Of a stretch of DNA of 64,000 bases, positions 1-64,000 are shown one piece after another. Source of the stretch: Agreia pratensis (GTDB lineage Bacteria > Actinomycetota > Actinomycetes > Actinomycetales > Microbacteriaceae); NCBI RefSeq assembly GCF_900177685.1, contig NZ_FXAY01000003.1, positions 124,001 through 188,000 on the forward strand, written 5' to 3'. The translations under genes and the position numbers were made by a program. The first letter of the stretch is position 1. The number at the start of each line of letters is the position of its first letter. A model generated the notes under the pieces. It was not told the origin of the DNA and made no database searches. It saw only the letters and a program-made list of their open reading frames with translations.

Positions 1-745
1 GGTAGGTGACGTAGCCGTCGACCTCACCGCTCTCGCCGTAGTGCACCGCGGCACGACGAGCCCGGTCTTCTTCGCCCTCGTCGGTCAGCCTGCCGGAGAT
101 ACGATCCTGGTACGCGGTGTGCCGAGCTATTGAGCCAGGCTGCGCCTCGTGGAAAGCGTCGAACACATCGGGGGCGATGGCGGGAATATCGCCCGGGTCG
201 ACGACGCTGCAGTAGCCCGCAGGCGTCTTCGTGAGTGCGAAACGTGCGTCGGTATCGACGGTGAGGTCGTGGACCCACGTTGCCGCTCCGAAGCCGAAGC
301 GGCGATAGATCGAGGCCTCTGACGCGGTGAGGGCGGCCACGGCGAACCCCGACGCTGCGGCGCGACCGAGATCATCGGTCATCATGCGCCTCAGGATGCC
401 GCGGCGCCGGTGCGTCGCGCGAACGGTCACCGAGGAGATGAGGTGGGCCGGGATCTGAACTCCGGGGCTCACCGTGAGCGGCTTCTCGAACGAGGCAAAG
501 GTGGCCACAGGAATGTCGGGATGCAACGAGTGCTTCGGCGATGCGGTGTCGTACACGCCCGTGAGCTCCTGTGCATCGGCGACGAGGTATCCGGCTACAG
601 CCGCGGCATGAGCAGGCGTCGGCTTGCGCCCATGAAAGCCGAGGAAATCGGCCTCGAGCCAGCCGGCCGTCGGCGCATCCGGGGCGTCGCCGTCGCGGCC
701 TGCGTGAAATGTGCGGTACTCGAGGGAATTCATGGAGGTGCTCAC
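1..745 (-). CDS. Eis-family GNAT N-acetyltransferase (3' end outside window)
   Basis: Hand translation of the minus strand from GTG 745 gives about 248 residues before the window edge, with no stop. The protein begins MSTSMNSLEYRTFHAGRDG and carries the acetyl-CoA loop VTVRATHRRRGILRRMM, then a Tyr-Arg-Arg-Phe-Gly-Phe segment (YRRFGFG), both typical of Eis/YkkB-like acetyltransferases. Family members N-acetylate amines such as aminoglycosides or protein lysines; the substrate here is unknown. The usual length is about 400 aa, so roughly 150 C-terminal residues lie outside. GTG 745 is preferred because a TAACGT box lies 7 nt upstream; ATG 733 is the alternative, but an anti-SD-like ACCTCC lies directly before it. 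Confidence 0.85.
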   Translation of the reverse strand, partial: MSTSMNSLEYRTFHAGRDGDAPDAPTAGWLEADFLGFHGRKPTPAHAAAVAGYLVADAQELTGVYDTASPKHSLHPDIPVATFASFEKPLTVSPGVQIPAHLISSVTVRATHRRRGILRRMMTDDLGRAAASGFAVAALTASEASIYRRFGFGAATWVHDLTVDTDARFALTKTPAGYCSVVDPGDIPAIAPDVFDAFHEAQPGSIARHTAYQDRISGRLTDEGEEDRARRAAVHYGESGEVDGYVTY

Positions 746-752
746 ACCTTCA

Positions 753-758
753 ACGTTA
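753..758 (-). promoter_or_regulatory. Candidate -10 box (TAACGT) for the Eis-like gene
   Basis: On the minus strand TAACGT lies 7 nt before GTG 745, the spacing expected when transcription begins at the start codon. No convincing -35 was found. Confidence 0.3.
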
Positions 759-777
759 GCGCCCGTCATCCGACGTC

Positions 778-3285
778 TCAGTCGATGGGCTCGAGCATTC
801 CCGCTTCGGAGGTGTCGAGCGAGATGGTCGGGAGCGATGAGGTGATCACGCTTCCGTCTGCTCGGAGATTGCCTTCGACGTCGGCGGCGCGTGGGGCGCC
901 AGGCAGTCGAGGGCCCTGGTGATCGAGCCCGATGAGAACGGGCTCGCCCGCCTGCACAGTGACGCGCTCGCCACGAACGAAGACCGTGGCCCTGTCGCCG
1001 TCTTCGACCGTCAATTCGATGTCCGCCTGTCGAACGTCTACCCGCACACGAGTGTCGCGCAGCGTGATGCGGTAGGTGAGTCCCTGCCATTCTTCGGGCA
1101 GGCGGGGGTCGATCGTGATGCGACCACCGTGGTCACGGAAGCCTCCGAACCCGTAGACCAGAGCACTCCACACTCCACCGGTCGACGCGACGTGCACGCC
1201 GTCGGCCGTGTTGTTGTGCAGATCAGCCAAGTCGACGAAGAGGCCCGAGGTGAAGTACTTCAGGGCCAAGCTCGAGTAGCCGACCTCCGCCGCGATGATC
1301 GACTGCACTACGGCCGACAGGGTCGAGTCGCCGGTGGTGATCGGGTCGTAGTAGTCGAAGTCGGCACGCTTCTCGGCCGCCGTGAACTGATCTCCTTGCA
1401 ACAGCAGCGCGAGAACCACGTCTGCCTGCTTCAGCACCTGGAAGCGGTAGATCACCAGAGGGTGGAAATGCAGGAGGAGGGGACGCTTCTCGGGCGGGGT
1501 GTGCGAGAGATCCCAGCGTTCCTTCTCGAGGAACTGGGCGTCCTGCGGGTGGATGCGCAGATTCTCGTCGAAGGGGATGTGCATCGCCTCGGCCGCACGC
1601 GACCATTCGTCGATCTCGGCCTCGTCGAACTTCACCCGAGCGACCATGCGGTCGTACGCCTGCGGGTCCTCTTCGCGGATGCGTGTGACGGCCGCCGCAG
1701 CGGAGCGCAGATTCGAGCGCGCCATGACGTTGGTGTAGAGGTTGTCATTGACGACGGTGGTGTACTCGTCGGGTCCGGTCACGCCGTGGATGTGGAAGAT
1801 ATCTCCACCGTTCGCCCGCCAGAACCCCAGATCAGCCCACATGCGTGCGGTCTCGACCAGAATGTCGATGGCCTCTCGAGCCAAGAAGTCCTCGTCACCG
1901 GTGGCCGACACGTACTGGGTCAGCGCATGCGAGATGTCAGCATCGATGTGGTACTGCGCCGTGCCTGCAGCGTAGTAGGCACTGGATTCGAGACCGTTGA
2001 TGGTGCGCCACGGAAAGAGCGCACCGAGCTGGTTGAGCTCGGTGGCGCGCATGCGGGCGTGGTCGAGCATGGCGTGCCGGAAGCGCAGGGCGTTGCGGGC
2101 GGCGATGGGGGACGTGTAGGTGAGGAAGGGGAGCACATAGACCTCGGTGTCCCAGAAGTAGTGGCCGCCGTAGCCCGATCCGCTGACGCCCTTGGCCGAG
2201 ACTCCCTGACCGTCGGCACGCATCGATGCCTGCGCGAGCTGGAACAGGTTCCACCGGGTTGCCTGCTGAAGCACGGGCTGGCCCGGCAGGACCACATCGG
2301 TGCGTGCCCAGAACTCCGAGAGCCACTCGCGCTGGCGCTCGACGAAAGACTCCATACCCTCGTCACGCGCACGGTCGAGCGTGCGATCGCAGCGGTCTGC
2401 GAGTTCGCGGGTGGGAACACCCGATGACGTGTGATAGCTCACCGTCTTCGTGATGCGAATCGTCTTGCCCTGGTGGGCACGGATTCGATAGACGTGCTTG
2501 GCCAGATCGTCGCCGATCTGGGACGACTCCTCGAACTCGTTCTCGGTCTCGATCGTGTGATCTGCGCCGCAGGCGATCGTCATGCCCGAGTTCGTGCAGC
2601 GATAGCCCAGCACGTAGCGGCCGTCCTCGTCGCGCTTGTAGCGCGGCTGGAGCACCCGATCGGTGAAGGCCTCGGCCTTGCGGGGGTCGAAGTCTTTCGA
2701 CGCAGCGGTTGGCGCGTGATACTCGTCGATGCCGTCTTGTCTGTTGAGGATCTGGCTCGAGATGACAACGGAGGCGTCGGCGTCGAGCAGGGTCACCTCG
2801 TAGTCCATGAATGCAAGGTGCCGGTCGGTGAACGAGACCATACGGCGTGAGTTGATAAGGACCCGTTTGCCTGACGGGGTGCGCCATTCGAGCGAGCGAC
2901 ACAGGATGCCGTCGGCGAAGTCGAGTCTCCGCTCGTACATCGGCAGGTCTGCTTCGGTCAGAACCAGCGGCTCATCGTCGACATAGAGCCTGATGATCTT
3001 GGCATCGGGAGCGTTGACGATGGTCTGCCCGACCCGGGCGAAGCCGAACGCCTCCTCGGCGTGCCTGATCGGCCAGGTCTCATGGAACCCGTTGATGTAC
3101 GTGCCGTGCTCATGGCCGTCTCGGCCCTCGTCGACATTGCCGCGGAGCCCGAGGTAGCCGTTGCCGATAGCGAACAACGTCTCGGTTCTGCCCATGTCTT
3201 TCGAGCTGAAGTCCGTCTCGACGAGAGCCCACTCGTCGAGGGGAAACCGGTTGCGGTCGAGCGGGTCACGGGAGATCAGGTTCAT
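778..3285 (-). CDS. Glycoside hydrolase family 65 disaccharide phosphorylase
   Basis: An 835-residue protein with the GH65 layout: N-terminal beta-sandwich (about 1-280), linker, (alpha/alpha)6 barrel (about 340-720) and C-terminal beta-sheet. The catalytic acid lies in GPDEY (Glu507) and the substrate-pocket motif YFWDTEVY is at about 376-383. GH65 enzymes reversibly phosphorolyse trehalose, maltose, kojibiose or nigerose to glucose plus beta-glucose-1-phosphate; which sugar is used cannot be told by eye. The start overlaps the stop of the upstream beta-phosphoglucomutase by 4 bp (ATGA), so product and consumer of beta-glucose-1-phosphate are translationally coupled. No signal peptide, so it acts in the cytosol on an imported disaccharide. 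Confidence 0.9.
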   Translation of the reverse strand: MNLISRDPLDRNRFPLDEWALVETDFSSKDMGRTETLFAIGNGYLGLRGNVDEGRDGHEHGTYINGFHETWPIRHAEEAFGFARVGQTIVNAPDAKIIRLYVDDEPLVLTEADLPMYERRLDFADGILCRSLEWRTPSGKRVLINSRRMVSFTDRHLAFMDYEVTLLDADASVVISSQILNRQDGIDEYHAPTAASKDFDPRKAEAFTDRVLQPRYKRDEDGRYVLGYRCTNSGMTIACGADHTIETENEFEESSQIGDDLAKHVYRIRAHQGKTIRITKTVSYHTSSGVPTRELADRCDRTLDRARDEGMESFVERQREWLSEFWARTDVVLPGQPVLQQATRWNLFQLAQASMRADGQGVSAKGVSGSGYGGHYFWDTEVYVLPFLTYTSPIAARNALRFRHAMLDHARMRATELNQLGALFPWRTINGLESSAYYAAGTAQYHIDADISHALTQYVSATGDEDFLAREAIDILVETARMWADLGFWRANGGDIFHIHGVTGPDEYTTVVNDNLYTNVMARSNLRSAAAAVTRIREEDPQAYDRMVARVKFDEAEIDEWSRAAEAMHIPFDENLRIHPQDAQFLEKERWDLSHTPPEKRPLLLHFHPLVIYRFQVLKQADVVLALLLQGDQFTAAEKRADFDYYDPITTGDSTLSAVVQSIIAAEVGYSSLALKYFTSGLFVDLADLHNNTADGVHVASTGGVWSALVYGFGGFRDHGGRITIDPRLPEEWQGLTYRITLRDTRVRVDVRQADIELTVEDGDRATVFVRGERVTVQAGEPVLIGLDHQGPRLPGAPRAADVEGNLRADGSVITSSLPTISLDTSEAGMLEPID

Positions 3286-4079
3286 GAGGGTTGCCCTGGG
3301 GTCGGTGTCGAAGAAGAAGAGAGGGGGAGCAGTTCGTCGAGGTCGTCGACGACGATGTCGGCACCGCTGCCCAGAAGCTCGGACGCGCCGGCGCCGCGGT
3401 TCACCCCGAGGACGAGACCGAATTTACCATCGCGTCCGGCCTGGACGCCCGAGTGGGCATCCTCGACGACGACGCACTGCTGCGGCGTCAGTCCGAGCAG
3501 CTCAGCGCCGTAGGCGTAGGTTGCGGGGGACGGCTTGCCGGCGAGACCCTTCTCGGCGGCGACGAGCCCGTCGACGACCACGTCGAAACGGTCACGGATA
3601 CCGGCCGCGCGAAGCACGGGCTCGGCGTTGCGCGAGCTGGAGACGACGGCCACAAGCAGCCCCGCGTCAGCGACGGCATCGAGAAAACGAAGAGATCCCG
3701 GGTACGGAGCGACGCCCTCTGACTGGAGGGTCTCGGTGAAGGCGGAGTTCTTGCGGTTGCCGAGGCCGCAGACCGTCTCGAGTTCGGGCGCGTCCTCCGG
3801 GGTTCCCTCCGGCAGGGTGATCGAACGCGAGGCCAGAAAGGAGCGCACACCGTCGTAACGGGGCTTGCCATCGATGTAGGCGAAGTAGTCGGCATCGGTG
3901 TACGGCTCGTCGATGCCGCGCGACGCGAGATAGGGGGAGAAGAGGCGGGCCCATGCCGACATGTGCACGTCGGCGGTCGGTGTGAGTACTCCATCGAGGT
4001 CGAAGAGCACGGCGTTCAGCGACAGGAGTCGCACGCGTGCATCGATGGTGGAGAGCACCGGGATCGGGGCAGAAGTCAC
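3282..4079 (-). CDS. pgmB: Beta-phosphoglucomutase family HAD hydrolase
   Basis: A HAD-superfamily protein of 265 aa from GTG 4079. It shows the nucleophile motif LFDLDGVLTPTADVH (DxD), motif II VVSSSRN and the motif IV region VVVEDAHSGVQAGRDG. The DGVLTPT.D pattern and the adjoining GH65 gene argue for conversion of beta-glucose-1-phosphate to glucose-6-phosphate rather than a general phosphatase. GTG 4079 is chosen because GAGG lies 6 nt upstream and because the longer reading from GTG 4181 would put a perfect operator-like palindrome inside the coding sequence. First gene of a two-gene operon. Confidence 0.85.
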   Translation of the reverse strand: MTSAPIPVLSTIDARVRLLSLNAVLFDLDGVLTPTADVHMSAWARLFSPYLASRGIDEPYTDADYFAYIDGKPRYDGVRSFLASRSITLPEGTPEDAPELETVCGLGNRKNSAFTETLQSEGVAPYPGSLRFLDAVADAGLLVAVVSSSRNAEPVLRAAGIRDRFDVVVDGLVAAEKGLAGKPSPATYAYGAELLGLTPQQCVVVEDAHSGVQAGRDGKFGLVLGVNRGAGASELLGSGADIVVDDLDELLPLSSSSTPTPGQPS

Positions 4080-4149
4080 AGGAATCCTCGGGGGTTTCTG
4101 AGGCGAAGAAGAAAAGGGGAAGACGTCGGGTAAAGCGGGTAACTCCGCC

Positions 4150-4155
4150 ATAGTA
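4150..4155 (-). promoter_or_regulatory. Candidate -10 (TACTAT) for the pgmB-GH65 operon
   Basis: TACTAT on the minus strand matches the -10 consensus at five of six positions. It lies just downstream of the operator palindrome, so a bound repressor would cover the -35/spacer. No good -35 hexamer is visible. Confidence 0.35.
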
Positions 4156-4165
4156 GCGGCTGCAT

Positions 4166-4177
4166 GGAAACGTTTCC
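4166..4177. promoter_or_regulatory. LacI/GalR-type operator palindrome
   Basis: GGAAACGTTTCC is a perfect 12-bp palindrome with the central CG and flanking A/T tracts typical of LacI-family operators. It lies in the 109-bp gap before the pgmB-GH65 operon, about 87 bp upstream of GTG 4079. The regulator itself is not in the window. The inferred role is sugar-responsive repression of disaccharide phosphorolysis. Confidence 0.65.
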
Positions 4178-4188
4178 GCACTCCACGG

Positions 4189-5064
4189 TCAGCCGGTCAC
4201 GGCGTCGAGATCGAGGAGTTTTTCGGACGCGGTCCAGAGATCTGCAGCAAGGGTGTCGTCTCGAGCCGCCTTGCTGGTTCTGCCATTGGGAACCAGCCCG
4301 TCGAAGTAGGTTCCACTGGGCGCAGCCGGCTCGGCGGCCGAGGCAAGCTCGATCAGCGGCACTGCACCGGTCTCGGGGGTGACGGCGAGCCCACCGTTGC
4401 CGAGCGCATTGCCGAGCCGGAGCATCCATGAACCGGCCCCGAACGAGGTCGTGACGAACCCTGGATGAAACGCATATGCGGTGATGCCGCTGCCCTGAGT
4501 TCTGCGCGCGAGTTCTCGAGTGCCGAGCAGCACCGCGGTCTTCGCCGAGCCGTAGGCCTGCCATCCGCCGAACCACGGTCTGGTGCGCGAGTCGAGGTCG
4601 TCGAGTCGGAGTCGGCCCCAGCGATTCGCCACGCTTCCGGTCGATACAACCGTCACGGAATGCCCCGCCGCCGCTGTTTCGCGCAGTCGCGGCAGTAGAA
4701 GTCTGGTGAGAAGGAAGGGCGCGAGGTGGTTGACCTGGAATGTCGTCTCGTAGCCGTCGACCGTCTGGGAGCGCCGCGAGAAGAGTCCGCCGGCGTTGTT
4801 CGCGAGCACATCGATGCGGTCGAAGCGCTCGAGGAGTTCGTCCGCCACGCGGCGCACGTCAGACAGCGATGCGAAGTCGGCCACGAACGGCTCGGCATTC
4901 GTCATGGATGCGGCCACGTCGCGCGTTCGGTCGGCATCGCGGCCGAGAACGGCAACCCGAGCGCCGCGTCGCGCGAGCTCTTCGGCTGCGGCCCGTCCGA
5001 TCCCCGAACTGGCACCGGTGACGACCACCGTCGCATCGGTCATCGTGCGACTGGTTCGGGTCAC
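4189..5064 (-). CDS. SDR family NAD(P)-dependent oxidoreductase
   Basis: A 291-residue classical-type short-chain dehydrogenase, closest in style to retinol-dehydrogenase/WW-domain-oxidoreductase-like bacterial proteins. It shows the cofactor motif TGASSGIG (16-23), NNAG (89-92), catalytic Ser in VVSTGS (about 141-144) and YGSAK (Tyr171, Lys175). The Arg after the second beta strand (GRDADRTR) suggests NADP(H) preference, an inference. The start overlaps the upstream HExxH gene by 4 bp; Met8 (5043) is an alternative start. Substrate unknown. It is the last gene of a leftward run of coupled genes. Confidence 0.85.
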   Translation of the reverse strand: MTRTSRTMTDATVVVTGASSGIGRAAAEELARRGARVAVLGRDADRTRDVAASMTNAEPFVADFASLSDVRRVADELLERFDRIDVLANNAGGLFSRRSQTVDGYETTFQVNHLAPFLLTRLLLPRLRETAAAGHSVTVVSTGSVANRWGRLRLDDLDSRTRPWFGGWQAYGSAKTAVLLGTRELARRTQGSGITAYAFHPGFVTTSFGAGSWMLRLGNALGNGGLAVTPETGAVPLIELASAAEPAAPSGTYFDGLVPNGRTSKAARDDTLAADLWTASEKLLDLDAVTG

Positions 5065-5459
5065 CGGTAGTTGCCTTTCTCCAGCCCGGCCTCGATTTCG
5101 AAGCGGTTGGTGAGGGGGTTACGACCGGCGAGAAAGTAGAGCACGGGAAAGACCATGCCGTATTTCTTCCATTGCACTCGGTGCACGGCCTCGTGCTCGA
5201 GCACGGGTGGCTTCGTGTTCGTGTCGGTCAGGTAGACCCCTCCCACGCACGAACCCCCGCGCGAGAAAGACCATGTCGGCATGCCCTGGCACACGAAGAG
5301 TCCCTCGACGCGCCTCACCTTTCCGGTGCTGAGCATGAATCCCCAGGCGAGCGCCACCGACGTGGCGTACAGATAGCCGACGCGGGCCAGTGGGGGAGCG
5401 AGCAACACCGACTTCGCGGCCCTGGTCAGCATGGTGTCGGGTATGGCGATCGGCTTCAC
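5061..5459 (-). CDS. Small HExxH-motif protein, possible minimal zincin
   Basis: 132 residues. A hydrophobic stretch at about 28-43 may be membrane-associated. The segment LEHEAVHRVQWKKYG gives HEAVH at 89-93, followed 28-30 residues later by EIEAG, a spacing that could supply a third Glu ligand. A short beta-rich region (CQGMPTWSFSRGG) precedes it, as in the HExxH domain of DUF4157-like proteins. The family is not firmly recognised; similar actinobacterial proteins are often labelled Fe-S oxidoreductase without visible support. Overlaps both neighbours by 4 bp, so it is translated with the flavoprotein and SDR. Proteolytic activity is unproven. Confidence 0.7.
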   Translation of the reverse strand: MKPIAIPDTMLTRAAKSVLLAPPLARVGYLYATSVALAWGFMLSTGKVRRVEGLFVCQGMPTWSFSRGGSCVGGVYLTDTNTKPPVLEHEAVHRVQWKKYGMVFPVLYFLAGRNPLTNRFEIEAGLEKGNYR

Positions 5460-6907
5460 GCGCCGACGGGCCGTCCGTAGGTCTCGAGCAGACGGAGCCA
5501 GATCTCGTTCATGGTCGGGTAGGCGGGAACCGCGTGCCAGAGCCGATCGAGGGGAACCTCAGCGGTCACAGCGATGGTGGCCGCGTGAAGCATCTCTCCT
5601 ACATCGGGGCCGACGAAAGTGACTCCCAGGATGACGCGGCGATCCTCATCGACCACCATGCGTGCAGTGCCTTTGTACCCATCGGCGTGCACGCTGGCAC
5701 CGGCGACGTTGCCGATCTCGTAGTCGACGACACGGGTTCGGTAGCCGGCTTTCTCTGCCGAAGCCGCGGTCAATCCGACCGAAGCGACCTCGGGGTCGCT
5801 GAATGTGACCTGCGGAACGGCGCGGTGGTCGGCTGTGGCGACGTGTGCGCCCCACGGCTCGTCGAACACCGCGCGACCTTCGGCGCGAGCGGCGATCACG
5901 TCGCCGGCGGCTCGAGCCTGGTACTTGCCCTGATGAGTCAGGAGCGCACGGTGGTTGACGTCTCCTGTGGCGTACAGCCAGCCTCCGTCGAACGGTTCAC
6001 CATTGTCGTCGACGACGCGCAGAGTGTCGTCGACCCTGAGCCATTCACCCGGCGTGAGCCCAATGGTCTCGAGTCCGAGGTCGTCGGTGCGCGGAGTACG
6101 CCCTGTGGCCACAAGGAGTTCGTCTGACACCACGGTCGATCCGTCGTCGAGATGGACGACGACGTCGCCGTTCGAGAGTCGGTCTACCGAGGCTGGTGAG
6201 GTGTGCAGGCGGAGAGTCACTCCGAGATCGGAGAGGGAGGCGCCGACGATCTCCCCGGCGAACGGCTCCATGGTGTCGAGGATGCCGTTGCGCGCAATGA
6301 GCGTGACGGCCGAGCCGAGAGTGGCGTAGGCCGTGGCCATCTCGACCGCCACGACGCCGCCGCCGATGATCGAGAGGCGTGGCGGGATCGACTGCGCGCT
6401 CGTGGCCTCGCGGCTTGTCCACGGCCGGGACTCCGCCAGTCCTGGAATATCCGGCAGCAGCGCCGCGGAGCCGGTCGACACAGCGATCGCGTGTGTTGCC
6501 GAGTACCTGGTCGTCGTGCCGTCGGCGCCCGTCACCTCAATCTGCTTCGGGCCGATGAAGCGGGCGTACCCGCGGATGAGGTCGATGCCCGCGCTGACGA
6601 CCCAGTCGGCCTGGCCCGCGTCTTTCCAGTCTTTCGTGAACGAGTTGCGCCGCTTCAGTACCGCCGAGACGTCGATATCGCCCGTAACGGCTTCTTCAGC
6701 ACCCTCGACCGAGCGGGCTGCGCGCAGCACTGCGCCGCTTCTCAGCAGAGCCTTGGACGGCATACACGCCCAGTAGCTGCATTCGCCCCCGACGAGTTCG
6801 CTCTCTACCAGGGCTGTTCGCAAGCCGCCCTGAACCGCGCGGTCTGCGACGTTCTCGCCGATGGCGCCGGCTCCGATGACGATGAGGTCGTATTCGGTCG
6901 TTGTCAT
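5456..6907 (-). CDS. FAD-dependent pyridine nucleotide-disulfide oxidoreductase
   Basis: A 483-residue flavoprotein of the lipoamide dehydrogenase/mercuric reductase fold. It has FAD motif GAGAIG (12-17), redox pair GGECSYWACMPSK (Cys43, Cys48), the NAD(P)-binding motif IIGGGVVAVEMA, then the central and dimerisation domains. The C-terminal signature is AYPTMNE where lipoamide dehydrogenases have a catalytic His before Pro-Thr; here the residue is Tyr, as in some MerA-like enzymes. The open frame extends upstream to 7441, but that part overlaps the crotonase gene and is not coding; ATG 6907 begins with the FAD-binding strand. Physiological substrate unknown. Confidence 0.9.
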   Translation of the reverse strand: MTTTEYDLIVIGAGAIGENVADRAVQGGLRTALVESELVGGECSYWACMPSKALLRSGAVLRAARSVEGAEEAVTGDIDVSAVLKRRNSFTKDWKDAGQADWVVSAGIDLIRGYARFIGPKQIEVTGADGTTTRYSATHAIAVSTGSAALLPDIPGLAESRPWTSREATSAQSIPPRLSIIGGGVVAVEMATAYATLGSAVTLIARNGILDTMEPFAGEIVGASLSDLGVTLRLHTSPASVDRLSNGDVVVHLDDGSTVVSDELLVATGRTPRTDDLGLETIGLTPGEWLRVDDTLRVVDDNGEPFDGGWLYATGDVNHRALLTHQGKYQARAAGDVIAARAEGRAVFDEPWGAHVATADHRAVPQVTFSDPEVASVGLTAASAEKAGYRTRVVDYEIGNVAGASVHADGYKGTARMVVDEDRRVILGVTFVGPDVGEMLHAATIAVTAEVPLDRLWHAVPAYPTMNEIWLRLLETYGRPVGA

Positions 6908-6921
6908 GGTGCTTTCCTTCG

Positions 6922-7728
6922 TCAGTGGCCGGTGAACCGAGCTGTCGTGCGGGTGGCGAACGCTTCGAGCCCGATTCGCGCATCGTCGCTCGAGGCGAGG
7001 CGGACGAGGGCGGGTTGAAGCTCTGCCTCGGCGGCCGCATCGCCCGAGCGCACGGCGAGTCTGGCGTTGGCAAGCGCTGCCTGCACAGCGAGGGGCGCCT
7101 GTGCCGCGACGCGCTCGGCCAGCTCGAGTGCGCGGTCGAACTGCGTTCCATCGGGAACGACCTCCTGCACCAGGCCGATCCGAAGAGCCTCTGCCGCGTC
7201 GAACATGTCGCCCGTCAGAATCCATCGCATGGCGTTTCCCCAGCCGACGGCACGAGGAAAGCGCACGGTCGCACCGCCGAAGGGCAGGATGCCACGACTC
7301 ACCTCGAGCTGACCGAATCGCGTCGAATCCGCCGCGACGACGATATCGCTGGCGAGCATCAATTCGATTCCGAGCGTCAGACAGATTCCCTGCACAGCCA
7401 TGACGACCGGCTTGCTCAGGCTTCGGCCCGAGACCTGCCACGGATTGATGCCGTCGGCATCGACGTAGTCGATTCCCGATTCTGTGATGCGCGGGCCGAT
7501 ATCGGCGAGATCGAGTCCGGCGGTGAAATGGTCACCGGCCGCGTGCACGAGACCGACGCGCAACTCAGCATCGGAGTCGAGCTCGCCGTAAGCCGCCGAG
7601 AGTTGCTGCAGCATCGAGAAATCTGCGGCGTTGCGCTTGTCGGGCCTGTGAAGCTGAATCAGCAGAACGTGCCCGCGCTTCTCGGTCACGATCCGGGTCT
7701 CATCTGGCCGGCTGTCGGATTCGGTCAT
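6922..7728 (-). CDS. Enoyl-CoA hydratase/isomerase (crotonase) family protein
   Basis: A 268-residue crotonase-fold protein. The oxyanion-hole segments are HAAGDHFTAGLDL and AVQGICLTLGIELMLASD, and the usual second catalytic region is QLEVSRGILPFGG. A Glu is present in both regions (GIEL and QLEV), so a hydratase or isomerase is possible; the family also contains hydrolases and decarboxylases. The start overlaps the upstream arginase-family gene by 4 bp, and the flavoprotein follows after 14 bp. No other beta-oxidation gene lies nearby, so the CoA substrate cannot be inferred from context. Confidence 0.88.
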   Translation of the reverse strand: MTESDSRPDETRIVTEKRGHVLLIQLHRPDKRNAADFSMLQQLSAAYGELDSDAELRVGLVHAAGDHFTAGLDLADIGPRITESGIDYVDADGINPWQVSGRSLSKPVVMAVQGICLTLGIELMLASDIVVAADSTRFGQLEVSRGILPFGGATVRFPRAVGWGNAMRWILTGDMFDAAEALRIGLVQEVVPDGTQFDRALELAERVAAQAPLAVQAALANARLAVRSGDAAAEAELQPALVRLASSDDARIGLEAFATRTTARFTGH

Positions 7729-8582
7729 TGCGTGCTCTCTTCTGATCTCACCGCAGGGCGGGTGAGGGCCGAGATGATGCGAAGGATGCTGGGAAGGTCG
7801 TCGGATGCCGCTTCGGGTGCCGACGGAGCGAACTCCGTGATGCCGGCGCCGACGAGCGGGAAACGCGCACGGATCGCGGAGATCGCCTGCACGAGCTGCT
7901 GCACGCTGAGCCCGAACGGTTCGGGGTAGCCGACGCCGTCGATCTCGGCGGGGTCGAGGACATCGAGATCGACGTGGATGTACACGGAACGCGCTCCTGT
8001 CTCGGCGATCGCCTCGACGACGGACTCCGGCTGCTGCAGCTGTGCGACCGACACGACTCGAATGCCCGCCGCATCGATGTAGGCGGCTTCATCGTCGTCG
8101 AGAGCGCGCGTACCGGCGAGCACCACTCGTGTGCTCGGCAGGGGATCGGCGGGCAGCAGCGCGTCCGGACCATCGCCGAGCAAAGTGCGCAGCACCATTC
8201 CGTGGAACGCGTGCGAGGGTGAACTCTCGGGCGAGTTGAGGTCGCCGTGGGCATCGAACCAGACCACGGCGGTCGATTCGCCGGAGGATTCGAGCGCGTG
8301 TGGGATAGCACCGAGCTCGACAGCGCAGTCGCCACCGATCGTCACGACGGCCCCGGAGGTGGCACCGAGCACGCGCCGCTGGCTCGCGAGCACAGACTGG
8401 AGGGCCGTGTAGCGCAGAACACCGGTGCCCTGCGACTCGCCTGCTCCCACGGGCACGTCAACCACTCTGGTGGCTGCGGCGGGCAGATCACCCTGGATGG
8501 CCGATGCTCCATCGACGAGGCGCATCGCCCGTGACGAGCCGGAGCCCTGCCACTGAGGCACGATCACGAAAGTAGCTGGCAC
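7725..8582 (-). CDS. Arginase/agmatinase family ureohydrolase-like protein
   Basis: 285 residues of the ureohydrolase fold. Metal-site motifs: GGDC (83-86), WFDAHGDLN (Asp110, His112, Asp114) and HVDLDVLDP (Asp205, Asp207). The first motif has Cys86 where canonical arginases have the metal-binding His of GGDH. A Glu in ITEFAPS corresponds to the substrate-site region. It may be a formiminoglutamase-, arginase- or agmatinase-like hydrolase, or a variant with altered metal use. It is the first gene of the coupled leftward run, with the crotonase start overlapping its stop. Confidence 0.85.
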   Translation of the reverse strand: MPATFVIVPQWQGSGSSRAMRLVDGASAIQGDLPAAATRVVDVPVGAGESQGTGVLRYTALQSVLASQRRVLGATSGAVVTIGGDCAVELGAIPHALESSGESTAVVWFDAHGDLNSPESSPSHAFHGMVLRTLLGDGPDALLPADPLPSTRVVLAGTRALDDDEAAYIDAAGIRVVSVAQLQQPESVVEAIAETGARSVYIHVDLDVLDPAEIDGVGYPEPFGLSVQQLVQAISAIRARFPLVGAGITEFAPSAPEAASDDLPSILRIISALTRPAVRSEESTQ

Positions 8583-8623
8583 CTGTTCAGTCTTCCACGG
8601 TCTTCGGGCCGTAAGACCGGATG

Positions 8624-9370
8624 TTATTCGACCGGTGCGTCGATCGGACGAGCCGGCTGATTCTTTGCTTTCAGCTGCGCGAGGCGGGCGTCGACCTCGG
8701 TGAGCTCGCCGAGATCGTCGAGGCTCTCGAATTGGGCGTCGAGACTCGAAGCAGTGAGCTCCTCCTGCCCGCGGACCTTCGCTTCTTCGCGACGGATCTT
8801 GTCTTCGAATCGGCCCAGATCGCTCGTGGGGTCGAGGAGATCGATGCTCTTGAGTGCATCCTGCACGGTGCTCTGTGCCTCGACGGTCTTGGCGCGCGCC
8901 GCGAGCTCGTCGCGCTTGCGCGTCAGCTGCCCGAGCTTCTCTTTCATGGCGTTGAGGCCGGTCTTGAGCTTCTCCACCACCTCGGTCTGTGAGGCGATCG
9001 ACGGTTCGGCGTCGGCTGCCTCGTTCTCGCTCTGCAGCTGGCGCGTCAGCGCGACCTTGGCGAGCGCATCGAACTTGTCGGCGTCGAGCGTGTTGCCGGC
9101 CACACGGAGCTCGTCGCCCTTCTGGCTCGCGGCGAGGGCCTTGCGACCCCAGTCTTCTGCCGTCTTCACGTCTTCGCGGTGGTCGTCTTCGAGCAGTCGT
9201 AGGTTGCCGATGGTCTGCGCGATGGCGCTCTCCGCGTCGGCGATGTTGTCGCTGTAGTCACGTACGAGCTGGTCGAGCATCAACTGAGGATCCTCGGCCT
9301 GATCGATCAGTGCATTGATGTTCGCCTTGGCGAGCTGCGTGATGCGACCGATGATGGATTGCTTTGCCAT
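8624..9370 (-). CDS. pspA: PspA/IM30 family membrane-stress protein
   Basis: 248 residues, almost entirely predicted alpha-helical coiled coil, beginning MAKQSIIGRITQLAKANINALIDQ. The first about 25 residues form the amphipathic helix that binds membrane; the DPQLMLDQLVRDY segment is diagnostic of PspA/Vipp1. PspA-family proteins assemble as ESCRT-III-like rods that protect stressed membranes. The C-terminal tail (about 225-248) is Ala/Pro-rich. It lies 39 bp downstream of the TPM-domain membrane protein on the same strand, a pairing that suggests a shared envelope-stress role. Confidence 0.92.
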   Translation of the reverse strand: MAKQSIIGRITQLAKANINALIDQAEDPQLMLDQLVRDYSDNIADAESAIAQTIGNLRLLEDDHREDVKTAEDWGRKALAASQKGDELRVAGNTLDADKFDALAKVALTRQLQSENEAADAEPSIASQTEVVEKLKTGLNAMKEKLGQLTRKRDELAARAKTVEAQSTVQDALKSIDLLDPTSDLGRFEDKIRREEAKVRGQEELTASSLDAQFESLDDLGELTEVDARLAQLKAKNQPARPIDAPVE

Positions 9371-9409
9371 TGTCTTCTCCTTGGGTTGTGACCGTGGATC
9401 GTGCGTTTA

Positions 9410-11509
9410 CTAAAAGCGCCCGCCACCACCGCGACGCCCGCCCGAGCGTCCCGACGACGAGCTTCGGCGCGAGCCCGACGAGCGTGATGACCGCGACGAA
9501 CCAGAGGATCGGGAGCTGCCGCCCCAGCTCGACGATCCGCCGAACAGCCCCCCGGAGTATGAGCGCCGCGACGAGCCGCCGCCCGAGAAGAGACCCCCGA
9601 AGAGGCCGCCGAGCGCGGCCGAATCGCCGTCGTCGTCCGGCCATCCCTGGCTTGACGGTGAGCTGTAGGCATCGACATCGTTGCGGGCGGACTGGTCGGC
9701 GGACTGGGCGAAGCTGTTCGCCTGAGTTGCAGAGGCCAACGCGCGTTCCGGGTCGGTCGCCTGCAGACCGTGCGCCTCGGCAAGGAGCCGTTCGGCTTCG
9801 GCTATACGAGTGCGGGCATCGACGCTGACGGCCCCTCGGCGCGTCACCACATACTCTTTCACCCCAGAGATGGTGTCGGATGCCGTCCGGAGAGTCCTCG
9901 AGAGCTGCTCCTGTGTGCGGGCCAGCCGCTGTGTCTTCTCGCGCTCGACCGCGAGCGCGGCGTCGAGCGGTGCATTCGCCGACTGCAGCGACTGAAGCGC
10001 GGCGATCGGATCCGACGGACCGGAGGCCTGGGCCTGTGTGACGGCTGTCTCCACCTGGGTGATCAAAGGACTCAGCTCGGCGCTGCGGGCCGTTCCCTCG
10101 GCTGTCGAGAGCAGAGCTCGTGCTTCGGCGGTATCGCTGGATGCTTCGGCGATCGCAGATGTGAGCGCGGCGACCGCGTGGTGCAACGCGGTCGTCAGGG
10201 TGTCGATCGCTGCGAGCAGGACTCCGGCTTGCGCGACCGCGGCCTGCGCGCGTTGGATGCTCACGGCCGCCTCGCTCGCGCGGCCCGCGGTGATGAGACC
10301 GGGTACAGCATGAGCCGTAGCATCGGCGTACGACAGGAGTCTCTCGGCTTGGGACGAGTTGTCGCTGACCGTGGCGATGGCCTGCGGCGCGTATCGCCCG
10401 TTGAGAGAGGCGAGGGCGGCAGCCGCACTCGGCGCGCTCTCCCGAGTCGCCGCTACGCCCGACGCGATGGCGTCCAGGGCGGGCTGCGGATTCTTCTCGA
10501 GCTCGCGCAGCGCAGCGAACGCTTCGGCCTGGGCGTCGAGCTCAGCGTCTGCACTCGTGCAGAGCTCGATGATCTGCAGCGACCATGCCTTCGTGTCTTC
10601 TGCACTGTCGGGTGTGCTGTCGTCGATGCGCTGTTTGAGCGCGAAGCTCTCGCGCACCTTCTGTTTTGCGCTCTCGAGGGTCTGGGCGAATGTCGCCGTC
10701 GCATCGTCGCCGAACTGAGCTACGGCGAATCCCAGTTCCTGTTCGCTGGTCGTGACTGCGTCGTCGAGCTCAACGAGGAGCCTCCCCACCTCTCTGTCGA
10801 GGTCGACCTGGCTCGGGCCGGACTCGCCCGAGCGAGCGGATGCGGCCGAGGACGTCGTGCGTCTGCGCAGAAAGACGATCCCGACGATGGCTGCAACCAC
10901 GACCACAGTTCCGCCGAGAACCCAGGTCAAGATGGTCGGACCCCCGCCGCGGCCAGTCGGATCGGCGTTGTTCGGCGTGATCACAGGGTCGGACACTCCC
11001 TGGCCTCTGAGCAGCTCGCCGAGACCGGTGGCAGTGTTGACAGCAGCCCCCGCCCAGTCGTTCTGGCGCAGCGACGGCCGGATCGCGGTGGTTTCCAGCT
11101 GCTCGAGCTGCGCGTCGCTCAGCGTGAAATCCGGATCGACGGACACCTGGTACAGGCGTTCGTCGGTGGCGATGGCCAGGAGCACGTCGTTGACGCCGAG
11201 ATCGTTCTTGACGGCGGTGTCATCGGCCCATGCCTCTCTGTCGTCGGCGCCCGTGAAACTCGCGACGTAGACCACGAAGAGATTGACACCCTCTTCTTTC
11301 GACAACTCGTCGAGCGCATCCTGCACTTCGGCCGCGCGATTGCCGAGCACTCCTGTGCGGTCGACGATGTACGCACCGTTCAAGTCGACGGGGTCGGTCG
11401 CTGCGGCCGAGAGCGGTGCCTGAACGGCGAGCAGAGCGAGAACGAGCCCGATCCCGGCGAGGAGGCCGGATCGGAGGCGGAAGAATCGTCGGTGATCTCT
11501 ACTGGACAT
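9410..11509 (-). CDS. TPM-domain membrane protein with coiled coil and Ser/Arg/Gly tail
   Basis: 699 residues from ATG 11509. Signal peptide about 1-36 (LLAGIGLVLALLAVQAPLSA), extracytoplasmic TPM (YgcG/Psb32-like) domain about 45-168, a transmembrane helix about 192-214 ending in RRR, then a long Ala/Gln/Glu-rich helical region (about 235-630) and a C-terminal tail (about 640-699) made of Gly-Gly-Leu-Phe-Gly repeats followed by Ser/Arg/Gly runs. The longer frame to 11689 has no signal-peptide logic and crosses the divergent gene. The cytoplasmic helical part could contact the PspA encoded next; this is inference. Confidence 0.85.
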   Translation of the reverse strand: MSSRDHRRFFRLRSGLLAGIGLVLALLAVQAPLSAAATDPVDLNGAYIVDRTGVLGNRAAEVQDALDELSKEEGVNLFVVYVASFTGADDREAWADDTAVKNDLGVNDVLLAIATDERLYQVSVDPDFTLSDAQLEQLETTAIRPSLRQNDWAGAAVNTATGLGELLRGQGVSDPVITPNNADPTGRGGGPTILTWVLGGTVVVVAAIVGIVFLRRRTTSSAASARSGESGPSQVDLDREVGRLLVELDDAVTTSEQELGFAVAQFGDDATATFAQTLESAKQKVRESFALKQRIDDSTPDSAEDTKAWSLQIIELCTSADAELDAQAEAFAALRELEKNPQPALDAIASGVAATRESAPSAAAALASLNGRYAPQAIATVSDNSSQAERLLSYADATAHAVPGLITAGRASEAAVSIQRAQAAVAQAGVLLAAIDTLTTALHHAVAALTSAIAEASSDTAEARALLSTAEGTARSAELSPLITQVETAVTQAQASGPSDPIAALQSLQSANAPLDAALAVEREKTQRLARTQEQLSRTLRTASDTISGVKEYVVTRRGAVSVDARTRIAEAERLLAEAHGLQATDPERALASATQANSFAQSADQSARNDVDAYSSPSSQGWPDDDGDSAALGGLFGGLFSGGGSSRRSYSGGLFGGSSSWGGSSRSSGSSRSSRSSGSRRSSSSGRSGGRRGGGGRF

Positions 11510-11614
11510 CGCAGGCAGTCTAGAACAGCGGCGTGCATCGGCGGTATCGCCTCTTTGTGTCGCTCCGTTACAGCCGCGCTGTAGAGGACAGGCCGTAGTG
11601 ACCATGATGGATGC

Positions 11615-12358
11615 ATGCCCACCCGCACAGCGAAGCGACTCAGCGTCGTCGAGGTCACGCGTTTCCGCCCCCGCGATGTCGACTACCACGCTTACGTCGA
11701 GGTGCTCAACTCCCGAGCCGTCCGCGCTGCGGAGGATGCGGGTTGGAGCGTCAACCGCATTGCCGCCGCCGACGTCGGAACGGCATCGCTGCTCTCACTC
11801 ACCGATGCCAGCGATGCGATCATGATCATGGGTGGCGAAGATATCTCGCCTCGCTTCTACGGCGGCGCAGCGAACTACCCGTTCGAGAGTCAGCATTTCG
11901 AGACCGCAGACGAGGGGCAGGTCTCGCTCGTGCACCGAGCACTTCGCAGGGGCACGCCTCTTCTAGGGATCTGCCGCGGCCTGCAGATCATCAACGTCGC
12001 CCTCGGTGGCACCATCCTTCAAGATCTCGGAACGCAGACCATCCACAAGAATCTGGGTGCCCCCATTCGCGACATCATGGCCGCACACACCGTGGCACTC
12101 GACTCCTCCAGCAGGCTGTCCGCCGACCTCGGCGTCTCCGAGATTCTCGTGCAGAGTGCTCATCACCAGGCCGTTGCGCGCCTCGGCGAGGGGCTGGTCG
12201 CTGTCGGCACCGCACCCGACGGTGTGGTCGAGGCGGTGGAGCATGCCGAGGCGCCGATAACCGGGGTGCAGTTCCATCCAGAGGACCCGGGTTCGCCGGC
12301 GGGGCAGCTCTCTGCTCTGGTCGCCCGACTCAGCGTGCGAGAGCGCGAGCTGGCCTGA
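11615..12358 (+). CDS. Gamma-glutamyl-GABA hydrolase-like class I glutamine amidotransferase
   Basis: 247 residues with the peptidase C26/PuuD arrangement. The nucleophile elbow is LLGICRGLQIIN (Cys near residue 113), the oxyanion strand is MIMGGEDISPRFYGG, and the catalytic dyad is supplied by GVQFHPED. HHQAV before it is the substrate-side histidine segment of the family. PuuD-type enzymes hydrolyse gamma-glutamylated amines such as gamma-Glu-GABA. It is divergent from the TPM gene with a 105-bp gap. A CATGAT box lies 6 nt upstream of ATG 11615, a weaker case of the leaderless pattern seen elsewhere here. Confidence 0.85.
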   Translation: MPTRTAKRLSVVEVTRFRPRDVDYHAYVEVLNSRAVRAAEDAGWSVNRIAAADVGTASLLSLTDASDAIMIMGGEDISPRFYGGAANYPFESQHFETADEGQVSLVHRALRRGTPLLGICRGLQIINVALGGTILQDLGTQTIHKNLGAPIRDIMAAHTVALDSSSRLSADLGVSEILVQSAHHQAVARLGEGLVAVGTAPDGVVEAVEHAEAPITGVQFHPEDPGSPAGQLSALVARLSVRERELA

Positions 12359-12375
12359 GGTCGATCTCGGTCGTC

Positions 12376-12822
12376 TCAGCCGTTCGACCGTGTGGCCGCG
12401 GCGATGATCGCCGTCAGTGAGGCCTGCATGGCCTGAAGTTCGGCGACGGGCATTCCGAGCTGCTCGATCATCGCCTGCGGGATGCTCTCCGCACGTGATC
12501 GCAGAGCCCGGCCGGCTTCGGTGAGGGTCACGTCGAGTCGCCGCTCGTCGGCGGCACTCCGCCGCCGATCGATGAGACCGGATGCCTCGAGTCGCTTGAG
12601 CAGGGGAGAGAGGGTCGCGGGTTCGAGCTGAAGCGCTGCGCCGAGCTCTTTCACCGATCTCGGATCCTGCTGCCAGAGGGCTAGCATCACAAGGTATTGC
12701 GGGTGCGTCAGACCGAGTGGTTCGAGGACGGGACGGTAGAGCCCGATTACGCTGCGCGATGCCACAGCCAGAGCGAAGCACACCTGATTCTCGAGCGCCA
12801 GCACGTCGACGTCCTGAGCCAT
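12376..12822 (-). CDS. OhrR-like MarR family transcriptional regulator
   Basis: 148 residues. The N-terminal stretch NQVCFALAVASRSVIGLYRP and LTHPQYLVMLALW match the organic-hydroperoxide sensor OhrR. Cys15 is at the sensing position and Tyr29 is present, but the second sensor-contacting Tyr (position 40 in Bacillus OhrR) is His. The winged helix follows (LGAALQLEPATLSPLLKRLE; wing DERRLDVTLTEAG). No other Cys occurs, so it would be a one-Cys sensor. An SD-like GAAGGGAAG precedes ATG 12822. No ohr gene adjoins; the neighbour upstream is pyruvate oxidase. Confidence 0.85.
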   Translation of the reverse strand: MAQDVDVLALENQVCFALAVASRSVIGLYRPVLEPLGLTHPQYLVMLALWQQDPRSVKELGAALQLEPATLSPLLKRLEASGLIDRRRSAADERRLDVTLTEAGRALRSRAESIPQAMIEQLGMPVAELQAMQASLTAIIAAATRSNG

Positions 12823-12859
12823 GCACGCTTCCCTTCGCCCGTGCGAAGCGCACGAATCA

Positions 12860-12876
12860 ATAGGGCACTAAGTATA
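12860..12876 (-). promoter_or_regulatory. Candidate promoter and operator of the OhrR-like gene
   Basis: On the minus strand TATACT (12871-12876) is a five-of-six -10 match, followed at once by TTAGTGCCCTAT (12860-12871), an imperfect palindrome (8 of 12 positions). A repressor there would block its own promoter, as MarR proteins often do. No strong -35 is seen; it would fall within the 3' end of the pyruvate oxidase gene. Confidence 0.3.
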
Positions 12877-12882
12877 AGAGGC

Positions 12883-14637
12883 TCAGAGTCCAGGAACGTG
12901 TTTGATGTTCGATCGCGCCATCCGCACGGCCTCGCCGACGCCGCCGTTCAAAACGAGCTTCGACATGGCCAGGCCGAATCCGGTGACCTGCTTCGCCGTG
13001 ATGGTCGGTGGCAGCGACAGGGCAAGCGGATCGGTGGCGATGTCGACCAGCGCGGGACCGTCGTGAGCGAACGCCTCGCCGAGTGCCCCGCGCAGGTCCT
13101 GCGGATCCTCGACGCGACGCGAGAAGAAGCCGAGGGCCGCGGCGACGGCGGCGTAGTCGACGCCGGGCACGTCCACTCCGAAGTCGGGGTAGCCGTCGAC
13201 GAACATCTCGAGTTTCACCAGGCCGAGCGTGGAGTTGTTGAAGACGACGACTTTGATGGGCAGCTTGTAGGCGGCGATGGTCACCAGCTCGCCGAGAAGC
13301 ATCGACAGCCCGCCATCACCCGAGATGGTGACGACCTGGCGACCCGGATACGCGGACTGTGCTCCGATGGCATGGGGAACCGCGTTCGCCATCGAGCCGT
13401 GCAGGTATGAGCCGATCAGACGGCGTCGCCCGTTCGGGGTGATGTAACGCGCCTGCCAGACGTTGCCCATTCCGGTGTCGGCAGTGACGATGGCGTCGTC
13501 GGACAGGAGCTCGTCGAGCACGGTCGCTGCGAATTCCGGGTGGATCGGCACGGTCTTGTCGACGTCGGTGTACTTTCCCACGACCGAGTCGAGAAGTCTG
13601 TGGTGCCGCTTCAGGGTCTTCTCGAGGAAGCTCCGGTTGCGCTCGCCCCGGATCAGCGGTGTCAGGGCAGCCAGGGTTGAGGCGACGTCACCGTGGATCG
13701 CGTGCGTCACGCTCGCTCGTCGACCGAGGTGCGACGCGTCGGCATCGATCTGAGCGATCTGCACCTTCGTTCCGTCGGGCAGGAACTGCTCGTACGGAAA
13801 ATCCGTACCGAGCAGGATGAGCAGTTCGGCATCGTGGATTCCGGCGTGCGCCGCGCCGTAGCCGAGCAGCCCGGTCATGCCGACGTCGAACGGGTTGTCG
13901 TACTGAATCCACTGCTTGCCGCGCATGGTGTGGCCCACGGGGGCGGCGAGCAGATCGGCGAATGCGACGACCTCGTCGTGCGAGCCCTCGACCCCCGCGC
14001 CCGCGAAGATGGCGACCGTCTTCGCCTCGTTGATAGCGCTGGCCAGAAGAGCGATGTCGTGTTCGTCTGGCACGATCGCGGCAGTCCGGGGCAGAACGAA
14101 TGCCGGAGCCGAGCCCACGGCATCCAGCTCGGCGACGTCGCCGGGCAGCGAGACGACGGCCACGCCGCCGAGTCCGGTCGCGTGCCGGATGGCGGAGTTC
14201 ACGACGCGCGGTGCCTGCACGGCCGTCGAGACGAGCTCGCAGTAGTTCGAGCATTCGACGAACAGACGGTCGGGGTGGGTCTCTTGAAAGTACGAGCTGC
14301 CGATCTCGACGCTCGGGATGTGACTCGCGATCGCCAGAACGGGCGCTCCAGAGCGGTGGGCGTCGAACAAGCCATTGATGAGGTGCAGATTTCCCGGGCC
14401 GCAACTGCCGGCGCATACGGCCAGCTTTCCGGTGAGCTGAGCCTCGGCTCCGGCGGCGAAGGCCGCCGCCTCTTCGTTGCGCACGTGGATCCAGTCGATG
14501 CCGCCCTTGGCGGAACCTCCCGTGCGGCGGACGGCGTCGACCACAGGGTTGAGGCTGTCGCCGACGATGCCGTAGATGCGGTGGACCCCCGCGTCGACGA
14601 GTTGTGCGATGAGCTGATCTGCAACGGTATTAGCCAT
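12883..14637 (-). CDS. poxB: Pyruvate dehydrogenase (quinone)/pyruvate oxidase, ThDP-dependent
   Basis: 584 residues with the three ThDP-enzyme domains. The Pyr domain carries the catalytic Glu in HVRNEEAAAFAAGAEA, the middle domain binds FAD, and the PP domain has the Mg-ThDP motif ISGDGGLSMLLGE with downstream NNSTLGLVKLE. The length and the C-terminal helix region (MARSNIKHVPGL) fit PoxB, which decarboxylates pyruvate to acetate and CO2 at the membrane with electrons to quinone. Acetolactate synthase-type enzymes share the fold, but the GDGGLSM/NNSTLGL combination favours PoxB. The OhrR-like gene follows after 60 bp on the same strand. Confidence 0.88.
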   Translation of the reverse strand: MANTVADQLIAQLVDAGVHRIYGIVGDSLNPVVDAVRRTGGSAKGGIDWIHVRNEEAAAFAAGAEAQLTGKLAVCAGSCGPGNLHLINGLFDAHRSGAPVLAIASHIPSVEIGSSYFQETHPDRLFVECSNYCELVSTAVQAPRVVNSAIRHATGLGGVAVVSLPGDVAELDAVGSAPAFVLPRTAAIVPDEHDIALLASAINEAKTVAIFAGAGVEGSHDEVVAFADLLAAPVGHTMRGKQWIQYDNPFDVGMTGLLGYGAAHAGIHDAELLILLGTDFPYEQFLPDGTKVQIAQIDADASHLGRRASVTHAIHGDVASTLAALTPLIRGERNRSFLEKTLKRHHRLLDSVVGKYTDVDKTVPIHPEFAATVLDELLSDDAIVTADTGMGNVWQARYITPNGRRRLIGSYLHGSMANAVPHAIGAQSAYPGRQVVTISGDGGLSMLLGELVTIAAYKLPIKVVVFNNSTLGLVKLEMFVDGYPDFGVDVPGVDYAAVAAALGFFSRRVEDPQDLRGALGEAFAHDGPALVDIATDPLALSLPPTITAKQVTGFGLAMSKLVLNGGVGEAVRMARSNIKHVPGL

Positions 14638-14733
14638 GTCACCAGTTAACCCCGCTGGTTTGTGTACAGGCTAAGACGCGTGTCGAAACTCCGGATTGCG
14701 TGGCACCGGGGTCGATGGTGCGGTGTCTAGATG

Positions 14734-14805
14734 TGCCCTCGACTGGATTTGAACCAGCGACCTATTCCTTCGGAGGGAAGCGCTCTTCCGCTGAGCTACG
14801 AGGGC
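14734..14805 (-). tRNA. tRNA-Arg (anticodon CCG)
   Basis: A 72-nt cloverleaf on the minus strand: acceptor GCCCTCG pairs with CGAGGGC, D arm GCTC/GAGC, anticodon loop CTCCGAA giving CCG (reads CGG), and T loop TTCAAAT with stem GCTGG/CCAGT. The outermost anticodon-stem pair is a C-U mismatch. CCA is not encoded. It lies between poxB and a transglutaminase-like gene. Confidence 0.92.
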
Positions 14806-14917
14806 GTACACCAGAAAACCTACCAGAAGCGGCACACTGTAGCGCGCGTGATGGCCGGCAAGGGACGGCCGCACGCGCAACATGAACTCGAAACATTCGA
14901 ATGGCATGATGCATGCC

Positions 14918-15712
14918 ATGAAGCGCTCCGTCTCAGCCCACATCGCCGTTCGAATCGACAGTCCCGTGACCATGGTCTTCGCCGCTTCGGTGGCCGAAGG
15001 GATCACCAAGGAGGTCGAGACCATCGACTTCCGATACGGCGACAGCAGCATCACGCCGGTTGAGATCAGCGATCTGCACGGCACAAGGCTGCATCAGTTC
15101 ACGGTCGGAGCCGGAACGCTCACCATGGACTACTGGGCGACGGTGATGGGGGATGCGGTGCCCGCCGCCATCACAGCGATCGATCGCATCACCTATCTCA
15201 AGCCGAGCAGGTACTGCGAGTCCGACATCCTGCTTCCCACAGCCGTCTCCGAATTCGCCGGCCTCAAAGGCCGTTCTCTGCTCGACGCGGTGAGTTCCTG
15301 GGTCGGTGACAAGCTGAGCTACGTTCCGGGCTCGAGCCTGCCCACAGACGGCGCGGTTCGAACGCTGCTCGCACGGCAAGGCGTCTGCCGTGACTATGCG
15401 CACCTCGTCGTTGCTCTGCTGCGCGCACTGGACGTGCCCGCGCGATTGGTGGCCGTGTATGCGCCGGGGCTCGATCCGATGGACTTCCACGCCGTGGCCG
15501 AGGCATTCGTCGAGGGTGCGTGGTACATCGTCGATGCGACTGCACTGGCCCCGAGGCAGAGCCTGGTGCGCATCTCGACGGGACGCGATGCCGCCGACAC
15601 CGCATTTCTCACGAACCACGACGGTCTCCTCACCCTGACCGAGCTCGAGGTGACGGCGACGGTCGACGAGCTGCCGACCGACGACGTGACCCAGCTGGTG
15701 CAATTGCGCTGA
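14918..15712 (+). CDS. Transglutaminase-like family protein
   Basis: 264 residues from ATG 14918. An N-terminal beta-sandwich (about 1-110) is followed by a transglutaminase/cysteine-peptidase core with triad Cys157 (RQGVCRDYAHL), His191 (MDFHAVAEAF) and Asp206 (WYIVDATALAP). Bacterial proteins of this type are usually isopeptidase- or protease-like; substrates are unknown. No signal peptide. Earlier in-frame Met codons (14882, 14906) exist, but the conserved start of the domain and the short leader favour 14918. The gene stands alone between the tRNA and argS. Confidence 0.85.
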   Translation: MKRSVSAHIAVRIDSPVTMVFAASVAEGITKEVETIDFRYGDSSITPVEISDLHGTRLHQFTVGAGTLTMDYWATVMGDAVPAAITAIDRITYLKPSRYCESDILLPTAVSEFAGLKGRSLLDAVSSWVGDKLSYVPGSSLPTDGAVRTLLARQGVCRDYAHLVVALLRALDVPARLVAVYAPGLDPMDFHAVAEAFVEGAWYIVDATALAPRQSLVRISTGRDAADTAFLTNHDGLLTLTELEVTATVDELPTDDVTQLVQLR

Positions 15713-15756
15713 CGACGCCCGTCGCGCGCGCACGGCGGCCGATGCGGGCTGAACGG

Positions 15757-15762
15757 TAAGAT
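15757..15762 (+). promoter_or_regulatory. Candidate -10 (TAAGAT) of a leaderless argS promoter
   Basis: TAAGAT fits TANNNT and ends 8 nt before GTG 15771, so transcription would begin at or very near the start codon. No SD sequence is present between the box and the start. Confidence 0.4.
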
Positions 15763-15770
15763 CGACGCTC

Positions 15771-17450
15771 GTGACTCCCGAACAGCTCTCCCTGGCCCTC
15801 TTCGACATCGTGACCGCTCGTATCGAGCGACGCCGAGCCGCGGGGGAGTCCGTTCCCGACTCCAGCATCACCCTCGCAGACCTGGCGCTCGAGCGTCCAC
15901 GCAACCGCGACCACGGCGACTGGGCCTCCAACGTGGCGATGAAGTTCGCCGGCCGGCTCGGAACAAACCCCCGCGCCTTCGCGGCGGAGATCACGCCCGA
16001 GATCGAGGCCATCGCAGGCGTGGCGTCGGTGGATGTCGCGGGCCCGGGATTCATCAACATCACCCTCGACGTCGCCGCGGCTGCCGAGATCGCCCGCCAG
16101 ATCGTCGACGCCGGTGACGCGTATGGGCGCAACGACTCGCTTGACGGGCTCTCCGTGAACATGGAGTTCGTGTCGGCGAACCCCACGGGTCCGCTGCACC
16201 TGGGGCACACCCGGTGGGCCGCGCTCGGCGACGCGATCGCTCGCGTGCTGCGCGCATCCGGTGCGGTCGTGGCGACCGAGTACTACATCAACGACGCCGG
16301 CAATCAGATGGACAACTTCGGCCTCTCTATTCTCGCGGCCGCCAAGGGCGAACCGACTCCCGAGAAGGGATACCCGGGCGCGTACATCGGCGAACTCGCC
16401 AAGCACGTGCTCGAGAGCGTGCCGAATCTCCTCGACCTTCCCCTCGACGAGGCGGTGCCGCTCGCCCGCGACCTCGGGTATCTGAAGCAGCTCGAAGAGA
16501 TCAAGGAATCGCTCGAACGCTTCCACGTGCACTTCGATGTGTTCTTCTCCGAGCGCACGCTGCATCAGGCCGACCCGGAGACAGGGCGAAGCCTCATCGA
16601 CGACGCGGCCGACCGGCTGCGCGCCCAGGGCCACGTGTTCGAGGCCGACGACGCCGTGTGGGTGCGCACCACCGACTTCGGCGACGACAAAGACCGGGTG
16701 CTCACCCGCGGCAACGGTGTCGTCACCTACTTCGCCGCTGACGCCGCCTACTACCTCAGCAAGAAAGACCGCGGCTTTACCGAGAAGATCTATCTCCTGG
16801 GCGCCGACCACCACGGCTACGTCGGGCGTCTCAAGGCCTTGGCCGCTGCCGCGGGGGACGATCCGAACGTGAACATCTCGGTGCTCATCGGCCAGCTGGT
16901 GAACCTCAACGGAGCCAAGCTCTCGAAGCGCGCGGGCAACATCATCGAGCTCGACGACCTGCTCGAGTGGGTCGGCGCCGATGCGCTGCGCTACTCGCTC
17001 GCCCGGTATCCCGCCGACTCGCCGCTCTCGCTCGACGGCGACGTTCTGCGCTCGAAGACCAACGACAATCCGGTCTTCTACGTGCAGTACGCGCACTCGC
17101 GCACCCGTTCGGTTGCGCGGAACGCCGCCGCGGCCGGTGTCGAGCGCTCCACCTTCGGTCCGTCTCTTCTGTCGCACGAGTCGGAGACCGAGCTGCTCGG
17201 CTCCCTGCAGGAGTTTCCGCGGATCGTGCAGAAGTCGGCAGAGCTGCGCGAGCCGCACCGCATCGCGCGCTACCTCGAAGAGGTCGCCGGTCACTATCAC
17301 CGCTGGTACTCGCAGGCCCGCGTGCTGCCGTTGGGCGACGAGCCCATCAGCGATCTGCACCGCACCCGTCTGTGGCTGAACGACGCGACAGGACAGGTCA
17401 TCCGCAATGGGCTCGACCTCCTCGGCGTCTCGGCTCCGGAACGGATGTAA
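15771..17450 (+). CDS. argS: Arginine--tRNA ligase
   Basis: 559 residues of class I arginyl-tRNA synthetase. N-terminal Add-1 domain about 1-120, HIGH-type motif PLHLGHTRW (141-149), the family segment FVSANPTGP before it, and a KMSKS-equivalent KLSKRAGN near 384-391. The C-terminal DALR anticodon-binding domain contains VQYAHSRTRS and ends LLGVSAPERM. It charges tRNA-Arg; a tRNA-Arg gene lies 1 kb upstream. GTG start, no SD, with a close -10-like box. Followed by a DUF2993 gene whose start lies 23 bp after the stop. Confidence 0.96.
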   Translation: MTPEQLSLALFDIVTARIERRRAAGESVPDSSITLADLALERPRNRDHGDWASNVAMKFAGRLGTNPRAFAAEITPEIEAIAGVASVDVAGPGFINITLDVAAAAEIARQIVDAGDAYGRNDSLDGLSVNMEFVSANPTGPLHLGHTRWAALGDAIARVLRASGAVVATEYYINDAGNQMDNFGLSILAAAKGEPTPEKGYPGAYIGELAKHVLESVPNLLDLPLDEAVPLARDLGYLKQLEEIKESLERFHVHFDVFFSERTLHQADPETGRSLIDDAADRLRAQGHVFEADDAVWVRTTDFGDDKDRVLTRGNGVVTYFAADAAYYLSKKDRGFTEKIYLLGADHHGYVGRLKALAAAAGDDPNVNISVLIGQLVNLNGAKLSKRAGNIIELDDLLEWVGADALRYSLARYPADSPLSLDGDVLRSKTNDNPVFYVQYAHSRTRSVARNAAAAGVERSTFGPSLLSHESETELLGSLQEFPRIVQKSAELREPHRIARYLEEVAGHYHRWYSQARVLPLGDEPISDLHRTRLWLNDATGQVIRNGLDLLGVSAPERM

Positions 17451-17473
17451 GCGCAGTCGTGAAAGAGCCGGTG

Positions 17474-18229
17474 ATGGCTCGTGGGCAGAGCGCTGCGCCT
17501 CGTCGACGGAGAAGGGGGATCGTCGTCGTTCTGACGGTCGTCCTCCTGCTTGCGGTGGTGGTCGTGATCGCGGACTTCGGCCTTCGAGCGTATGCGGAGG
17601 ACCGGGCGAAGGCCGAGATCTCTTCGAGCCTGCCAGACACGGTCGATGGGAACATCGACGTGACGATCGGCGGGTTCTCTTTTCTGCAGCAGTACCTGTC
17701 GGGCACTCTCGATCAGGTCACCATCGATGCGCCCCAGTTGTCGGTCGACGGCGTTCCCGTCGAGGCTCACGTCGTCGCCACGGCGGTTCCCACCGATCTT
17801 TCACAGCCGGTCGGCGCCATCTCTGCGCGCCTCTCGCTCAGTGAAGACGCCGTCAACAGCGTCATCCAGGTTCCGGGCGCGGCCACTCTGACCCTTGACA
17901 ATCAGGCGGTTGGTTACGACGGGTCGATCTCCGTTCTGGGGCTCCGTCTGCAGTACCTGGTGACCGCCGGGGTGTCGGTCACCGCCGACTCCGTCGTGCT
18001 GACGCCCGAGACGGCGAAACTCACCGCAGGTTCCACCGTCGTCGACGCATCGAGCGCACTCAACGCGATCCTCGACGAGTCGATTCCACTGTGCGTCGCC
18101 GACCGCCTGCCCCGAGGCGTCGAACTGACGTCGCTGTCAGTCACTCCCGGCTCGGCAACGGTCGCGCTCGACGCATCCGACTTCACGATCGACGAGACGA
18201 GTCTTCGCACGATGGGAACCTGCCCGTGA
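17474..18229 (+). CDS. DUF2993 (LmeA-like) lipid-binding membrane-anchored protein
   Basis: 251 residues from ATG 17474. Basic N terminus (RRRRR), one transmembrane/signal-anchor helix (about 16-37), then a beta-rich extracytoplasmic domain with the DUF2993 pattern: EDRAKAEISSSLP, VTIGGFSFLQQYLSGTLDQV and a near-C-terminal VALDASDF. DUF2993 proteins include mycobacterial LmeA, a periplasmic phosphoinositide-binding factor for lipomannan maturation; a related lipid-binding role is inferred. AAAGAG lies 7 nt upstream of the chosen start; GTG 17459 and GTG 17471 are alternatives. The stop overlaps the next start by 4 bp. Confidence 0.85.
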   Translation: MARGQSAAPRRRRRGIVVVLTVVLLLAVVVVIADFGLRAYAEDRAKAEISSSLPDTVDGNIDVTIGGFSFLQQYLSGTLDQVTIDAPQLSVDGVPVEAHVVATAVPTDLSQPVGAISARLSLSEDAVNSVIQVPGAATLTLDNQAVGYDGSISVLGLRLQYLVTAGVSVTADSVVLTPETAKLTAGSTVVDASSALNAILDESIPLCVADRLPRGVELTSLSVTPGSATVALDASDFTIDETSLRTMGTCP

Positions 18230-19131
18230 CCGCCTCATCGATCGTCGTCCACTCTGTCGCAGACTCGCAAGCCGGTGCTCGCGACATCGTGGTGACCGAC
18301 GACGGTGCCGTGTGGTGTGCGTTCGCCGTGGCCGGCGTCGTCGTGCGGATAGCGCCCGACGGCCAACAACAGAGGATCGCGCTCGGCGCAGAGCCCGCCG
18401 AACCCCACTCGCTCACTGCAGCGACCCGTGATTCGGTGTGGGTCACCGATCGGGCGTCTGATCGCATCCTCAGACTCGATTCCTCCGGGGTCGTGTTCTC
18501 AGCCGCGGTCACGCCGGGTGCCGCGCCGGCCGGCATCGTCGGGCAGCACGATGGCAGCGCGTGGTTCGTCGAAGAGCGGGCGGATGCCGTGGGGTACGTC
18601 GACATTCTGGGCCGCGTGAGCGAATTCGACACGGGCGTGCCCGACGGAGCACCTTCGTCCATCGCCTCGAATGGGTCGTCTGTCTGGTTCGCGCTGCCCG
18701 GTGCCGGCGCGATCGCCCACGCCAGGGGCGGCGACTCCGTGCCGTCTCTCGTGGAGTTCGACGACCCGTTGGCGGCGCCCACGACGGTGAGTATGGGCGA
18801 CGACGGATTCCTGTGGTTCGCCGATCCCGCACGTCACGTCGTCGGCCGCATCGGCAGTGGCGGCGCGGTCACGGAGTTCGTGCTGCCCGAGCCGGAGTGG
18901 AGGCCCGTTCGCATCGCCTCCGATGAGACGGACGGATGCTGGTTCACGATCGACGGGGAGGAGGCGATCGGTCGCCTCGACGGTGAGGGCCGCTCGGCGA
19001 TGATCGCCACGCCCGGCGGCGTCCCGACGTCGATCGCCCTATCTCGCGACGGAGAGCTCTGGGTGGCCATGGAATCCGGTGAGCTCCTGCAGATCCCCGA
19101 CCCCGAAAGCTTTGCGGCGGACATCCAGTAG
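18226..19131 (+). CDS. Vgb-like beta-propeller protein
   Basis: 301 residues from GTG 18226, sharing GTGA with the preceding stop. Six or so repeats of about 42 residues of the form DGxVWxxxxxxxxVxRI are visible (DDGAVWCAFAVAGVVVRI, DDGFLWFADPARHVVGRI, RDGELWVAMESGELLQI), the pattern of the virginiamycin B lyase/streptogramin lyase propeller family. Catalytic lyase activity cannot be assumed; most relatives are uncharacterised. No signal peptide is seen. Probably co-translated with the DUF2993 protein. Confidence 0.8.
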   Translation: MTASSIVVHSVADSQAGARDIVVTDDGAVWCAFAVAGVVVRIAPDGQQQRIALGAEPAEPHSLTAATRDSVWVTDRASDRILRLDSSGVVFSAAVTPGAAPAGIVGQHDGSAWFVEERADAVGYVDILGRVSEFDTGVPDGAPSSIASNGSSVWFALPGAGAIAHARGGDSVPSLVEFDDPLAAPTTVSMGDDGFLWFADPARHVVGRIGSGGAVTEFVLPEPEWRPVRIASDETDGCWFTIDGEEAIGRLDGEGRSAMIATPGGVPTSIALSRDGELWVAMESGELLQIPDPESFAADIQ

Positions 19132-19251
19132 TATTCTGCTGTCGCCCTATCTGTGGGCGCGCGAAGGCTTCAGGAACCAATCCGGGTTCGCTCGCCCCCA
19201 CCCGACCATTGGTCCCGTGACGGGACGATCGATTTCACGTCAGGATTCTCC

Positions 19252-20685
19252 ATGACCTCTGTCGCACATCCGCTCGCCCCCGATTGGCTGTCACTGCCCG
19301 TCGATGCGAACGCGTTGTCTCCGGCCGTCTGGCCGTCGAGCGCTCTCCGTGACCGGCACGGAGTGCTCTCTGTCGGCGGAGTACCCGCATCCGACCTCGC
19401 TCGGCAGTTCGGAACCCCGCTGTACGTGGTCGACGAGGAGCACGTCCGCTCTCGCGCCCGCGAGACTCTCGCGGCCTTCTCCTCGCAGTTCGAACGCATC
19501 GGAACGCGGGCGAAGGTCTATTACGCAGGCAAGGCGTTCCTCAGCACGGCCGTGGCTCGCTGGGTCAGCGACGAAGGTCTCGGGGTCGATGTCTGCTCGG
19601 GAGGAGAACTCGCCGTAGCCCTGGCCGGCGGCGTGGACCCCGCTCACATCGGCATGCACGGCAACAACAAGTCGATCGACGAGATCGAGCGCGCCGTCGC
19701 CGCGGGGGTGGGCACTATCGTGATCGACAGCGAGATCGAGATCGAACGGGTGGCGGATGCTGCGGCTCGGCTCGGCACGGTTCAGGCGGTCAGGCTGCGG
19801 GTCAACAGCGGAGTGCACGCCCACACACACGACTTCCTCGCGACCGCCCACGAAGACCAGAAGTTCGGGTTTCCACTCGAGCGGGCCGAAGCGGCTGTCC
19901 GGACGATCCGTTCGCACGCAGGCTTGACGTTCCTCGGGCTGCACTGTCACATCGGCTCGCAGATCTTCGGAGCCGACGGGTTCGCCGAGTCGGCAGCGCG
20001 CCTTCTCTTGCTGCACGCGAGGCTCCTCGAAGACGGTCCGGTGCCCGAGCTCAACCTCGGGGGAGGATTCGGCATCGCGTATACGACGGCCGACGATCCG
20101 ACACCCATTGCCGAGCTGGCGGCCCGTATCGCCGACATCGTCGCGGCGGAGTGCGCCAAGCTGGGCATCGCTCTGCCCGTCGTCGCGTTCGAACCGGGCC
20201 GATCGATCGTAGGCGGCGCGGGAGTGACTCTCTACAGCGTGGGCACCATCAAAGACGTCGACGTCACGCTTCCCGCAGACGATTCGGGAGCCACGGCGGT
20301 GCGTCGCTATGTGAGCGTCGACGGCGGCATGAGCGACAACGCCCGACCGGCGCTCTACGGTGCCGACTATTCCGTGCGCATCGCGAGCCGCGCATCCGAT
20401 GCCGACGCCGCGCTCGTGCGCATAGCCGGCAAACACTGCGAGTCAGGAGACATCGTCGTCTACGCCGACTACCTTCCAGGAGATGTGGCTCCCGGCGACC
20501 TGCTGGCGGTTCCCGCCACGGGGGCATACTGCTGGGCGCTGGCGAGCAACTACAACATCGTCGGTCGTCCGTCCGTCGTGGCCGTCGCCAACGGAGAGGC
20601 GCGCCTGCTCATCCGTGGCGAGACCGAGCACGACCTTCTTGCACGCGACACGGGTGTCGCATCCGACGAACCAGGAGCATCATGA
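19252..20685 (+). CDS. lysA: Diaminopimelate decarboxylase
   Basis: 477 residues, a fold-type III PLP enzyme. It has the PLP lysine in VYYAGKAFL, the Gly-rich phosphate loop region LNLGGGFGIAY, HCHIGSQIF, the FEPGRSIVG motif and the C-terminal catalytic HCESGD. It converts meso-diaminopimelate to lysine, the final step of lysine synthesis. ATG 19252 follows AGGA in the about 120-bp gap. The stop overlaps the homoserine dehydrogenase start (ATGA), so both branches of the aspartate family are translated together. Confidence 0.95.
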   Translation: MTSVAHPLAPDWLSLPVDANALSPAVWPSSALRDRHGVLSVGGVPASDLARQFGTPLYVVDEEHVRSRARETLAAFSSQFERIGTRAKVYYAGKAFLSTAVARWVSDEGLGVDVCSGGELAVALAGGVDPAHIGMHGNNKSIDEIERAVAAGVGTIVIDSEIEIERVADAAARLGTVQAVRLRVNSGVHAHTHDFLATAHEDQKFGFPLERAEAAVRTIRSHAGLTFLGLHCHIGSQIFGADGFAESAARLLLLHARLLEDGPVPELNLGGGFGIAYTTADDPTPIAELAARIADIVAAECAKLGIALPVVAFEPGRSIVGGAGVTLYSVGTIKDVDVTLPADDSGATAVRRYVSVDGGMSDNARPALYGADYSVRIASRASDADAALVRIAGKHCESGDIVVYADYLPGDVAPGDLLAVPATGAYCWALASNYNIVGRPSVVAVANGEARLLIRGETEHDLLARDTGVASDEPGAS

Positions 20686-22040
20686 TCGCCTACCGCAACC
20701 TTCGAGTAGCGCTGCTGGGAGCCGGTTCTGTCGGTGCCCAGGTGGCGACTCTGCTCACCGAACACCACGACGAACTCGCCTCACGAGTCGGCGCCGGTCT
20801 CGACCTCATCGGTATCGCCGTGCGCGATGTCGACGCTCCCCGCACAGCACCCATCGACCCGGCACTGTTCACCACAGACGCGATGGGCCTGATCGAATCA
20901 GCCGACATCGTGATCGAGCTGATGGGTGGCATCGAGCCCGCGCGCAGCTATATTCTGCATGCCCTCAACTCGGGCGCCGACGTCGTCACGGGCAACAAGG
21001 CGCTCCTGGCGGCTCACGGACCCGAGCTGCAGGCCGCCGCCGAGCAGGTGGGCGCGCAGGTCTACTACGAGGCCGCTGTCGCCGGCGCCATTCCGATCAT
21101 CCGTCCGCTCCGCGACTCTCTCGCCGGCGACCGGGTCAAGCGCATCCTGGGCATCGTCAACGGCACCACGAACTTCATCCTCGACAAGATGGACGTGGAG
21201 GGTGACACCTTCGAGAACGCCCTCGCCGTGGCGACCGAGCTCGGCTACGCCGAAGCCGACCCCACCGCCGATATCGAGGGGTATGACGCGGCGCAGAAGG
21301 CGGCGATTCTCGCGCGCCTCGCGTTCCACACCGACGTTCCGGTCGAGGCGGTGCACCGCGAAGGCATAACGCAGATCACGGCCGCTCAGGTGGCTCAGGC
21401 CCAGAAGGCCGGCTACGTGGTCAAGCTGCTGGCGATCTGCGAACGGATCACCGACCCGTCGTCCGGCATCGACGGCGTCTCGGCTCGGGTCTATCCCGCC
21501 CTGATCTCGCGTCAGCATCCGCTGGCCGCTGTGCACGGGGGCAAGAACGCCGTATTCGTCGAGGCCGAGGCTGCCGGCGACCTCATGTTCTACGGCGCCG
21601 GAGCCGGCGGGATCGAGACCGCGTCGGCCGTACTCGGCGACGTCGTGTCCGCCGCACGTCGGCACGTCGCCGGAGGTCCGGGTGTTGCGGAGACGACACA
21701 CGCCAACCTGACGATCCTGCCCATCGACAGTGTGAGCACCCGCTACCAGATCACGCTCGAGGTCTCGGACGCGCCGGGCGTGCTCGCCCGCATCGCCTCG
21801 CTGTTCAGCGAGCACGGCGTTTCGGTGGAGACCGTGCAGCAGTCGATCGCCTCGGTGGAGTCCGGCGCTACGAGGCCCGACGCGCTGGCGACGGGGACAT
21901 CCGAGTCCTCCGGCACCGCTACCCTTGTCATTGTCACGCACGTGGCCAGCGAGCGCGCCCTATCGCGCACGGTGGCCGACATCGCAGACCAGCAGGTCGT
22001 CGTGCGGGTCGAATCCGTCTTGAGAGTTGAAGGAGCATAA
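20682..22040 (+). CDS. hom: Homoserine dehydrogenase
   Basis: 452 residues from ATG 20682. NAD(P)-binding motif LLGAGSVGAQVA, central catalytic region with GNKALLAAHG, VYYEAAVAGAIPIIRPLRDS and GIVNGTTNFIL, plus a C-terminal ACT domain (from about 360, SDAPGVLARIASLFSEHGVSVE). The ACT domain is where threonine feedback acts in actinobacterial Hom. It reduces aspartate semialdehyde to homoserine. GGAG precedes the start. Open frame upstream of 20682 overlaps lysA and is not coding. Confidence 0.95.
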   Translation: MIAYRNLRVALLGAGSVGAQVATLLTEHHDELASRVGAGLDLIGIAVRDVDAPRTAPIDPALFTTDAMGLIESADIVIELMGGIEPARSYILHALNSGADVVTGNKALLAAHGPELQAAAEQVGAQVYYEAAVAGAIPIIRPLRDSLAGDRVKRILGIVNGTTNFILDKMDVEGDTFENALAVATELGYAEADPTADIEGYDAAQKAAILARLAFHTDVPVEAVHREGITQITAAQVAQAQKAGYVVKLLAICERITDPSSGIDGVSARVYPALISRQHPLAAVHGGKNAVFVEAEAAGDLMFYGAGAGGIETASAVLGDVVSAARRHVAGGPGVAETTHANLTILPIDSVSTRYQITLEVSDAPGVLARIASLFSEHGVSVETVQQSIASVESGATRPDALATGTSESSGTATLVIVTHVASERALSRTVADIADQQVVVRVESVLRVEGA

Positions 22041-22044
22041 TCCC

Positions 22045-23142
22045 GTGAGCACCACACGAGCATCCCGCCAGTGGCGCGGAGTGCTGCACGAGTACGCGGA
22101 CCGTCTCAACATCTCGGAGGCGACCCCCATCGTGACCCTGGGGGAGGGCGGCACGCCCCTCATCCCCGCACCCGCGCTGTCTGCTCGCACGGGCGCCCAG
22201 GTCTACGTCAAGTTCGAGGGCATGAACCCGACCGGCTCGTTCAAAGACCGCGGCATGACGATGGCCATCTCGAAGGCCGTGGAGCACGGTGCCAAGGCCG
22301 TCATCTGCGCCTCGACCGGCAACACCTCTGCGTCGGCCGCCGCCTACGCCACGCACGCCGGCATCACCGCAGCCGTTCTCGTGCCCGAGGGCAAGATCGC
22401 GCTCGGCAAGCTCAGCCAGGCGATCGCGCACAACGCCGAACTGCTCCAGGTCCGCGGCAACTTCGACGACTGCCTCGACATCGCGCGCGATCTCGCAGAG
22501 AACTACCCCGTGCACCTCGTCAACTCGGTGAACCCCGACCGCATCGAGGGTCAGAAGACGGCGGCGTTCGAGGTCGTCGAGGTTCTGGGCGACGCACCCG
22601 ACTTCCACATCGTTCCCGTGGGCAACGCCGGAAACTACACGGCCTACTCGCGGGGGTACTCCGAAGAACTCGTTCGGGGCGAGACCACCAAGCTGCCCCG
22701 CATGTTCGGGTTCCAGGCCTCCGGCAGTGCTCCGATCGTTCGCGGCGAGATCGTTCGCAACCCCGAGACGATCGCCTCCGCGATCCGCATCGGAAACCCG
22801 GCATCGTGGGAGCTCGCTCTCGCCGCTCGCGAAGCAAGCGACGGCTACTTCGGCGCCATCGACGACGACAAGATCCTCGAGGCCTACCGCATCCTCTCGG
22901 CAGAGGTCGGAATCTTCGTGGAGCCCGCCTCCGCGATCAGCGTCGCAGGACTGCTCGAGCGCGCCGACGCCGGAGTGATCGGGAAGGGCGCCGTCGTGGT
23001 GCTCACCGTGACCGGCCATGGGCTCAAAGACCCGCAGTGGGCGCTCAAGACCGCCGACGGCTCCGATGTGACTCCCACCTCGGTCGCAGTGGACACCGAT
23101 GAGATCGCCGGTGTGCTCGGTCTGTCGAAAGCCTCGTCGTGA
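22045..23142 (+). CDS. thrC: Threonine synthase
   Basis: 365 residues from GTG 22045, preceded by AAGGAG. PLP enzyme with the Schiff-base lysine in NPTGSFKDRGMTMA, the substrate loop CASTGNTSASAAAYA and the PLP phosphate-binding region VPVGNAGNYTAYSRG. It converts O-phosphohomoserine to threonine. The start lies 4 bp after hom and the stop overlaps thrB by 4 bp. The length matches the short actinobacterial class. Confidence 0.95.
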   Translation: MSTTRASRQWRGVLHEYADRLNISEATPIVTLGEGGTPLIPAPALSARTGAQVYVKFEGMNPTGSFKDRGMTMAISKAVEHGAKAVICASTGNTSASAAAYATHAGITAAVLVPEGKIALGKLSQAIAHNAELLQVRGNFDDCLDIARDLAENYPVHLVNSVNPDRIEGQKTAAFEVVEVLGDAPDFHIVPVGNAGNYTAYSRGYSEELVRGETTKLPRMFGFQASGSAPIVRGEIVRNPETIASAIRIGNPASWELALAAREASDGYFGAIDDDKILEAYRILSAEVGIFVEPASAISVAGLLERADAGVIGKGAVVVLTVTGHGLKDPQWALKTADGSDVTPTSVAVDTDEIAGVLGLSKASS

Positions 23143-24071
23143 GCCTTGCCGGCCGTTCGGTGACGGTCAAGGTTCCGGCTACGACGGCGAACCTCGGACC
23201 GGGTTTCGACACCCTCGGTCTGGCGCTCGCGCTGTACGACGAGTTGACGGTCACTGTCAGGGAACAGCCTGGCGCGACCGTGCAGGTCACCGGTGTCGGC
23301 GAGGGCGAAGTGCCCACCGATGAGTCCAATCTGGTGGTGCGGGCGATCGCCCATGCGTTTGCCGCCTACGACCAGCCCATGCCGGGCCTCGACCTCGTGG
23401 CGCACAATGTCATTCCGCACGGTCGTGGTCTCGGCTCCTCTGGTGCGGCCATCGTGTCCGGCATCATGGCGGCCAAGGGGCTGCTCGACGGAATCGTCGA
23501 CATCGATGCGCTCGGTCTGCTCGCGCTCGCCACCGAGATGGAGGGGCACCCCGACAATGTCGCTCCCTGTCTTTTCGGTGGTCTCACCATCGCGTGGGTC
23601 ACAGAAGACGGTCCGCAGTTCAAGAAACTGATCGTTCACCGTGGCGTCTCTCCACTCGTGCTCGTTCCCCAGGCGACGATGTCCACCGCTCTCGCTCGCA
23701 GCCTTCAGCCGGAGTCGGTGCCGCATGCCGATGCCATCTTCAACGTCTCGCGCTCGACTCTTCTGATCGCGGCGCTCATCCAGAGCCCGGAGCTGCTGCT
23801 GGCCGCGACCGAAGACCGTCTGCACCAGAACTATCGCGCGGAGGCCATGCCCGATACGTCGCGCCTGATCGGCCTCTTGCGCGAGCAGGGCTTTCCGGCT
23901 GTCGTCTCCGGAGCGGGCCCGAGCATCCTGGTGCTGTGCAGCGACCCGGCCCAGCGTCTCGCCGCCGTCGAACTCGTCGAGTCTGAATCGGCCGCGCCGT
24001 GGAAGTCGCTCGTTCTGGCGGTCGACTTCAAAGGTGCTACAGTGGTCACGCATCCGGTTGAAGCGGCTTGA
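23139..24071 (+). CDS. thrB: Homoserine kinase
   Basis: 310 residues of the GHMP kinase family. N-terminal VPATTANLGPGFDTLGLAL, ATP-binding PHGRGLGSSGAAIVSG (motif 2) and the C-terminal motif 3 in SGAGPSILVLC. It phosphorylates homoserine to feed ThrC. GTG start overlaps thrC (GTGA). Last gene of the lysA-hom-thrC-thrB unit; no intrinsic terminator was found after it. Confidence 0.95.
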   Translation: MSLAGRSVTVKVPATTANLGPGFDTLGLALALYDELTVTVREQPGATVQVTGVGEGEVPTDESNLVVRAIAHAFAAYDQPMPGLDLVAHNVIPHGRGLGSSGAAIVSGIMAAKGLLDGIVDIDALGLLALATEMEGHPDNVAPCLFGGLTIAWVTEDGPQFKKLIVHRGVSPLVLVPQATMSTALARSLQPESVPHADAIFNVSRSTLLIAALIQSPELLLAATEDRLHQNYRAEAMPDTSRLIGLLREQGFPAVVSGAGPSILVLCSDPAQRLAAVELVESESAAPWKSLVLAVDFKGATVVTHPVEAA

Positions 24072-24238
24072 TCCAAGCTCGTACCCGGTAGCACTCTCAC
24101 ATTCATCGCTGCCCCGCGACTTACGCGTACTGGCTCAGCACCTCTCGCCCATACGCCTCGTACACGGACAGCTCTCTGCGTAGTACCGCCCCGGCTTAAG
24201 GCTCGGAGCGGACAGCAGTGGAAGGAAACCCCACACAC
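24072..24238 (+). other. Leader region of rho
   Basis: The 167-bp gap between thrB and the chosen rho start has no tRNA, hairpin-plus-T-run or other clear element. rho genes are often autoregulated through a long leader; the C-rich, G-poor stretch around 24100-24170 would suit Rho binding, an inference only. An alternative GTG start lies at 24218. Confidence 0.3.
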
Positions 24239-26479
24239 GTGACTGACGTCAATCTCCGCGCCCCGGGCGCGGAAACCCCCACAGCTCTTGCCGGCCTCAA
24301 GGTCGCCGAGCTTCAGGCCCTTGCACAGTCCCTCGGCATCAACGGTGCCGCCAGACTCCGTAAAGGCGAGTTGGTGCAGGCGATCACAGACCGCCAGGCA
24401 TCCGACTCGGCTGCACCGGCGCTCACCGCAGACGACTCCGTCGTCTCTGCGCCCGTCGAGTCGCCGGCGGAGCAGCCGACACTCGTCGAGGTCTCGGAGA
24501 CCACAGAGAAATCAGACGACGTGGTTGTCGACGGCGGCGTCGATGCTGCCCTGGTCGACGCATTCGTCGCAGCGCCGCTGAACGACATCGTTCCCGCAGA
24601 CGAGATCGTCGAGGCCGAGCGGCCGCAGACCGACACCTCTGCTCCTCGCAAGCGTGCGCCCCGCCGGGCGAAGTCCGTCGACGGTGCCGGCGCAGTCGAG
24701 TCGGACACTCGTGTCTCGGCCGTCTCGCACGTGAACGCGAAGAGCGACGAGCTCTCCGCGCTCCTTCCGCCCGTCACCCGTGGCCGCGCGGCAGATAAAG
24801 ACGCTCGTACGTCGGAGCCGCGTGCGACCGAGAACGTTCAGTCGAGCGATGCCGACGAGTCCCGCTCGGAGCAGCCCCGTGAGCAGGGCGGTCGTCAGGG
24901 CCGCAACCGCAACCGGAATCGCGATCGCGATCGCAACCAGGACAAGCAGAACAGCGCGGATCAGCCGGCTGACGTGCAGAACGCCGACCGAGCATCGACC
25001 GAACGCTCGGGCGCCGCCCGCGGCCAGAGCGACCGCGCTCAGGCAGAGAACGGCCAGAACGGCCGTGGCCAGAACGAGAACGGTCGCAATGCTCGTACAC
25101 AAGACGAGAACGGCCAGAACGGTCGAGGCCAGAACGGTCGCAACCAGAACGAGCGCGCTCAGAACGAGCGCCCACAGAACGATCGCGGCGACTCCAACGG
25201 GCCTGTTCTCGAAGAAGATGGTCGTGGTGACCGCAGCGCGCGCAACCGCTACCGCGACCGCAAGCGTCGCGGACAGACGGGCAACGACGAGCTCGAGCCC
25301 GAGATCAGCGAAGACGATGTTCTGATTCCTGTTGCCGGAATCCTCGACATCCTCGACAACTACGCGTTCGTTCGCACCAGTGGCTACCTGCCGGGCAACA
25401 ACGACGTCTATGTCTCACTCGGTCAGGTCAAGAAGTACAACCTGCGCAAGGGCGACGCGGTCGTCGGATCGATCCGCCAGCCACGCGAGGGCGACGGCAA
25501 CGGGCGCCAGAAGTACAACGCGATCGTCAAGATCGAGTCGATCAACGGCCTGCCCGTCGACGAAGCGGCGAACCGCGTCGAGTTCAACAAGCTGACCCCG
25601 CTGTACCCCCAGGAGCGTCTGCGCCTCGAGACCGAGCCGGGCAAGCTGACCCAGCGCATCATCGACCTCGTGGCCCCCATCGGAAAGGGCCAGCGCGGTC
25701 TGATCGTGGCGCCGCCGAAGGCCGGTAAGACGATTGTCCTGCAGCAGATCGCCAACGCGATCTCGACGAACAATCCCGAGGTCCACCTCATGGTCGTTCT
25801 CGTCGACGAGCGCCCCGAAGAGGTCACCGACATGCAGCGCACGGTCAAGGGGGAGGTCATCGCCTCGACCTTCGACCGTCCCGCCGAAGACCACACCACG
25901 GTTGCCGAACTCGCCATCGAGCGCGCCAAGCGCCTGGTCGAGCTGGGACACGACGTCGTCGTGCTGCTCGACTCGATCACTCGACTCGGACGCGCGTACA
26001 ACCTCGCCTCGCCGGCGTCCGGACGTATCCTCTCCGGCGGCGTCGACGCCTCGGCGCTCTACCCGCCGAAGCGATTCTTCGGTGCCGCGCGCAACATCGA
26101 GAACGGTGGGTCGCTGACCATTCTCGCGACCGCTCTCGTCGAGACCGGCTCGAAGATGGACGAAGTGATCTTCGAAGAGTTCAAGGGAACCGGCAACAGC
26201 GAGTTGCGCCTGTCACGCCAGCTCGCCGACAAGCGCATCTTCCCGGCTGTCGATGTCAACGCATCGTCCACACGCCGCGAAGAGCTGCTGATGGGCGTCG
26301 ACGAGACCAAGATCACCTGGAAGCTGCGTCGCGCTCTCGCGGGCGTCGACCAGCAGCAGGCTCTCGAGATCGTTCTTGGTCGTCTCAAGGAGACCACGTC
26401 GAACGTCGAGTTCCTTATGCAGGTGCAGAAGACGATGCCTAATCCGACGGGTCACAACGGACGCGACCTGGAGAAATAA
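24239..26479 (+). CDS. rho: Transcription termination factor Rho
   Basis: 746 residues from GTG 24239, against about 420 in E. coli. A SAP-like helical N terminus ([17 protein letters not shown]) is followed by a disordered acidic then Arg/Asn/Gln/Gly-rich insertion (about 60-350), the cold-shock-like RNA-binding domain ([20 protein letters not shown]), Walker A APPKAGKT near 490 and Walker [11 protein letters not shown]. The P-loop, Q-loop and R-loop regions look intact. Such insertions are typical of actinobacterial Rho and aid binding to structured, GC-rich RNA. GTG 24218 is an alternative start with weaker homology logic. Confidence 0.95.
24890..25200 (+). repeat. Low-complexity Asn/Arg/Gln/Gly repeat inside rho
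   Basis: Short imperfect repeats of codons for Gln-Asn-Gly-Arg and Gln-Asn-Glu-Arg (for example [25 protein letters not shown]) and an Arg-Asn/Arg-Asp run ([13 protein letters not shown]). The repeated DNA word AGAACG(A/G)(G/C) recurs many times, so length variation between strains is likely. Confidence 0.8.
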
Positions 26480-26483
26480 GGAC

Positions 26484-27566
26484 ATGTTCGAGTCAGTCGA
26501 AACACTGCTGACCGAGCATGACGAGTTGCAGGAGCAGCTCGCCGATCCCGCACTGCACTCGGATCCTGCCCGGTCGAAGAAGGTCAATCGCCGCTACGCG
26601 GAGCTCAGTCGCATCATCGCGGCCTACCGTCAATGGCAGCAGCTCGAGAGCGACCTCGCGGCCGCTCAGGAGATGGCTTCCGAGGACGCCTCGTTCGCCG
26701 AAGAGGTGCCCGTGATCACCGATGACCTCGCCGTGGCAGAGGAGCGCCTCCGCCGACTTCTGATTCCGCGTGACCCCAACGACGGCCGCGACGTGATCAT
26801 GGAGATCAAGATGGGCGAGGGCGGGGCCGAATCGGCACTGTTCGCGGCCGACCTCCTGCGCATGTATCTGCACTACGCCGAGAGCAAGAAGTGGAAGACC
26901 GAGATCATCGAGCAGACCTCGAGCGACCTCGGCGGCATCAAGGACGTTCAGCTCGCGATCAAGGGCTCTTCGTCTGACCCGGCGCAGGGAGTGTGGGCGC
27001 ACCTGAAATACGAGGGTGGAGTTCACCGTGTGCAGCGCGTTCCCGCCACCGAGTCGCAGGGACGCATCCACACGTCCGCGGCGGGGGTGCTCGTCTTCCC
27101 TGAGGTCGACGAGCCCGAAGAGGTCGAGATCAGCCCGAACGACCTGAAGATCGACGTATATCGTTCGTCCGGCCCGGGCGGACAGTCCGTCAACACGACG
27201 GACTCCGCCGTGCGCATCACCCACCTTCCCACCGGAATCGTGGTGGCGATGCAGAACGAGAAGAGCCAGCTGCAGAACCGTGAGGCCGGCATGCGTGTTC
27301 TGCGCGCCCGCGTGCTCGCGCGTCAGCAGGAAGAGATCGACGCTGCGGCATCCGTGGTTCGCAAGAGCCAGATCCGCACGATGGACCGATCCGAGCGCAT
27401 CCGCACGTACAACTTTCCCGAGAACCGCATCGCGGATCACCGCACGGGCTACAAGGCATACAACCTCGACGGTGTCATGAACGGAGCTCTCGAGCCCGTG
27501 ATCGAGTCATGCATCGCAGCCGACGAGGAAGCTCGTCTGCAGGAGCTCGGGGGAGCGGCCGAGTAA
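26484..27566 (+). CDS. prfA: Peptide chain release factor 1
   Basis: 360 residues from ATG 26484. It has the RF1 codon-recognition tripeptide PAT in [10 protein letters not shown] and the catalytic GGQ in [14 protein letters not shown], which inserts into the peptidyl-transferase centre at UAA and UAG. Adjacent prmC encodes the enzyme that methylates that Gln. It lies 4 bp after rho and its stop overlaps the prmC start by one base (TAATG), so termination of transcription and of translation share an operon. Confidence 0.96.
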
Positions 27567-28477
27567 TGAGCGCGGTCGTCCTCGAACCGACGGGAACGCT
27601 CGGGCCCCCCACGGTCAGAAGCCTCCTCGAGCATGGCGTCGCCGTGCTCGCTCGCAGTGGAATCTCCGATCCGCAGGTGGATGCGGAGCTTCTCGTGGGC
27701 TTCGTGCTCGGAGCGAGCCGCGGCCAGGTTCAGGCCATGACCATCACAGACAAGACCCTCGGCGTGGAGGACGCGGTCGCCATCAGCGAGGCCATCGAGC
27801 GCCGTGCTGCGCGAGAACCGCTTCAGCACATCACGGGCGTGGCCTGGTTCCGCAACCTCGAGCTCGAAGTCGGCCCTGGCGTGTTCGTGCCGAGACCTGA
27901 GACGGAGTTCGTGGCGGGCCTCGCCATCGATTCGCTGCGTTCCATCGTCATCGATCCTCGTCGCGAAGACGGCCCGATCGCGGTCGACCTCGGAACGGGG
28001 AGCGGCGCCATAGCTCTGTCGCTCGCGACGGAGGTTCCCCACGCCCAGGTGGTCGCTGTCGAGAACAGCTCGGCCGCGTTCGTCTGGACCAAACAGAATT
28101 TTCGTCGAGTCGACGCCCCGAACGCGCGCCTGGTCTTCATCGATCTGCTCGACGCGGTGCCGGAACTCGACGGCCGCGTGTCGGTCGTCGTGTCGAACCC
28201 TCCCTATATCCCTGCTCAGGCGATCCCGCGCGATCCTGAGGTGCGTCTCTTCGATCCGGAGCACGCGCTCTACGGGGGAGACGACGGCCTCGACGTCGTC
28301 AGGAACGTCTCTCGCACCGGTCTTCGACTGCTGCATTCGGGCGGCGTCCTGGTGATCGAGCACGGCGAGTCGCAAGGGTCCGAGATCAGGCAACTACTGG
28401 ATGCCGATGGCTGGCATGCCACGGCAACTCACCGCGACCTCACAGGGCGAGACCGGGCGACAACCGCGCTGCGCTGA
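27566..28477 (+). CDS. prmC: Release factor glutamine N5-methyltransferase
   Basis: 303 residues from ATG 27566. An N-terminal helical domain precedes a Rossmann methyltransferase with SAM motif DLGTGSG (141-147) and catalytic NPPY (211-214), the signature for methylating the GGQ glutamine of release factors. It begins on the last base of the prfA stop. The C-terminal segment HRDLTGRDRAT is also typical of PrmC. Confidence 0.94.
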   Translation: MSAVVLEPTGTLGPPTVRSLLEHGVAVLARSGISDPQVDAELLVGFVLGASRGQVQAMTITDKTLGVEDAVAISEAIERRAAREPLQHITGVAWFRNLELEVGPGVFVPRPETEFVAGLAIDSLRSIVIDPRREDGPIAVDLGTGSGAIALSLATEVPHAQVVAVENSSAAFVWTKQNFRRVDAPNARLVFIDLLDAVPELDGRVSVVVSNPPYIPAQAIPRDPEVRLFDPEHALYGGDDGLDVVRNVSRTGLRLLHSGGVLVIEHGESQGSEIRQLLDADGWHATATHRDLTGRDRATTALR

Positions 28478-28542
28478 CACCGCAGCTATGCTTGGTCGGC
28501 GGCATCCCACCGGACGCCGCCCCACGACGATCAGGAGTGACC

Positions 28543-28734
28543 ATGGAACCGATCAGCGCCACCATCGGAAGCATCGTGCTGTTCGTCATCTTCGTGGCCA
28601 CGGTCGTCTCCATCGTCCGCAACCCGAATCACGGGTTCGTCGGCAAACTGGTATGGCTGATCGTCGTGCTGCTGACCTCGGTCGTCGGATCGATACTGTG
28701 GCTTCTCTTCGGCCGCGGCAAGGTCACTCGGTAG
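28543..28734 (+). CDS. Small PLDc_N-domain membrane protein
   Basis: 63 residues with two hydrophobic helices (about 8-22 and 34-55) separated by RNPNHGFVGKLVW, the pattern of the phospholipase D nuclease N-terminal domain, found alone in many small actinobacterial membrane proteins. ATG 28543 follows AGGAG at 6-10 nt. No catalytic domain is attached. Function unknown; it sits between prmC and an acyltransferase. Confidence 0.8.
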   Translation: MEPISATIGSIVLFVIFVATVVSIVRNPNHGFVGKLVWLIVVLLTSVVGSILWLLFGRGKVTR

Positions 28735-28755
28735 GCTCGCCGCAGAGCGAACACG

Positions 28756-30018
28756 ATGTCGAAAGCTGACGCTGCGCTCGAGGCGACCGCTCGCCGCGCC
28801 CCTCTCATCGGGGCTCTGACCGGTATTCGCGCCGTAGCCGCGTTCTGGGTCTTCCTTCGGCATTTCCGCACGGAGATCGTGGATTCTCTCGGTCCTGGCC
28901 CCTTCACACAGTTCATCATCCATCTGTCGTCGGCGGGGTATCTCGGGGTGGACCTCTTCTTCATCCTCAGTGGATTCATCCTGACCTATACGCATATGTC
29001 GACGATGACGAGCGCGTACACCTGGCGCACCGCCGTCGGGTTCATCTGGCTGCGGCTGGCGCGAGTCTGGCCGCTCACAGCTTTCGTACTCATGCTGTTC
29101 GGGGCATATTTCATTTTCCAGGCTCTGTCGTCCGGAGACCCCTCGTTTCTCGCTCAGGCCGATGCCGGCCAGCTTCTCCTGCACCTCACTCTCCTCAACG
29201 GGTGGTTCCCCTCGACGCTCGACTGGAACGGAGTGGACTGGTCTGTCAGCGCCGAGTGGATGGCGTATCTGACCTTCGCCGTCGGAGTCGTCGCGCTGTC
29301 GCGGTTCGCAGCCGTCGCATCCCGCCGTGTCATGGTGATCGTCATCGTGCTGCTGATGCTGCCGGTGCTCATCGTGGGAGTGAGTATGCAGGACGACACG
29401 ATCTTCCTGTTCTCCAACGACAGCTATGTGACGGCGGCGGGAGTGCTTCCCATCAGGGTTCTCGGCGAGTTCTGGATCGGCGCGGTGCTCTCGTTGCTGC
29501 TGCGGCGGTTCCTCGGAGGCACGACTGAATCGCTCGCATCCGGTGGAATCAGGCGTGTGCCCCTCGCAACGCTGACGGCGGCAGCCTCGGTGGCCGTTCT
29601 CCTCGTCGTCGCCTACAACGATCCGCTGCACAATATGCGCGCGGGTCAGCAGGAGTTTCACGATGGCATCGACATGATCGCGCCGGCGGAATCGATCGTC
29701 GTGCTTCCTCTGCTGGTCCTCCTCATCGCGACCCTCGCGATCTGTCCTCGGGATCCTCTTTCGAGATTCCTTTCGACGAGGCCGCTCCTTCTGGCCGGCC
29801 GGATGTCGTTCGCGTTCTATCTGGTGCATCCTCTCGTCATCGGAGCGGGACTTCTGGTCGCGTCGAGATTGCACGCCGAGTCCGGGCCTCTGCTGCTCGG
29901 AGTCGTCATCGCCACAGCTGTTGCCGCATGGCTCAGCGCCTGGGTCCTGTGGAGATTCATCGAGGAGCCGTCTCGCAGACTGCTGCGCCGGATGCTTCCT
30001 CCGAGCGTCATTGTCTGA
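28756..30018 (+). CDS. Acyltransferase family 3 integral membrane protein
   Basis: 420 residues with about ten transmembrane segments. It opens with the acyltransferase-3 motif TGIRAVAAFWVFLRHF (the His is the presumed catalytic residue) and continues with YLGVDLFFILSGFILTYTH, diagnostic of OafA/NodX-like O-acyltransferases. These transfer acetyl or other acyl groups to cell-surface glycans or lipids. The last helix ends WRFIEEPSRR, as expected. No partner SGNH domain is fused. Acceptor unknown. Confidence 0.88.
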   Translation: MSKADAALEATARRAPLIGALTGIRAVAAFWVFLRHFRTEIVDSLGPGPFTQFIIHLSSAGYLGVDLFFILSGFILTYTHMSTMTSAYTWRTAVGFIWLRLARVWPLTAFVLMLFGAYFIFQALSSGDPSFLAQADAGQLLLHLTLLNGWFPSTLDWNGVDWSVSAEWMAYLTFAVGVVALSRFAAVASRRVMVIVIVLLMLPVLIVGVSMQDDTIFLFSNDSYVTAAGVLPIRVLGEFWIGAVLSLLLRRFLGGTTESLASGGIRRVPLATLTAAASVAVLLVVAYNDPLHNMRAGQQEFHDGIDMIAPAESIVVLPLLVLLIATLAICPRDPLSRFLSTRPLLLAGRMSFAFYLVHPLVIGAGLLVASRLHAESGPLLLGVVIATAVAAWLSAWVLWRFIEEPSRRLLRRMLPPSVIV

Positions 30019-30037
30019 ACCCCCAGGGCCCACGCAC

Positions 30038-30043
30038 TATCAT
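30038..30043 (+). promoter_or_regulatory. Candidate -10 (TATCAT) before tsaC
   Basis: TATCAT matches the consensus at five of six positions and ends 10 nt before ATG 30054, leaving almost no leader and no SD sequence. Confidence 0.35.
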
Positions 30044-30053
30044 TGGGGTCGAT

Positions 30054-30728
30054 ATGGCTGCCCTCTATGACTGCTCGGTTCCGTCTGAGCTCCTGACGGG
30101 AATGCGACTCGCCCGCGCCGCTATCGGCCGCGGCGCGCTTGTCGTCATTCCGACGGACACGGTGTACGGCATCGCCGCCGACGCTTTCAATCCGGTCGCC
30201 GTGCAGGCGCTGCTCGATGCCAAGGGACGCACTCGTAGTTCGCCTCCTCCGGTTCTCGTACCCGGTGTCGCCACACTCGACGCCCTTGCGGAGACCGTGA
30301 GTCAGCCGGTGCGCGACCTCGTCGACGCGTTCTGGCCCGGGGGACTCACGATCATCGTTCCCGCGCGGTCATCGCTCGCCTGGGATCTCGGGGAGACCCG
30401 TGGCACGGTGGCTTTGCGTCAGCCGTCCGATCCCATCGCCCTCGAGCTGCTCACCGAGGTGGGGCCACTGGCCGTGTCGTCGGCGAATCTCACCGGCGAG
30501 CCTGCGGCGACCACCGCATCCCTGGCTCTCGAGAGCCTCGGCGACAGCGTCGACGTCTATCTCGAGGGCGGTGCCACCGACACAGTGACGTCGACCATCG
30601 TCGATGCAAGCACGTTCGGCGACGACGGTTCGATCCGAATCGTGCGTCACGGCGCCGTGTCCGAAGAACAGTTGCGGTCGATTCTGGGTGATGTGCTTTC
30701 GTCGCCCGACGATCGACTGAACGGCTGA
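30054..30728 (+). CDS. tsaC: L-threonylcarbamoyladenylate synthase (Sua5/YwlC/TsaC)
   Basis: 224 residues from ATG 30054 with the YrdC domain: VIPTDTVYGIAADAF near the N terminus, KGRTRSSPPPVLV and the substrate-site region VALRQPSDPIALELL and VSSANLTGEPA. It makes threonylcarbamoyl-AMP from threonine, bicarbonate and ATP for t6A37 modification of tRNAs reading ANN codons. The length fits the short TsaC class without the Sua5 C-terminal domain. The wecA-like gene starts 3 bp after its stop. Confidence 0.92.
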   Translation: MAALYDCSVPSELLTGMRLARAAIGRGALVVIPTDTVYGIAADAFNPVAVQALLDAKGRTRSSPPPVLVPGVATLDALAETVSQPVRDLVDAFWPGGLTIIVPARSSLAWDLGETRGTVALRQPSDPIALELLTEVGPLAVSSANLTGEPAATTASLALESLGDSVDVYLEGGATDTVTSTIVDASTFGDDGSIRIVRHGAVSEEQLRSILGDVLSSPDDRLNG

Positions 30729-30731
30729 TCC

Positions 30732-31946
30732 GTGCGGATCTATCTGCTCGTCGCGGCCATCTCGGCCGTTGTCACGTTCGGGCTGGCGCTCGTCGTGTAC
30801 AAGCTGAGTCACCGATTCAGGCTCTACCCGAAGATCCGCGAACGAGATGTGCACACCCGGCCGACACCGCGACTGGGCGGCGTCGCGATGTTCATCGGCA
30901 TGGTCGTGGCCTTCGCCGTGGCCTCACAGGTCGACGGTTTCAGGCTGGTCTTCGTCAATCCGGGCCCGGTGTTCGCCATTCTGGGTGCGGCCCTGATCAT
31001 CGTGGTGATCGGAGTCATCGACGATCTCATCGACCTCGACTGGACAATCAAGCTCGCGGGGCAGATCATCGCGGCGTGGCTCCTCGTGTGGCAGGGTGTC
31101 GCGATCGTCTCGCTTCCGATCGCTGGAACCCTCGCCGTCGGATCCGGCGTGATGTCGCTGATCATCAGCCTGTTCGCAGTCGTTCTGGTGATGAACGCGA
31201 TCAACTTCATCGACGGCCTCGACGGGCTCGTCGCGGGTGTCTGCCTCATCGCCAACGGCGTCTTCTTCCTCTACACATTCCTGCTCATCCAAGAGGGGTC
31301 GGCGACCGACTACTTCAACCTCGCGGCTCTCATCTCCGCCATCCTCATCGGCGCATGCGCTGGGTTCCTCCCGCTGAACTGGCACCCGGCGAAGCTGTTC
31401 ATGGGCGATGCCGGCGCCATGCTCGTCGGCCTCCTGATGGCGACCAGCGCCATCGCGGTGACGGGGGTCATCGACCCTGCGACTCTAGGTCGGCGTGAAC
31501 TGCTTCCCGCGTTCATTCCGATCCTCCTTCCCTTCGCCATCCTCGTGCTCCCGCTTCTCGACTTCGGGCTCGCGGTCTTCCGTCGGCTTCGCGCGGGCAA
31601 GAGCCCCTTCAGCGCAGACAGAAAACACCTGCACCACCGGCTCCTCGACATGGGGCACTCGCACTTCCACGCCGTCCTCATCTTCTACGCGTGGACTGCA
31701 GTCGTCTCGGTCGGCTGTCTGCTGTTCTTCCTCGTTCCGACCGGCTACGCGGTCGTCTTCCTCCTCGTCGGTCTGGTCGTCTGCACCGTGCTGACGCTGG
31801 CTCCACTCAGCCGACGCAAGGTCGTCGAGGCCACAGCTCAGTCGACGGAGGTCGAGAGCCCCGAAGCATCGATGGCCGCCTCTCTCGACCCGCTCGACGC
31901 AGCGTCCGAATCAGTGCCACCGCCCGCAGAAACGAAAGGCGCCTAG
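30732..31946 (+). CDS. wecA: MraY/WecA family polyprenyl-phosphate glycan phosphotransferase
   Basis: 404 residues with about eleven transmembrane helices. Signature loops: VHTRPTPRLGG, the Asp pair in IGVIDDLIDLDW, MNAINFIDGLDGLVAG, KLFMGDAGAML and the WecA-type HLHHRLLDMGHSH. It attaches a sugar-1-phosphate, probably GlcNAc-1-P, to decaprenyl phosphate and so starts a cell-wall glycan or arabinogalactan-linker-type pathway. GTG start. It is placed just before the ATP synthase operon, as in many actinobacteria. Confidence 0.9.
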   Translation: MRIYLLVAAISAVVTFGLALVVYKLSHRFRLYPKIRERDVHTRPTPRLGGVAMFIGMVVAFAVASQVDGFRLVFVNPGPVFAILGAALIIVVIGVIDDLIDLDWTIKLAGQIIAAWLLVWQGVAIVSLPIAGTLAVGSGVMSLIISLFAVVLVMNAINFIDGLDGLVAGVCLIANGVFFLYTFLLIQEGSATDYFNLAALISAILIGACAGFLPLNWHPAKLFMGDAGAMLVGLLMATSAIAVTGVIDPATLGRRELLPAFIPILLPFAILVLPLLDFGLAVFRRLRAGKSPFSADRKHLHHRLLDMGHSHFHAVLIFYAWTAVVSVGCLLFFLVPTGYAVVFLLVGLVVCTVLTLAPLSRRKVVEATAQSTEVESPEASMAASLDPLDAASESVPPPAETKGA

Positions 31947-31947
31947 C

Positions 31948-32421
31948 GTGTCGACCCCCACCCCCCGTGCCACCTCGGCCGCCACAGGCTCCTCCGCGCG
32001 GCCGGTTTTCGTGCGCATCCTGAAATGGGGAGGGCTGCTCGCCCTCGCCATAGCGGTGATCGGGGGAGTGACGGGCTTTCTCGTCGACTCCGAGCGCGGG
32101 CTCGTGAGCGCCCTCGTGGGAACCGCCATGGCTATTCTGTTCACCGGTCTCACCGCAACATCGATCCTCGTCGCCAACCGCTTCTCGGGAACCGACTTCT
32201 TCACGGCCATCTTCTTCGCCGTGGTGATGGGCGCGTGGATCGTCAAGTTCGCGATCTTCCTGGTGCTCGTGTTCCTCCTCCGTGACCAGCCCTGGATCAA
32301 CCCCGTCGTGATGTTCCTCTGCATCATCGCGGGCGTGCTCGGTTCACTGATCGTCGACGTCGTCGTGGTCGCTACATCCCGCATGAGCTATGCAAGCGAC
32401 GTGACATTGCCTGGCGAGTAG
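31948..32421 (+). CDS. AtpI-like membrane protein upstream of the ATP synthase operon
   Basis: 157 residues with four hydrophobic helices (about 25-44, 50-68, 86-108, 116-138). The position directly before atpB, the four-helix plan and a short polar N terminus match AtpI/I-protein equivalents, proposed assembly factors for the c-ring. Sequence similarity to AtpI is not obvious by eye, so the call rests mainly on context. GTG start 1 bp after the wecA-like stop, hence probable co-translation. Confidence 0.7.
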   Translation: MSTPTPRATSAATGSSARPVFVRILKWGGLLALAIAVIGGVTGFLVDSERGLVSALVGTAMAILFTGLTATSILVANRFSGTDFFTAIFFAVVMGAWIVKFAIFLVLVFLLRDQPWINPVVMFLCIIAGVLGSLIVDVVVVATSRMSYASDVTLPGE

Positions 32422-32452
32422 GAATATGTCCGATCCGGCACATTCGGGCCAT

Positions 32453-32471
32453 CAATCGGCCTCCTCGATTG
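32453..32471. other. Small inverted repeat upstream of atpB
   Basis: CAATCG and CGATTG flank a 7-nt loop GCCTCCT. No T-run follows, so it is not a classical terminator. It lies in the 186-bp gap that should contain the atp promoter; TTGGTC (32469-32474) with GATAGG 17 bp on is a poor promoter candidate. Confidence 0.25.
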
Positions 32472-32628
32472 GTCAGGGGGGCCTAACTCTTGATAGGGTT
32501 CATAAAGATCGTTCCGCTGCGTCACTCTGGTTGTCACCCAGAAGCAGCACCCCCCATCATTCGTCGTCGCGAGAGCCTCGCTCCACGCCCCGAACCAGGA
32601 GATAGCGCTGTTAGCTAACGCTCTGAAC

Positions 32629-33700
<1,072 letters not shown>

Positions 33701-33734
33701 TCCCGCTTCGCTCACTAACAGATAGGAGGCTGGA

Positions 33735-34304
33735 GTGCTTCACGCATTTCTAGCTGCCGCAGAGGAAACGGCCGAGCAAACGAACCCACTCCGGCCCGAG
33801 TGGTACGACATCATCTGGTCGTCGCTCTGCTTCGTCATCATCCTGTTCTTCTTCTGGAGAATGGTGCTGCCTCGCGTCAAGACGATGCTCGATGAGCGGT
33901 CCGCCGCCATCGAGGGCAACATCGCCAAGGCAGATGCTGCCCAGGCGCAAGCCGAAGCCGCTCTCGAGCAGTACACCGCTCAGCTCGCCGAGGGGCGCGC
34001 CGAAGCAGGCAAGATCCGCGAGCAGGCTCGCGCCGACGCTCTGAAGATCGCCGCAGAGCTCAAGGAGCAGGCGCAGCTCGATGCTGCGCGCATCCAGGCG
34101 CAGGCGACGAGCCAGATCGAAGCCGAGCGCCAGGCGGCCGTCGTGTCACTGCGCGCCGAGGTCGGAAGCCTCGCTCTCGACCTTGCGTCGGGTGTCATCG
34201 GCGAGTCCGTCAAGGACGACGCCAAGGCTGCCGGCATCGTCGATCGCTTCCTTGCCGACCTCGAGGCGTCCGAGGCATCAGCCCCGACCGCCGGAAACAA
34301 GTAA
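33735..34304 (+). CDS. atpF: ATP synthase Fo subunit b
   Basis: 189 residues. One N-terminal transmembrane helix (about 25-45, IIWSSLCFVIILFFFWRMV) then a long charged helix with Ala-rich heptads that forms the peripheral stalk. GTG 33735 has AGGAGG close upstream. A Leu-Ala-rich tail (from 135) contacts subunit delta in the assembled complex. Confidence 0.95.
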   Translation: MLHAFLAAAEETAEQTNPLRPEWYDIIWSSLCFVIILFFFWRMVLPRVKTMLDERSAAIEGNIAKADAAQAQAEAALEQYTAQLAEGRAEAGKIREQARADALKIAAELKEQAQLDAARIQAQATSQIEAERQAAVVSLRAEVGSLALDLASGVIGESVKDDAKAAGIVDRFLADLEASEASAPTAGNK

Positions 34305-34308
34305 GAAC

Positions 34309-35106
34309 ATGGGATCAGCGACAAGAGAAGCGATCGCCGGCGTTCGAGCCAGACTGGCCGGGCAGGGCGGTTCCGCCACTCTCGCCACGGGGGAGCAGCT
34401 GCTTCTCGCGGGCCGAGTCATCGGCGAATCGTCTGCGCTGCTGTCGCTTCTCGCTGACCCCTCGGCCGATCAGGCATCGAAGGCAGGAGTCGTGTCCGAA
34501 CTCTTCGGCTCGAAGCTCGACTCTGAGGCCGTGCGCATCCTGAGCGATGTGGCAGCCAGCCGTTGGTCGAGCCACGACGATCTGCTCTCAGCCATCGAAG
34601 AACTCGGCTTCCGAGTCCTCGCAGATTCGGCAACGAACGCCGAATCTATCGAGGCCGAACTCGCTCGCTTCGGCGAAGCGGTTTCGACGAGCGATGAGCT
34701 CGAGCTCGCGCTCGGCTCGAAGCTCGGCGCCGTCGACGCGAAATTGGCTTTGGTCAATGCTTTGCTGCAGGGCAAAGCATCGGCTCAGACGCTTGCGATC
34801 GTGCAGCAGCTCGTTGCCCAGCCTCGCGGTCGGCGCATCGGAGAGCTGCTTCGGGTTGCTGCGAATATCGTGGCCGATCAGGCCGGCAAGTCCATTGCCA
34901 CGGTCACCAGCGCTGCTCCGATCGCTCCCGCACAGCTGGAGCGCCTGGAGAAGGGGCTTTCGTCACTGTACGGACGAGCCCTCTCCGTCAACCAGCAGAT
35001 CGATCCCGCCCTTATCGGCGGTCTTCGCATCCAGGTGGGAGATGATGTCATCGATGGCAGCGTCTCCGCCCGCATCAACGATTTGAGACTTCAGCTCGCT
35101 GGCTAG
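34309..35106 (+). CDS. atpH: ATP synthase F1 subunit delta
   Basis: 265 residues from ATG 34309. The N-terminal helical bundle lies around 30-150 and the C-terminal domain contains [18 protein letters not shown] and the conserved [20 protein letters not shown]. It is longer than the E. coli protein (177 aa), as usual for actinobacteria. It starts 4 bp after atpF. Confidence 0.93.
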
Positions 35107-35165
35107 CCCTTGTGGCTGGCTTGCTACACGCCGGAGCGAATCCTTCGGCAGAAAAAGGAAAAACG

Positions 35166-36803
35166 ATGGCAGAACTATCGATCAGCCCCGACGAGATCCG
35201 TGGTGCTCTTCAGGACTTCGTGAAGTCCTACGAGCCCGGCAAGGCGACCAAGACCGAGGTCGGTTACGTCACCGACGCCGGTGACGGCATCGCCCACGTC
35301 GAGGGTCTTCCCGGCGTTATGGCCAACGAACTGATCCGCTTCGCCGATGGAACTCTGGGTCTTGCTCAGAACCTCGACGAAGACGAGGTCGGTGTCATCA
35401 TCCTGGGTGAGTTCTCGGGCATCGTCGAAGGCATGGAGGTGCAGCGCACGGGCGAGGTCCTCTCGGTTCCCGTCGGTGACGCTTACCTGGGCCGCGTCGT
35501 CGACCCGCTGGGAAACCCGATCGACGGTCTCGGCGAGATCGCCTCAGAGGGACGCCGCGCACTCGAGCTGCAGGCACCCGGTGTCATGCAGCGCAAGAGC
35601 GTGCACGAGCCCATGCAGACCGGCATCAAAGCGATCGACGCGATGATCCCGGTTGGCCGCGGCCAGCGCCAGCTCATCATCGGTGACCGCCAGACCGGTA
35701 AGACCGCCATCGCGATCGACACGATCATCAACCAGAAGGCCAACTGGGAGTCGGGCGACGTCAACAAGCAGGTTCGCTGCATCTACGTCGCCATCGGCCA
35801 GAAGGGCTCGACCATCGCCTCCGTCAAGGGCGCGCTGGAAGACGCCGGAGCTCTGGAGTACACGACCATCGTCGCGTCTCCTGCATCCGACCCCGCGGGC
35901 TTCAAGTACCTCGCTCCGTACACGGGCTCGGCCATCGGCCAGCACTGGATGTACGGCGGCAAGCACGTTCTGATCATCTTCGACGACCTGTCGAAGCAGG
36001 CCGAGGCCTACCGCGCCGTCTCCCTTCTTCTCCGTCGTCCGCCGGGACGCGAGGCATACCCGGGTGATGTGTTCTACCTGCACTCCCGTCTGCTCGAGCG
36101 TTGTGCCAAGCTCTCCGACGAGCTGGGTGCGGGTTCGATGACCGGTCTCCCGATCATCGAAACCAAGGCCAACGACGTTTCGGCCTACATCCCGACCAAC
36201 GTGATCTCGATCACCGATGGCCAGATCTTCCTTCAGTCCGACCTGTTCAACGCCAACCAGCGTCCCGCGGTCGACGTGGGTATCTCAGTGTCGCGAGTCG
36301 GTGGTGACGCTCAGGTCAAGTCCATCAAGAAGGTCTCCGGAACGCTGAAGCTCGAGCTCGCTCAGTACCGCTCGCTCGAGGCCTTCGCGATGTTCGCATC
36401 CGACCTCGACCCGGCATCGCGCCGCCAGCTGGCCCGTGGTGCGCGTCTCACCGAGCTGCTGAAGCAGCCTCAGTACTCGCCGTACCCCGTCGAAGACCAG
36501 GTCGTTGCAATCTGGGCGGGAACGAACGGCAAGCTCGATGAGGTTCCGGTCGAAGACATCCTGCGCTTCGAGCGCGAGCTTCTCGACTACCTCGCTCGCA
36601 ATACCGAGGTGTTGACGACGCTGCGCGAATCCAACGTTCTCTCAGACGAAACCGCGTCGTTGCTCGACTCCGAGGTCGACAAGTTCAAGCTCGAGTTCCA
36701 GACGGGCGAGGGCAAGCCCCTCGCCTCGGTCGGACGCGAGGAGTTCACTGCGACCAAGGTTGAAGACGTCAACCAGGAAAAGATCGTGAAGGGTCGCCGC
36801 TAA
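35166..36803 (+). CDS. atpA: ATP synthase F1 subunit alpha
   Basis: 545 residues from ATG 35166 with AAAAGGAAA upstream. Walker [14 protein letters not shown], the alpha-type PSxxxR region [11 protein letters not shown], and the arginine-finger region near it. It forms the non-catalytic nucleotide sites of the F1 hexamer. It is followed by atpG after 3 bp. Confidence 0.97.
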
Positions 36804-36806
36804 CTT

Positions 36807-39190
<2,384 letters not shown>

Positions 39191-39192
39191 TC

Positions 39193-39456
39193 ATGGCTTC
39201 GGCTCTTACCGTGAGTGTCGTCTCGGCCGATCAGGAAGTCTGGTCGGGCGAGGCCACGATGGTCATCGCCAAAACCGTCGAAGGCGAGATCGGTATTCTT
39301 GCCGGCCACGAACCTCTGCTGGCTATCCTGGCCGAGGGCGAGGTTCGCGTCACTCAGGCGTCCGGCTCACGCATCACGGCTCAGGCCGACGACGGGTTCC
39401 TGTCTGTAGAGAACAACACCATCACGATCGTCGCGCGCAACGCGGCTCTCGTCTAA
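39193..39456 (+). CDS. atpC: ATP synthase F1 subunit epsilon
   Basis: 87 residues from ATG 39193, 2 bp after atpD. The N-terminal beta-sandwich is present (LTVSVVSADQEVWSGEA, GEIGILAGHEPLLAIL), but the C-terminal helical hairpin seen in E. coli epsilon (about 140 aa) is absent. The short form would lack the helix that inhibits ATP hydrolysis by that mechanism. Last gene of the atp operon. Confidence 0.95.
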   Translation: MASALTVSVVSADQEVWSGEATMVIAKTVEGEIGILAGHEPLLAILAEGEVRVTQASGSRITAQADDGFLSVENNTITIVARNAALV

Positions 39457-39477
39457 CGCAAGCGGGTCGACCACCTC

Positions 39478-40230
39478 GTGATCATCCTCCTTCCGCCGTC
39501 CGAGACGAAGCGGGAGGGGGGTGATGCTACGGGGCTGGATCTGGCCCGCTTGCGTTTTTCTTCGCTCACAGCGACTCGTCGTGGTCTTCTTAGAGAACTG
39601 CGTGCGATCTCTCGTGATGAAGACGCGAGCCTCAAAGCGCTCAAGATCAGCCCGCGGCAACGCGCGGAGGTCCTTCGCAATCGCGAAGTGATGACGTCGC
39701 CGACGATGCCTGCAATCGACAGGTATACGGGGGTCGTCTTTGATGCCCTCGACTCGGCCAGTCTGCCTGAGAGAGCCAGATCGTTCGCGGCGTCGCATCT
39801 TGTGATCCAGTCGGCCCTCTTGGGACCGATCGGCGCCATGGATCCTATTCCGGCCTACAGGCTGTCGCATGATTCGAAGTTGCCCGGGGTTCACCTCGCC
39901 AAGACGTGGGCTCCCGTTGCACCGCTAGAGATCGGCGCGGGCGACGACCTCGTGCTCGACTTCAGATCTGAAGCGTATGTCGCTCTTTCGCCGTTGCCGT
40001 CTGGCGCCAACTCCTGGTTCCTCAAAGTCGTCACCGAGTCCGACGACGGCACCGTTCGTGCCTTGAACCATTTCAACAAGAAGTCAAAAGGGCTGCTGAC
40101 CCGAACACTGCTGATGCACGCGCGCGATCTGGCGACGATCGACGAGGTCCTCGCGGTGGCCAGGGCGGCGGGGCATCGGATGGAACTCGGTGATCCGGGA
40201 GAGCTCCGGCTCTACGTCTCGAAGGACTGA
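39478..40230 (+). CDS. yaaA: YaaA/UPF0246 family peroxide-stress protein
   Basis: 250 residues starting MIILLPPSETKREGGD, the invariant N terminus of YaaA. The PAIDRYTGVVFDAL and NHFNKKSKGLLTR segments are also typical. YaaA lowers intracellular free iron during peroxide stress and binds DNA in E. coli. GTG start 21 bp after atpC, so possibly read through from the atp operon. Confidence 0.9.
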   Translation: MIILLPPSETKREGGDATGLDLARLRFSSLTATRRGLLRELRAISRDEDASLKALKISPRQRAEVLRNREVMTSPTMPAIDRYTGVVFDALDSASLPERARSFAASHLVIQSALLGPIGAMDPIPAYRLSHDSKLPGVHLAKTWAPVAPLEIGAGDDLVLDFRSEAYVALSPLPSGANSWFLKVVTESDDGTVRALNHFNKKSKGLLTRTLLMHARDLATIDEVLAVARAAGHRMELGDPGELRLYVSKD

Positions 40231-40290
40231 CCGCGGTCTAGAGGCGGCTTCGCTGACGAGTTGCCGGCGCGGATGGTTCGTGGTTGGCGC

Positions 40291-40296
40291 TAGTCT
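40291..40296 (+). promoter_or_regulatory. Candidate -10 (TAGTCT) of a leaderless promoter
   Basis: TAGTCT ends 6 nt before ATG 40303 and no SD sequence fits between them. Confidence 0.4.
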
Positions 40297-40302
40297 TGCT
40301 GC

Positions 40303-40839
40303 ATGATCTCGACATACGACTCGGACGGTACTGCGGCCGGAGCTGCAGCCGGACTGATTATCACTCTGATCTTCACCGCGTTCTATGTGGTTCTGGTAGT
40401 CGGCATCTATGTTGTCAGTTCGTGGTTTCTGAGCAAGATCTTCGTGAAGGCTGGAGAGCCCGCCTGGAAGGGGTGGGTTCCGGTCTATAACTCCTGGACG
40501 TTCCTCGAGCTCGGCGGACAGGCAGGGTGGTGGGCGCTCGTCGCCTTTGTGCCTGTCGTCAACATCGCATCGAGCGTGTTCATCTGCATCGCGGCGTACA
40601 ACATAGGATTGCGCTTCGGCAAGACCGGGGTATGGCTCATCCTCTATATCCTCGTTCCCTACGTGTGGTGGGGAATCTTCGCGTTCAACGCGTCTGTCTG
40701 GAATCCGCAGCCGATCGCGGGTATCTTCATCGCCCCGGATTGGGCGAGACCCACCAGTGCGGTTCTGCGCTACGTGCCACAGGCGCGTCCGGTCTACGCA
40801 CCTCCGCCGTCGAGCGGGCCTCAGAACCCCGGCTATTGA
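40303..40839 (+). CDS. DUF5684-type membrane protein
   Basis: 178 residues with an N-terminal hydrophobic helix (about 10-45) and two to three more. The central block WKGWVPVYNSWTFLELGGQ, followed by WWALVAFVPVVNI and LRFGKTGVW, is the DUF5684 pattern found in many actinobacterial signal-peptidase-like small membrane proteins. The C terminus is Pro-rich and cytoplasmic. Function unknown. It converges with tag with one base between the stops. Confidence 0.75.
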   Translation: MISTYDSDGTAAGAAAGLIITLIFTAFYVVLVVGIYVVSSWFLSKIFVKAGEPAWKGWVPVYNSWTFLELGGQAGWWALVAFVPVVNIASSVFICIAAYNIGLRFGKTGVWLILYILVPYVWWGIFAFNASVWNPQPIAGIFIAPDWARPTSAVLRYVPQARPVYAPPPSSGPQNPGY

Positions 40840-40840
40840 T

Positions 40841-41446
40841 TCACCTCACCTCGACGTCAAGCTGATCGCCGCGCGCACAGCCGCGCGCGTGATCGTTGAT
40901 CAGCCCGGCTGCCTGCATTAATGCGTGCATCGTCGTCGGCCCGACGAAGGTGAGTCCGATACGCCGCAGCTCTGTGCTGAGTGCGTGCGATCGGTCTGTT
41001 ACCGTCAGCATCCCTTCCACCGTTGCGGGGCGCTCGTGCGATGATGGCGCGTGGCTCCAGATGAGGCGATCGAGCGCTCCCGGGTTGTCGCGTATCAGCT
41101 CGCGTATTGTCCGGGCGTTCTTGATCGTGGCGGCGATCTTGTGACGATTGCGGATGATCGACGCGTCGAGGGCCAATTCGTTGACCTTGTCCTCGTCGAA
41201 TTGAGCGACTCGTTCGATCGAGAACTGCTCGAAGGCGGCGCGGAAGGCGGGCCGTCGCCTCAGAATAGTGATCCACGACAGACCCGCCTGGAACCCCTCC
41301 AGTGCGATCGTCTCGAAGAGGGCGGCATCGCCGTGCTGCGGTTTGCCCCACTCTTCGTCGTGATATCGCTGATATTCGGGGTCGTCGGAGACCCAGCCGC
41401 ATCGCGCAATGCCGTCGTCTCCCGCTCGCAGAAGTTCTCGTGTCAT
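40841..41446 (-). CDS. tag: DNA-3-methyladenine glycosylase I
   Basis: 201 residues from ATG 41446. Zinc-binding/active site N terminus RCGWV and YHDEEWG, then GLSWITILRRRPAFRAAF and SIIRNRHKI, all diagnostic of Tag. The C-terminal GCARGDQ region may supply a zinc ligand. It excises 3-methyladenine from alkylated DNA. The longer open frame to 41782 is discarded because the family begins at MTRELL. GGAG and a TACTGT box lie just upstream. Confidence 0.93.
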   Translation of the reverse strand: MTRELLRAGDDGIARCGWVSDDPEYQRYHDEEWGKPQHGDAALFETIALEGFQAGLSWITILRRRPAFRAAFEQFSIERVAQFDEDKVNELALDASIIRNRHKIAATIKNARTIRELIRDNPGALDRLIWSHAPSSHERPATVEGMLTVTDRSHALSTELRRIGLTFVGPTTMHALMQAAGLINDHARGCARGDQLDVEVR

Positions 41447-41453
41447 GACTCCG

Positions 41454-41459
41454 ACAGTA
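41454..41459 (-). promoter_or_regulatory. Candidate -10 (TACTGT) of tag
   Basis: On the minus strand TACTGT ends 7 nt before ATG 41446, again matching TANNNT at leaderless spacing. Confidence 0.35.
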
Positions 41460-41524
41460 TCGCCGCATGAGAGAACGGAGCGCCCTCGTCGTCTCGGCTG
41501 GGAATCCACAGGACTGCCCGTGCG

Positions 41525-41585
41525 TGTGAAGAGTACTGCGACCATCCCTTCCCTCACAGGACGGTGTGCGGATCGACTCTTCACA
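41525..41585. repeat. 10-bp inverted repeat between tag and the DUF4192 gene
   Basis: TGTGAAGAGT (41525-41534) is repeated exactly inverted as ACTCTTCACA (41576-41585) across a 41-nt spacer. It sits in the divergent intergenic region and could be a paired operator or chance. Confidence 0.35.
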
Positions 41586-41636
41586 GACTGGTCGACGGCC
41601 CTCATCTCGGTATGCATGAGACAGCAGACTTTCGCC

Positions 41637-42722
41637 ATGACTTCCTCGGTTAAGGCGAAACGGCCATCAGATTTCTTGATCGCTCTGCCCCGCGTCATGG
41701 GATACACACCCGTGAACAGCATTGTTGTGCAGACTTTCCAGAGTAGGCAGACTGCCGCCTCGCTGCGAGTCGATCTGCCCACTGCAGAACATCAGAAAAA
41801 CCCCCGTCTGATCGCTGATGCCATCATCCGGCTGATCAGTCGTGTTCCCGGAGTCGACGCCGTTCTGATCGCCATCTACACGGATGAGGCGTGGTCTGCG
41901 GCGGATCGACCTCCGCGACCGCAGCTCGTCGAGGCTATCGTCACACGCATGGCATCGGCGGGTTTGGGCATCGTCGATGCCCTGTGCTGTTCGGGGCGGA
42001 GCTGGGCGTCGTATCTCGACGCTGAGCGCGGCACATTCGACGAAAACGAGAAGACGCGGATCGAGGCTGAGCTCGACGGCGTCGGTGCGCCGCGCGACGT
42101 GGAGGCCATCGCTCAGGGAGCTCCGCCGATATGTGAGGGGCCGAGCGCTCAGCGTGACGGTGTGGCAGAAGCCTCGACCGCGATCATGCACGACGCTCGC
42201 GAGAGAGAACGGCTCTGGGAGTGGCCGGTGGCGCACGTTCTCTGGACCGACGCGATCGAATCGACGCCCACCGACCTTCCACCGAAGGCGGTGGCTGCTC
42301 TGCTCTGGAGCATCCGAGACAAGGGCGTGCGGGACTGCGTGCTGATGCTCATGGCCTGGGGTAATGACGCCGGAGACCGAGCCGCCGCCGACACTGCGCT
42401 GCTTCGTCGGGGGCTTACCGTGCCCGACGGGTCGATCCTCGAGACCTTCGTCGGTGAGGGGCGACAGTGCCCTGATGGCCTGAGGATAGAGGGAGCGGTT
42501 CGTCTTCTCCGCCATCTCATCTCGCTTGCCCCGCGGCCGTGGCAATTGGCTCCGTTCACGATGCTCGCCTGGTTCGAGTGGGCTCGAGGACAGGGTTCAG
42601 CCGCGGGCGACTATCTCGAACAGGCACTGTCGATTGGGCCGGGATACGAGCTGGCACGACTCTTCGAGCAGCTGATCAGTACAGGCCGTGTACCCGACTG
42701 GGTGGGCAGGCAGGCTGTGTGA
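41637..42722 (+). CDS. DUF4192 domain-containing protein
   Basis: 361 residues from ATG 41637. The N-terminal hallmark PSDFLIALPRVMGYTPVNSI then LRVDLP matches DUF4192, an actinobacterial family of unknown function. Around 250-340 the protein has ALLWSIRDKG and LAWFEWARGQGSAAGDYLEQ, the TPR-like C-terminal helices of the family. The open frame extends to 41409 but lacks family similarity; ATG 41616 is the other candidate start. Divergent from tag. Confidence 0.82.
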   Translation: MTSSVKAKRPSDFLIALPRVMGYTPVNSIVVQTFQSRQTAASLRVDLPTAEHQKNPRLIADAIIRLISRVPGVDAVLIAIYTDEAWSAADRPPRPQLVEAIVTRMASAGLGIVDALCCSGRSWASYLDAERGTFDENEKTRIEAELDGVGAPRDVEAIAQGAPPICEGPSAQRDGVAEASTAIMHDARERERLWEWPVAHVLWTDAIESTPTDLPPKAVAALLWSIRDKGVRDCVLMLMAWGNDAGDRAAADTALLRRGLTVPDGSILETFVGEGRQCPDGLRIEGAVRLLRHLISLAPRPWQLAPFTMLAWFEWARGQGSAAGDYLEQALSIGPGYELARLFEQLISTGRVPDWVGRQAV

Positions 42723-42729
42723 GCGGCAA

Positions 42730-44121
42730 TCAGAGTCTGTTCCACGCCTCAGTGAGCACCCCGCGCAGGATCTGCTCGATCTCGTCGAACTCGGCCGCAC
42801 CGATAGTGAGAGGTGGGGCGAGCTGGATCACAGGGTCTCCTCGATCGTCGGCGCGGCAGTAGAGGCCGGCGTCGAAGAGCGCCTTCGAGAGGAAGCCTCG
42901 CAGGAGCCTTTCGGACTCGTCGTCGTCGAACGTCTCCTTCGTGATCTTGTCCTTCACGAGTTCGATTCCGAAGAAGTATCCATCGCCCCGCACATCGCCA
43001 ACGATCGGAAGATCGTTCAACTTTTCGAGAGTGGAGCGGAAGAGAGGTGAGTTGGCTCTGACATTCTCGTTGAGTTTCTCTTCTTCGAAGATGTCGAGAT
43101 TCGCCAACGCGACCGCCGCCGAAACGGGGTGTCCGCCGAAGGTGTAGCCGTGCGCGAACGATGTCTGACCGTGTTTGAAAGGCTCATAGACCCTGTCGCT
43201 CACGATGGTCGCACCGATGGGGGAGTACCCGCTGGTCATGCCTTTGGCGCAGGTGATCATGTCGGGAACAAAACCATATTCGTCGCAGGCGAACATGTGC
43301 CCGATGCGTCCGAATGCGCAGATCACCTCGTCGCTGACCAGGAGAACGTCGTGGCGGTCGCAGATCTCACGAACTCGCTGGAAGTATCCGGGAGGTGGAG
43401 GAAAGCATCCTCCCGAGTTCTGCACAGGTTCAAGAAAAACCGCTGCGACGGTATCGGGGCCTTCGAACTGGATCATCTCCTCGATGCGATCGGCAGCCCA
43501 GATCCCGAACGCTGTCAGGTCGTCGCCGTGCTCGGGTGCGCGGTAGAAGTTCGTGTTGGGCACGCGGAAGCCGCCTGGTGTGACCGGTTCGAACATCGCC
43601 TTCATGCCCGGGATACCGGTGACCGCCAGCGCTCCTTGGGTGGTGCCGTGATAAGCGACGGCGCGAGAGATGACTTTGTGCTTCGTCGGACGCCCTTGGA
43701 GCTTCCAGTAGTACTTGGCCAGTTTGAACGCGGTCTCGACGGCTTCTCCGCCCCCGGTCGAGAAGAACACGCGGTTGAGGTCGCCAGGCGCATAGTGGGC
43801 GAGCCTGTCGGCGAGCTCGATCGCGTTCGGATGGGCGTACGACCACACGGGGAAGAAAGCCAGCTCTTCAGCCTGACGTGCGGCGGTCTCGGCCAGGCGT
43901 CGGCGACCGTGTCCGGCATTCACCACGAACAATCCAGACAGTCCGTCGATGTACTTCTTGCCGCGACTATCCCAGATGTGATGGCCCTCGCCGCGTGTGA
44001 TGATCGGCACTCCCGCGCCCGACTCCATCACGGACTGCCGACTGAAGTGCATCCACAGATGGTCTTTCGCCTTGCGCTGCATCTCGCTCTCTGCAGCGTC
44101 GGAATAGGTCAGGTTATTCAT
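42730..44121 (-). CDS. Class III PLP-dependent aminotransferase (omega-amino acid/polyamine type)
   Basis: 463 residues, fold-type I PLP enzyme. It has GLSGLFVVNAGHGRRRLAE, the PLP-phosphate region FFSTGGGEAVETAFKLA, the Asp-containing LLVSDEVICAFGRIG and the Schiff-base Lys in CAKGMTSGYSP. The pattern fits putrescine-, beta-alanine- or taurine-pyruvate aminotransferases; context with an Lrp regulator and a nearby polyamine transporter and gabT favours putrescine or a related diamine. It overlaps the upstream Lrp gene by 4 bp. Substrate is inference. Confidence 0.88.
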   Translation of the reverse strand: MNNLTYSDAAESEMQRKAKDHLWMHFSRQSVMESGAGVPIITRGEGHHIWDSRGKKYIDGLSGLFVVNAGHGRRRLAETAARQAEELAFFPVWSYAHPNAIELADRLAHYAPGDLNRVFFSTGGGEAVETAFKLAKYYWKLQGRPTKHKVISRAVAYHGTTQGALAVTGIPGMKAMFEPVTPGGFRVPNTNFYRAPEHGDDLTAFGIWAADRIEEMIQFEGPDTVAAVFLEPVQNSGGCFPPPPGYFQRVREICDRHDVLLVSDEVICAFGRIGHMFACDEYGFVPDMITCAKGMTSGYSPIGATIVSDRVYEPFKHGQTSFAHGYTFGGHPVSAAVALANLDIFEEEKLNENVRANSPLFRSTLEKLNDLPIVGDVRGDGYFFGIELVKDKITKETFDDDESERLLRGFLSKALFDAGLYCRADDRGDPVIQLAPPLTIGAAEFDEIEQILRGVLTEAWNRL

Positions 44122-44585
44122 CGGGTACCCCAGTTGTAGAGCTGCTTGTGCAGTTTCAGATAGACGAACGTCTCGGTGGAGATGACACCGTCGAGGTGTC
44201 GAATCTGCGAGTTGAGCAGGGCGATGAGATCGTCGTCGCTCTCGCAGACGACCTCGGCCATGATGTCGAACGTGCCCGCGGTGAGCACGACGTAGTCGAC
44301 GGCCGGTATCGCGGCGAGTGCGTCGGCGACGACGCGCGTATCACCGGACACCTTCAGGCCGATCATTGCCTGTCGGTAAAAGCCGAGCTGCAGTGGATCG
44401 GTGACGGCCACGATCTGCATCACCCCCGACTCCGTGAGCTTCTGCACTCGCTGTCGAACCGCCGCCTCACTCAGGCCGACGGCTTTGCCGATTTCGGCGT
44501 ACGACCGTCGTCCGTCGACCTGCAGCTGCTCGATGATGGCCTTCGACGTGTCATCGAGATGGGATTGTCGTGGCTTTGGGCTCAT
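44118..44585 (-). CDS. Lrp/AsnC family transcriptional regulator
   Basis: 155 residues. N-terminal helix-turn-helix (KAIIEQLQVDGRRSYAEIGKAVGLSEAAVRQRVQKLTE) spelled here only in outline, at about 13-60, then an RAM effector domain with VVLTAGTFDIMAEVVC and the terminal FVYLKLHKQLYNWG. Amino-acid-responsive regulators of this type commonly control adjoining amine catabolism. A CAGAAT box lies 6 nt before ATG 44585. The stop overlaps the aminotransferase start, so regulator and enzyme are co-expressed. Confidence 0.9.
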   Translation of the reverse strand: MSPKPRQSHLDDTSKAIIEQLQVDGRRSYAEIGKAVGLSEAAVRQRVQKLTESGVMQIVAVTDPLQLGFYRQAMIGLKVSGDTRVVADALAAIPAVDYVVLTAGTFDIMAEVVCESDDDLIALLNSQIRHLDGVISTETFVYLKLHKQLYNWGTR

Positions 44586-44752
44586 GCCAGGATTCTGTCA
44601 GGATGAATCGCGTTGAGCAAGTGATTCAGTCGCAAAGTGCGAGTTGTACCGCGAAATCCGTTGAATTGCGGTTGTCTCGAACGCGTACTGAACGCTCCAG
44701 CCGGTGATACGCGCATGCTATGCCGTCGGTACCTCGCGGCAGTCTTTCGATG

Positions 44753-44766
44753 TCGCCGATCGGCGA
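44753..44766. promoter_or_regulatory. 14-bp perfect palindrome before the FHA/EccC block
   Basis: TCGCCGATCGGCGA reads identically on both strands. It ends 1 nt before the candidate -10 TAAGCT and 13 nt before GTG 44780, so it would lie in the promoter spacer. It is a good operator candidate for the block. Confidence 0.45.
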
Positions 44767-44767
44767 T

Positions 44768-44773
44768 TAAGCT
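44768..44773 (+). promoter_or_regulatory. Candidate -10 (TAAGCT), leaderless spacing
   Basis: TAAGCT ends 6 nt before GTG 44780. No SD is present, so leaderless initiation is likely. Confidence 0.4.
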
Positions 44774-44779
44774 CGACGG

Positions 44780-45802
44780 GTGAACTCGCCCCATCAGAAC
44801 ACAGGTCGTGTCGTGTACGACGCGGCTTCGTCTTCGGGCTCCCAGCTGGCTCTCGTCGTGCCCGGTATGGTCGCGGTTCTCGGCGGCGGCTGTTCGCAGA
44901 CCGTGCTGTCGCGACTGTGGGACGAGATGTCGAGCGACTCCGTGTCGTTCGAACGCGTTGTTCAGGCCGTTCCATCGCTCGGCGCCGACGCGGTCACCTC
45001 GTTCGCCGTGGCCGCGCTGGAGACGGACGGAATGGCGTCGGCGGTGCTCACCGTCGTGGCGCGGGGCGCCTCTGTGGTCGACGTGTACACGGCGGATGCT
45101 GTGCCGCGGCGATTCTCGTCGCAGGGCCTCCGGCCCTGGCATCTCTCCTCGTTCTCGAACGTGACTGGACTCCGATTCGGCGCGAGCATCGATGCCGTCG
45201 GCCCCGCGGAGATGATGACGATCTCGGGTGCCGAGCTTCCGCTCGTGCTCGGTGTCGCATCCGTCGATTCGGTGATCTGGATGCTCGACGAGGCTCGTGC
45301 GATCGTCGACACGTCGGCGAGACGCGAGGGTCAGGAACCGCGAGCAGCAACGGTCGCGGGCGACGACCCCGAAATCACGCTGGAGCGTGTTCCAGGCCGA
45401 CGCGTGGGCCGACACGGTGGCATGCACGCATCGGACACGGCATCGCCGCACCAGATTCGGCCCAGTCGAGTTCGGATCGGGACACAGGCGCCTTTCGAAT
45501 TGCACGTTCCCGTGTATATCGGCCGCAGGCCTCGTGGCCCAAGGCAGCTCGCCGGTGACCAGGTGGTTCTTGTCGAGGTGCCCTCGCCCACCCGGGAGGT
45601 CTCGGCGTCGCACCTGCACATCGAGCAGCGAGGGCGCGAGGTCATCGTGACGGATCTGCAGTCGACGAATGGCACGGCCGTCACACTGCCCGGTTCACCT
45701 CGGATAAAGTTGAAGCCGGGGGACTCGATCGTTCTTCCCCCGTACAGCAGGGTCGAAATCGGTGACGGTAACGTCATCGAGATACTTCCCGGAGCGGATT
45801 GA
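44780..45802 (+). CDS. FHA-domain protein with novel N-terminal domain
   Basis: 340 residues. The C-terminal FHA domain (about 240-340) has GRR (248-250), the SxxH region SASHLHI (275-281) and STNGT (295-299), so phosphothreonine recognition should work. The N-terminal about 180 residues (LALVVPGMVAVLGGGCSQ, VLTVVARGASVVDVYTADAV) belong to no family I can name; the order of strands recalls a PP2C fold without its metal-binding Asp residues, an inference. A basic linker (about 180-240) joins them. First gene of a four-gene block with a phosphatase, a second FHA protein and an EccC-like ATPase. Confidence 0.85.
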   Translation: MNSPHQNTGRVVYDAASSSGSQLALVVPGMVAVLGGGCSQTVLSRLWDEMSSDSVSFERVVQAVPSLGADAVTSFAVAALETDGMASAVLTVVARGASVVDVYTADAVPRRFSSQGLRPWHLSSFSNVTGLRFGASIDAVGPAEMMTISGAELPLVLGVASVDSVIWMLDEARAIVDTSARREGQEPRAATVAGDDPEITLERVPGRRVGRHGGMHASDTASPHQIRPSRVRIGTQAPFELHVPVYIGRRPRGPRQLAGDQVVLVEVPSPTREVSASHLHIEQRGREVIVTDLQSTNGTAVTLPGSPRIKLKPGDSIVLPPYSRVEIGDGNVIEILPGAD

Positions 45803-45877
45803 CCGTGAAGAGCGGTCTGCGCAGCGACAGAACCGTGCGCACCCGAATCCGAACAGCATGTCGAGGAGAAGAGTCCC

Positions 45878-46699
45878 GTGACCCAGATCGGTGACAGCAA
45901 CGCCCACGTGAGTGTTGTCCTTCCCGGCGCCGCAGACACGCTGACCCTCACCTGGTCGTTCATGTCGGACCGGGGAAACAAGCGGGCCGTCAACGAAGAC
46001 AGTGTCGTCGCGAATCCGCCACTGTTCGCTGTGGCAGACGGCATGGGCGGTCACTCCGCGGGGGATATCGCCAGTGCTGCCGTCGTCACGCGCCTCGGAG
46101 ATATCACTGGCAGGGCTTACATCGATGGCGATACGATCGATCGAGCTCTCGAGTCGGCCCGGGCCGACATCGACAGAGTCGGCGATGAGAGTGTTCTCGG
46201 AACGGGCACCACCGTCACCGGAGTCGCACTCACGATTGTCGATGACGAGGCACAGTGGGCCGTGTTCAACATCGGCGACTCGCGGGTCTATCTATTCGCC
46301 GATGGTGTTCTCGAGCAGATCACGACCGACCACTCCGTCGTGCAGGAGATGGTCGCCGCCGGGTTGATCACCAGAGAACAGGCCGATGTTCATCCCGACA
46401 GCAATGTCATCACTCGGGCTGTCGGGTTCCACGACACGCCCGTTCCCGACTACTCGCTCATTCCCGTCGTTCCGGGCCAGCGCATCCTCGTCTGCTCGGA
46501 CGGACTCACGAAAGAGCTCACCGATCACGGGATCCGGCATTACCTGGCGACGACCGACTCTGCCGAACGCGCCGTGAGCGAACTCGTGGCTGCCTCACTG
46601 GCCAACGGAGGCCGAGACAACGTGACAGTACTCGTCGTCGACGTCTCTTTGGCTGTCGACGAGATCGAATCGACCCGTCCGAGCGCGCGAACCCGATGA
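45878..46699 (+). CDS. PP2C-family serine/threonine protein phosphatase
   Basis: 273 residues, cytosolic. All PP2C metal-site motifs are present: NED (39-41), ADGMGGHSAGD (53-63), ATP-like loop FNIGDSRVYLF, LVCSDGL near 208 and the final RDNVTVLVVDV. It should dephosphorylate Ser/Thr residues, probably the ligands of the two FHA proteins. GTG 45878 has GAGGAG upstream. The stop overlaps the next gene by 4 bp. No Ser/Thr kinase gene is in the window, so the opposing kinase must be encoded elsewhere. Confidence 0.93.
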   Translation: MTQIGDSNAHVSVVLPGAADTLTLTWSFMSDRGNKRAVNEDSVVANPPLFAVADGMGGHSAGDIASAAVVTRLGDITGRAYIDGDTIDRALESARADIDRVGDESVLGTGTTVTGVALTIVDDEAQWAVFNIGDSRVYLFADGVLEQITTDHSVVQEMVAAGLITREQADVHPDSNVITRAVGFHDTPVPDYSLIPVVPGQRILVCSDGLTKELTDHGIRHYLATTDSAERAVSELVAASLANGGRDNVTVLVVDVSLAVDEIESTRPSARTR

Positions 46700-47214
46700 G
46701 TACTGTGAGGTGCAAGACGTGCGGGACCGCGCTCCCTGGCGGCGCGATGTTCTGCGGTGAGTGCGGTAGTTCAGTGCTGGCTGCGTCGGCCATGAGCGAC
46801 ACGCAGCACGTCGAGCCGCTGCCCATGTCGGGTCGACACGAAGCCCTGACGGCTCCCGCCAAGACTGCTCCCAGATCGCCCGCCGCGCCGTCGGTCTTCC
46901 GTCTGGTCTTCAGCACCGGCGAGAACGTGGTCGTGGCCGGCCCGGGACTCATCGGGAGGAATCCGGTTGTCACAGAGAATGACCGTCGACTCGAGATCGT
47001 GCGCGTCGTCGATCCGCAGCTGAGCGTGTCGAAAACGCACGTCGAGTTCGGGATCGAGAACGGGATGTTCTGGGTGAGCGACCGGCATTCCGGCAACGGC
47101 ACATCGATCTCCGTCTCGGGCGAGGAATCGGTCGATGCCGTGCCCGGAGAGCGTTACGGAGTGGCGCGCGGAACGCGCGTCCGAATCGGAGAACAGTACT
47201 TCGACGTACTCTGA
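46696..47214 (+). CDS. Zinc-ribbon FHA-domain protein
   Basis: 172 residues from ATG 46696. N-terminal zinc ribbon with Cys6, Cys9, Cys20, Cys23 (CKTCG...CGECG), a flexible Ala/Pro linker (about 30-66), and a C-terminal FHA domain with LIGRNP (85-90), SVSKTHVEF (110-118) and SGNGT (132-136). The frame continues upstream to 46255 but that part lies over the phosphatase gene. Zinc-ribbon/FHA fusions occur next to type VII secretion ATPases and may bridge phosphorylated partners to the motor. Confidence 0.9.
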   Translation: MSTVRCKTCGTALPGGAMFCGECGSSVLAASAMSDTQHVEPLPMSGRHEALTAPAKTAPRSPAAPSVFRLVFSTGENVVVAGPGLIGRNPVVTENDRRLEIVRVVDPQLSVSKTHVEFGIENGMFWVSDRHSGNGTSISVSGEESVDAVPGERYGVARGTRVRIGEQYFDVL

Positions 47215-47321
47215 GGGCATCGCTCCGTCGAAGCCCGCTCACAAGACAGAATCAGTGCGATTTCTCCACCGATGGTGTCGTCGGCAGGTTCAGGGGCGTG
47301 TGCACGAGGTCTACTCGTTGA

Positions 47322-50243
47322 ATGCACCGACGTCACTCGTTTCTCTCTGACGAGCCGCCGCCCCCGCGGTCACCGAGCGGCGTCGATACAGTCTCAGATC
47401 TCGACGAGGTCCTCGTCGTTCCTCGGCGGTCGGATCCGCCTCCGAAGACGCCCTTTCCGATCATCGGATCGCTCGCGCCGTTGGGGGCGGCCGTCGTGGT
47501 CTGGTTTGTTCTGCACTCGCCTCTCGCGCTCGTCTTCGCCCTGCTCTCGCCGGTGATGGCGGTGGCATCTCTCCTCGACGGTCGGCTCACTGCTCGACGT
47601 GCCAGGCGACGAGACGATGTCGATCTGGAGCGGCGCAAGCGTGCTTTCGTTGATCGCGTAGCGACCTTCCACGCGCACGAGATCGCACTGTTGAGGCGGC
47701 TCGCGCCCTCGGCCCGGTCGGTTCTCGGGCGCACCTCCAATCCGTTCACGGCGACCTCTGCGGGGGACGTGGCGATCTGCCTCGGTACCGGACAGGGACG
47801 GAGCGGACTGAGGCTGGAGGGCGGTTCCGACGATGATGACGATTCGCGACGTCTGCGTTCTGTGGCTCGTCGGTTGGTGGACGCCCCGGTGCTGGCACCG
47901 TCGCCTGTTCGCATCGCTGTCGTCGGGGCGCCGACGCTCGCGAATGCCATCGCCCGAGGCTACGTCGTGCAGTTCGCCGCGGCCGTATCGCCCCGCGCGG
48001 TGAGATTTCTGGCGGGCAGTGCGGGGCGAAACTCGAGTCCCGGGTCATGGACATGGGCGCACTCCTTGCCCCATTTCGGAGATGATGATGTGTCGGTCGG
48101 ATCACTCGATGCCGCCCGCCGCCCCCTCTGCGCGACATTTATCGTGGTTGCGGACTCGATCGACATCGTTCCGGCGGAAGCCGATATCGTCGTCGCCGCT
48201 GATTCGGTTGCGAAGGTCACGGTGCTTCGGCATCCTCGGTTCTCGACCCCGTTCGAGATCGAGGGCGAGTTCGTATCGGTACTCGAGGCAGAGGAATTCG
48301 GCAGACGACTAGGCCAGCTGACAGGCGAGACCGACGAGACGCACTTCGAACTGCCATCGCGTGTGTCTGCGGCTGAGGTCGAGGCGCTCATCGGCACGGG
48401 TGTCGGGGGAGGCCCCTCACCGGAAGGACTCAGCGCGGCCATCGGGATAGGGGAGCATGGTGACGTCGTCAGCCTCGATCTCGTGGAGCAGGGTCCACAC
48501 GCGGTCGTCGCCGGTACAACGGGAAGCGGGAAGAGCGAGCTCCTCGTAACGTGGGTCGCGGCCCTCGCTCGCGCGTACGAATCGACCGCCTTCACTGTTC
48601 TGCTCGTGGACTTCAAAGGCGGCGCCGCGTTCGATCCGCTGACGGGCCTCGAGCAGTGCGTCGGACTGATCACCGACCTCGACCCCGGAGGCGCCGAGCG
48701 TGCCCTGTCGAGCCTCAGAGCCGAGGTCCGATGGAGAGAGCGAGCGCTTCGCGAAGCGTCCGTCCGCGACATCTCGGATCCGCGCCTCGGCGCACGAATG
48801 CCCCGTCTGCTCATCGTCGTCGATGAGTTCGCCGCGATGCTGTCCGAGTTTCCTCAGCTGCACGACGTGTTCGCAGATATCGCCGCGCGAGGTCGCTCGC
48901 TCGGAATGCACCTCGTGCTCTGTACCCAGAGACCTGCAGGGGTCGTCAAGGATTCGCTGCTCGCAAACTGTGAGCTCAGGCTGTCTCTGCGTGTGAACAA
49001 CGCGGCCGATTCGACCGCCATCATCGGCAGCCCAGCGGCCTCGATGCTGGCTCCAGAGCAACGTGGTCGCTGCCTCGTCTCTGTGGGTGGGCGGCCGCCC
49101 GTGGTCGTGCAGGTGGCTCATACGGATGCCGCTGATCTCGTCGGTCAAAGGCCGACGACACCTCCGTCTCTGCGTGCTCCCTGGTTGCCCGCTCTTGCCT
49201 CTGAGATCCTCCTCGACGATGTTCCGAGACCCCCCTCTGGAATCGTTCTCGGCCTGCTCGATCTGCCTGAGGAGCAACGCCAACCGCCCGCTTGCTACGA
49301 CCCGGCCGAACAGGGGCCATTGCTGATCCTCGGTTCGTCGCGTTCCGGAAAATCGACGCTACTCTCGACCATCGCTCAGCAGTCATCCACGGTGGTCTTC
49401 GTCGGCCCGGGCATCGAGGAGGCGTGGGACACGGTGCAAGAGGTGGTCGAGCTGTGCAGGGAGAGACAGCGTGGGGGAGTGTCTCACCCGCCGATTCTCG
49501 TCTTCGTCGACGACCTCGACTCCGTGGTGCGCCGCTTCGAGGCTGAATATCAGAGCGCGCTGGTCTCCGCGCTTGCCACGATCCTCCGAGATGGCCCGCC
49601 CTGCGGTGTCACACTCATTGCGACGGCTCAACGTCTTGCCGCACCGCTGACGATGCTCGCACCGCTCTTTCCGGAGCGCATTCATCTCAGATTCGCGAGT
49701 CGCCAAGAGTACATCGTGGCCGAAGGCATACCTTCAGATCACGATGCGGGCCTTCCTTCCGGGGCAGGGCACTGGCGGGGAGCACGGCTTCAGGTCGCGC
49801 TGCCTTCCGAGGGCGCGGCGACACGGGCGTCGACGCCATCGCGCCACGTGCGCATCCGGGGCGGATCGCTGCCGCCCACGCTGCTCGTCGTCACCTCTCG
49901 ACCCACACGGTTTCTCGATCCGCAGCACGACGCTCTCCCTGAGACCGTCGCGCTGATCGACGTCGGAGACCGCGCGGCGCTCTCGGCATTCGCGGCGACG
50001 TGCGGCGTGCCGACATGGCTGGTCGGCACGCCCGATGCCTGGATGGCCGCCTGGAGCACCTTCTCGAGTCTGAGGAGCCGCTTCCCCGTCTATCTCGACG
50101 GGTGTTCACTCGGTGATCTCCGATCACTCACCCGTCGCCGAGATCTTCCGCCGCCGTTCGATCACGGGCGACCGCCACGGTGGCTGCTCGCACCCGATGA
50201 CACGATCGTGCGATTCGAGCCCGCGGAGGTTTCCCACCGGTGA
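47322..50243 (+). CDS. EccC/EssC-like FtsK/SpoIIIE-family ATPase
   Basis: 973 residues. Two adjacent transmembrane helices (about 47-65 and 69-86), a connecting domain, then two FtsK-type ATPase domains. Domain 1 is complete: Walker A GTTGSGKS (398-405), DFKGG (430-434) and Walker B LLIVVDE (496-502). Domain 2 has Walker A GSSRSGKS (671-678) and a Walker B ILVFVDDLD (725-733). Mycobacterial EccC has three ATPase domains and about 1300 residues, so this is a shortened motor. EccC-type proteins energise type VII secretion of Esx/WXG100 proteins; no such substrate, EccB, EccD or EccE is encoded nearby. Confidence 0.9.
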   Translation: MHRRHSFLSDEPPPPRSPSGVDTVSDLDEVLVVPRRSDPPPKTPFPIIGSLAPLGAAVVVWFVLHSPLALVFALLSPVMAVASLLDGRLTARRARRRDDVDLERRKRAFVDRVATFHAHEIALLRRLAPSARSVLGRTSNPFTATSAGDVAICLGTGQGRSGLRLEGGSDDDDDSRRLRSVARRLVDAPVLAPSPVRIAVVGAPTLANAIARGYVVQFAAAVSPRAVRFLAGSAGRNSSPGSWTWAHSLPHFGDDDVSVGSLDAARRPLCATFIVVADSIDIVPAEADIVVAADSVAKVTVLRHPRFSTPFEIEGEFVSVLEAEEFGRRLGQLTGETDETHFELPSRVSAAEVEALIGTGVGGGPSPEGLSAAIGIGEHGDVVSLDLVEQGPHAVVAGTTGSGKSELLVTWVAALARAYESTAFTVLLVDFKGGAAFDPLTGLEQCVGLITDLDPGGAERALSSLRAEVRWRERALREASVRDISDPRLGARMPRLLIVVDEFAAMLSEFPQLHDVFADIAARGRSLGMHLVLCTQRPAGVVKDSLLANCELRLSLRVNNAADSTAIIGSPAASMLAPEQRGRCLVSVGGRPPVVVQVAHTDAADLVGQRPTTPPSLRAPWLPALASEILLDDVPRPPSGIVLGLLDLPEEQRQPPACYDPAEQGPLLILGSSRSGKSTLLSTIAQQSSTVVFVGPGIEEAWDTVQEVVELCRERQRGGVSHPPILVFVDDLDSVVRRFEAEYQSALVSALATILRDGPPCGVTLIATAQRLAAPLTMLAPLFPERIHLRFASRQEYIVAEGIPSDHDAGLPSGAGHWRGARLQVALPSEGAATRASTPSRHVRIRGGSLPPTLLVVTSRPTRFLDPQHDALPETVALIDVGDRAALSAFAATCGVPTWLVGTPDAWMAAWSTFSSLRSRFPVYLDGCSLGDLRSLTRRRDLPPPFDHGRPPRWLLAPDDTIVRFEPAEVSHR

Positions 50244-50253
50244 CGACGCAGAT

Positions 50254-50281
50254 TGCAGCGGATTCCGTGAAGTTTATGTTT
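50254..50281 (+). promoter_or_regulatory. Weak candidate promoter of the polyamine transporter
   Basis: TTGCAG and TATGTT are separated by 16 bp in the 136-bp gap after the EccC-like gene. The -10 matches at four of six positions, the -35 at three. Confidence 0.25.
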
Positions 50282-50379
50282 CGGTATCGATGCTTTCGTC
50301 TTATTTCGCCCCACAGACGCGTGTGCTGTGCCACTATCAGACCACCCTGATGACCGTAGAGTTCGGAGACCCACCCGAC

Positions 50380-51606
50380 ATGAACGCGCCACTGCCCCGT
50401 GACCCGCTGATCCAGCAGACGATCGCCTACGCGCGATCCATGCAGAGGGCGAAGCAGATCGCGTTGTCCCGACGATCCGTGCTCGCAGGGGCGGGAATGG
50501 GCCTCGGTGCTCTGGCATTGGCCGCCTGCTCGACCGGGCCCCGCCCCGCTCCGAAGGCAGCGGTCGATTCGTCGGCATCCGACAAATCGCTTGTCTGGGA
50601 CAACTGGCCGGCCTACATAGATGAGGACGACGACGGCAATTACCCCACGCTGATCGGCTTCGAAGAGCAGACCGGCATCAGCGTGACCTACAACGTGGCC
50701 GTCGATGACAACAATTCGTACTACGGCAAGGTCAAGGATCAGCTTGCCCTGGGCCAGGACATCGGCGCAGACGCCGTTTGTCTCACCGAGTGGATGGTGT
50801 CTCGTCTGATTCGCAAAGGGTACGTGCAAGAACTCGACGCGGCCAACATCCCGAACAAGAAGAACGTGCTCCCGTCGCTCGCGAATCCCGACTTCGATCC
50901 CGGCCGCAATCGTTCCTTGCCCTGGCAGGGCGGATTCGCGGGCATCTGCTGGAACAAGGAGCGTCTACCGAAGGGTCTTCGATCTGTCGAAGATCTCTGG
51001 AAGCCGGAGCTCAAGGGTCGTGTCGGCGTTCTCAGCGAGATGCGGGACACCATTGGAGTGATCATGCAGTCGCAAGGCGTCGACGTCTCGAGCAACTGGA
51101 CCGAGGGCCAATTCATGGATGCCGTGGACCTGTTCCGCAAGCAGGTCGACGACGGGCAGGTGCGCAACATCAAGGGCAACGCTTATCTGAACGACCTGCA
51201 GAACGAGGACACCCTGGCCGCCATCTGCTGGTCGGGCGATATCACGCTGATCAATGCTGAGGCGGGTGACAAGTGGGAGTTCATCCTCCCCGACTCGGGA
51301 GGAACTCTCTGGAACGATACCTTCGTGGTTCCCATGGGGTCGACGCGCAAGGCGAATGCGGAAGCCCTGATGAACTACTACTACGAGCCGGAGGTCGCCG
51401 CCGAGGTCGCAGCGTGGGTCAACTACATCACGCCCGTCGTCGGCGCTCGGGAAGCCATGGAGTCCATCGACCCCGAACTGGCGAACAATCAGCTGATCTT
51501 TCCCGACGAGAAGACCCTCGAACAAGCGCACGTGTTCCGAACATTGACAGCAGAGGAAGAGAAGACCTTGGGCACCGAATTTCAGAAAGTGTTGTTGGGC
51601 ATCTGA
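50380..51606 (+). CDS. potD: Spermidine/putrescine ABC transporter substrate-binding lipoprotein (PotD-like)
   Basis: 408 residues from ATG 50380, preceded by GGAGA. A twin-arginine signal (SRRSVLAGAGMGLGALALAAC) ends in a lipobox with Cys near 47, so it is probably a Tat-exported lipoprotein. The mature protein starts with the PotD/PotF-like VWDNWPAYIDED and contains YNVAVDDNNSYYGKVKDQL and AICWSGDITLIN. The binding pocket acid residues expected for polyamines seem present, but specificity is inferred from family. Its stop overlaps potA by one base (TGATG). Confidence 0.9.
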   Translation: MNAPLPRDPLIQQTIAYARSMQRAKQIALSRRSVLAGAGMGLGALALAACSTGPRPAPKAAVDSSASDKSLVWDNWPAYIDEDDDGNYPTLIGFEEQTGISVTYNVAVDDNNSYYGKVKDQLALGQDIGADAVCLTEWMVSRLIRKGYVQELDAANIPNKKNVLPSLANPDFDPGRNRSLPWQGGFAGICWNKERLPKGLRSVEDLWKPELKGRVGVLSEMRDTIGVIMQSQGVDVSSNWTEGQFMDAVDLFRKQVDDGQVRNIKGNAYLNDLQNEDTLAAICWSGDITLINAEAGDKWEFILPDSGGTLWNDTFVVPMGSTRKANAEALMNYYYEPEVAAEVAAWVNYITPVVGAREAMESIDPELANNQLIFPDEKTLEQAHVFRTLTAEEEKTLGTEFQKVLLGI

Positions 51607-52808
51607 TGAAGACGATGAGCACATTCGCCGAGGCCGGCGCCGACCTCGAGTTCGTCGATATCAGCAAGAGATTTCCGGGCTTCACAGCAATCGAGAATCT
51701 CAATCTGACGATCCCGGCCGGATCGTTCTTCGCCCTACTCGGACCGTCTGGTTGCGGTAAGACGACGACGCTGCGGCTCGTCGCGGGGCTCGAGGAACCG
51801 TCTGCGGGGCGCATCCTCATCGGAGGAAACGACGTCACGAACACGAAGTCCTTCCAACGTCCGGTGAACACGGTCTTCCAGTCGTATGCCCTGTTCCCGC
51901 ACATGACGATTCTCGAGAACGTCGCCTTCGGGCTTCGTCGGCGAAAGATCGACGATCCGCTGGGCAAGGCTCACGAAGCGCTGCGGCTTGTCGAGCTCGA
52001 TCATCTCGCGGCTCGTCGGCCCGCGCAGCTATCGGGGGGCCAGCAGCAGCGTGTGGCGCTCGCGCGTGCAATCGTGAATCGCCCCGCCCTTCTGCTGCTC
52101 GACGAGCCCCTCGGTGCACTCGACCTGAAACTGCGTCGCCAGATGCAACTCGAGCTGAAGAGCATCCAGACCGAGATCGGGCTGACCTTTCTTCATGTCA
52201 CCCACGATCAGGAGGAAGCCATGACGATGGCTGACATCGTGGCTGTCATGAATAAGGGTGAAATCGAGCAGATGGGCGCTCCTGAGCAGCTCTATGAGCT
52301 TCCCCGAACGGCGTTCGTCGCCAACTTCCTCGGCCAGTCGAACCTCTTCACCGGCCAGGTCACCGACTCGGGCGCCGATTCCATCACCGTCGATGTGGCG
52401 GGCAGGGGCATCGTGGTGCCTCGCACCCGAGCACAGCGCCATGCGGGCGAGGTGACCATCGGCGTGAGGCCCGAGAAGCTGCTGCTACACACGGAAGCGC
52501 CGACGACCGGCGCAGGGATCAACATTCTTGGACCAGGGCGTGTCACCGACGTGTCGTTCTCCGGAGTCAGCACCTCGTATATCGTTCAGATTCCCGGGTT
52601 GGGGGCCGTGACCGTCTTCGCGCAGAACATGGTCTTCGGGCCGGTCGTGAACGAGGGTGCCGAGGTCTGGGTCAGCTGGACGGTGGATCACGGTTTCGGT
52701 CTGGAAGACGAGCCGACGACCGGTTCCCGATTCCCTGCCGATGCGTCGACGAGCGCCATTGCAATCCAGCGCAGGGCCGCGCTCGAGACCGAACTAGAGG
52801 GGGCATAG
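51606..52808 (+). CDS. potA: Polyamine ABC transporter ATP-binding protein (PotA-like)
   Basis: 400 residues from ATG 51606. Walker A GPSGCGKTT, Q-loop VFQSYALFPHMT, signature LSGGQQQRVALARA, Walker B LLLLDEPLGALD and H-loop LHVTHDQEEA are intact. A C-terminal TOBE domain (about 290-375) matches spermidine/putrescine and Fe3+ importers. It powers the PotB/PotC permease pair encoded next. Confidence 0.94.
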   Translation: MKTMSTFAEAGADLEFVDISKRFPGFTAIENLNLTIPAGSFFALLGPSGCGKTTTLRLVAGLEEPSAGRILIGGNDVTNTKSFQRPVNTVFQSYALFPHMTILENVAFGLRRRKIDDPLGKAHEALRLVELDHLAARRPAQLSGGQQQRVALARAIVNRPALLLLDEPLGALDLKLRRQMQLELKSIQTEIGLTFLHVTHDQEEAMTMADIVAVMNKGEIEQMGAPEQLYELPRTAFVANFLGQSNLFTGQVTDSGADSITVDVAGRGIVVPRTRAQRHAGEVTIGVRPEKLLLHTEAPTTGAGINILGPGRVTDVSFSGVSTSYIVQIPGLGAVTVFAQNMVFGPVVNEGAEVWVSWTVDHGFGLEDEPTTGSRFPADASTSAIAIQRRAALETELEGA

Positions 52809-52811
52809 CTC

Positions 52812-53726
52812 ATGGCCTTCGCCGCATTCGCGTCGAGTGACGCGGCCGTGACGAAACCTCCCCGGCGAAAGTCCACGATCGCTCTGGTCCTGCTCCTTCC
52901 CGGCATCCTCTACATGGTGCTGTTCTTTCTCACGCCGCTCATCTCGCTCGTCATCACGTCGTTCCAAGCCGAACTCCCTGGAGGTGACATCGGCGACTAC
53001 GTTCCAGGCCTGCAATGGCAGAACTATGTCGAGAGTGCTAGCGAGTACCTTCCGCATATCCTGCGCGCGTTCGGCTACGCCCTTGTGGCCACGGTTTTCG
53101 CCCTGATCATCAGTTATCCGATCGCCTACTTCATCGGAGTGAAAGCCCGACGGTGGCCCCTGCTGCAGAGCATGATGCTCACGCTTGTCATCGCACCGTT
53201 CTTCATCAGCTTCCTTCTGCGCACTCTCGCATGGAAGCAGATCCTCTCCGACGAGTCGCCCGTGGTGCAGGCGCTCAAAGCGGTGGCCATCCTGCCCGCC
53301 GACGGGCATCTCACGGGCACGCCGTTCGCGGTGATCTTCGGGCTCACGTACAACTTCATCCCGTTCATGACCCTGCCTCTCTATACGACTCTCGAGCGAC
53401 TCGACACTCGTTTCCTCGAGGCGGGCAGCGATCTCTATGCGAATCCCGCCACCACGTTTCTGAAGATCACGGTTCCGCTCTCGATGCCGGGCATCATCTC
53501 GGGCACACTGCTCACGTTCATCCCGGCCGCGGGTGACTACATCAACGCGAGCCGCGACTTTCTGGGCTCGAGCAAGACCGCCATGCTCGGAAACGCGATC
53601 GAGGCCAACTTCCTCACGCTGCAGAACTATCCCGTGGCAGCGGCACTCTCCATCATCCTGATGGCCGTGATTCTGGTGCTTGTCGGCGTCTATGTGCGCC
53701 GCAGCGGAACGGAGGACCTGCTGTGA
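52812..53726 (+). CDS. potB: Polyamine ABC transporter permease (PotB-like)
   Basis: 304 residues with six transmembrane helices and the permease EAA loop LEAGSDLYANPATTFLKITV in the penultimate cytoplasmic loop. It starts 3 bp after potA and its stop overlaps potC by 4 bp. The DYV and RDFL loop residues match PotB-type permeases. Confidence 0.93.
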   Translation: MAFAAFASSDAAVTKPPRRKSTIALVLLLPGILYMVLFFLTPLISLVITSFQAELPGGDIGDYVPGLQWQNYVESASEYLPHILRAFGYALVATVFALIISYPIAYFIGVKARRWPLLQSMMLTLVIAPFFISFLLRTLAWKQILSDESPVVQALKAVAILPADGHLTGTPFAVIFGLTYNFIPFMTLPLYTTLERLDTRFLEAGSDLYANPATTFLKITVPLSMPGIISGTLLTFIPAAGDYINASRDFLGSSKTAMLGNAIEANFLTLQNYPVAAALSIILMAVILVLVGVYVRRSGTEDLL

Positions 53727-54583
53727 CCGCCCTACGCTCTGACCGAAAGCGCCCGCCGGCGAAGCCCGAAACCGCGCGTCCCTCTCGGAGAAGGCTCACG
53801 GGCCTCGGACTTCCCATCTATGTTGCGCTGGCCCTCGTATTCCTGCTTATTCCGATCGCCTACACCTTCGTGTTCTCGTTCAATGACTCGGTGAAGTCCA
53901 ACATCGCGTGGAGAGGGTTCACCTTCGAGAAGTGGCTCACCGTGTGCAACGAACCCGGACTCTGCGAGGCGTTCGGCAACAGCATTCTCGTGGGCGTCGT
54001 GGCGACCGTTCTCGCGACGGCACTCGGCACAGCGATCGCGATAGCACTCGTGCGATACCGCTTCAGGTTCCGCTCCAGCATCAGCCTGCTGCTGTTTCTG
54101 CCGATGGCGACTCCAGAGGTCGTTCTGGGTGCAGGGCTCGCGGCGCAGTTCCTTGCACTCGGCACGCAGAAAGGCATCGTCACGGTGATCCTCGCTCACA
54201 CGATGTTCTGCATCAGCTTCGTCGTCGTGACAGTGAAGGCCCGGGTCGCCAGCCTCGACCCCGCCCTCGAAGAGGCCGGCCGAGACCTCTACGGTTCGGC
54301 TGCCCAGGTCTTCTGGCGCATCACCTTTCCTCTGCTGCTGCCCGGCATCCTGGCTGCGGCACTGCTCTCGTTCGCGCTCAGTTTCGATGATTTCATCATC
54401 ACGAACTTCAACTCGGGTGCCGTCGACACCTTCCCGAAATTCATCTACATCGCAGCGGCGCGGGGTATTCCCGCCGAGGCGAACGTGATCGCCTCCGCCG
54501 TCTTCATCCTCGCGATCCTCATCGTGGTGGTAGCGCAGGTCAGTCGATCTGCCCGACAGAAGAAGCTGGCGAAGCTGAACTAG
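53723..54583 (+). CDS. potC: Polyamine ABC transporter permease (PotC-like)
   Basis: 286 residues, six helices, EAA loop LEEAGRDLYGSAAQVFWRIT. GTG start overlapping potB. The terminal helix ends with a basic tail (RSARQKKLAKLN). Together with PotD, A and B it completes an importer. It converges with the asparaginase gene after 18 bp; no hairpin-T terminator lies between. Confidence 0.93.
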   Translation: MTALRSDRKRPPAKPETARPSRRRLTGLGLPIYVALALVFLLIPIAYTFVFSFNDSVKSNIAWRGFTFEKWLTVCNEPGLCEAFGNSILVGVVATVLATALGTAIAIALVRYRFRFRSSISLLLFLPMATPEVVLGAGLAAQFLALGTQKGIVTVILAHTMFCISFVVVTVKARVASLDPALEEAGRDLYGSAAQVFWRITFPLLLPGILAAALLSFALSFDDFIITNFNSGAVDTFPKFIYIAAARGIPAEANVIASAVFILAILIVVVAQVSRSARQKKLAKLN

Positions 54584-54601
54584 GCGTCGGGGGCGGTCAC
54601 C

Positions 54602-55606
54602 TCAGATGGTGGGTCGGATACTGCCGACGGGCTGGCCGCCGCCGAGAACGGCGAGATCGAAGGTACTCACCAGTGCATCGACATCTTTGCGCTCCACGGC
54701 GCCGGCCCGAACGAGAAGCTCGAGTGCCACGATCGCTGCTGCGCGCAGGCTGCCGTCGAGGATCTTGAGGGCGACGGCCACTCCGGAGCGAGTGGACATG
54801 ACCATGACTCCCTCCGCACCGAGTTTTGCGAAGAGATGGAGCTCGTCGATGACGAGGGTATTCTGCTCCTTCGGGGAATCGACGGCCCAGCCGTTGGCGA
54901 GTACCGAGTCGACGAGCCATTCGGCATCCGGTGTCTCGCCCTGGGCGATGCGTGAGACGCCTCTGGCAAGAGCCCGGAGCGAGATCGCGTGCACGGGCGC
55001 ACCGCAGCCGTCTACTCCGGAGGCCGCGATCTTCTCTCCGGTCTGCTCTTCGATGAGGTCGCGAATGCGAAGCTGCAGAGGATGCGCCGGGTCGAGATAG
55101 TCGGCCGTGCTCCAGCCCTGCTGAACACAGGCGAGAAGCATCGCCGCATGCTTGCCAGAGCAGTTCATGTAGACACGCTGTGCGGAGCCGCCCTCTCGGA
55201 CGACAGCGTCGCGGGCGGAGCGGTCGCCCGGCCAGTCGGCGGGGCACCCGAGTGCGCTCTCGTCGAGCGCGGCCAGCTGAAGAATCTGGCGCACGACGTC
55301 GACGTGCTCGGGCGTTCCGCCGTGGCTCGCCATCGAGAGCGCGGTCTGCAGGGGAGTGAGCTGCACCCCGGCCTCGCGGATCGCCAGTGCCTGGAAGGGC
55401 TTCAGGCTGGAGCGCGGGAACACGGGAGCTGCCGCATCGCCGAGTTCTTCGAGGACCGCACCTGTTGCATCGAGCACAACCGCGGCACCCACATGGCGGG
55501 ACTCGATGAACCCGCTGCGCTCGAGGACGGCCAGCTCGACGGCCCCTTCGATGGAGAAGGTGCCGGGCGAAGCGGACGGTGAAGCGGACGTCGCCGCGGA
55601 GGTCAT
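54602..55606 (-). CDS. L-asparaginase II family protein (Rhizobium-type)
   Basis: 334 residues of the Asparaginase_II family, unrelated to E. coli AnsA/AnsB. The residues of the Rhizobium etli ReAV active site have counterparts: Ser-x-x-Lys in RSSLKPFQ (about 66-69), Ser in MASHGG, Cys149 and Lys152 in MNCSGKHA and Cys201 in VDGCGAP. It hydrolyses asparagine to aspartate and ammonia. It starts on the stop of gabT (ATGA), so it is co-translated with an aminotransferase of GABA metabolism. Confidence 0.88.
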   Translation of the reverse strand: MTSAATSASPSASPGTFSIEGAVELAVLERSGFIESRHVGAAVVLDATGAVLEELGDAAAPVFPRSSLKPFQALAIREAGVQLTPLQTALSMASHGGTPEHVDVVRQILQLAALDESALGCPADWPGDRSARDAVVREGGSAQRVYMNCSGKHAAMLLACVQQGWSTADYLDPAHPLQLRIRDLIEEQTGEKIAASGVDGCGAPVHAISLRALARGVSRIAQGETPDAEWLVDSVLANGWAVDSPKEQNTLVIDELHLFAKLGAEGVMVMSTRSGVAVALKILDGSLRAAAIVALELLVRAGAVERKDVDALVSTFDLAVLGGGQPVGSIRPTI

Positions 55607-56958
55607 CGCAGCGTCGCCATGGCGTCGTCGATGACTCCCAGCGCGTCGGTCAGAAGCGCGTCGGAGATAGCGAGGCTCGGAAGGAATCGCACGATGTTGC
55701 CATATGTTCCGGCATTCAGAACGAGGACTCCCTGCGACGCGGCGTAGGCCACGATCGCGTCGACGGCCTTCGGGTTGGGCTCCTTGGTGGTGGCACCCGT
55801 GCCTGGCTGTACGAGCTCGATGGCGATCATTGCACCGATGCCCCGGATGTCACCGATGATGTCGTACTTGGACGCCAACTCCTCGAGGCCAGCGACCAGC
55901 GTCTGCTCGATTCGAGTCGCCTCAGCGAGCAGGTCGTCGTTCTCGATCTGCTCGAAGACGGCCACGGCGGCGGCGGCGGCCACCGGGTTTCCGCCGAAGG
56001 TGCCCCCCAATCCGCCGGGCAGGGCGGAGTCCATGATCTCTGCGCGTCCGGTGACTCCCGCGAGGGGAAGCCCGCCCGCGATGCCCTTGGCGCTCAGAAC
56101 GAGGTCGGGGACCAGGCCGAAGTGCTCGCTGGCGAAGTATGCGCCGGTGCGGGCCATGCCGCTCTGGATCTCGTCGGCGATGAAGACGATGCCGTTCTCG
56201 GTGCACCACTGCTGCAGTGCAGGCAGGTAGCCGTCGGCCGGTACGACGAACCCGCCCTCGCCCTGGATCGGCTCGACGACGAGGCACGCCAGGTCGTAGG
56301 CACCCACGGTCTTCTCGAGGTATCCGATGGTTCGGGCCGCAGCCTCGGCGCCCGTGAGGCCGTCGTGGTACGGGTAGGAGTTGGGCGCGCGATAGACATC
56401 GCCGGCGAAGGGGCCGAAGCCGGTGGAGTACGGCGCCGCTTTGAAGTTCATCGCCATGGTCAGGTTGGTCCGACCGTGGTAAGCGTGCTCGAGTACCGCC
56501 ACACCCGTGCGGCGCGTGTACTTGCGCGCGATCTTGACAGCGTTCTCGACGGCCTCGGCTCCGGAGTTGACGAGAACCGTCTTCTTGGGGAAGTCGCCCG
56601 GCGTGTGCTGGGCGAGAAGCTCGGCGACCCGCACGTACTCCTCATAGGGCGTGACGGTGAACAGTGTGTGAGTGACCTTGCCGAGCTGGGCGGCAGCGGC
56701 CTCGATGACGCGAGCCGAGGTGTGACCGACGGTCGTGACTCCGATACCCGCGCCGAGGTCGATGAACTGGTTGCCGTCGACGTCGACCAGGATCGCGCCG
56801 TTGGCCCTCTCGATGTAGATCGGGAGTGCCGTGCCGACACCCACCGGCACAACAGCCAGTCGTCGCTCGTGCAGTGCGATGCTCTGCGGACCGGGGATGG
56901 CCGTGACGACCTTCCGCTCCTGGGCGACGGTGTACGAGGAATTCAGGGTGTCTGTCAT
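55603..56958 (-). CDS. gabT: 4-aminobutyrate--2-oxoglutarate transaminase
   Basis: 451 residues. PLP enzyme with the dinucleotide-like DLGAGIGVTTVGHT, VNSGAEAVENAVKIAR, the Asp segment FIADEIQSGMARTG and the Schiff-base Lys in SAKGIAGGLPLAG, the GabT signature. It converts GABA to succinate semialdehyde, the step after diamine oxidation. gabD is not in the window. Stop overlaps the asparaginase start. Divergent from the OsmC gene with a 52-bp gap. Confidence 0.92.
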   Translation of the reverse strand: MTDTLNSSYTVAQERKVVTAIPGPQSIALHERRLAVVPVGVGTALPIYIERANGAILVDVDGNQFIDLGAGIGVTTVGHTSARVIEAAAAQLGKVTHTLFTVTPYEEYVRVAELLAQHTPGDFPKKTVLVNSGAEAVENAVKIARKYTRRTGVAVLEHAYHGRTNLTMAMNFKAAPYSTGFGPFAGDVYRAPNSYPYHDGLTGAEAAARTIGYLEKTVGAYDLACLVVEPIQGEGGFVVPADGYLPALQQWCTENGIVFIADEIQSGMARTGAYFASEHFGLVPDLVLSAKGIAGGLPLAGVTGRAEIMDSALPGGLGGTFGGNPVAAAAAVAVFEQIENDDLLAEATRIEQTLVAGLEELASKYDIIGDIRGIGAMIAIELVQPGTGATTKEPNPKAVDAIVAYAASQGVLVLNAGTYGNIVRFLPSLAISDALLTDALGVIDDAMATLR

Positions 56959-56998
56959 GATGCGATCGAGTTTACCGTCGCGCCGACGCCAGCCCCGT

Positions 56999-57004
56999 TA
57001 GGCT
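56999..57004 (+). promoter_or_regulatory. Candidate -10 (TAGGCT) of a leaderless OsmC promoter
   Basis: TAGGCT ends 6 nt before GTG 57011, with no SD sequence between. Confidence 0.45.
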
Positions 57005-57010
57005 GATCGC

Positions 57011-57475
57011 GTGAAAGCGCAGCATTCCTACACCGTGACCGTAGAGTGGCTTGGAAATCGGGGCACGGGCACCAGCGGGTACCGAGACTATGGGCGCAGC
57101 CACCTCGTGACGGCATCGGGAAAACACCCCATCGAGGCAAGCGCGGACCGCACATTCCACGGTGACACCGACCGGTGGAACCCCGAGGAGATGCTGCTGG
57201 CCGCGCTGAGCCAGTGCCACATGCTCTCGTATCTTCATGTGGCTGTTCTGCACGGCGTCGTGGTCACGGGTTACCGGGACGAGGCGACAGGCACCCTCGC
57301 GCTCGACCGCACGGGGGGAGGGCGCTTCACCTCGGCAACGCTCCATCCGAAGGTCGAATTGGCCGACTCCTCGCAGGCCGAGCTGGCCCAATCGCTGCAT
57401 GGCGAGGCGAGCGAAAAGTGCTTCATCGCGAACTCGGTCAACTTTCCCGTGCTGCACGAACCTCTGGTCGGATGA
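57011..57475 (+). CDS. OsmC family peroxidase-like protein
   Basis: 154 residues. The two redox Cys of OsmC/Ohr proteins are present: LAALSQCHMLSYLH (Cys near 69) and SEKCFIANSVNFPV (Cys near 137). The pattern SYRDYGR-like N terminus and HxxLSYL segment resemble the YhfA/SACOL1771 subgroup rather than Ohr itself. It reduces organic hydroperoxides or acts on a thiol substrate. GTG start without SD. Its stop overlaps the phosphopantetheinyl-transferase start. Confidence 0.88.
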   Translation: MKAQHSYTVTVEWLGNRGTGTSGYRDYGRSHLVTASGKHPIEASADRTFHGDTDRWNPEEMLLAALSQCHMLSYLHVAVLHGVVVTGYRDEATGTLALDRTGGGRFTSATLHPKVELADSSQAELAQSLHGEASEKCFIANSVNFPVLHEPLVG

Positions 57476-58056
57476 CCGACAGGCACGTGGGCGTGACCCG
57501 TCGTGCGGCGCCCGCAACCGACGCGATCGAGCAGGCCGTCGCATCGGCTGCCGGCGTCATGCCGTCTCAGGTCATCATCGAGTCGCGCTGCGACGAGTGC
57601 GGAAGGCCTCACGGCAAGCCGCGCGTGGTCTTTCCACGGGCGCACGACGGCTCGGAGATCGTGGTGAGCAAGAGCTCTGCCGCCGGGTGGGTTGTGACCG
57701 CCGTGTCGATCGATGCCCGAGGCGACGATCTCGGAGTCGACATCGAGTCGAGCGTGCAGATGTCGAGAGCACGAGTCGATGAAGCTGCGTTCTCTGATGC
57801 GGAGCGCGATCTCATCGACGACGAGGATGCAGGGGGCCGCGCTCTGCTGCGCACCCGGCTCTGGTCACAAAAGGAGGCGTATCTCAAAGCGACCGGTCGT
57901 GGTCTTCGCATCGACCTGACGACCGTCGATCTCGCATCCGGCCTCGCGCCCGACGCGGTGATCGTGGAGGTGCCGCTCGCAGACCCGACGCTGGTTCTCA
58001 CGGTTGCCATGCTCGGACAAGACCCCGTCGTCGTCGAGCTGCTCGACCGCCCGTAG
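57472..58056 (+). CDS. 4'-phosphopantetheinyl transferase (Sfp superfamily)
   Basis: 194 residues from ATG 57472. N-terminal CDECGRPHGKP (40-50), SKSSAAGWV in place of the usual SxSH, LGVDIE (87-92) with the Mg-binding Asp and Glu, and WSQKEAYLKATGRGL (131-145). It moves phosphopantetheine from CoA to the Ser of carrier domains. The peptide synthetase at 59408-63349 has one such Ser and lies 1.35 kb away; it is the obvious client, an inference. 4-bp overlap with the OsmC gene. Confidence 0.9.
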   Translation: MTDRHVGVTRRAAPATDAIEQAVASAAGVMPSQVIIESRCDECGRPHGKPRVVFPRAHDGSEIVVSKSSAAGWVVTAVSIDARGDDLGVDIESSVQMSRARVDEAAFSDAERDLIDDEDAGGRALLRTRLWSQKEAYLKATGRGLRIDLTTVDLASGLAPDAVIVEVPLADPTLVLTVAMLGQDPVVVELLDRP

Positions 58057-58065
58057 CAGGCGTGT

Positions 58066-59400
58066 TCAGCGAGGAAGAACCGGCAGCCGCTCTGAGAAGA
58101 GCCAACTCTCGAAGAGCGCGTCGAGGTCGACGCTGCTGCGGTCGCGGGCGTGCAGGTAGAAGCCCTCTGTCGTCACATTGCCGTACCGGTTCTCGGTCGC
58201 CCACGAACTCAGAAGTTCGAAGAAGGCGTCGTCGCCGAGAGTGACGCGCAGAGCGTGGAGCGTGAGCGCGCCCCGCTTATAGACCCGGTCGTCGAACATC
58301 TTCTCGGGCCCGGGATCGCCGATCGTCAGGTCTTGGGGGAGGTGTGAGAGACGCGCCCAGTGCTGATGCGCAAGTCGGTGCACGGTCGGGCCGCCGGATT
58401 CCTCCGACCAGAGCCATTCGGCGTAGCAGGCGAAGCCCTCGTGCAGCCAGATGTCCTTCCAGGTCGTGGCGGTGACGCTGTTGCCGAACCAGGAGTGCGC
58501 GAGTTCGTGGGCGATGAGCCGCTCGGAGCCCCCCAGGCCGTCGATGTGGTTCCTGCCGAAGACGGCGAAGCCGTGGGCTTCGACCGGGATCTCGAGGTCG
58601 TCATCGGCCACGACGACCGAGTACTCGCCGAAGGGGTAGGGACCGAACGAGCGCTCGAAGAGAGCCAGCATCTTCTCCTGGTCGGCGAAGTCCTTCTGCG
58701 CTCGTGCCATGACGGAGGCGGGTGCGAGCACGGTCTGCGGAACGGGCACACGGGAGAGCACCAGCTCTCGGTATACGCCGATCTGGATGCTGGCCAGGTA
58801 GGTGGCCATCGGCTCGACGGTCTCGAACGTCCAGGTCGTGCGGCTCGCCCGTCGGACCTTCGATACGAGTCGCCCGTTCGCGAGGACCGAGTACGACGAC
58901 TCGGCCGCGATGCGGATGCGGAACGAGGCCTTGTCGCTGGGGTGGTCGTTGCACGGGAACCAGCTGGGTGCGCCGCTGGGTTGAGAGGCGACGAGCACGC
59001 CCTCGCTGAGCTCTTCCCAGCCGAGTTCGCCCCAGGGGCTGCGAACGGGCCGCGGCGATCCTCCGTAGCGCACCGTGACGACGAACTCCTGGCCGGCCGG
59101 GATGGTCTTCGCCGGTGTGATGGTCAGTTTCCTCGCGGATTCGACCAGTTTCGAGGGGGCCACACCGTCGATGGTGACACGCGTCGCTACGAGCCCGCAG
59201 AAATCGACGCTGAAGCGGGTCAACTCGTGGGTGGCCGTGGCTGTGATGACAGCGGTTGCGGCCAGACGGTTGTTCGCGACCCTGTAGTCGAGATCGAGGT
59301 CGTACGACGAGACGGTGTAGCCGCCGTTGCCGCTGGTGGGGACGTAGCTGTCACCGATGGTCAGTGAACCGTGACTGGGGTGCGAAGGAGTGTGCGGCAT
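58066..59400 (-). CDS. M1 family metalloaminopeptidase
   Basis: 444 residues. Zinc site HELAH (298-302) with Glu321 in WLHEGFACYAEW; the N-terminal beta-domain (about 20-200) and the general base region EIPVEAHGFAVFG replace GAMEN. No signal peptide. The catalytic Tyr region RVYKRGALTLHAL is present. It is shorter than PepN (about 870 aa), lacking the C-terminal helical domain. It follows the Pls-type synthetase after 7 bp on the same strand, so they are probably one operon; M1 aminopeptidases degrade epsilon-poly-lysine in producer streptomycetes, from memory. Confidence 0.9.
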   Translation of the reverse strand: MPHTPSHPSHGSLTIGDSYVPTSGNGGYTVSSYDLDLDYRVANNRLAATAVITATATHELTRFSVDFCGLVATRVTIDGVAPSKLVESARKLTITPAKTIPAGQEFVVTVRYGGSPRPVRSPWGELGWEELSEGVLVASQPSGAPSWFPCNDHPSDKASFRIRIAAESSYSVLANGRLVSKVRRASRTTWTFETVEPMATYLASIQIGVYRELVLSRVPVPQTVLAPASVMARAQKDFADQEKMLALFERSFGPYPFGEYSVVVADDDLEIPVEAHGFAVFGRNHIDGLGGSERLIAHELAHSWFGNSVTATTWKDIWLHEGFACYAEWLWSEESGGPTVHRLAHQHWARLSHLPQDLTIGDPGPEKMFDDRVYKRGALTLHALRVTLGDDAFFELLSSWATENRYGNVTTEGFYLHARDRSSVDLDALFESWLFSERLPVLPR

Positions 59401-59407
59401 CTGTCGC

Positions 59408-62400
59408 TCAAGTATTCCACGGAGCGATGGGGTTGCCGGTCCAGCGGCTGGCTGCTGGTACGATCTCGCCGCGCATCACCAGCGACGCCGGCCCGACAGT
59501 AGCGCCGTCGTCGATTCGTGCTGCGGGGAGGATCACGCTGTGCGGGCCAAGGGTTGCTCCGGATGCGATCACGACGGTGTCGAGCGACATCACGCGGTCG
59601 TGGAAGAGATGCGTTTGAACCACGCAGCCGCGGTTGACGCTCGATCCCGCGCCGAGTTCGACGAGGTCGGCTTCTGGTAGCCAGTAGGTCTCGATCCACG
59701 ATCCGCGGCCGATGCGCGCGCCGAGCGACGCCAGCCACAGGGCGAGGGCGGGCGTTCCGGTTGCCGCCCGCGCAAACCAGGGAGCCGCCACCATCTCGAC
59801 AAAGGTGTCCGACACCTCGTTGCGCCAGATGAAAGACGACCAGAGTGGATGCTCCGTGGCCCGGATTCTGCCCACGATCGTCCACTTTGCGACGGTCGTG
59901 ACGGCTGCCGCGACGGCACCAGCAGCGAGCATCACGGGCCCGGAGAGAACGATCACCCAGCCGAGGCCGAACGAGGTGAGGAGGAACTCGAGCGCAAGCA
60001 GAACGCCGAGCCCGATGCCGACGGTGATCATCACCGGCACGAGACGGCAGAGCTCCCACAGCGCGCGCGCCACTCGCAATGAGGCGGGAGGCCGGTAGGT
60101 GCGGCTCTCATCGAACTCGGCGACCGCCCGGCGCAGACGTACCGGCGGGTTGCCGAGCCACGATGACCCCGATTTGGCCTTGCGCGGAGTCGCCGACAGC
60201 ACGGCGACCAACCCGTTCTTCGGAACCGTTCGCCCAGGCCCGGTCATGCCGCTGTTTCCGAGGAACGCTCGACGGCCGATCTTGGCCTCGTCGATACGCA
60301 TCCAGCCGCCGCCGAGTTCGTACGACGCGACCATTGTGTCGTCGGCGAGGAAGGCATGGTCGCCGATCGTGGTCATCGCGGGGAGCAGAAGCACCGTCGA
60401 CGCTTCGACATTCGTTCCGACCTTTGCTCCGAGCAGTCTCAGCCAGACGGGTGTGAAGAGGCTCGCATAGAGAGGGAACAGCATCGTGCGCGACAGATCG
60501 AGCAGGCGTTCGGTCGCCCAGACCTGCCATCCGACGCGGGAGCGCACTGGGTGGTGCCCGGGAGCAAGACCGATGCCCAGTAGTCGAACGCTGACCACGA
60601 CGAGCAGCGCGAAGACGACACCTGCAGCGACGGTCGCGAGGGGCACCGACGCCAGGGCCCTCAACGCGAGCTCGCCGAGAGATCCCGAGCCGTGCACCAT
60701 GGCGCCGGTGACCAGTGCACCGACCGCCAGGGCGGCGAGAGGCAGAAGAGACAGCAGCACCGAACCGGCGCCGTACGCGGCGACCCAGGCGGATGCTCGC
60801 GGCGGCCGTTCGGAGGGCCAACCCGGGCGGGCCTTGCCCATCCGCTCGGCCGGAGACCCCGCCCATCGTTCGCCGCCCGGAACCCGGCCGGACACGCTGG
60901 AACCCGCGGCGATCTCGGCGCCACGGCCGACCCTGGCGCCGGGCAGAAGCGTGCTTCGCGCGCCGATCGTCGCATCCGCCCCGACCGAGACCGTGCCGAT
61001 TCGCAACACGTCTCCGTCGAGCCAGTAGCCGGAGAGGTCGACCTCGGGTTCGATCGCGACGCGTGCTCCGAGTTTGAGCATGCCTGTGACCGGGGGAAGG
61101 GAGTGCAGGTCGACGCCCTCGCCGATGGTGGCTCCGAGAGCGCGCGCGTAGTAGGCGATCCAGGGTGCGCCGGCGAGGCTGGCCGCACCCACCAGTGCGG
61201 CGACCTGCTCGGCCATCCAGAGACGCACGTGAACGTGACCTCCGCGCGGATACGCACCGGGCTTGACGCCGCGAAGCAGCAGGCGCGCTGCCACCACCGA
61301 GACTCCCATGCGCCCGAAGGGGGTCACGAGAAGCACGAACCCCGCGAGCAGCCACCACCATGAAACGGCCGGGAGCCAGTCGATGCCGGCGAAGGCGAGA
61401 AGCAGTGCATTCGCGGCGAGGAGATAGACACTCCAGCGCGCGCCGACGATGATATGCAGCGGAATTCCGAGCAGGGTCTGGGCCCACTGGGTGGAGCGCG
61501 GGGTAGGTGTCACAATGCGTGGCTCCGCGGCCACGCTCGGTGCCCGAGAGTCGAGTTCGGTCGCCAGCGCTCCGATGCGCGGGTGGTCGTAGAGATCAGA
61601 CACGCGCGCCTCGGGAAAGCGCGCACGGATCATGCTCGTGAGCTGTGCCGCGGCAAGACTGCCGCCTCCGACCGCGAAGAAATCGTCGGACGCGTCGGTG
61701 ATGGATGTGCCGAGTACCTCTGTCCAGAGTCCGGCCAGCCATCCAGCCGTTCCGCCGAGTTCGGCTGCCGCGCCGGCGGGCGCTCCCGCTGCGGATGCGA
61801 GGGGCCAGGGGAGTGCGGACCGGTCGACTTTTCCAGAGATCCGGGTCGGTATGGACTCGACGATGGCGAGCACGGGAACCAGGGCGGCGGGCAGCTCTTG
61901 CCTGAGCCGGGCCACGGCGGCGGCGCGGTCGAAATCGGATTCGGCCATCGCGGTGTCGAGCGCAAGATAGCCGACGAGAACCTGGTTGCCCGCGGCTGTG
62001 GTCTGCACGACGGCGGCGGCACCGGCCACACCCGGCAGCGCCTGCAGCGCGGCTTCGATCTCGCCGAGTTCGATGCGCCGTCCGCCGAGCTTGATCTGAT
62101 CGTCGGCCCTGCCCTGAAAGACGAGTCCTTCGCGCTCGAAGCGCACCAGGTCGCCGCTTCGGTAGGCGCGCTCCCACCCGAGACTGGGCATCGGTGCGTA
62201 CTTCTCCGCGTCCTTGGCCGGATCGAGGTAGCGGGCAAGCCCGACTCCGCCGATGATCAGCTCACCGATCTCGCCCTCTGCCACGGGAATCCCCGACGCG
62301 TCGACGACGGCCAGATCCCAGCCGTCGAGGGGGAGCCCGATACGAATCGGTGTGGTGCCGTCGAGAAGCGCACCACAGGCAACGACGGTCGCCTCGGTCG

Positions 62401-63349
62401 GGCCATAGGTGTTCCAGAGCTCTCGGGCAGGTGTCGCCAGACGTGCGGCGAGCTCGGGTGGGCACGCCTCGCCGCCGAAGATCAGCAGGCGCACATTCTC
62501 GAGTGACTCTGCCGGCCAGAGACCCGCGAGGGTGGGAACTGTCGAGACGACAGTGATGCCGTGCGCGATGAGCCACGGACCCAGGTCTGCGCCCGAGCGC
62601 ACCAGAGACCGCGGCGCAGGCACGAGACAGGCCCCGTGTCTCCAAGCGAGCCACATCTCTTCGCACGACGCATCGAACGCGACCGAGAGCCCGGCGAGCA
62701 CGCGGTCGGTCTGGTCGAGCGGCTCGGACTGCAGGAACATGCGCGCCTCGGCATCGACGAACGCGGCCGCCGATCGGTGGGTGACGGCCACGCCCTTGGG
62801 CACGCCCGTCGAGCCCGAGGTGAAGATGATCCAGGCATCGTCGTCGACGGTCGGCGCACCGAGCGTGGTTATGGTTCCTGTGCCCGTGCGCACGGGTTCG
62901 AGCCCCACGCTCTCTCGGCTATCAAGGCGCCGGGTTCCGTCGGATGAGACGCGCGGCACGATGGTGCCGTCCGCGCCGATGTGACCCACGACATCCGCCT
63001 CGCCGAAGACCAGTTCGGCCCTCTCCTCCGGGTCGTCGGCGTCGACGGGCACATACGCGGCGCCGAGCACCAGCACGGCCAGGATCGAGACGTAGAGGGT
63101 TCGGCTGCCCGAGGGAATGCGAATTCCCACGCGGTCGCCGCGGCGCACGCCTGCCACCGACAACGAGACCGCTGCTTGTGACACCAATCGCATCAGTTCG
63201 CGATAACTGACCGATCCGTTTGCGTCGGCGAGGGCGGCAGACTCCGGATGCCTGTCGGCCGTGTCTCGCAGAATGTCGACGAGGGTGCGCGGGACCGGGG
63301 TGCGCTCGCTGCCCAGGAGGAGTCCGGGTTCAGCGGGGGAGTCGGTCAC
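59408..63349 (-). CDS. Pls/PosA-type single-module non-ribosomal peptide synthetase
   Basis: 1313 residues from GTG 63349, which has AGGAG 7 nt upstream. Adenylation domain about 20-515: FTSGSTGVPKG (176-186), NTYGPTE (313-319), YRSGD (396-400), Lys507 in SGKVDR. Carrier domain about 535-605 with Ser564 in GGGSL. Then about 700 residues of membrane segments and two left-handed beta-helix hexapeptide regions, as in epsilon-poly-lysine synthetase; no condensation domain. Aligning to GrsA gives specificity residues D-A-E-S-I-G-T-V-V-K, close to the lysine code D-A-E-S-I-G-S-V-C-K recalled for BacB. Product proposed: poly-lysine-like. Confidence 0.9.
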   Translation of the reverse strand: MTDSPAEPGLLLGSERTPVPRTLVDILRDTADRHPESAALADANGSVSYRELMRLVSQAAVSLSVAGVRRGDRVGIRIPSGSRTLYVSILAVLVLGAAYVPVDADDPEERAELVFGEADVVGHIGADGTIVPRVSSDGTRRLDSRESVGLEPVRTGTGTITTLGAPTVDDDAWIIFTSGSTGVPKGVAVTHRSAAAFVDAEARMFLQSEPLDQTDRVLAGLSVAFDASCEEMWLAWRHGACLVPAPRSLVRSGADLGPWLIAHGITVVSTVPTLAGLWPAESLENVRLLIFGGEACPPELAARLATPARELWNTYGPTEATVVACGALLDGTTPIRIGLPLDGWDLAVVDASGIPVAEGEIGELIIGGVGLARYLDPAKDAEKYAPMPSLGWERAYRSGDLVRFEREGLVFQGRADDQIKLGGRRIELGEIEAALQALPGVAGAAAVVQTTAAGNQVLVGYLALDTAMAESDFDRAAAVARLRQELPAALVPVLAIVESIPTRISGKVDRSALPWPLASAAGAPAGAAAELGGTAGWLAGLWTEVLGTSITDASDDFFAVGGGSLAAAQLTSMIRARFPEARVSDLYDHPRIGALATELDSRAPSVAAEPRIVTPTPRSTQWAQTLLGIPLHIIVGARWSVYLLAANALLLAFAGIDWLPAVSWWWLLAGFVLLVTPFGRMGVSVVAARLLLRGVKPGAYPRGGHVHVRLWMAEQVAALVGAASLAGAPWIAYYARALGATIGEGVDLHSLPPVTGMLKLGARVAIEPEVDLSGYWLDGDVLRIGTVSVGADATIGARSTLLPGARVGRGAEIAAGSSVSGRVPGGERWAGSPAERMGKARPGWPSERPPRASAWVAAYGAGSVLLSLLPLAALAVGALVTGAMVHGSGSLGELALRALASVPLATVAAGVVFALLVVVSVRLLGIGLAPGHHPVRSRVGWQVWATERLLDLSRTMLFPLYASLFTPVWLRLLGAKVGTNVEASTVLLLPAMTTIGDHAFLADDTMVASYELGGGWMRIDEAKIGRRAFLGNSGMTGPGRTVPKNGLVAVLSATPRKAKSGSSWLGNPPVRLRRAVAEFDESRTYRPPASLRVARALWELCRLVPVMITVGIGLGVLLALEFLLTSFGLGWVIVLSGPVMLAAGAVAAAVTTVAKWTIVGRIRATEHPLWSSFIWRNEVSDTFVEMVAAPWFARAATGTPALALWLASLGARIGRGSWIETYWLPEADLVELGAGSSVNRGCVVQTHLFHDRVMSLDTVVIASGATLGPHSVILPAARIDDGATVGPASLVMRGEIVPAASRWTGNPIAPWNT

Positions 63350-63475
63350 GAAAGTCTCCTGGGTGTTCGAGCGCCGCGTGTCCACACAGCGATCGAACCG
63401 TAGGGTGTCGAGGTGGACGAGAGGTTAACGCGCTGGAGGGGAACGGATTCGACCCCCGTGCAGTTAGCTAGGACT
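63350..63475. promoter_or_regulatory. Divergent promoter region of the Pls-type synthetase and MFS exporter
   Basis: 126 bp between GTG 63349 (minus) and GTG 63476 (plus). TTAGCT ends 6 nt before GTG 63476, a weaker match to the leaderless pattern. No clear palindrome or -35 was identified. Confidence 0.3.
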
Positions 63476-64000
63476 GTGCCTACACCGCCCACCTCTGTTC
63501 TGCAGCGACTGGTTCTCATCGTCGCCGTCCTCTCCGCCTTCGTCGCGTTCCTCGACGGTACCGTGATCACGGTCGCCCTGCCCGCCATCACACGCGAATT
63601 GGGCGGCGGCCTCGTGACCCAGCAGTGGGTCATGGACGCCTACCTCATCACCCTCGGCTCCATCATCCTGCTCGCCGGCTCTCTCTCCGATGTCTTCGGT
63701 CGTAAGAAGGTGCTGTTCTGGGGCCTCGTGGGGTTCGGCGTCTCCTCGTTGATCTGTGCGATCGCTCCCACGTCCGGCGTGCTCATCGGCGCGCGAGCGG
63801 TTCAGGGTGTCGCCGGAGCACTGCTCGTGCCGAGCTCGCTCGCCCTCATCCTGTCGACGTTCTCCGGCCCTGCTCAGGCCAAAGCCATCGGGTCGTGGAC
63901 AGCCTGGACCAGCACGGCGTTCCTGGCGGGCCCGCTGATCGGCGGTCTCCTGGTCGACCTCGTCTCGTGGAGGCTCGTTTTCGCGATCAACGTCGTTCCG
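63476..64000 (+). CDS. MFS drug/antiporter family transporter (3' end outside window)
   Basis: 175 residues are visible to the window edge with no stop, from GTG 63476. Hand translation gives six hydrophobic segments and the DHA2-type (14-TM) motifs: AFLDGTVITVALPAI in TM1, LSDVFGRKKVL (motif A) between TM2 and TM3, and AWTSTAFLAGPLIGGLLVD (motif C) in TM5. Such proteins export drugs or natural products by proton antiport. Divergent from the Pls-type synthetase, it could export or give tolerance to its product; inference from position only. Confidence 0.88.
   Translation, partial: MPTPPTSVLQRLVLIVAVLSAFVAFLDGTVITVALPAITRELGGGLVTQQWVMDAYLITLGSIILLAGSLSDVFGRKKVLFWGLVGFGVSSLICAIAPTSGVLIGARAVQGVAGALLVPSSLALILSTFSGPAQAKAIGSWTAWTSTAFLAGPLIGGLLVDLVSWRLVFAINVVP

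Follow-up and report, generated by a model that had tools for sequence, protein, structure and literature searches.

The 64,000-nucleotide stretch of Agreia DNA analysed here (the window) very probably encodes the enzyme set for epsilon-poly-L-lysine, to judge from the sequences of three adjacent genes: a Pls-type synthetase, an M1 metallopeptidase and an Sfp-type 4'-phosphopantetheinyl transferase (PPTase). Epsilon-poly-L-lysine is a natural antimicrobial polymer, produced commercially with Streptomyces as a food preservative, and its natural role is poorly understood. Pls in Microbacteriaceae has already been published and the window gene adds one more example. The small new point is a PPTase helper gene that almost always accompanies Pls in this family.

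Organisation of the pls locus

The locus comprises the following features.

59408..63349, minus strand: predicted Pls-type epsilon-poly-L-lysine synthetase, 1313 aa (TIGR02353; best PDB match 7WEW)
61790..63289, minus strand: adenylation (A) domain of Pls, pocket code DAESIGTVVK
61559..61741, minus strand: thiolation (T, PP-binding) domain of Pls with GGGS motif (PF00550, 41.9 bits, residues 549–609)
59426..61483, minus strand: putative C-terminal polymerising region of Pls, three times TM pair plus β-helix, C1–C3 (TIGR02353, residues 635–1320; hydropathy; AF2 model)
58066..59400, minus strand: two-domain M1 metallopeptidase, 444 aa, PldII-like by gene context (Pfam M1 domains; fold)
57472..58056, plus strand: Sfp-type 4'-phosphopantetheinyl transferase, 194 aa, convergent (PF01648, 52 bits; motifs)
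57011..57475, plus strand: OsmC-like gene, a neighbour outside the pathway (PF02566)
63476..64000, plus strand: DHA2-type MFS transporter, a neighbour cut by the window end (TIGR00711, PF07690)

The longest frame of Pls runs from 63385 to 59408 on the minus strand (1325 aa), but a GGAG motif lies six bases 5' of a GTG codon at 63349, which appears to be the better start. Only 7 bp separate the Pls stop from the M1 gene on the same strand, and the two are probably co-transcribed. The PPTase gene converges on the M1 gene, ending 9 bp from its stop, and its own start is overlapped by 4 bp by the OsmC-like gene. The latter lies near Pls in 7/7 loci of the genus vs 1/46 loci of the family. The divergent MFS gene likely starts at 63476. 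This layout agrees throughout with the original prediction, which had placed the peptidase directly downstream of Pls, the PPTase convergent and the MFS gene divergent.

Architecture of the synthetase

The synthetase matches the TIGR02353 'Pls/PosA family' profile with 736 bits (cut-off 423). It contains AMP-binding, AMP-binding_C and PP-binding domains as well as hexapeptide repeats, and Pfam and NCBIfam scans revealed no condensation or thioesterase domain. Hydropathy analysis of the C-terminal part delineated three hydrophobic regions, each of helix-pair length; one further peak, at 94–117, falls within the A domain. The AF2 model of the C-terminal region (pLDDT 76, pTM 0.82) resolves these helices as pairs. 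Together, hydropathy and model give six TM helices, arranged as three pairs between C1–C3, the arrangement of Pls. The region also yields weak matches to β-helix acetyltransferases, and a plan of β-helices and TM pairs agrees with the published PosA model, as described in the available part of that account (PMC10522769). An A-T module without a condensation domain, followed by membrane and β-helix regions, had been proposed from the sequence, and Pfam, TIGR02353, hydropathy and AF2 all bear this out.

The best PDB match is the epsilon-poly-L-lysine synthase 7WEW, whose source organism we take to be Streptomyces albulus. With an E value of 1.1e-184, a chance match can be discounted.

The adenylation pocket

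Pocket residues 238, 239, 242, 281, 302, 304, 326, 334, 335 and 519 (longest-frame numbering) read DAESIGTVVK. The code first derived by hand was thus correct on re-derivation. GrsA numbering was verified against 1AMU for the stretch 273–335, while GrsA positions 235, 236/239 and 517 were set by motif, an assignment that we assume. All ten residues are identical to those of 7WEW, and the two A domains share 315 of 492 aligned residues (64%). The same code is common to the window and 80 named relatives (82/82 rows), which rank highest among 584 confirmed stretches. In a second set it occurs in 68 of 71 rows, the remaining three differing only by I to V. Among PDB chains, 7WEW scores 619 bits and any other chain at most 388. 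The proposed lysine-type Pls is therefore upheld by the pocket identity, and neither a preference for a non-basic substrate nor a PosA-type closest relative was found. L-lysine as the substrate is a prediction from these ten residues and from homology.

The linked M1 peptidase

In the M1 protein, the HELAH motif and the downstream glutamate are intact (HExxH-x18-E). The protein has an M1 fold like that of the D. radiodurans M1 enzyme (6A8Z/6IFG), with a TM value of 0.87 to 6IFG. An M1 gene lies downstream of Pls on the same strand in 80/80 named loci, which rank highest among 584 confirmed stretches; in 75 of them the distance from the Pls stop is no more than 400 bp. In Microbacteriaceae, M1 lies within this distance in 46/46 family loci. 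The Pls-linked peptidase of the original prediction is thus supported. The window M1 is only 42–44% identical to the M1 proteins beside the closest 7WEW-like Pls loci, with the motif VEAHG vs VENQT. No signal or membrane segment was detected in it by hydropathy, where a 19-residue stretch of at least 1.6 was sought; the protein may yet be exported by some other route. Relatives exceed this mark in 8/80 named loci (best 80 of 584), 4/46 family loci and 1/7 genus loci, in a scan that began at the profile start only and in which most peaks were not N-terminal.

A PPTase that accompanies Pls

The PPTase carries the motifs GVDxE and WxxKEAxxK (conserved columns G88, D90, E92, W131, E135, A136 and K139). 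Only two PF00550 carrier domains were found in the genome, those of Pls and of a 92-aa frame, and a search of its 3.6 Mb found no condensation domain. Across 398 Microbacteriaceae genomes, an Sfp-type PPTase was detected with profile A1 in 163 of the 165 genomes with Pls vs 22 of the 233 without. Because the PPTases that went into profile A1 were those located near Pls, the profile may favour them, and PF01648 counts served as a control: 112/165 with Pls vs 26/233 without. We keep PF01648 as an independent but weaker measure, because at that cut-off it misses PPTases found by the profile. The genome's two carriers, the lack of condensation domains and the co-occurrence all support the PPTase as dedicated to Pls, as had been suggested. 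Our literature search found no prior report of this co-occurrence.

The convergent placement itself is not universal, being seen in 40/46 family loci and 1/16 loci outside the family. By a first measure, blastp with the window PPTase, the gene was found in only 19 of the 80 named loci; any PPTase lies within 6 kb of Pls in 31 of the same 80.

Distribution and descent

A full-length Pls family member is present in 8/8 Agreia-group genomes searched and in 164/398 Microbacteriaceae. In a tree of 89 rows, rooted on three 7WEW-like loci and with families assigned according to record titles, 26/26 Microbacteriaceae rows form one clade (support 0.998) beside a mostly Micrococcaceae group. Horizontal gain by the genus is not favoured, given this single clade. 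The original prediction, to which no producer in Microbacteriaceae was familiar, overstated the novelty: Pls there is already in print (PMC8117764 and, from its available part, PMC12067966).

Proposed pathway and alternatives

We propose that the T domain would receive its phosphopantetheine arm from the Sfp-type PPTase. The A domain would form the L-lysine adenylate, from which lysine would move onto the T domain in thioester linkage. The C-terminal membrane region would then link lysines from α-carboxyl to ε-amino group, with neither a condensation nor a thioesterase domain, and would release or export the polymer. The M1 peptidase may trim or destroy the polymer, giving chain-length control and self-protection. 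Counting against this pathway, we found no polymer product from the genus Agreia in the literature consulted. Epsilon-PL was also undetectable in C. variabile and in C. glutamicum carrying its gene, the substrate is predicted from ten residues and homology, the M1 protein diverges from those beside 7WEW-like loci and shows no signal or membrane segment by hydropathy, and the convergent PPTase is not found at every locus.

Alternatively, the gene could encode a synthetase for a different cationic homopolymer, PosA-type or otherwise, whose product is built from ornithine, diaminobutyrate, diaminopropionate or β-lysine. The TIGR02353 family name spans all these enzymes; lysine and ornithine pockets are close, and the PosA code was itself first matched to a lysine module of bacitracin synthetase. 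Pocket position 2 nevertheless speaks against such a product. According to the accessible portion of one study, it is Ala in lysine enzymes, Met for ornithine and Phe for DAP/DAB (PMC10522769); here it is Ala239, unlike Met218 of PosA, and a PosA-type product was rejected on the pocket. The epsilon-poly-β-lysine code DGESISVVNK shares six of ten positions and differs at four, the PDB scores prefer 7WEW, and PMC8117764 reports a peptidase operon context unlike that of three other synthetases. We consider a non-lysine product improbable.

A lysine-activating Pls might also be silent or serve internally, in storage or as an envelope polycation, and not yield a secreted antibiotic, with M1 recycling polymer in the cell. 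Retention in every genome of the genus searched, the single family clade, as in vertical descent, the lack of a conserved exporter and an M1 without a hydrophobic segment are in line with this role. It is unlikely all the same: the Streptomyces Pls product is secreted, Pls carries its own membrane region, the patchy presence in the family suits an accessory trait, and some M1 relatives do exceed the hydropathy mark. A further reading, a five-gene cluster including a dedicated MFS exporter, draws on the divergent placement of the MFS gene and on a close homologue beside Pls in 6/7 same-genus loci. The partial gene matches PF07690 and, with 115.8 bits, stays under the TIGR00711 cut-off of 230.2. 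A homologue occurs near Pls in only 7/80 named loci (best 80 of 584), 4/46 family loci and 0/16 others, and the exporter was rejected on this conservation. In locus L161 the close homologue (71%) sits on the far side of M1, overlapping the OsmC gene. The dedicated exporter of the original prediction is thus not borne out, the gene being a steady neighbour of Pls only within the genus, and such a cluster is highly improbable.

For the favoured epsilon-poly-L-lysine pathway, we tentatively raise the possibility, which we hold to be doubtful, that the Microbacteriaceae unit is pls-M1-sfp, old and mostly vertical, with a private PPTase kept almost only for Pls, its gain and loss tracking Pls. On this reading, with neither a conserved exporter nor an obvious export signal in M1, small actinobacteria may use the polymer as a physiological polycation and not only as a secreted antibiotic. 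With its compact pls-M1-PPTase unit and no evident Sfp client apart from Pls, the 3.6-Mb genome offers a clean setting to probe the role of Pls; PPTase loss here should touch little besides Pls. For expression of such genes in another host, the link also suggests supplying their own PPTase as well.

Comparison with known systems

The Pls of 7WEW has the same A-T-6TM-C1–3 plan, the same ten-residue pocket and an M1 peptidase downstream. The window gene differs in its A domain (64% identical), its Microbacteriaceae host and its adjacent convergent PPTase. Such a PPTase was not found in the ~4 kb downstream of Pls in 13 loci of a large-genome genus, which we take to be Streptomyces. PldII is likewise an aminopeptidase encoded beside pls, with a 4-bp pldII/pls overlap in S. 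albulus (PMC4361855, available part). Its likeness to the window M1 is one of gene context. The available text of PMC9223678 places PldII outside the membrane, whereas no export signal was seen in the window M1. PosA, the delta-poly-L-ornithine synthetase, belongs to the same protein family and shares the fold plan; it differs by Met at pocket position 2, a single-gene operon and another substrate, as far as the accessible portion of PMC10522769 describes it.

Closer by taxonomy, Microbacterium Pls homologues were listed by Jiang 2021 (PMC8117764). Epsilon-poly-L-lysine clusters are described for Agrococcus and Microbacterium (PMC12067966) and NAPAA clusters for Subtercola and Herbiconiux (PMC10303725, PMC10011130), in the parts of these papers available. 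These belong to the same family and the same antiSMASH cluster type, a likeness by description, and the available parts mention no PPTase. In Corynebacterium variabile, of another family, a Pls homologue forms an operon with a peptidase, again similar by description to the window. Epsilon-PL was undetectable in C. variabile itself and in C. glutamicum with its gene, whereas heterologous expression in S. coelicolor yielded epsilon-PL and so identified the product (PMC8117764).

Organisation of the Pls locus

The final 6.5 kb of the window contain a genuine Pls locus, whose synthetase is predicted to be, and very likely is, lysine-specific. The genes are arranged as follows:

57011–57475, + strand, OsmC-like gene, with a 4-bp ATGA overlap with the PPTase start at 57472
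57472–58056, + strand, Sfp-type PPTase
58066–59400, − strand, M1 peptidase
59408–63349, − strand, Pls-type synthetase (longest frame to 63385)
from about 63476, + strand, DHA2-type MFS gene, cut by the window end

An OsmC relative was present at 7/7 same-genus loci versus 1/46 family loci. Further upstream lies a polyamine-type ABC transporter set (50113–54583, +), presumably PotABCD-like, comprising a solute-binding protein, an ABC ATPase with a TOBE domain and two permeases. It is adjoined by genes for an asparaginase II-type protein (54602–55606, −) and a GABA transaminase (55603–56958, −). At 46255–50243 (+), an FHA/zinc-ribbon protein is followed by a 973-aa FtsK/SpoIIIE ATPase, a region that appears to belong to a type VII secretion-like locus.

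The substrate pocket matches that of an epsilon-poly-L-lysine synthase

The synthetase matches TIGR02353 ("Pls/PosA family") with 736 bits against a cut-off of 423. A Pfam scan detected AMP-binding, its C-terminal subdomain, PP-binding and hexapeptide repeats, and no condensation domain. Read by alignment, the pocket is DAESIGTVVK, identical to that of 7WEW, a solved A domain deposited as epsilon-poly-L-lysine synthase, whose source organism we take to be S. albulus. The same pocket is found in all 80 Pls loci of named relatives (82/82 rows, including the window and 7WEW); these are the best 80 of 584 confirmed stretches and therefore represent the closest relatives and not a random sample. 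In a second set of 69 loci (46 from Microbacteriaceae, 7 from the same genus and 16 from other taxa), 68/71 rows including the window and 7WEW were identical, while L186, L211 and L218 carry V in place of I. At pocket position 2, Ala denotes lysine, Met ornithine and Phe DAP/DAB, and the epsilon-poly-beta-lysine pocket is DGESISVVNK (Patel and Gulick, PMC10522769). The window pocket fits lysine as substrate, and the lysine-type Pls of the original prediction is upheld.

An M1 peptidase accompanies Pls, an MFS protein rarely does

The M1 start follows the Pls stop by 7 bp, as originally predicted. Both M1 domains were detected by Pfam, and HELAH and the downstream Glu are intact. The structure model is confident (pLDDT 92), and the D. 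radiodurans two-domain M1 is the top match by fold (6IFG, TM 0.87) and by sequence. An M1 relative lies downstream of Pls on the same strand at 80/80 named loci; at 75 of these, no more than 400 bp separate it from the Pls stop (wider gaps: L070, L078, L079, L089, L090), as is the case at 68/69 loci of the second set. The sole locus there without a detected adjoining M1, L217, is the second Pls copy of genome G949; the other copy, L218, has a neighbouring M1.

The six loci nearest 7WEW (L206–L210, L212) have a more distant M1 (42–44% identity), with VENQT where the window M1 has VEAHG. A single large-genome genus, presumed to be Streptomyces, has two Pls-linked M1 kinds, whose exopeptidase-motif site reads VENQT in one and VEAQ in the other. 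Pls A domains are about 78–93% identical to 7WEW in the VENQT kind and about 66–69% in the VEAQ kind (L211, L213–L216, L218). Hydropathy revealed no hydrophobic stretch in the window M1; 13/133 M1 relatives (named, family and genus, scanned from the profile start only) contain a 19-residue stretch of hydropathy ≥1.6.

The neighbouring MFS gene had been proposed to encode a dedicated exporter. This is unsupported, because an MFS homologue is rare near Pls beyond the genus: 7/80 named, 4/46 family (27–71% identity) and 0/16 other loci, compared with 6/7 same-genus loci.

Pls and the PPTase are tightly associated in Microbacteriaceae

As an added point, the Pls–PPTase association is tight in Microbacteriaceae. 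A convergent PPTase beyond M1 is present at 40/46 family loci, hand-picked from 164 above-cut-off places for spread across genera; it is placed elsewhere at three (L185, L186, L190) and was not found within the fetched stretch at three (L161, L168, L179). The convergent arrangement occurs at 7/7 same-genus loci versus 1/16 in other taxa (L221), and a PPTase of any placement lies near 31/80 named loci.

Across 398 Microbacteriaceae genomes, 185 have an Sfp profile match: 163/165 with Pls (164 above cut-off plus the partial match G267) versus 22/233 without (Fisher p 5e-84, a value that ignores relatedness, which the within-genus test answers in part). Within 23 mixed genera, the match occurs in 73/74 genomes with Pls versus 13/87 without (CMH z 9.8). 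An independent PF01648 count gave 112/165 versus 26/233. The two Pls genomes lacking an Sfp match are G223 (82% complete) and G251, which nevertheless has two PF01648 matches. In each of the eight genus genomes PF01648 matches twice, at the Pls locus and in a short frame the size of AcpS. The own genome has two carriers (counting PF00550 carriers only), one being the Pls T domain and the other a 92-aa frame, and a PF00668 search found no condensation domain in it. In the literature portions searched, no report of a Pls–PPTase link was found; the mention in PMC4361855 concerns gene ontology classes.

Distribution and descent

Full-length Pls members occur in 8/8 genus genomes and 164/398 genomes of the family to which Agreia belongs, Microbacteriaceae, in 41/85 genera. 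Among named genomes, Agreia sp. VKM Ac-1783 comes closest (Pls 96%), and the 80 named relatives, the best of 584 confirmed stretches, include Rhodococcus, Nocardia, Mycobacterium, Arthrobacter, Kribbella and other taxa. With the 7WEW A domain as query, close relatives (E 1e-100 or better) were found in 10/198 phylum-drawn genomes and in 167/392 genomes of the presumed Streptomyces around G558. An 89-row tree places all 26 Microbacteriaceae rows in a single clade (support 0.998); its sister group has 11 rows, 10 of them Arthrobacter-like by record title. This topology suggests vertical descent with many losses.

Comparison with known systems

In C. variabile, pls lies in an operon with a peptidase; the product was confirmed in S. 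coelicolor and was not detected in the native host, and pls homologues are listed in Microbacterium and others (PMC8117764). PldII is translationally coupled to pls, lies outside the membrane and influences chain length (PMC9223678); the pls–pldII overlap is 4 bp (PMC4361855). Epsilon-poly-L-lysine clusters are described in two Microbacterium species and in Agrococcus phoenicis (PMC12067966), also a member of Microbacteriaceae, and NAPAA clusters in Subtercola and Herbiconiux (PMC10303725, PMC10011130). The genes are therefore already known in this family; in the portions of the literature covered, no family member was reported as a producer. NAPAA is also described for Micrococcaceae and Dermatophilaceae isolates (PMC11078813).

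Hydropathy delineates three synthetase regions of helix-pair length (about 645–700, 868–944 and 1108–1171); an extra peak at 94–117 falls within the A domain. The AlphaFold2 model of residues 620–1325 (pLDDT 76, pTM 0.82, some parts of low confidence) folds into three repeats of long paired helices and beta-helix strands. Foldseek returned only weak matches, to hexapeptide acetyltransferases (best E 6.5e-5; TM to query ≤0.18 among the 50 matches listed). This C-terminal model is consistent with the one that PMC10522769 gives for PosA.
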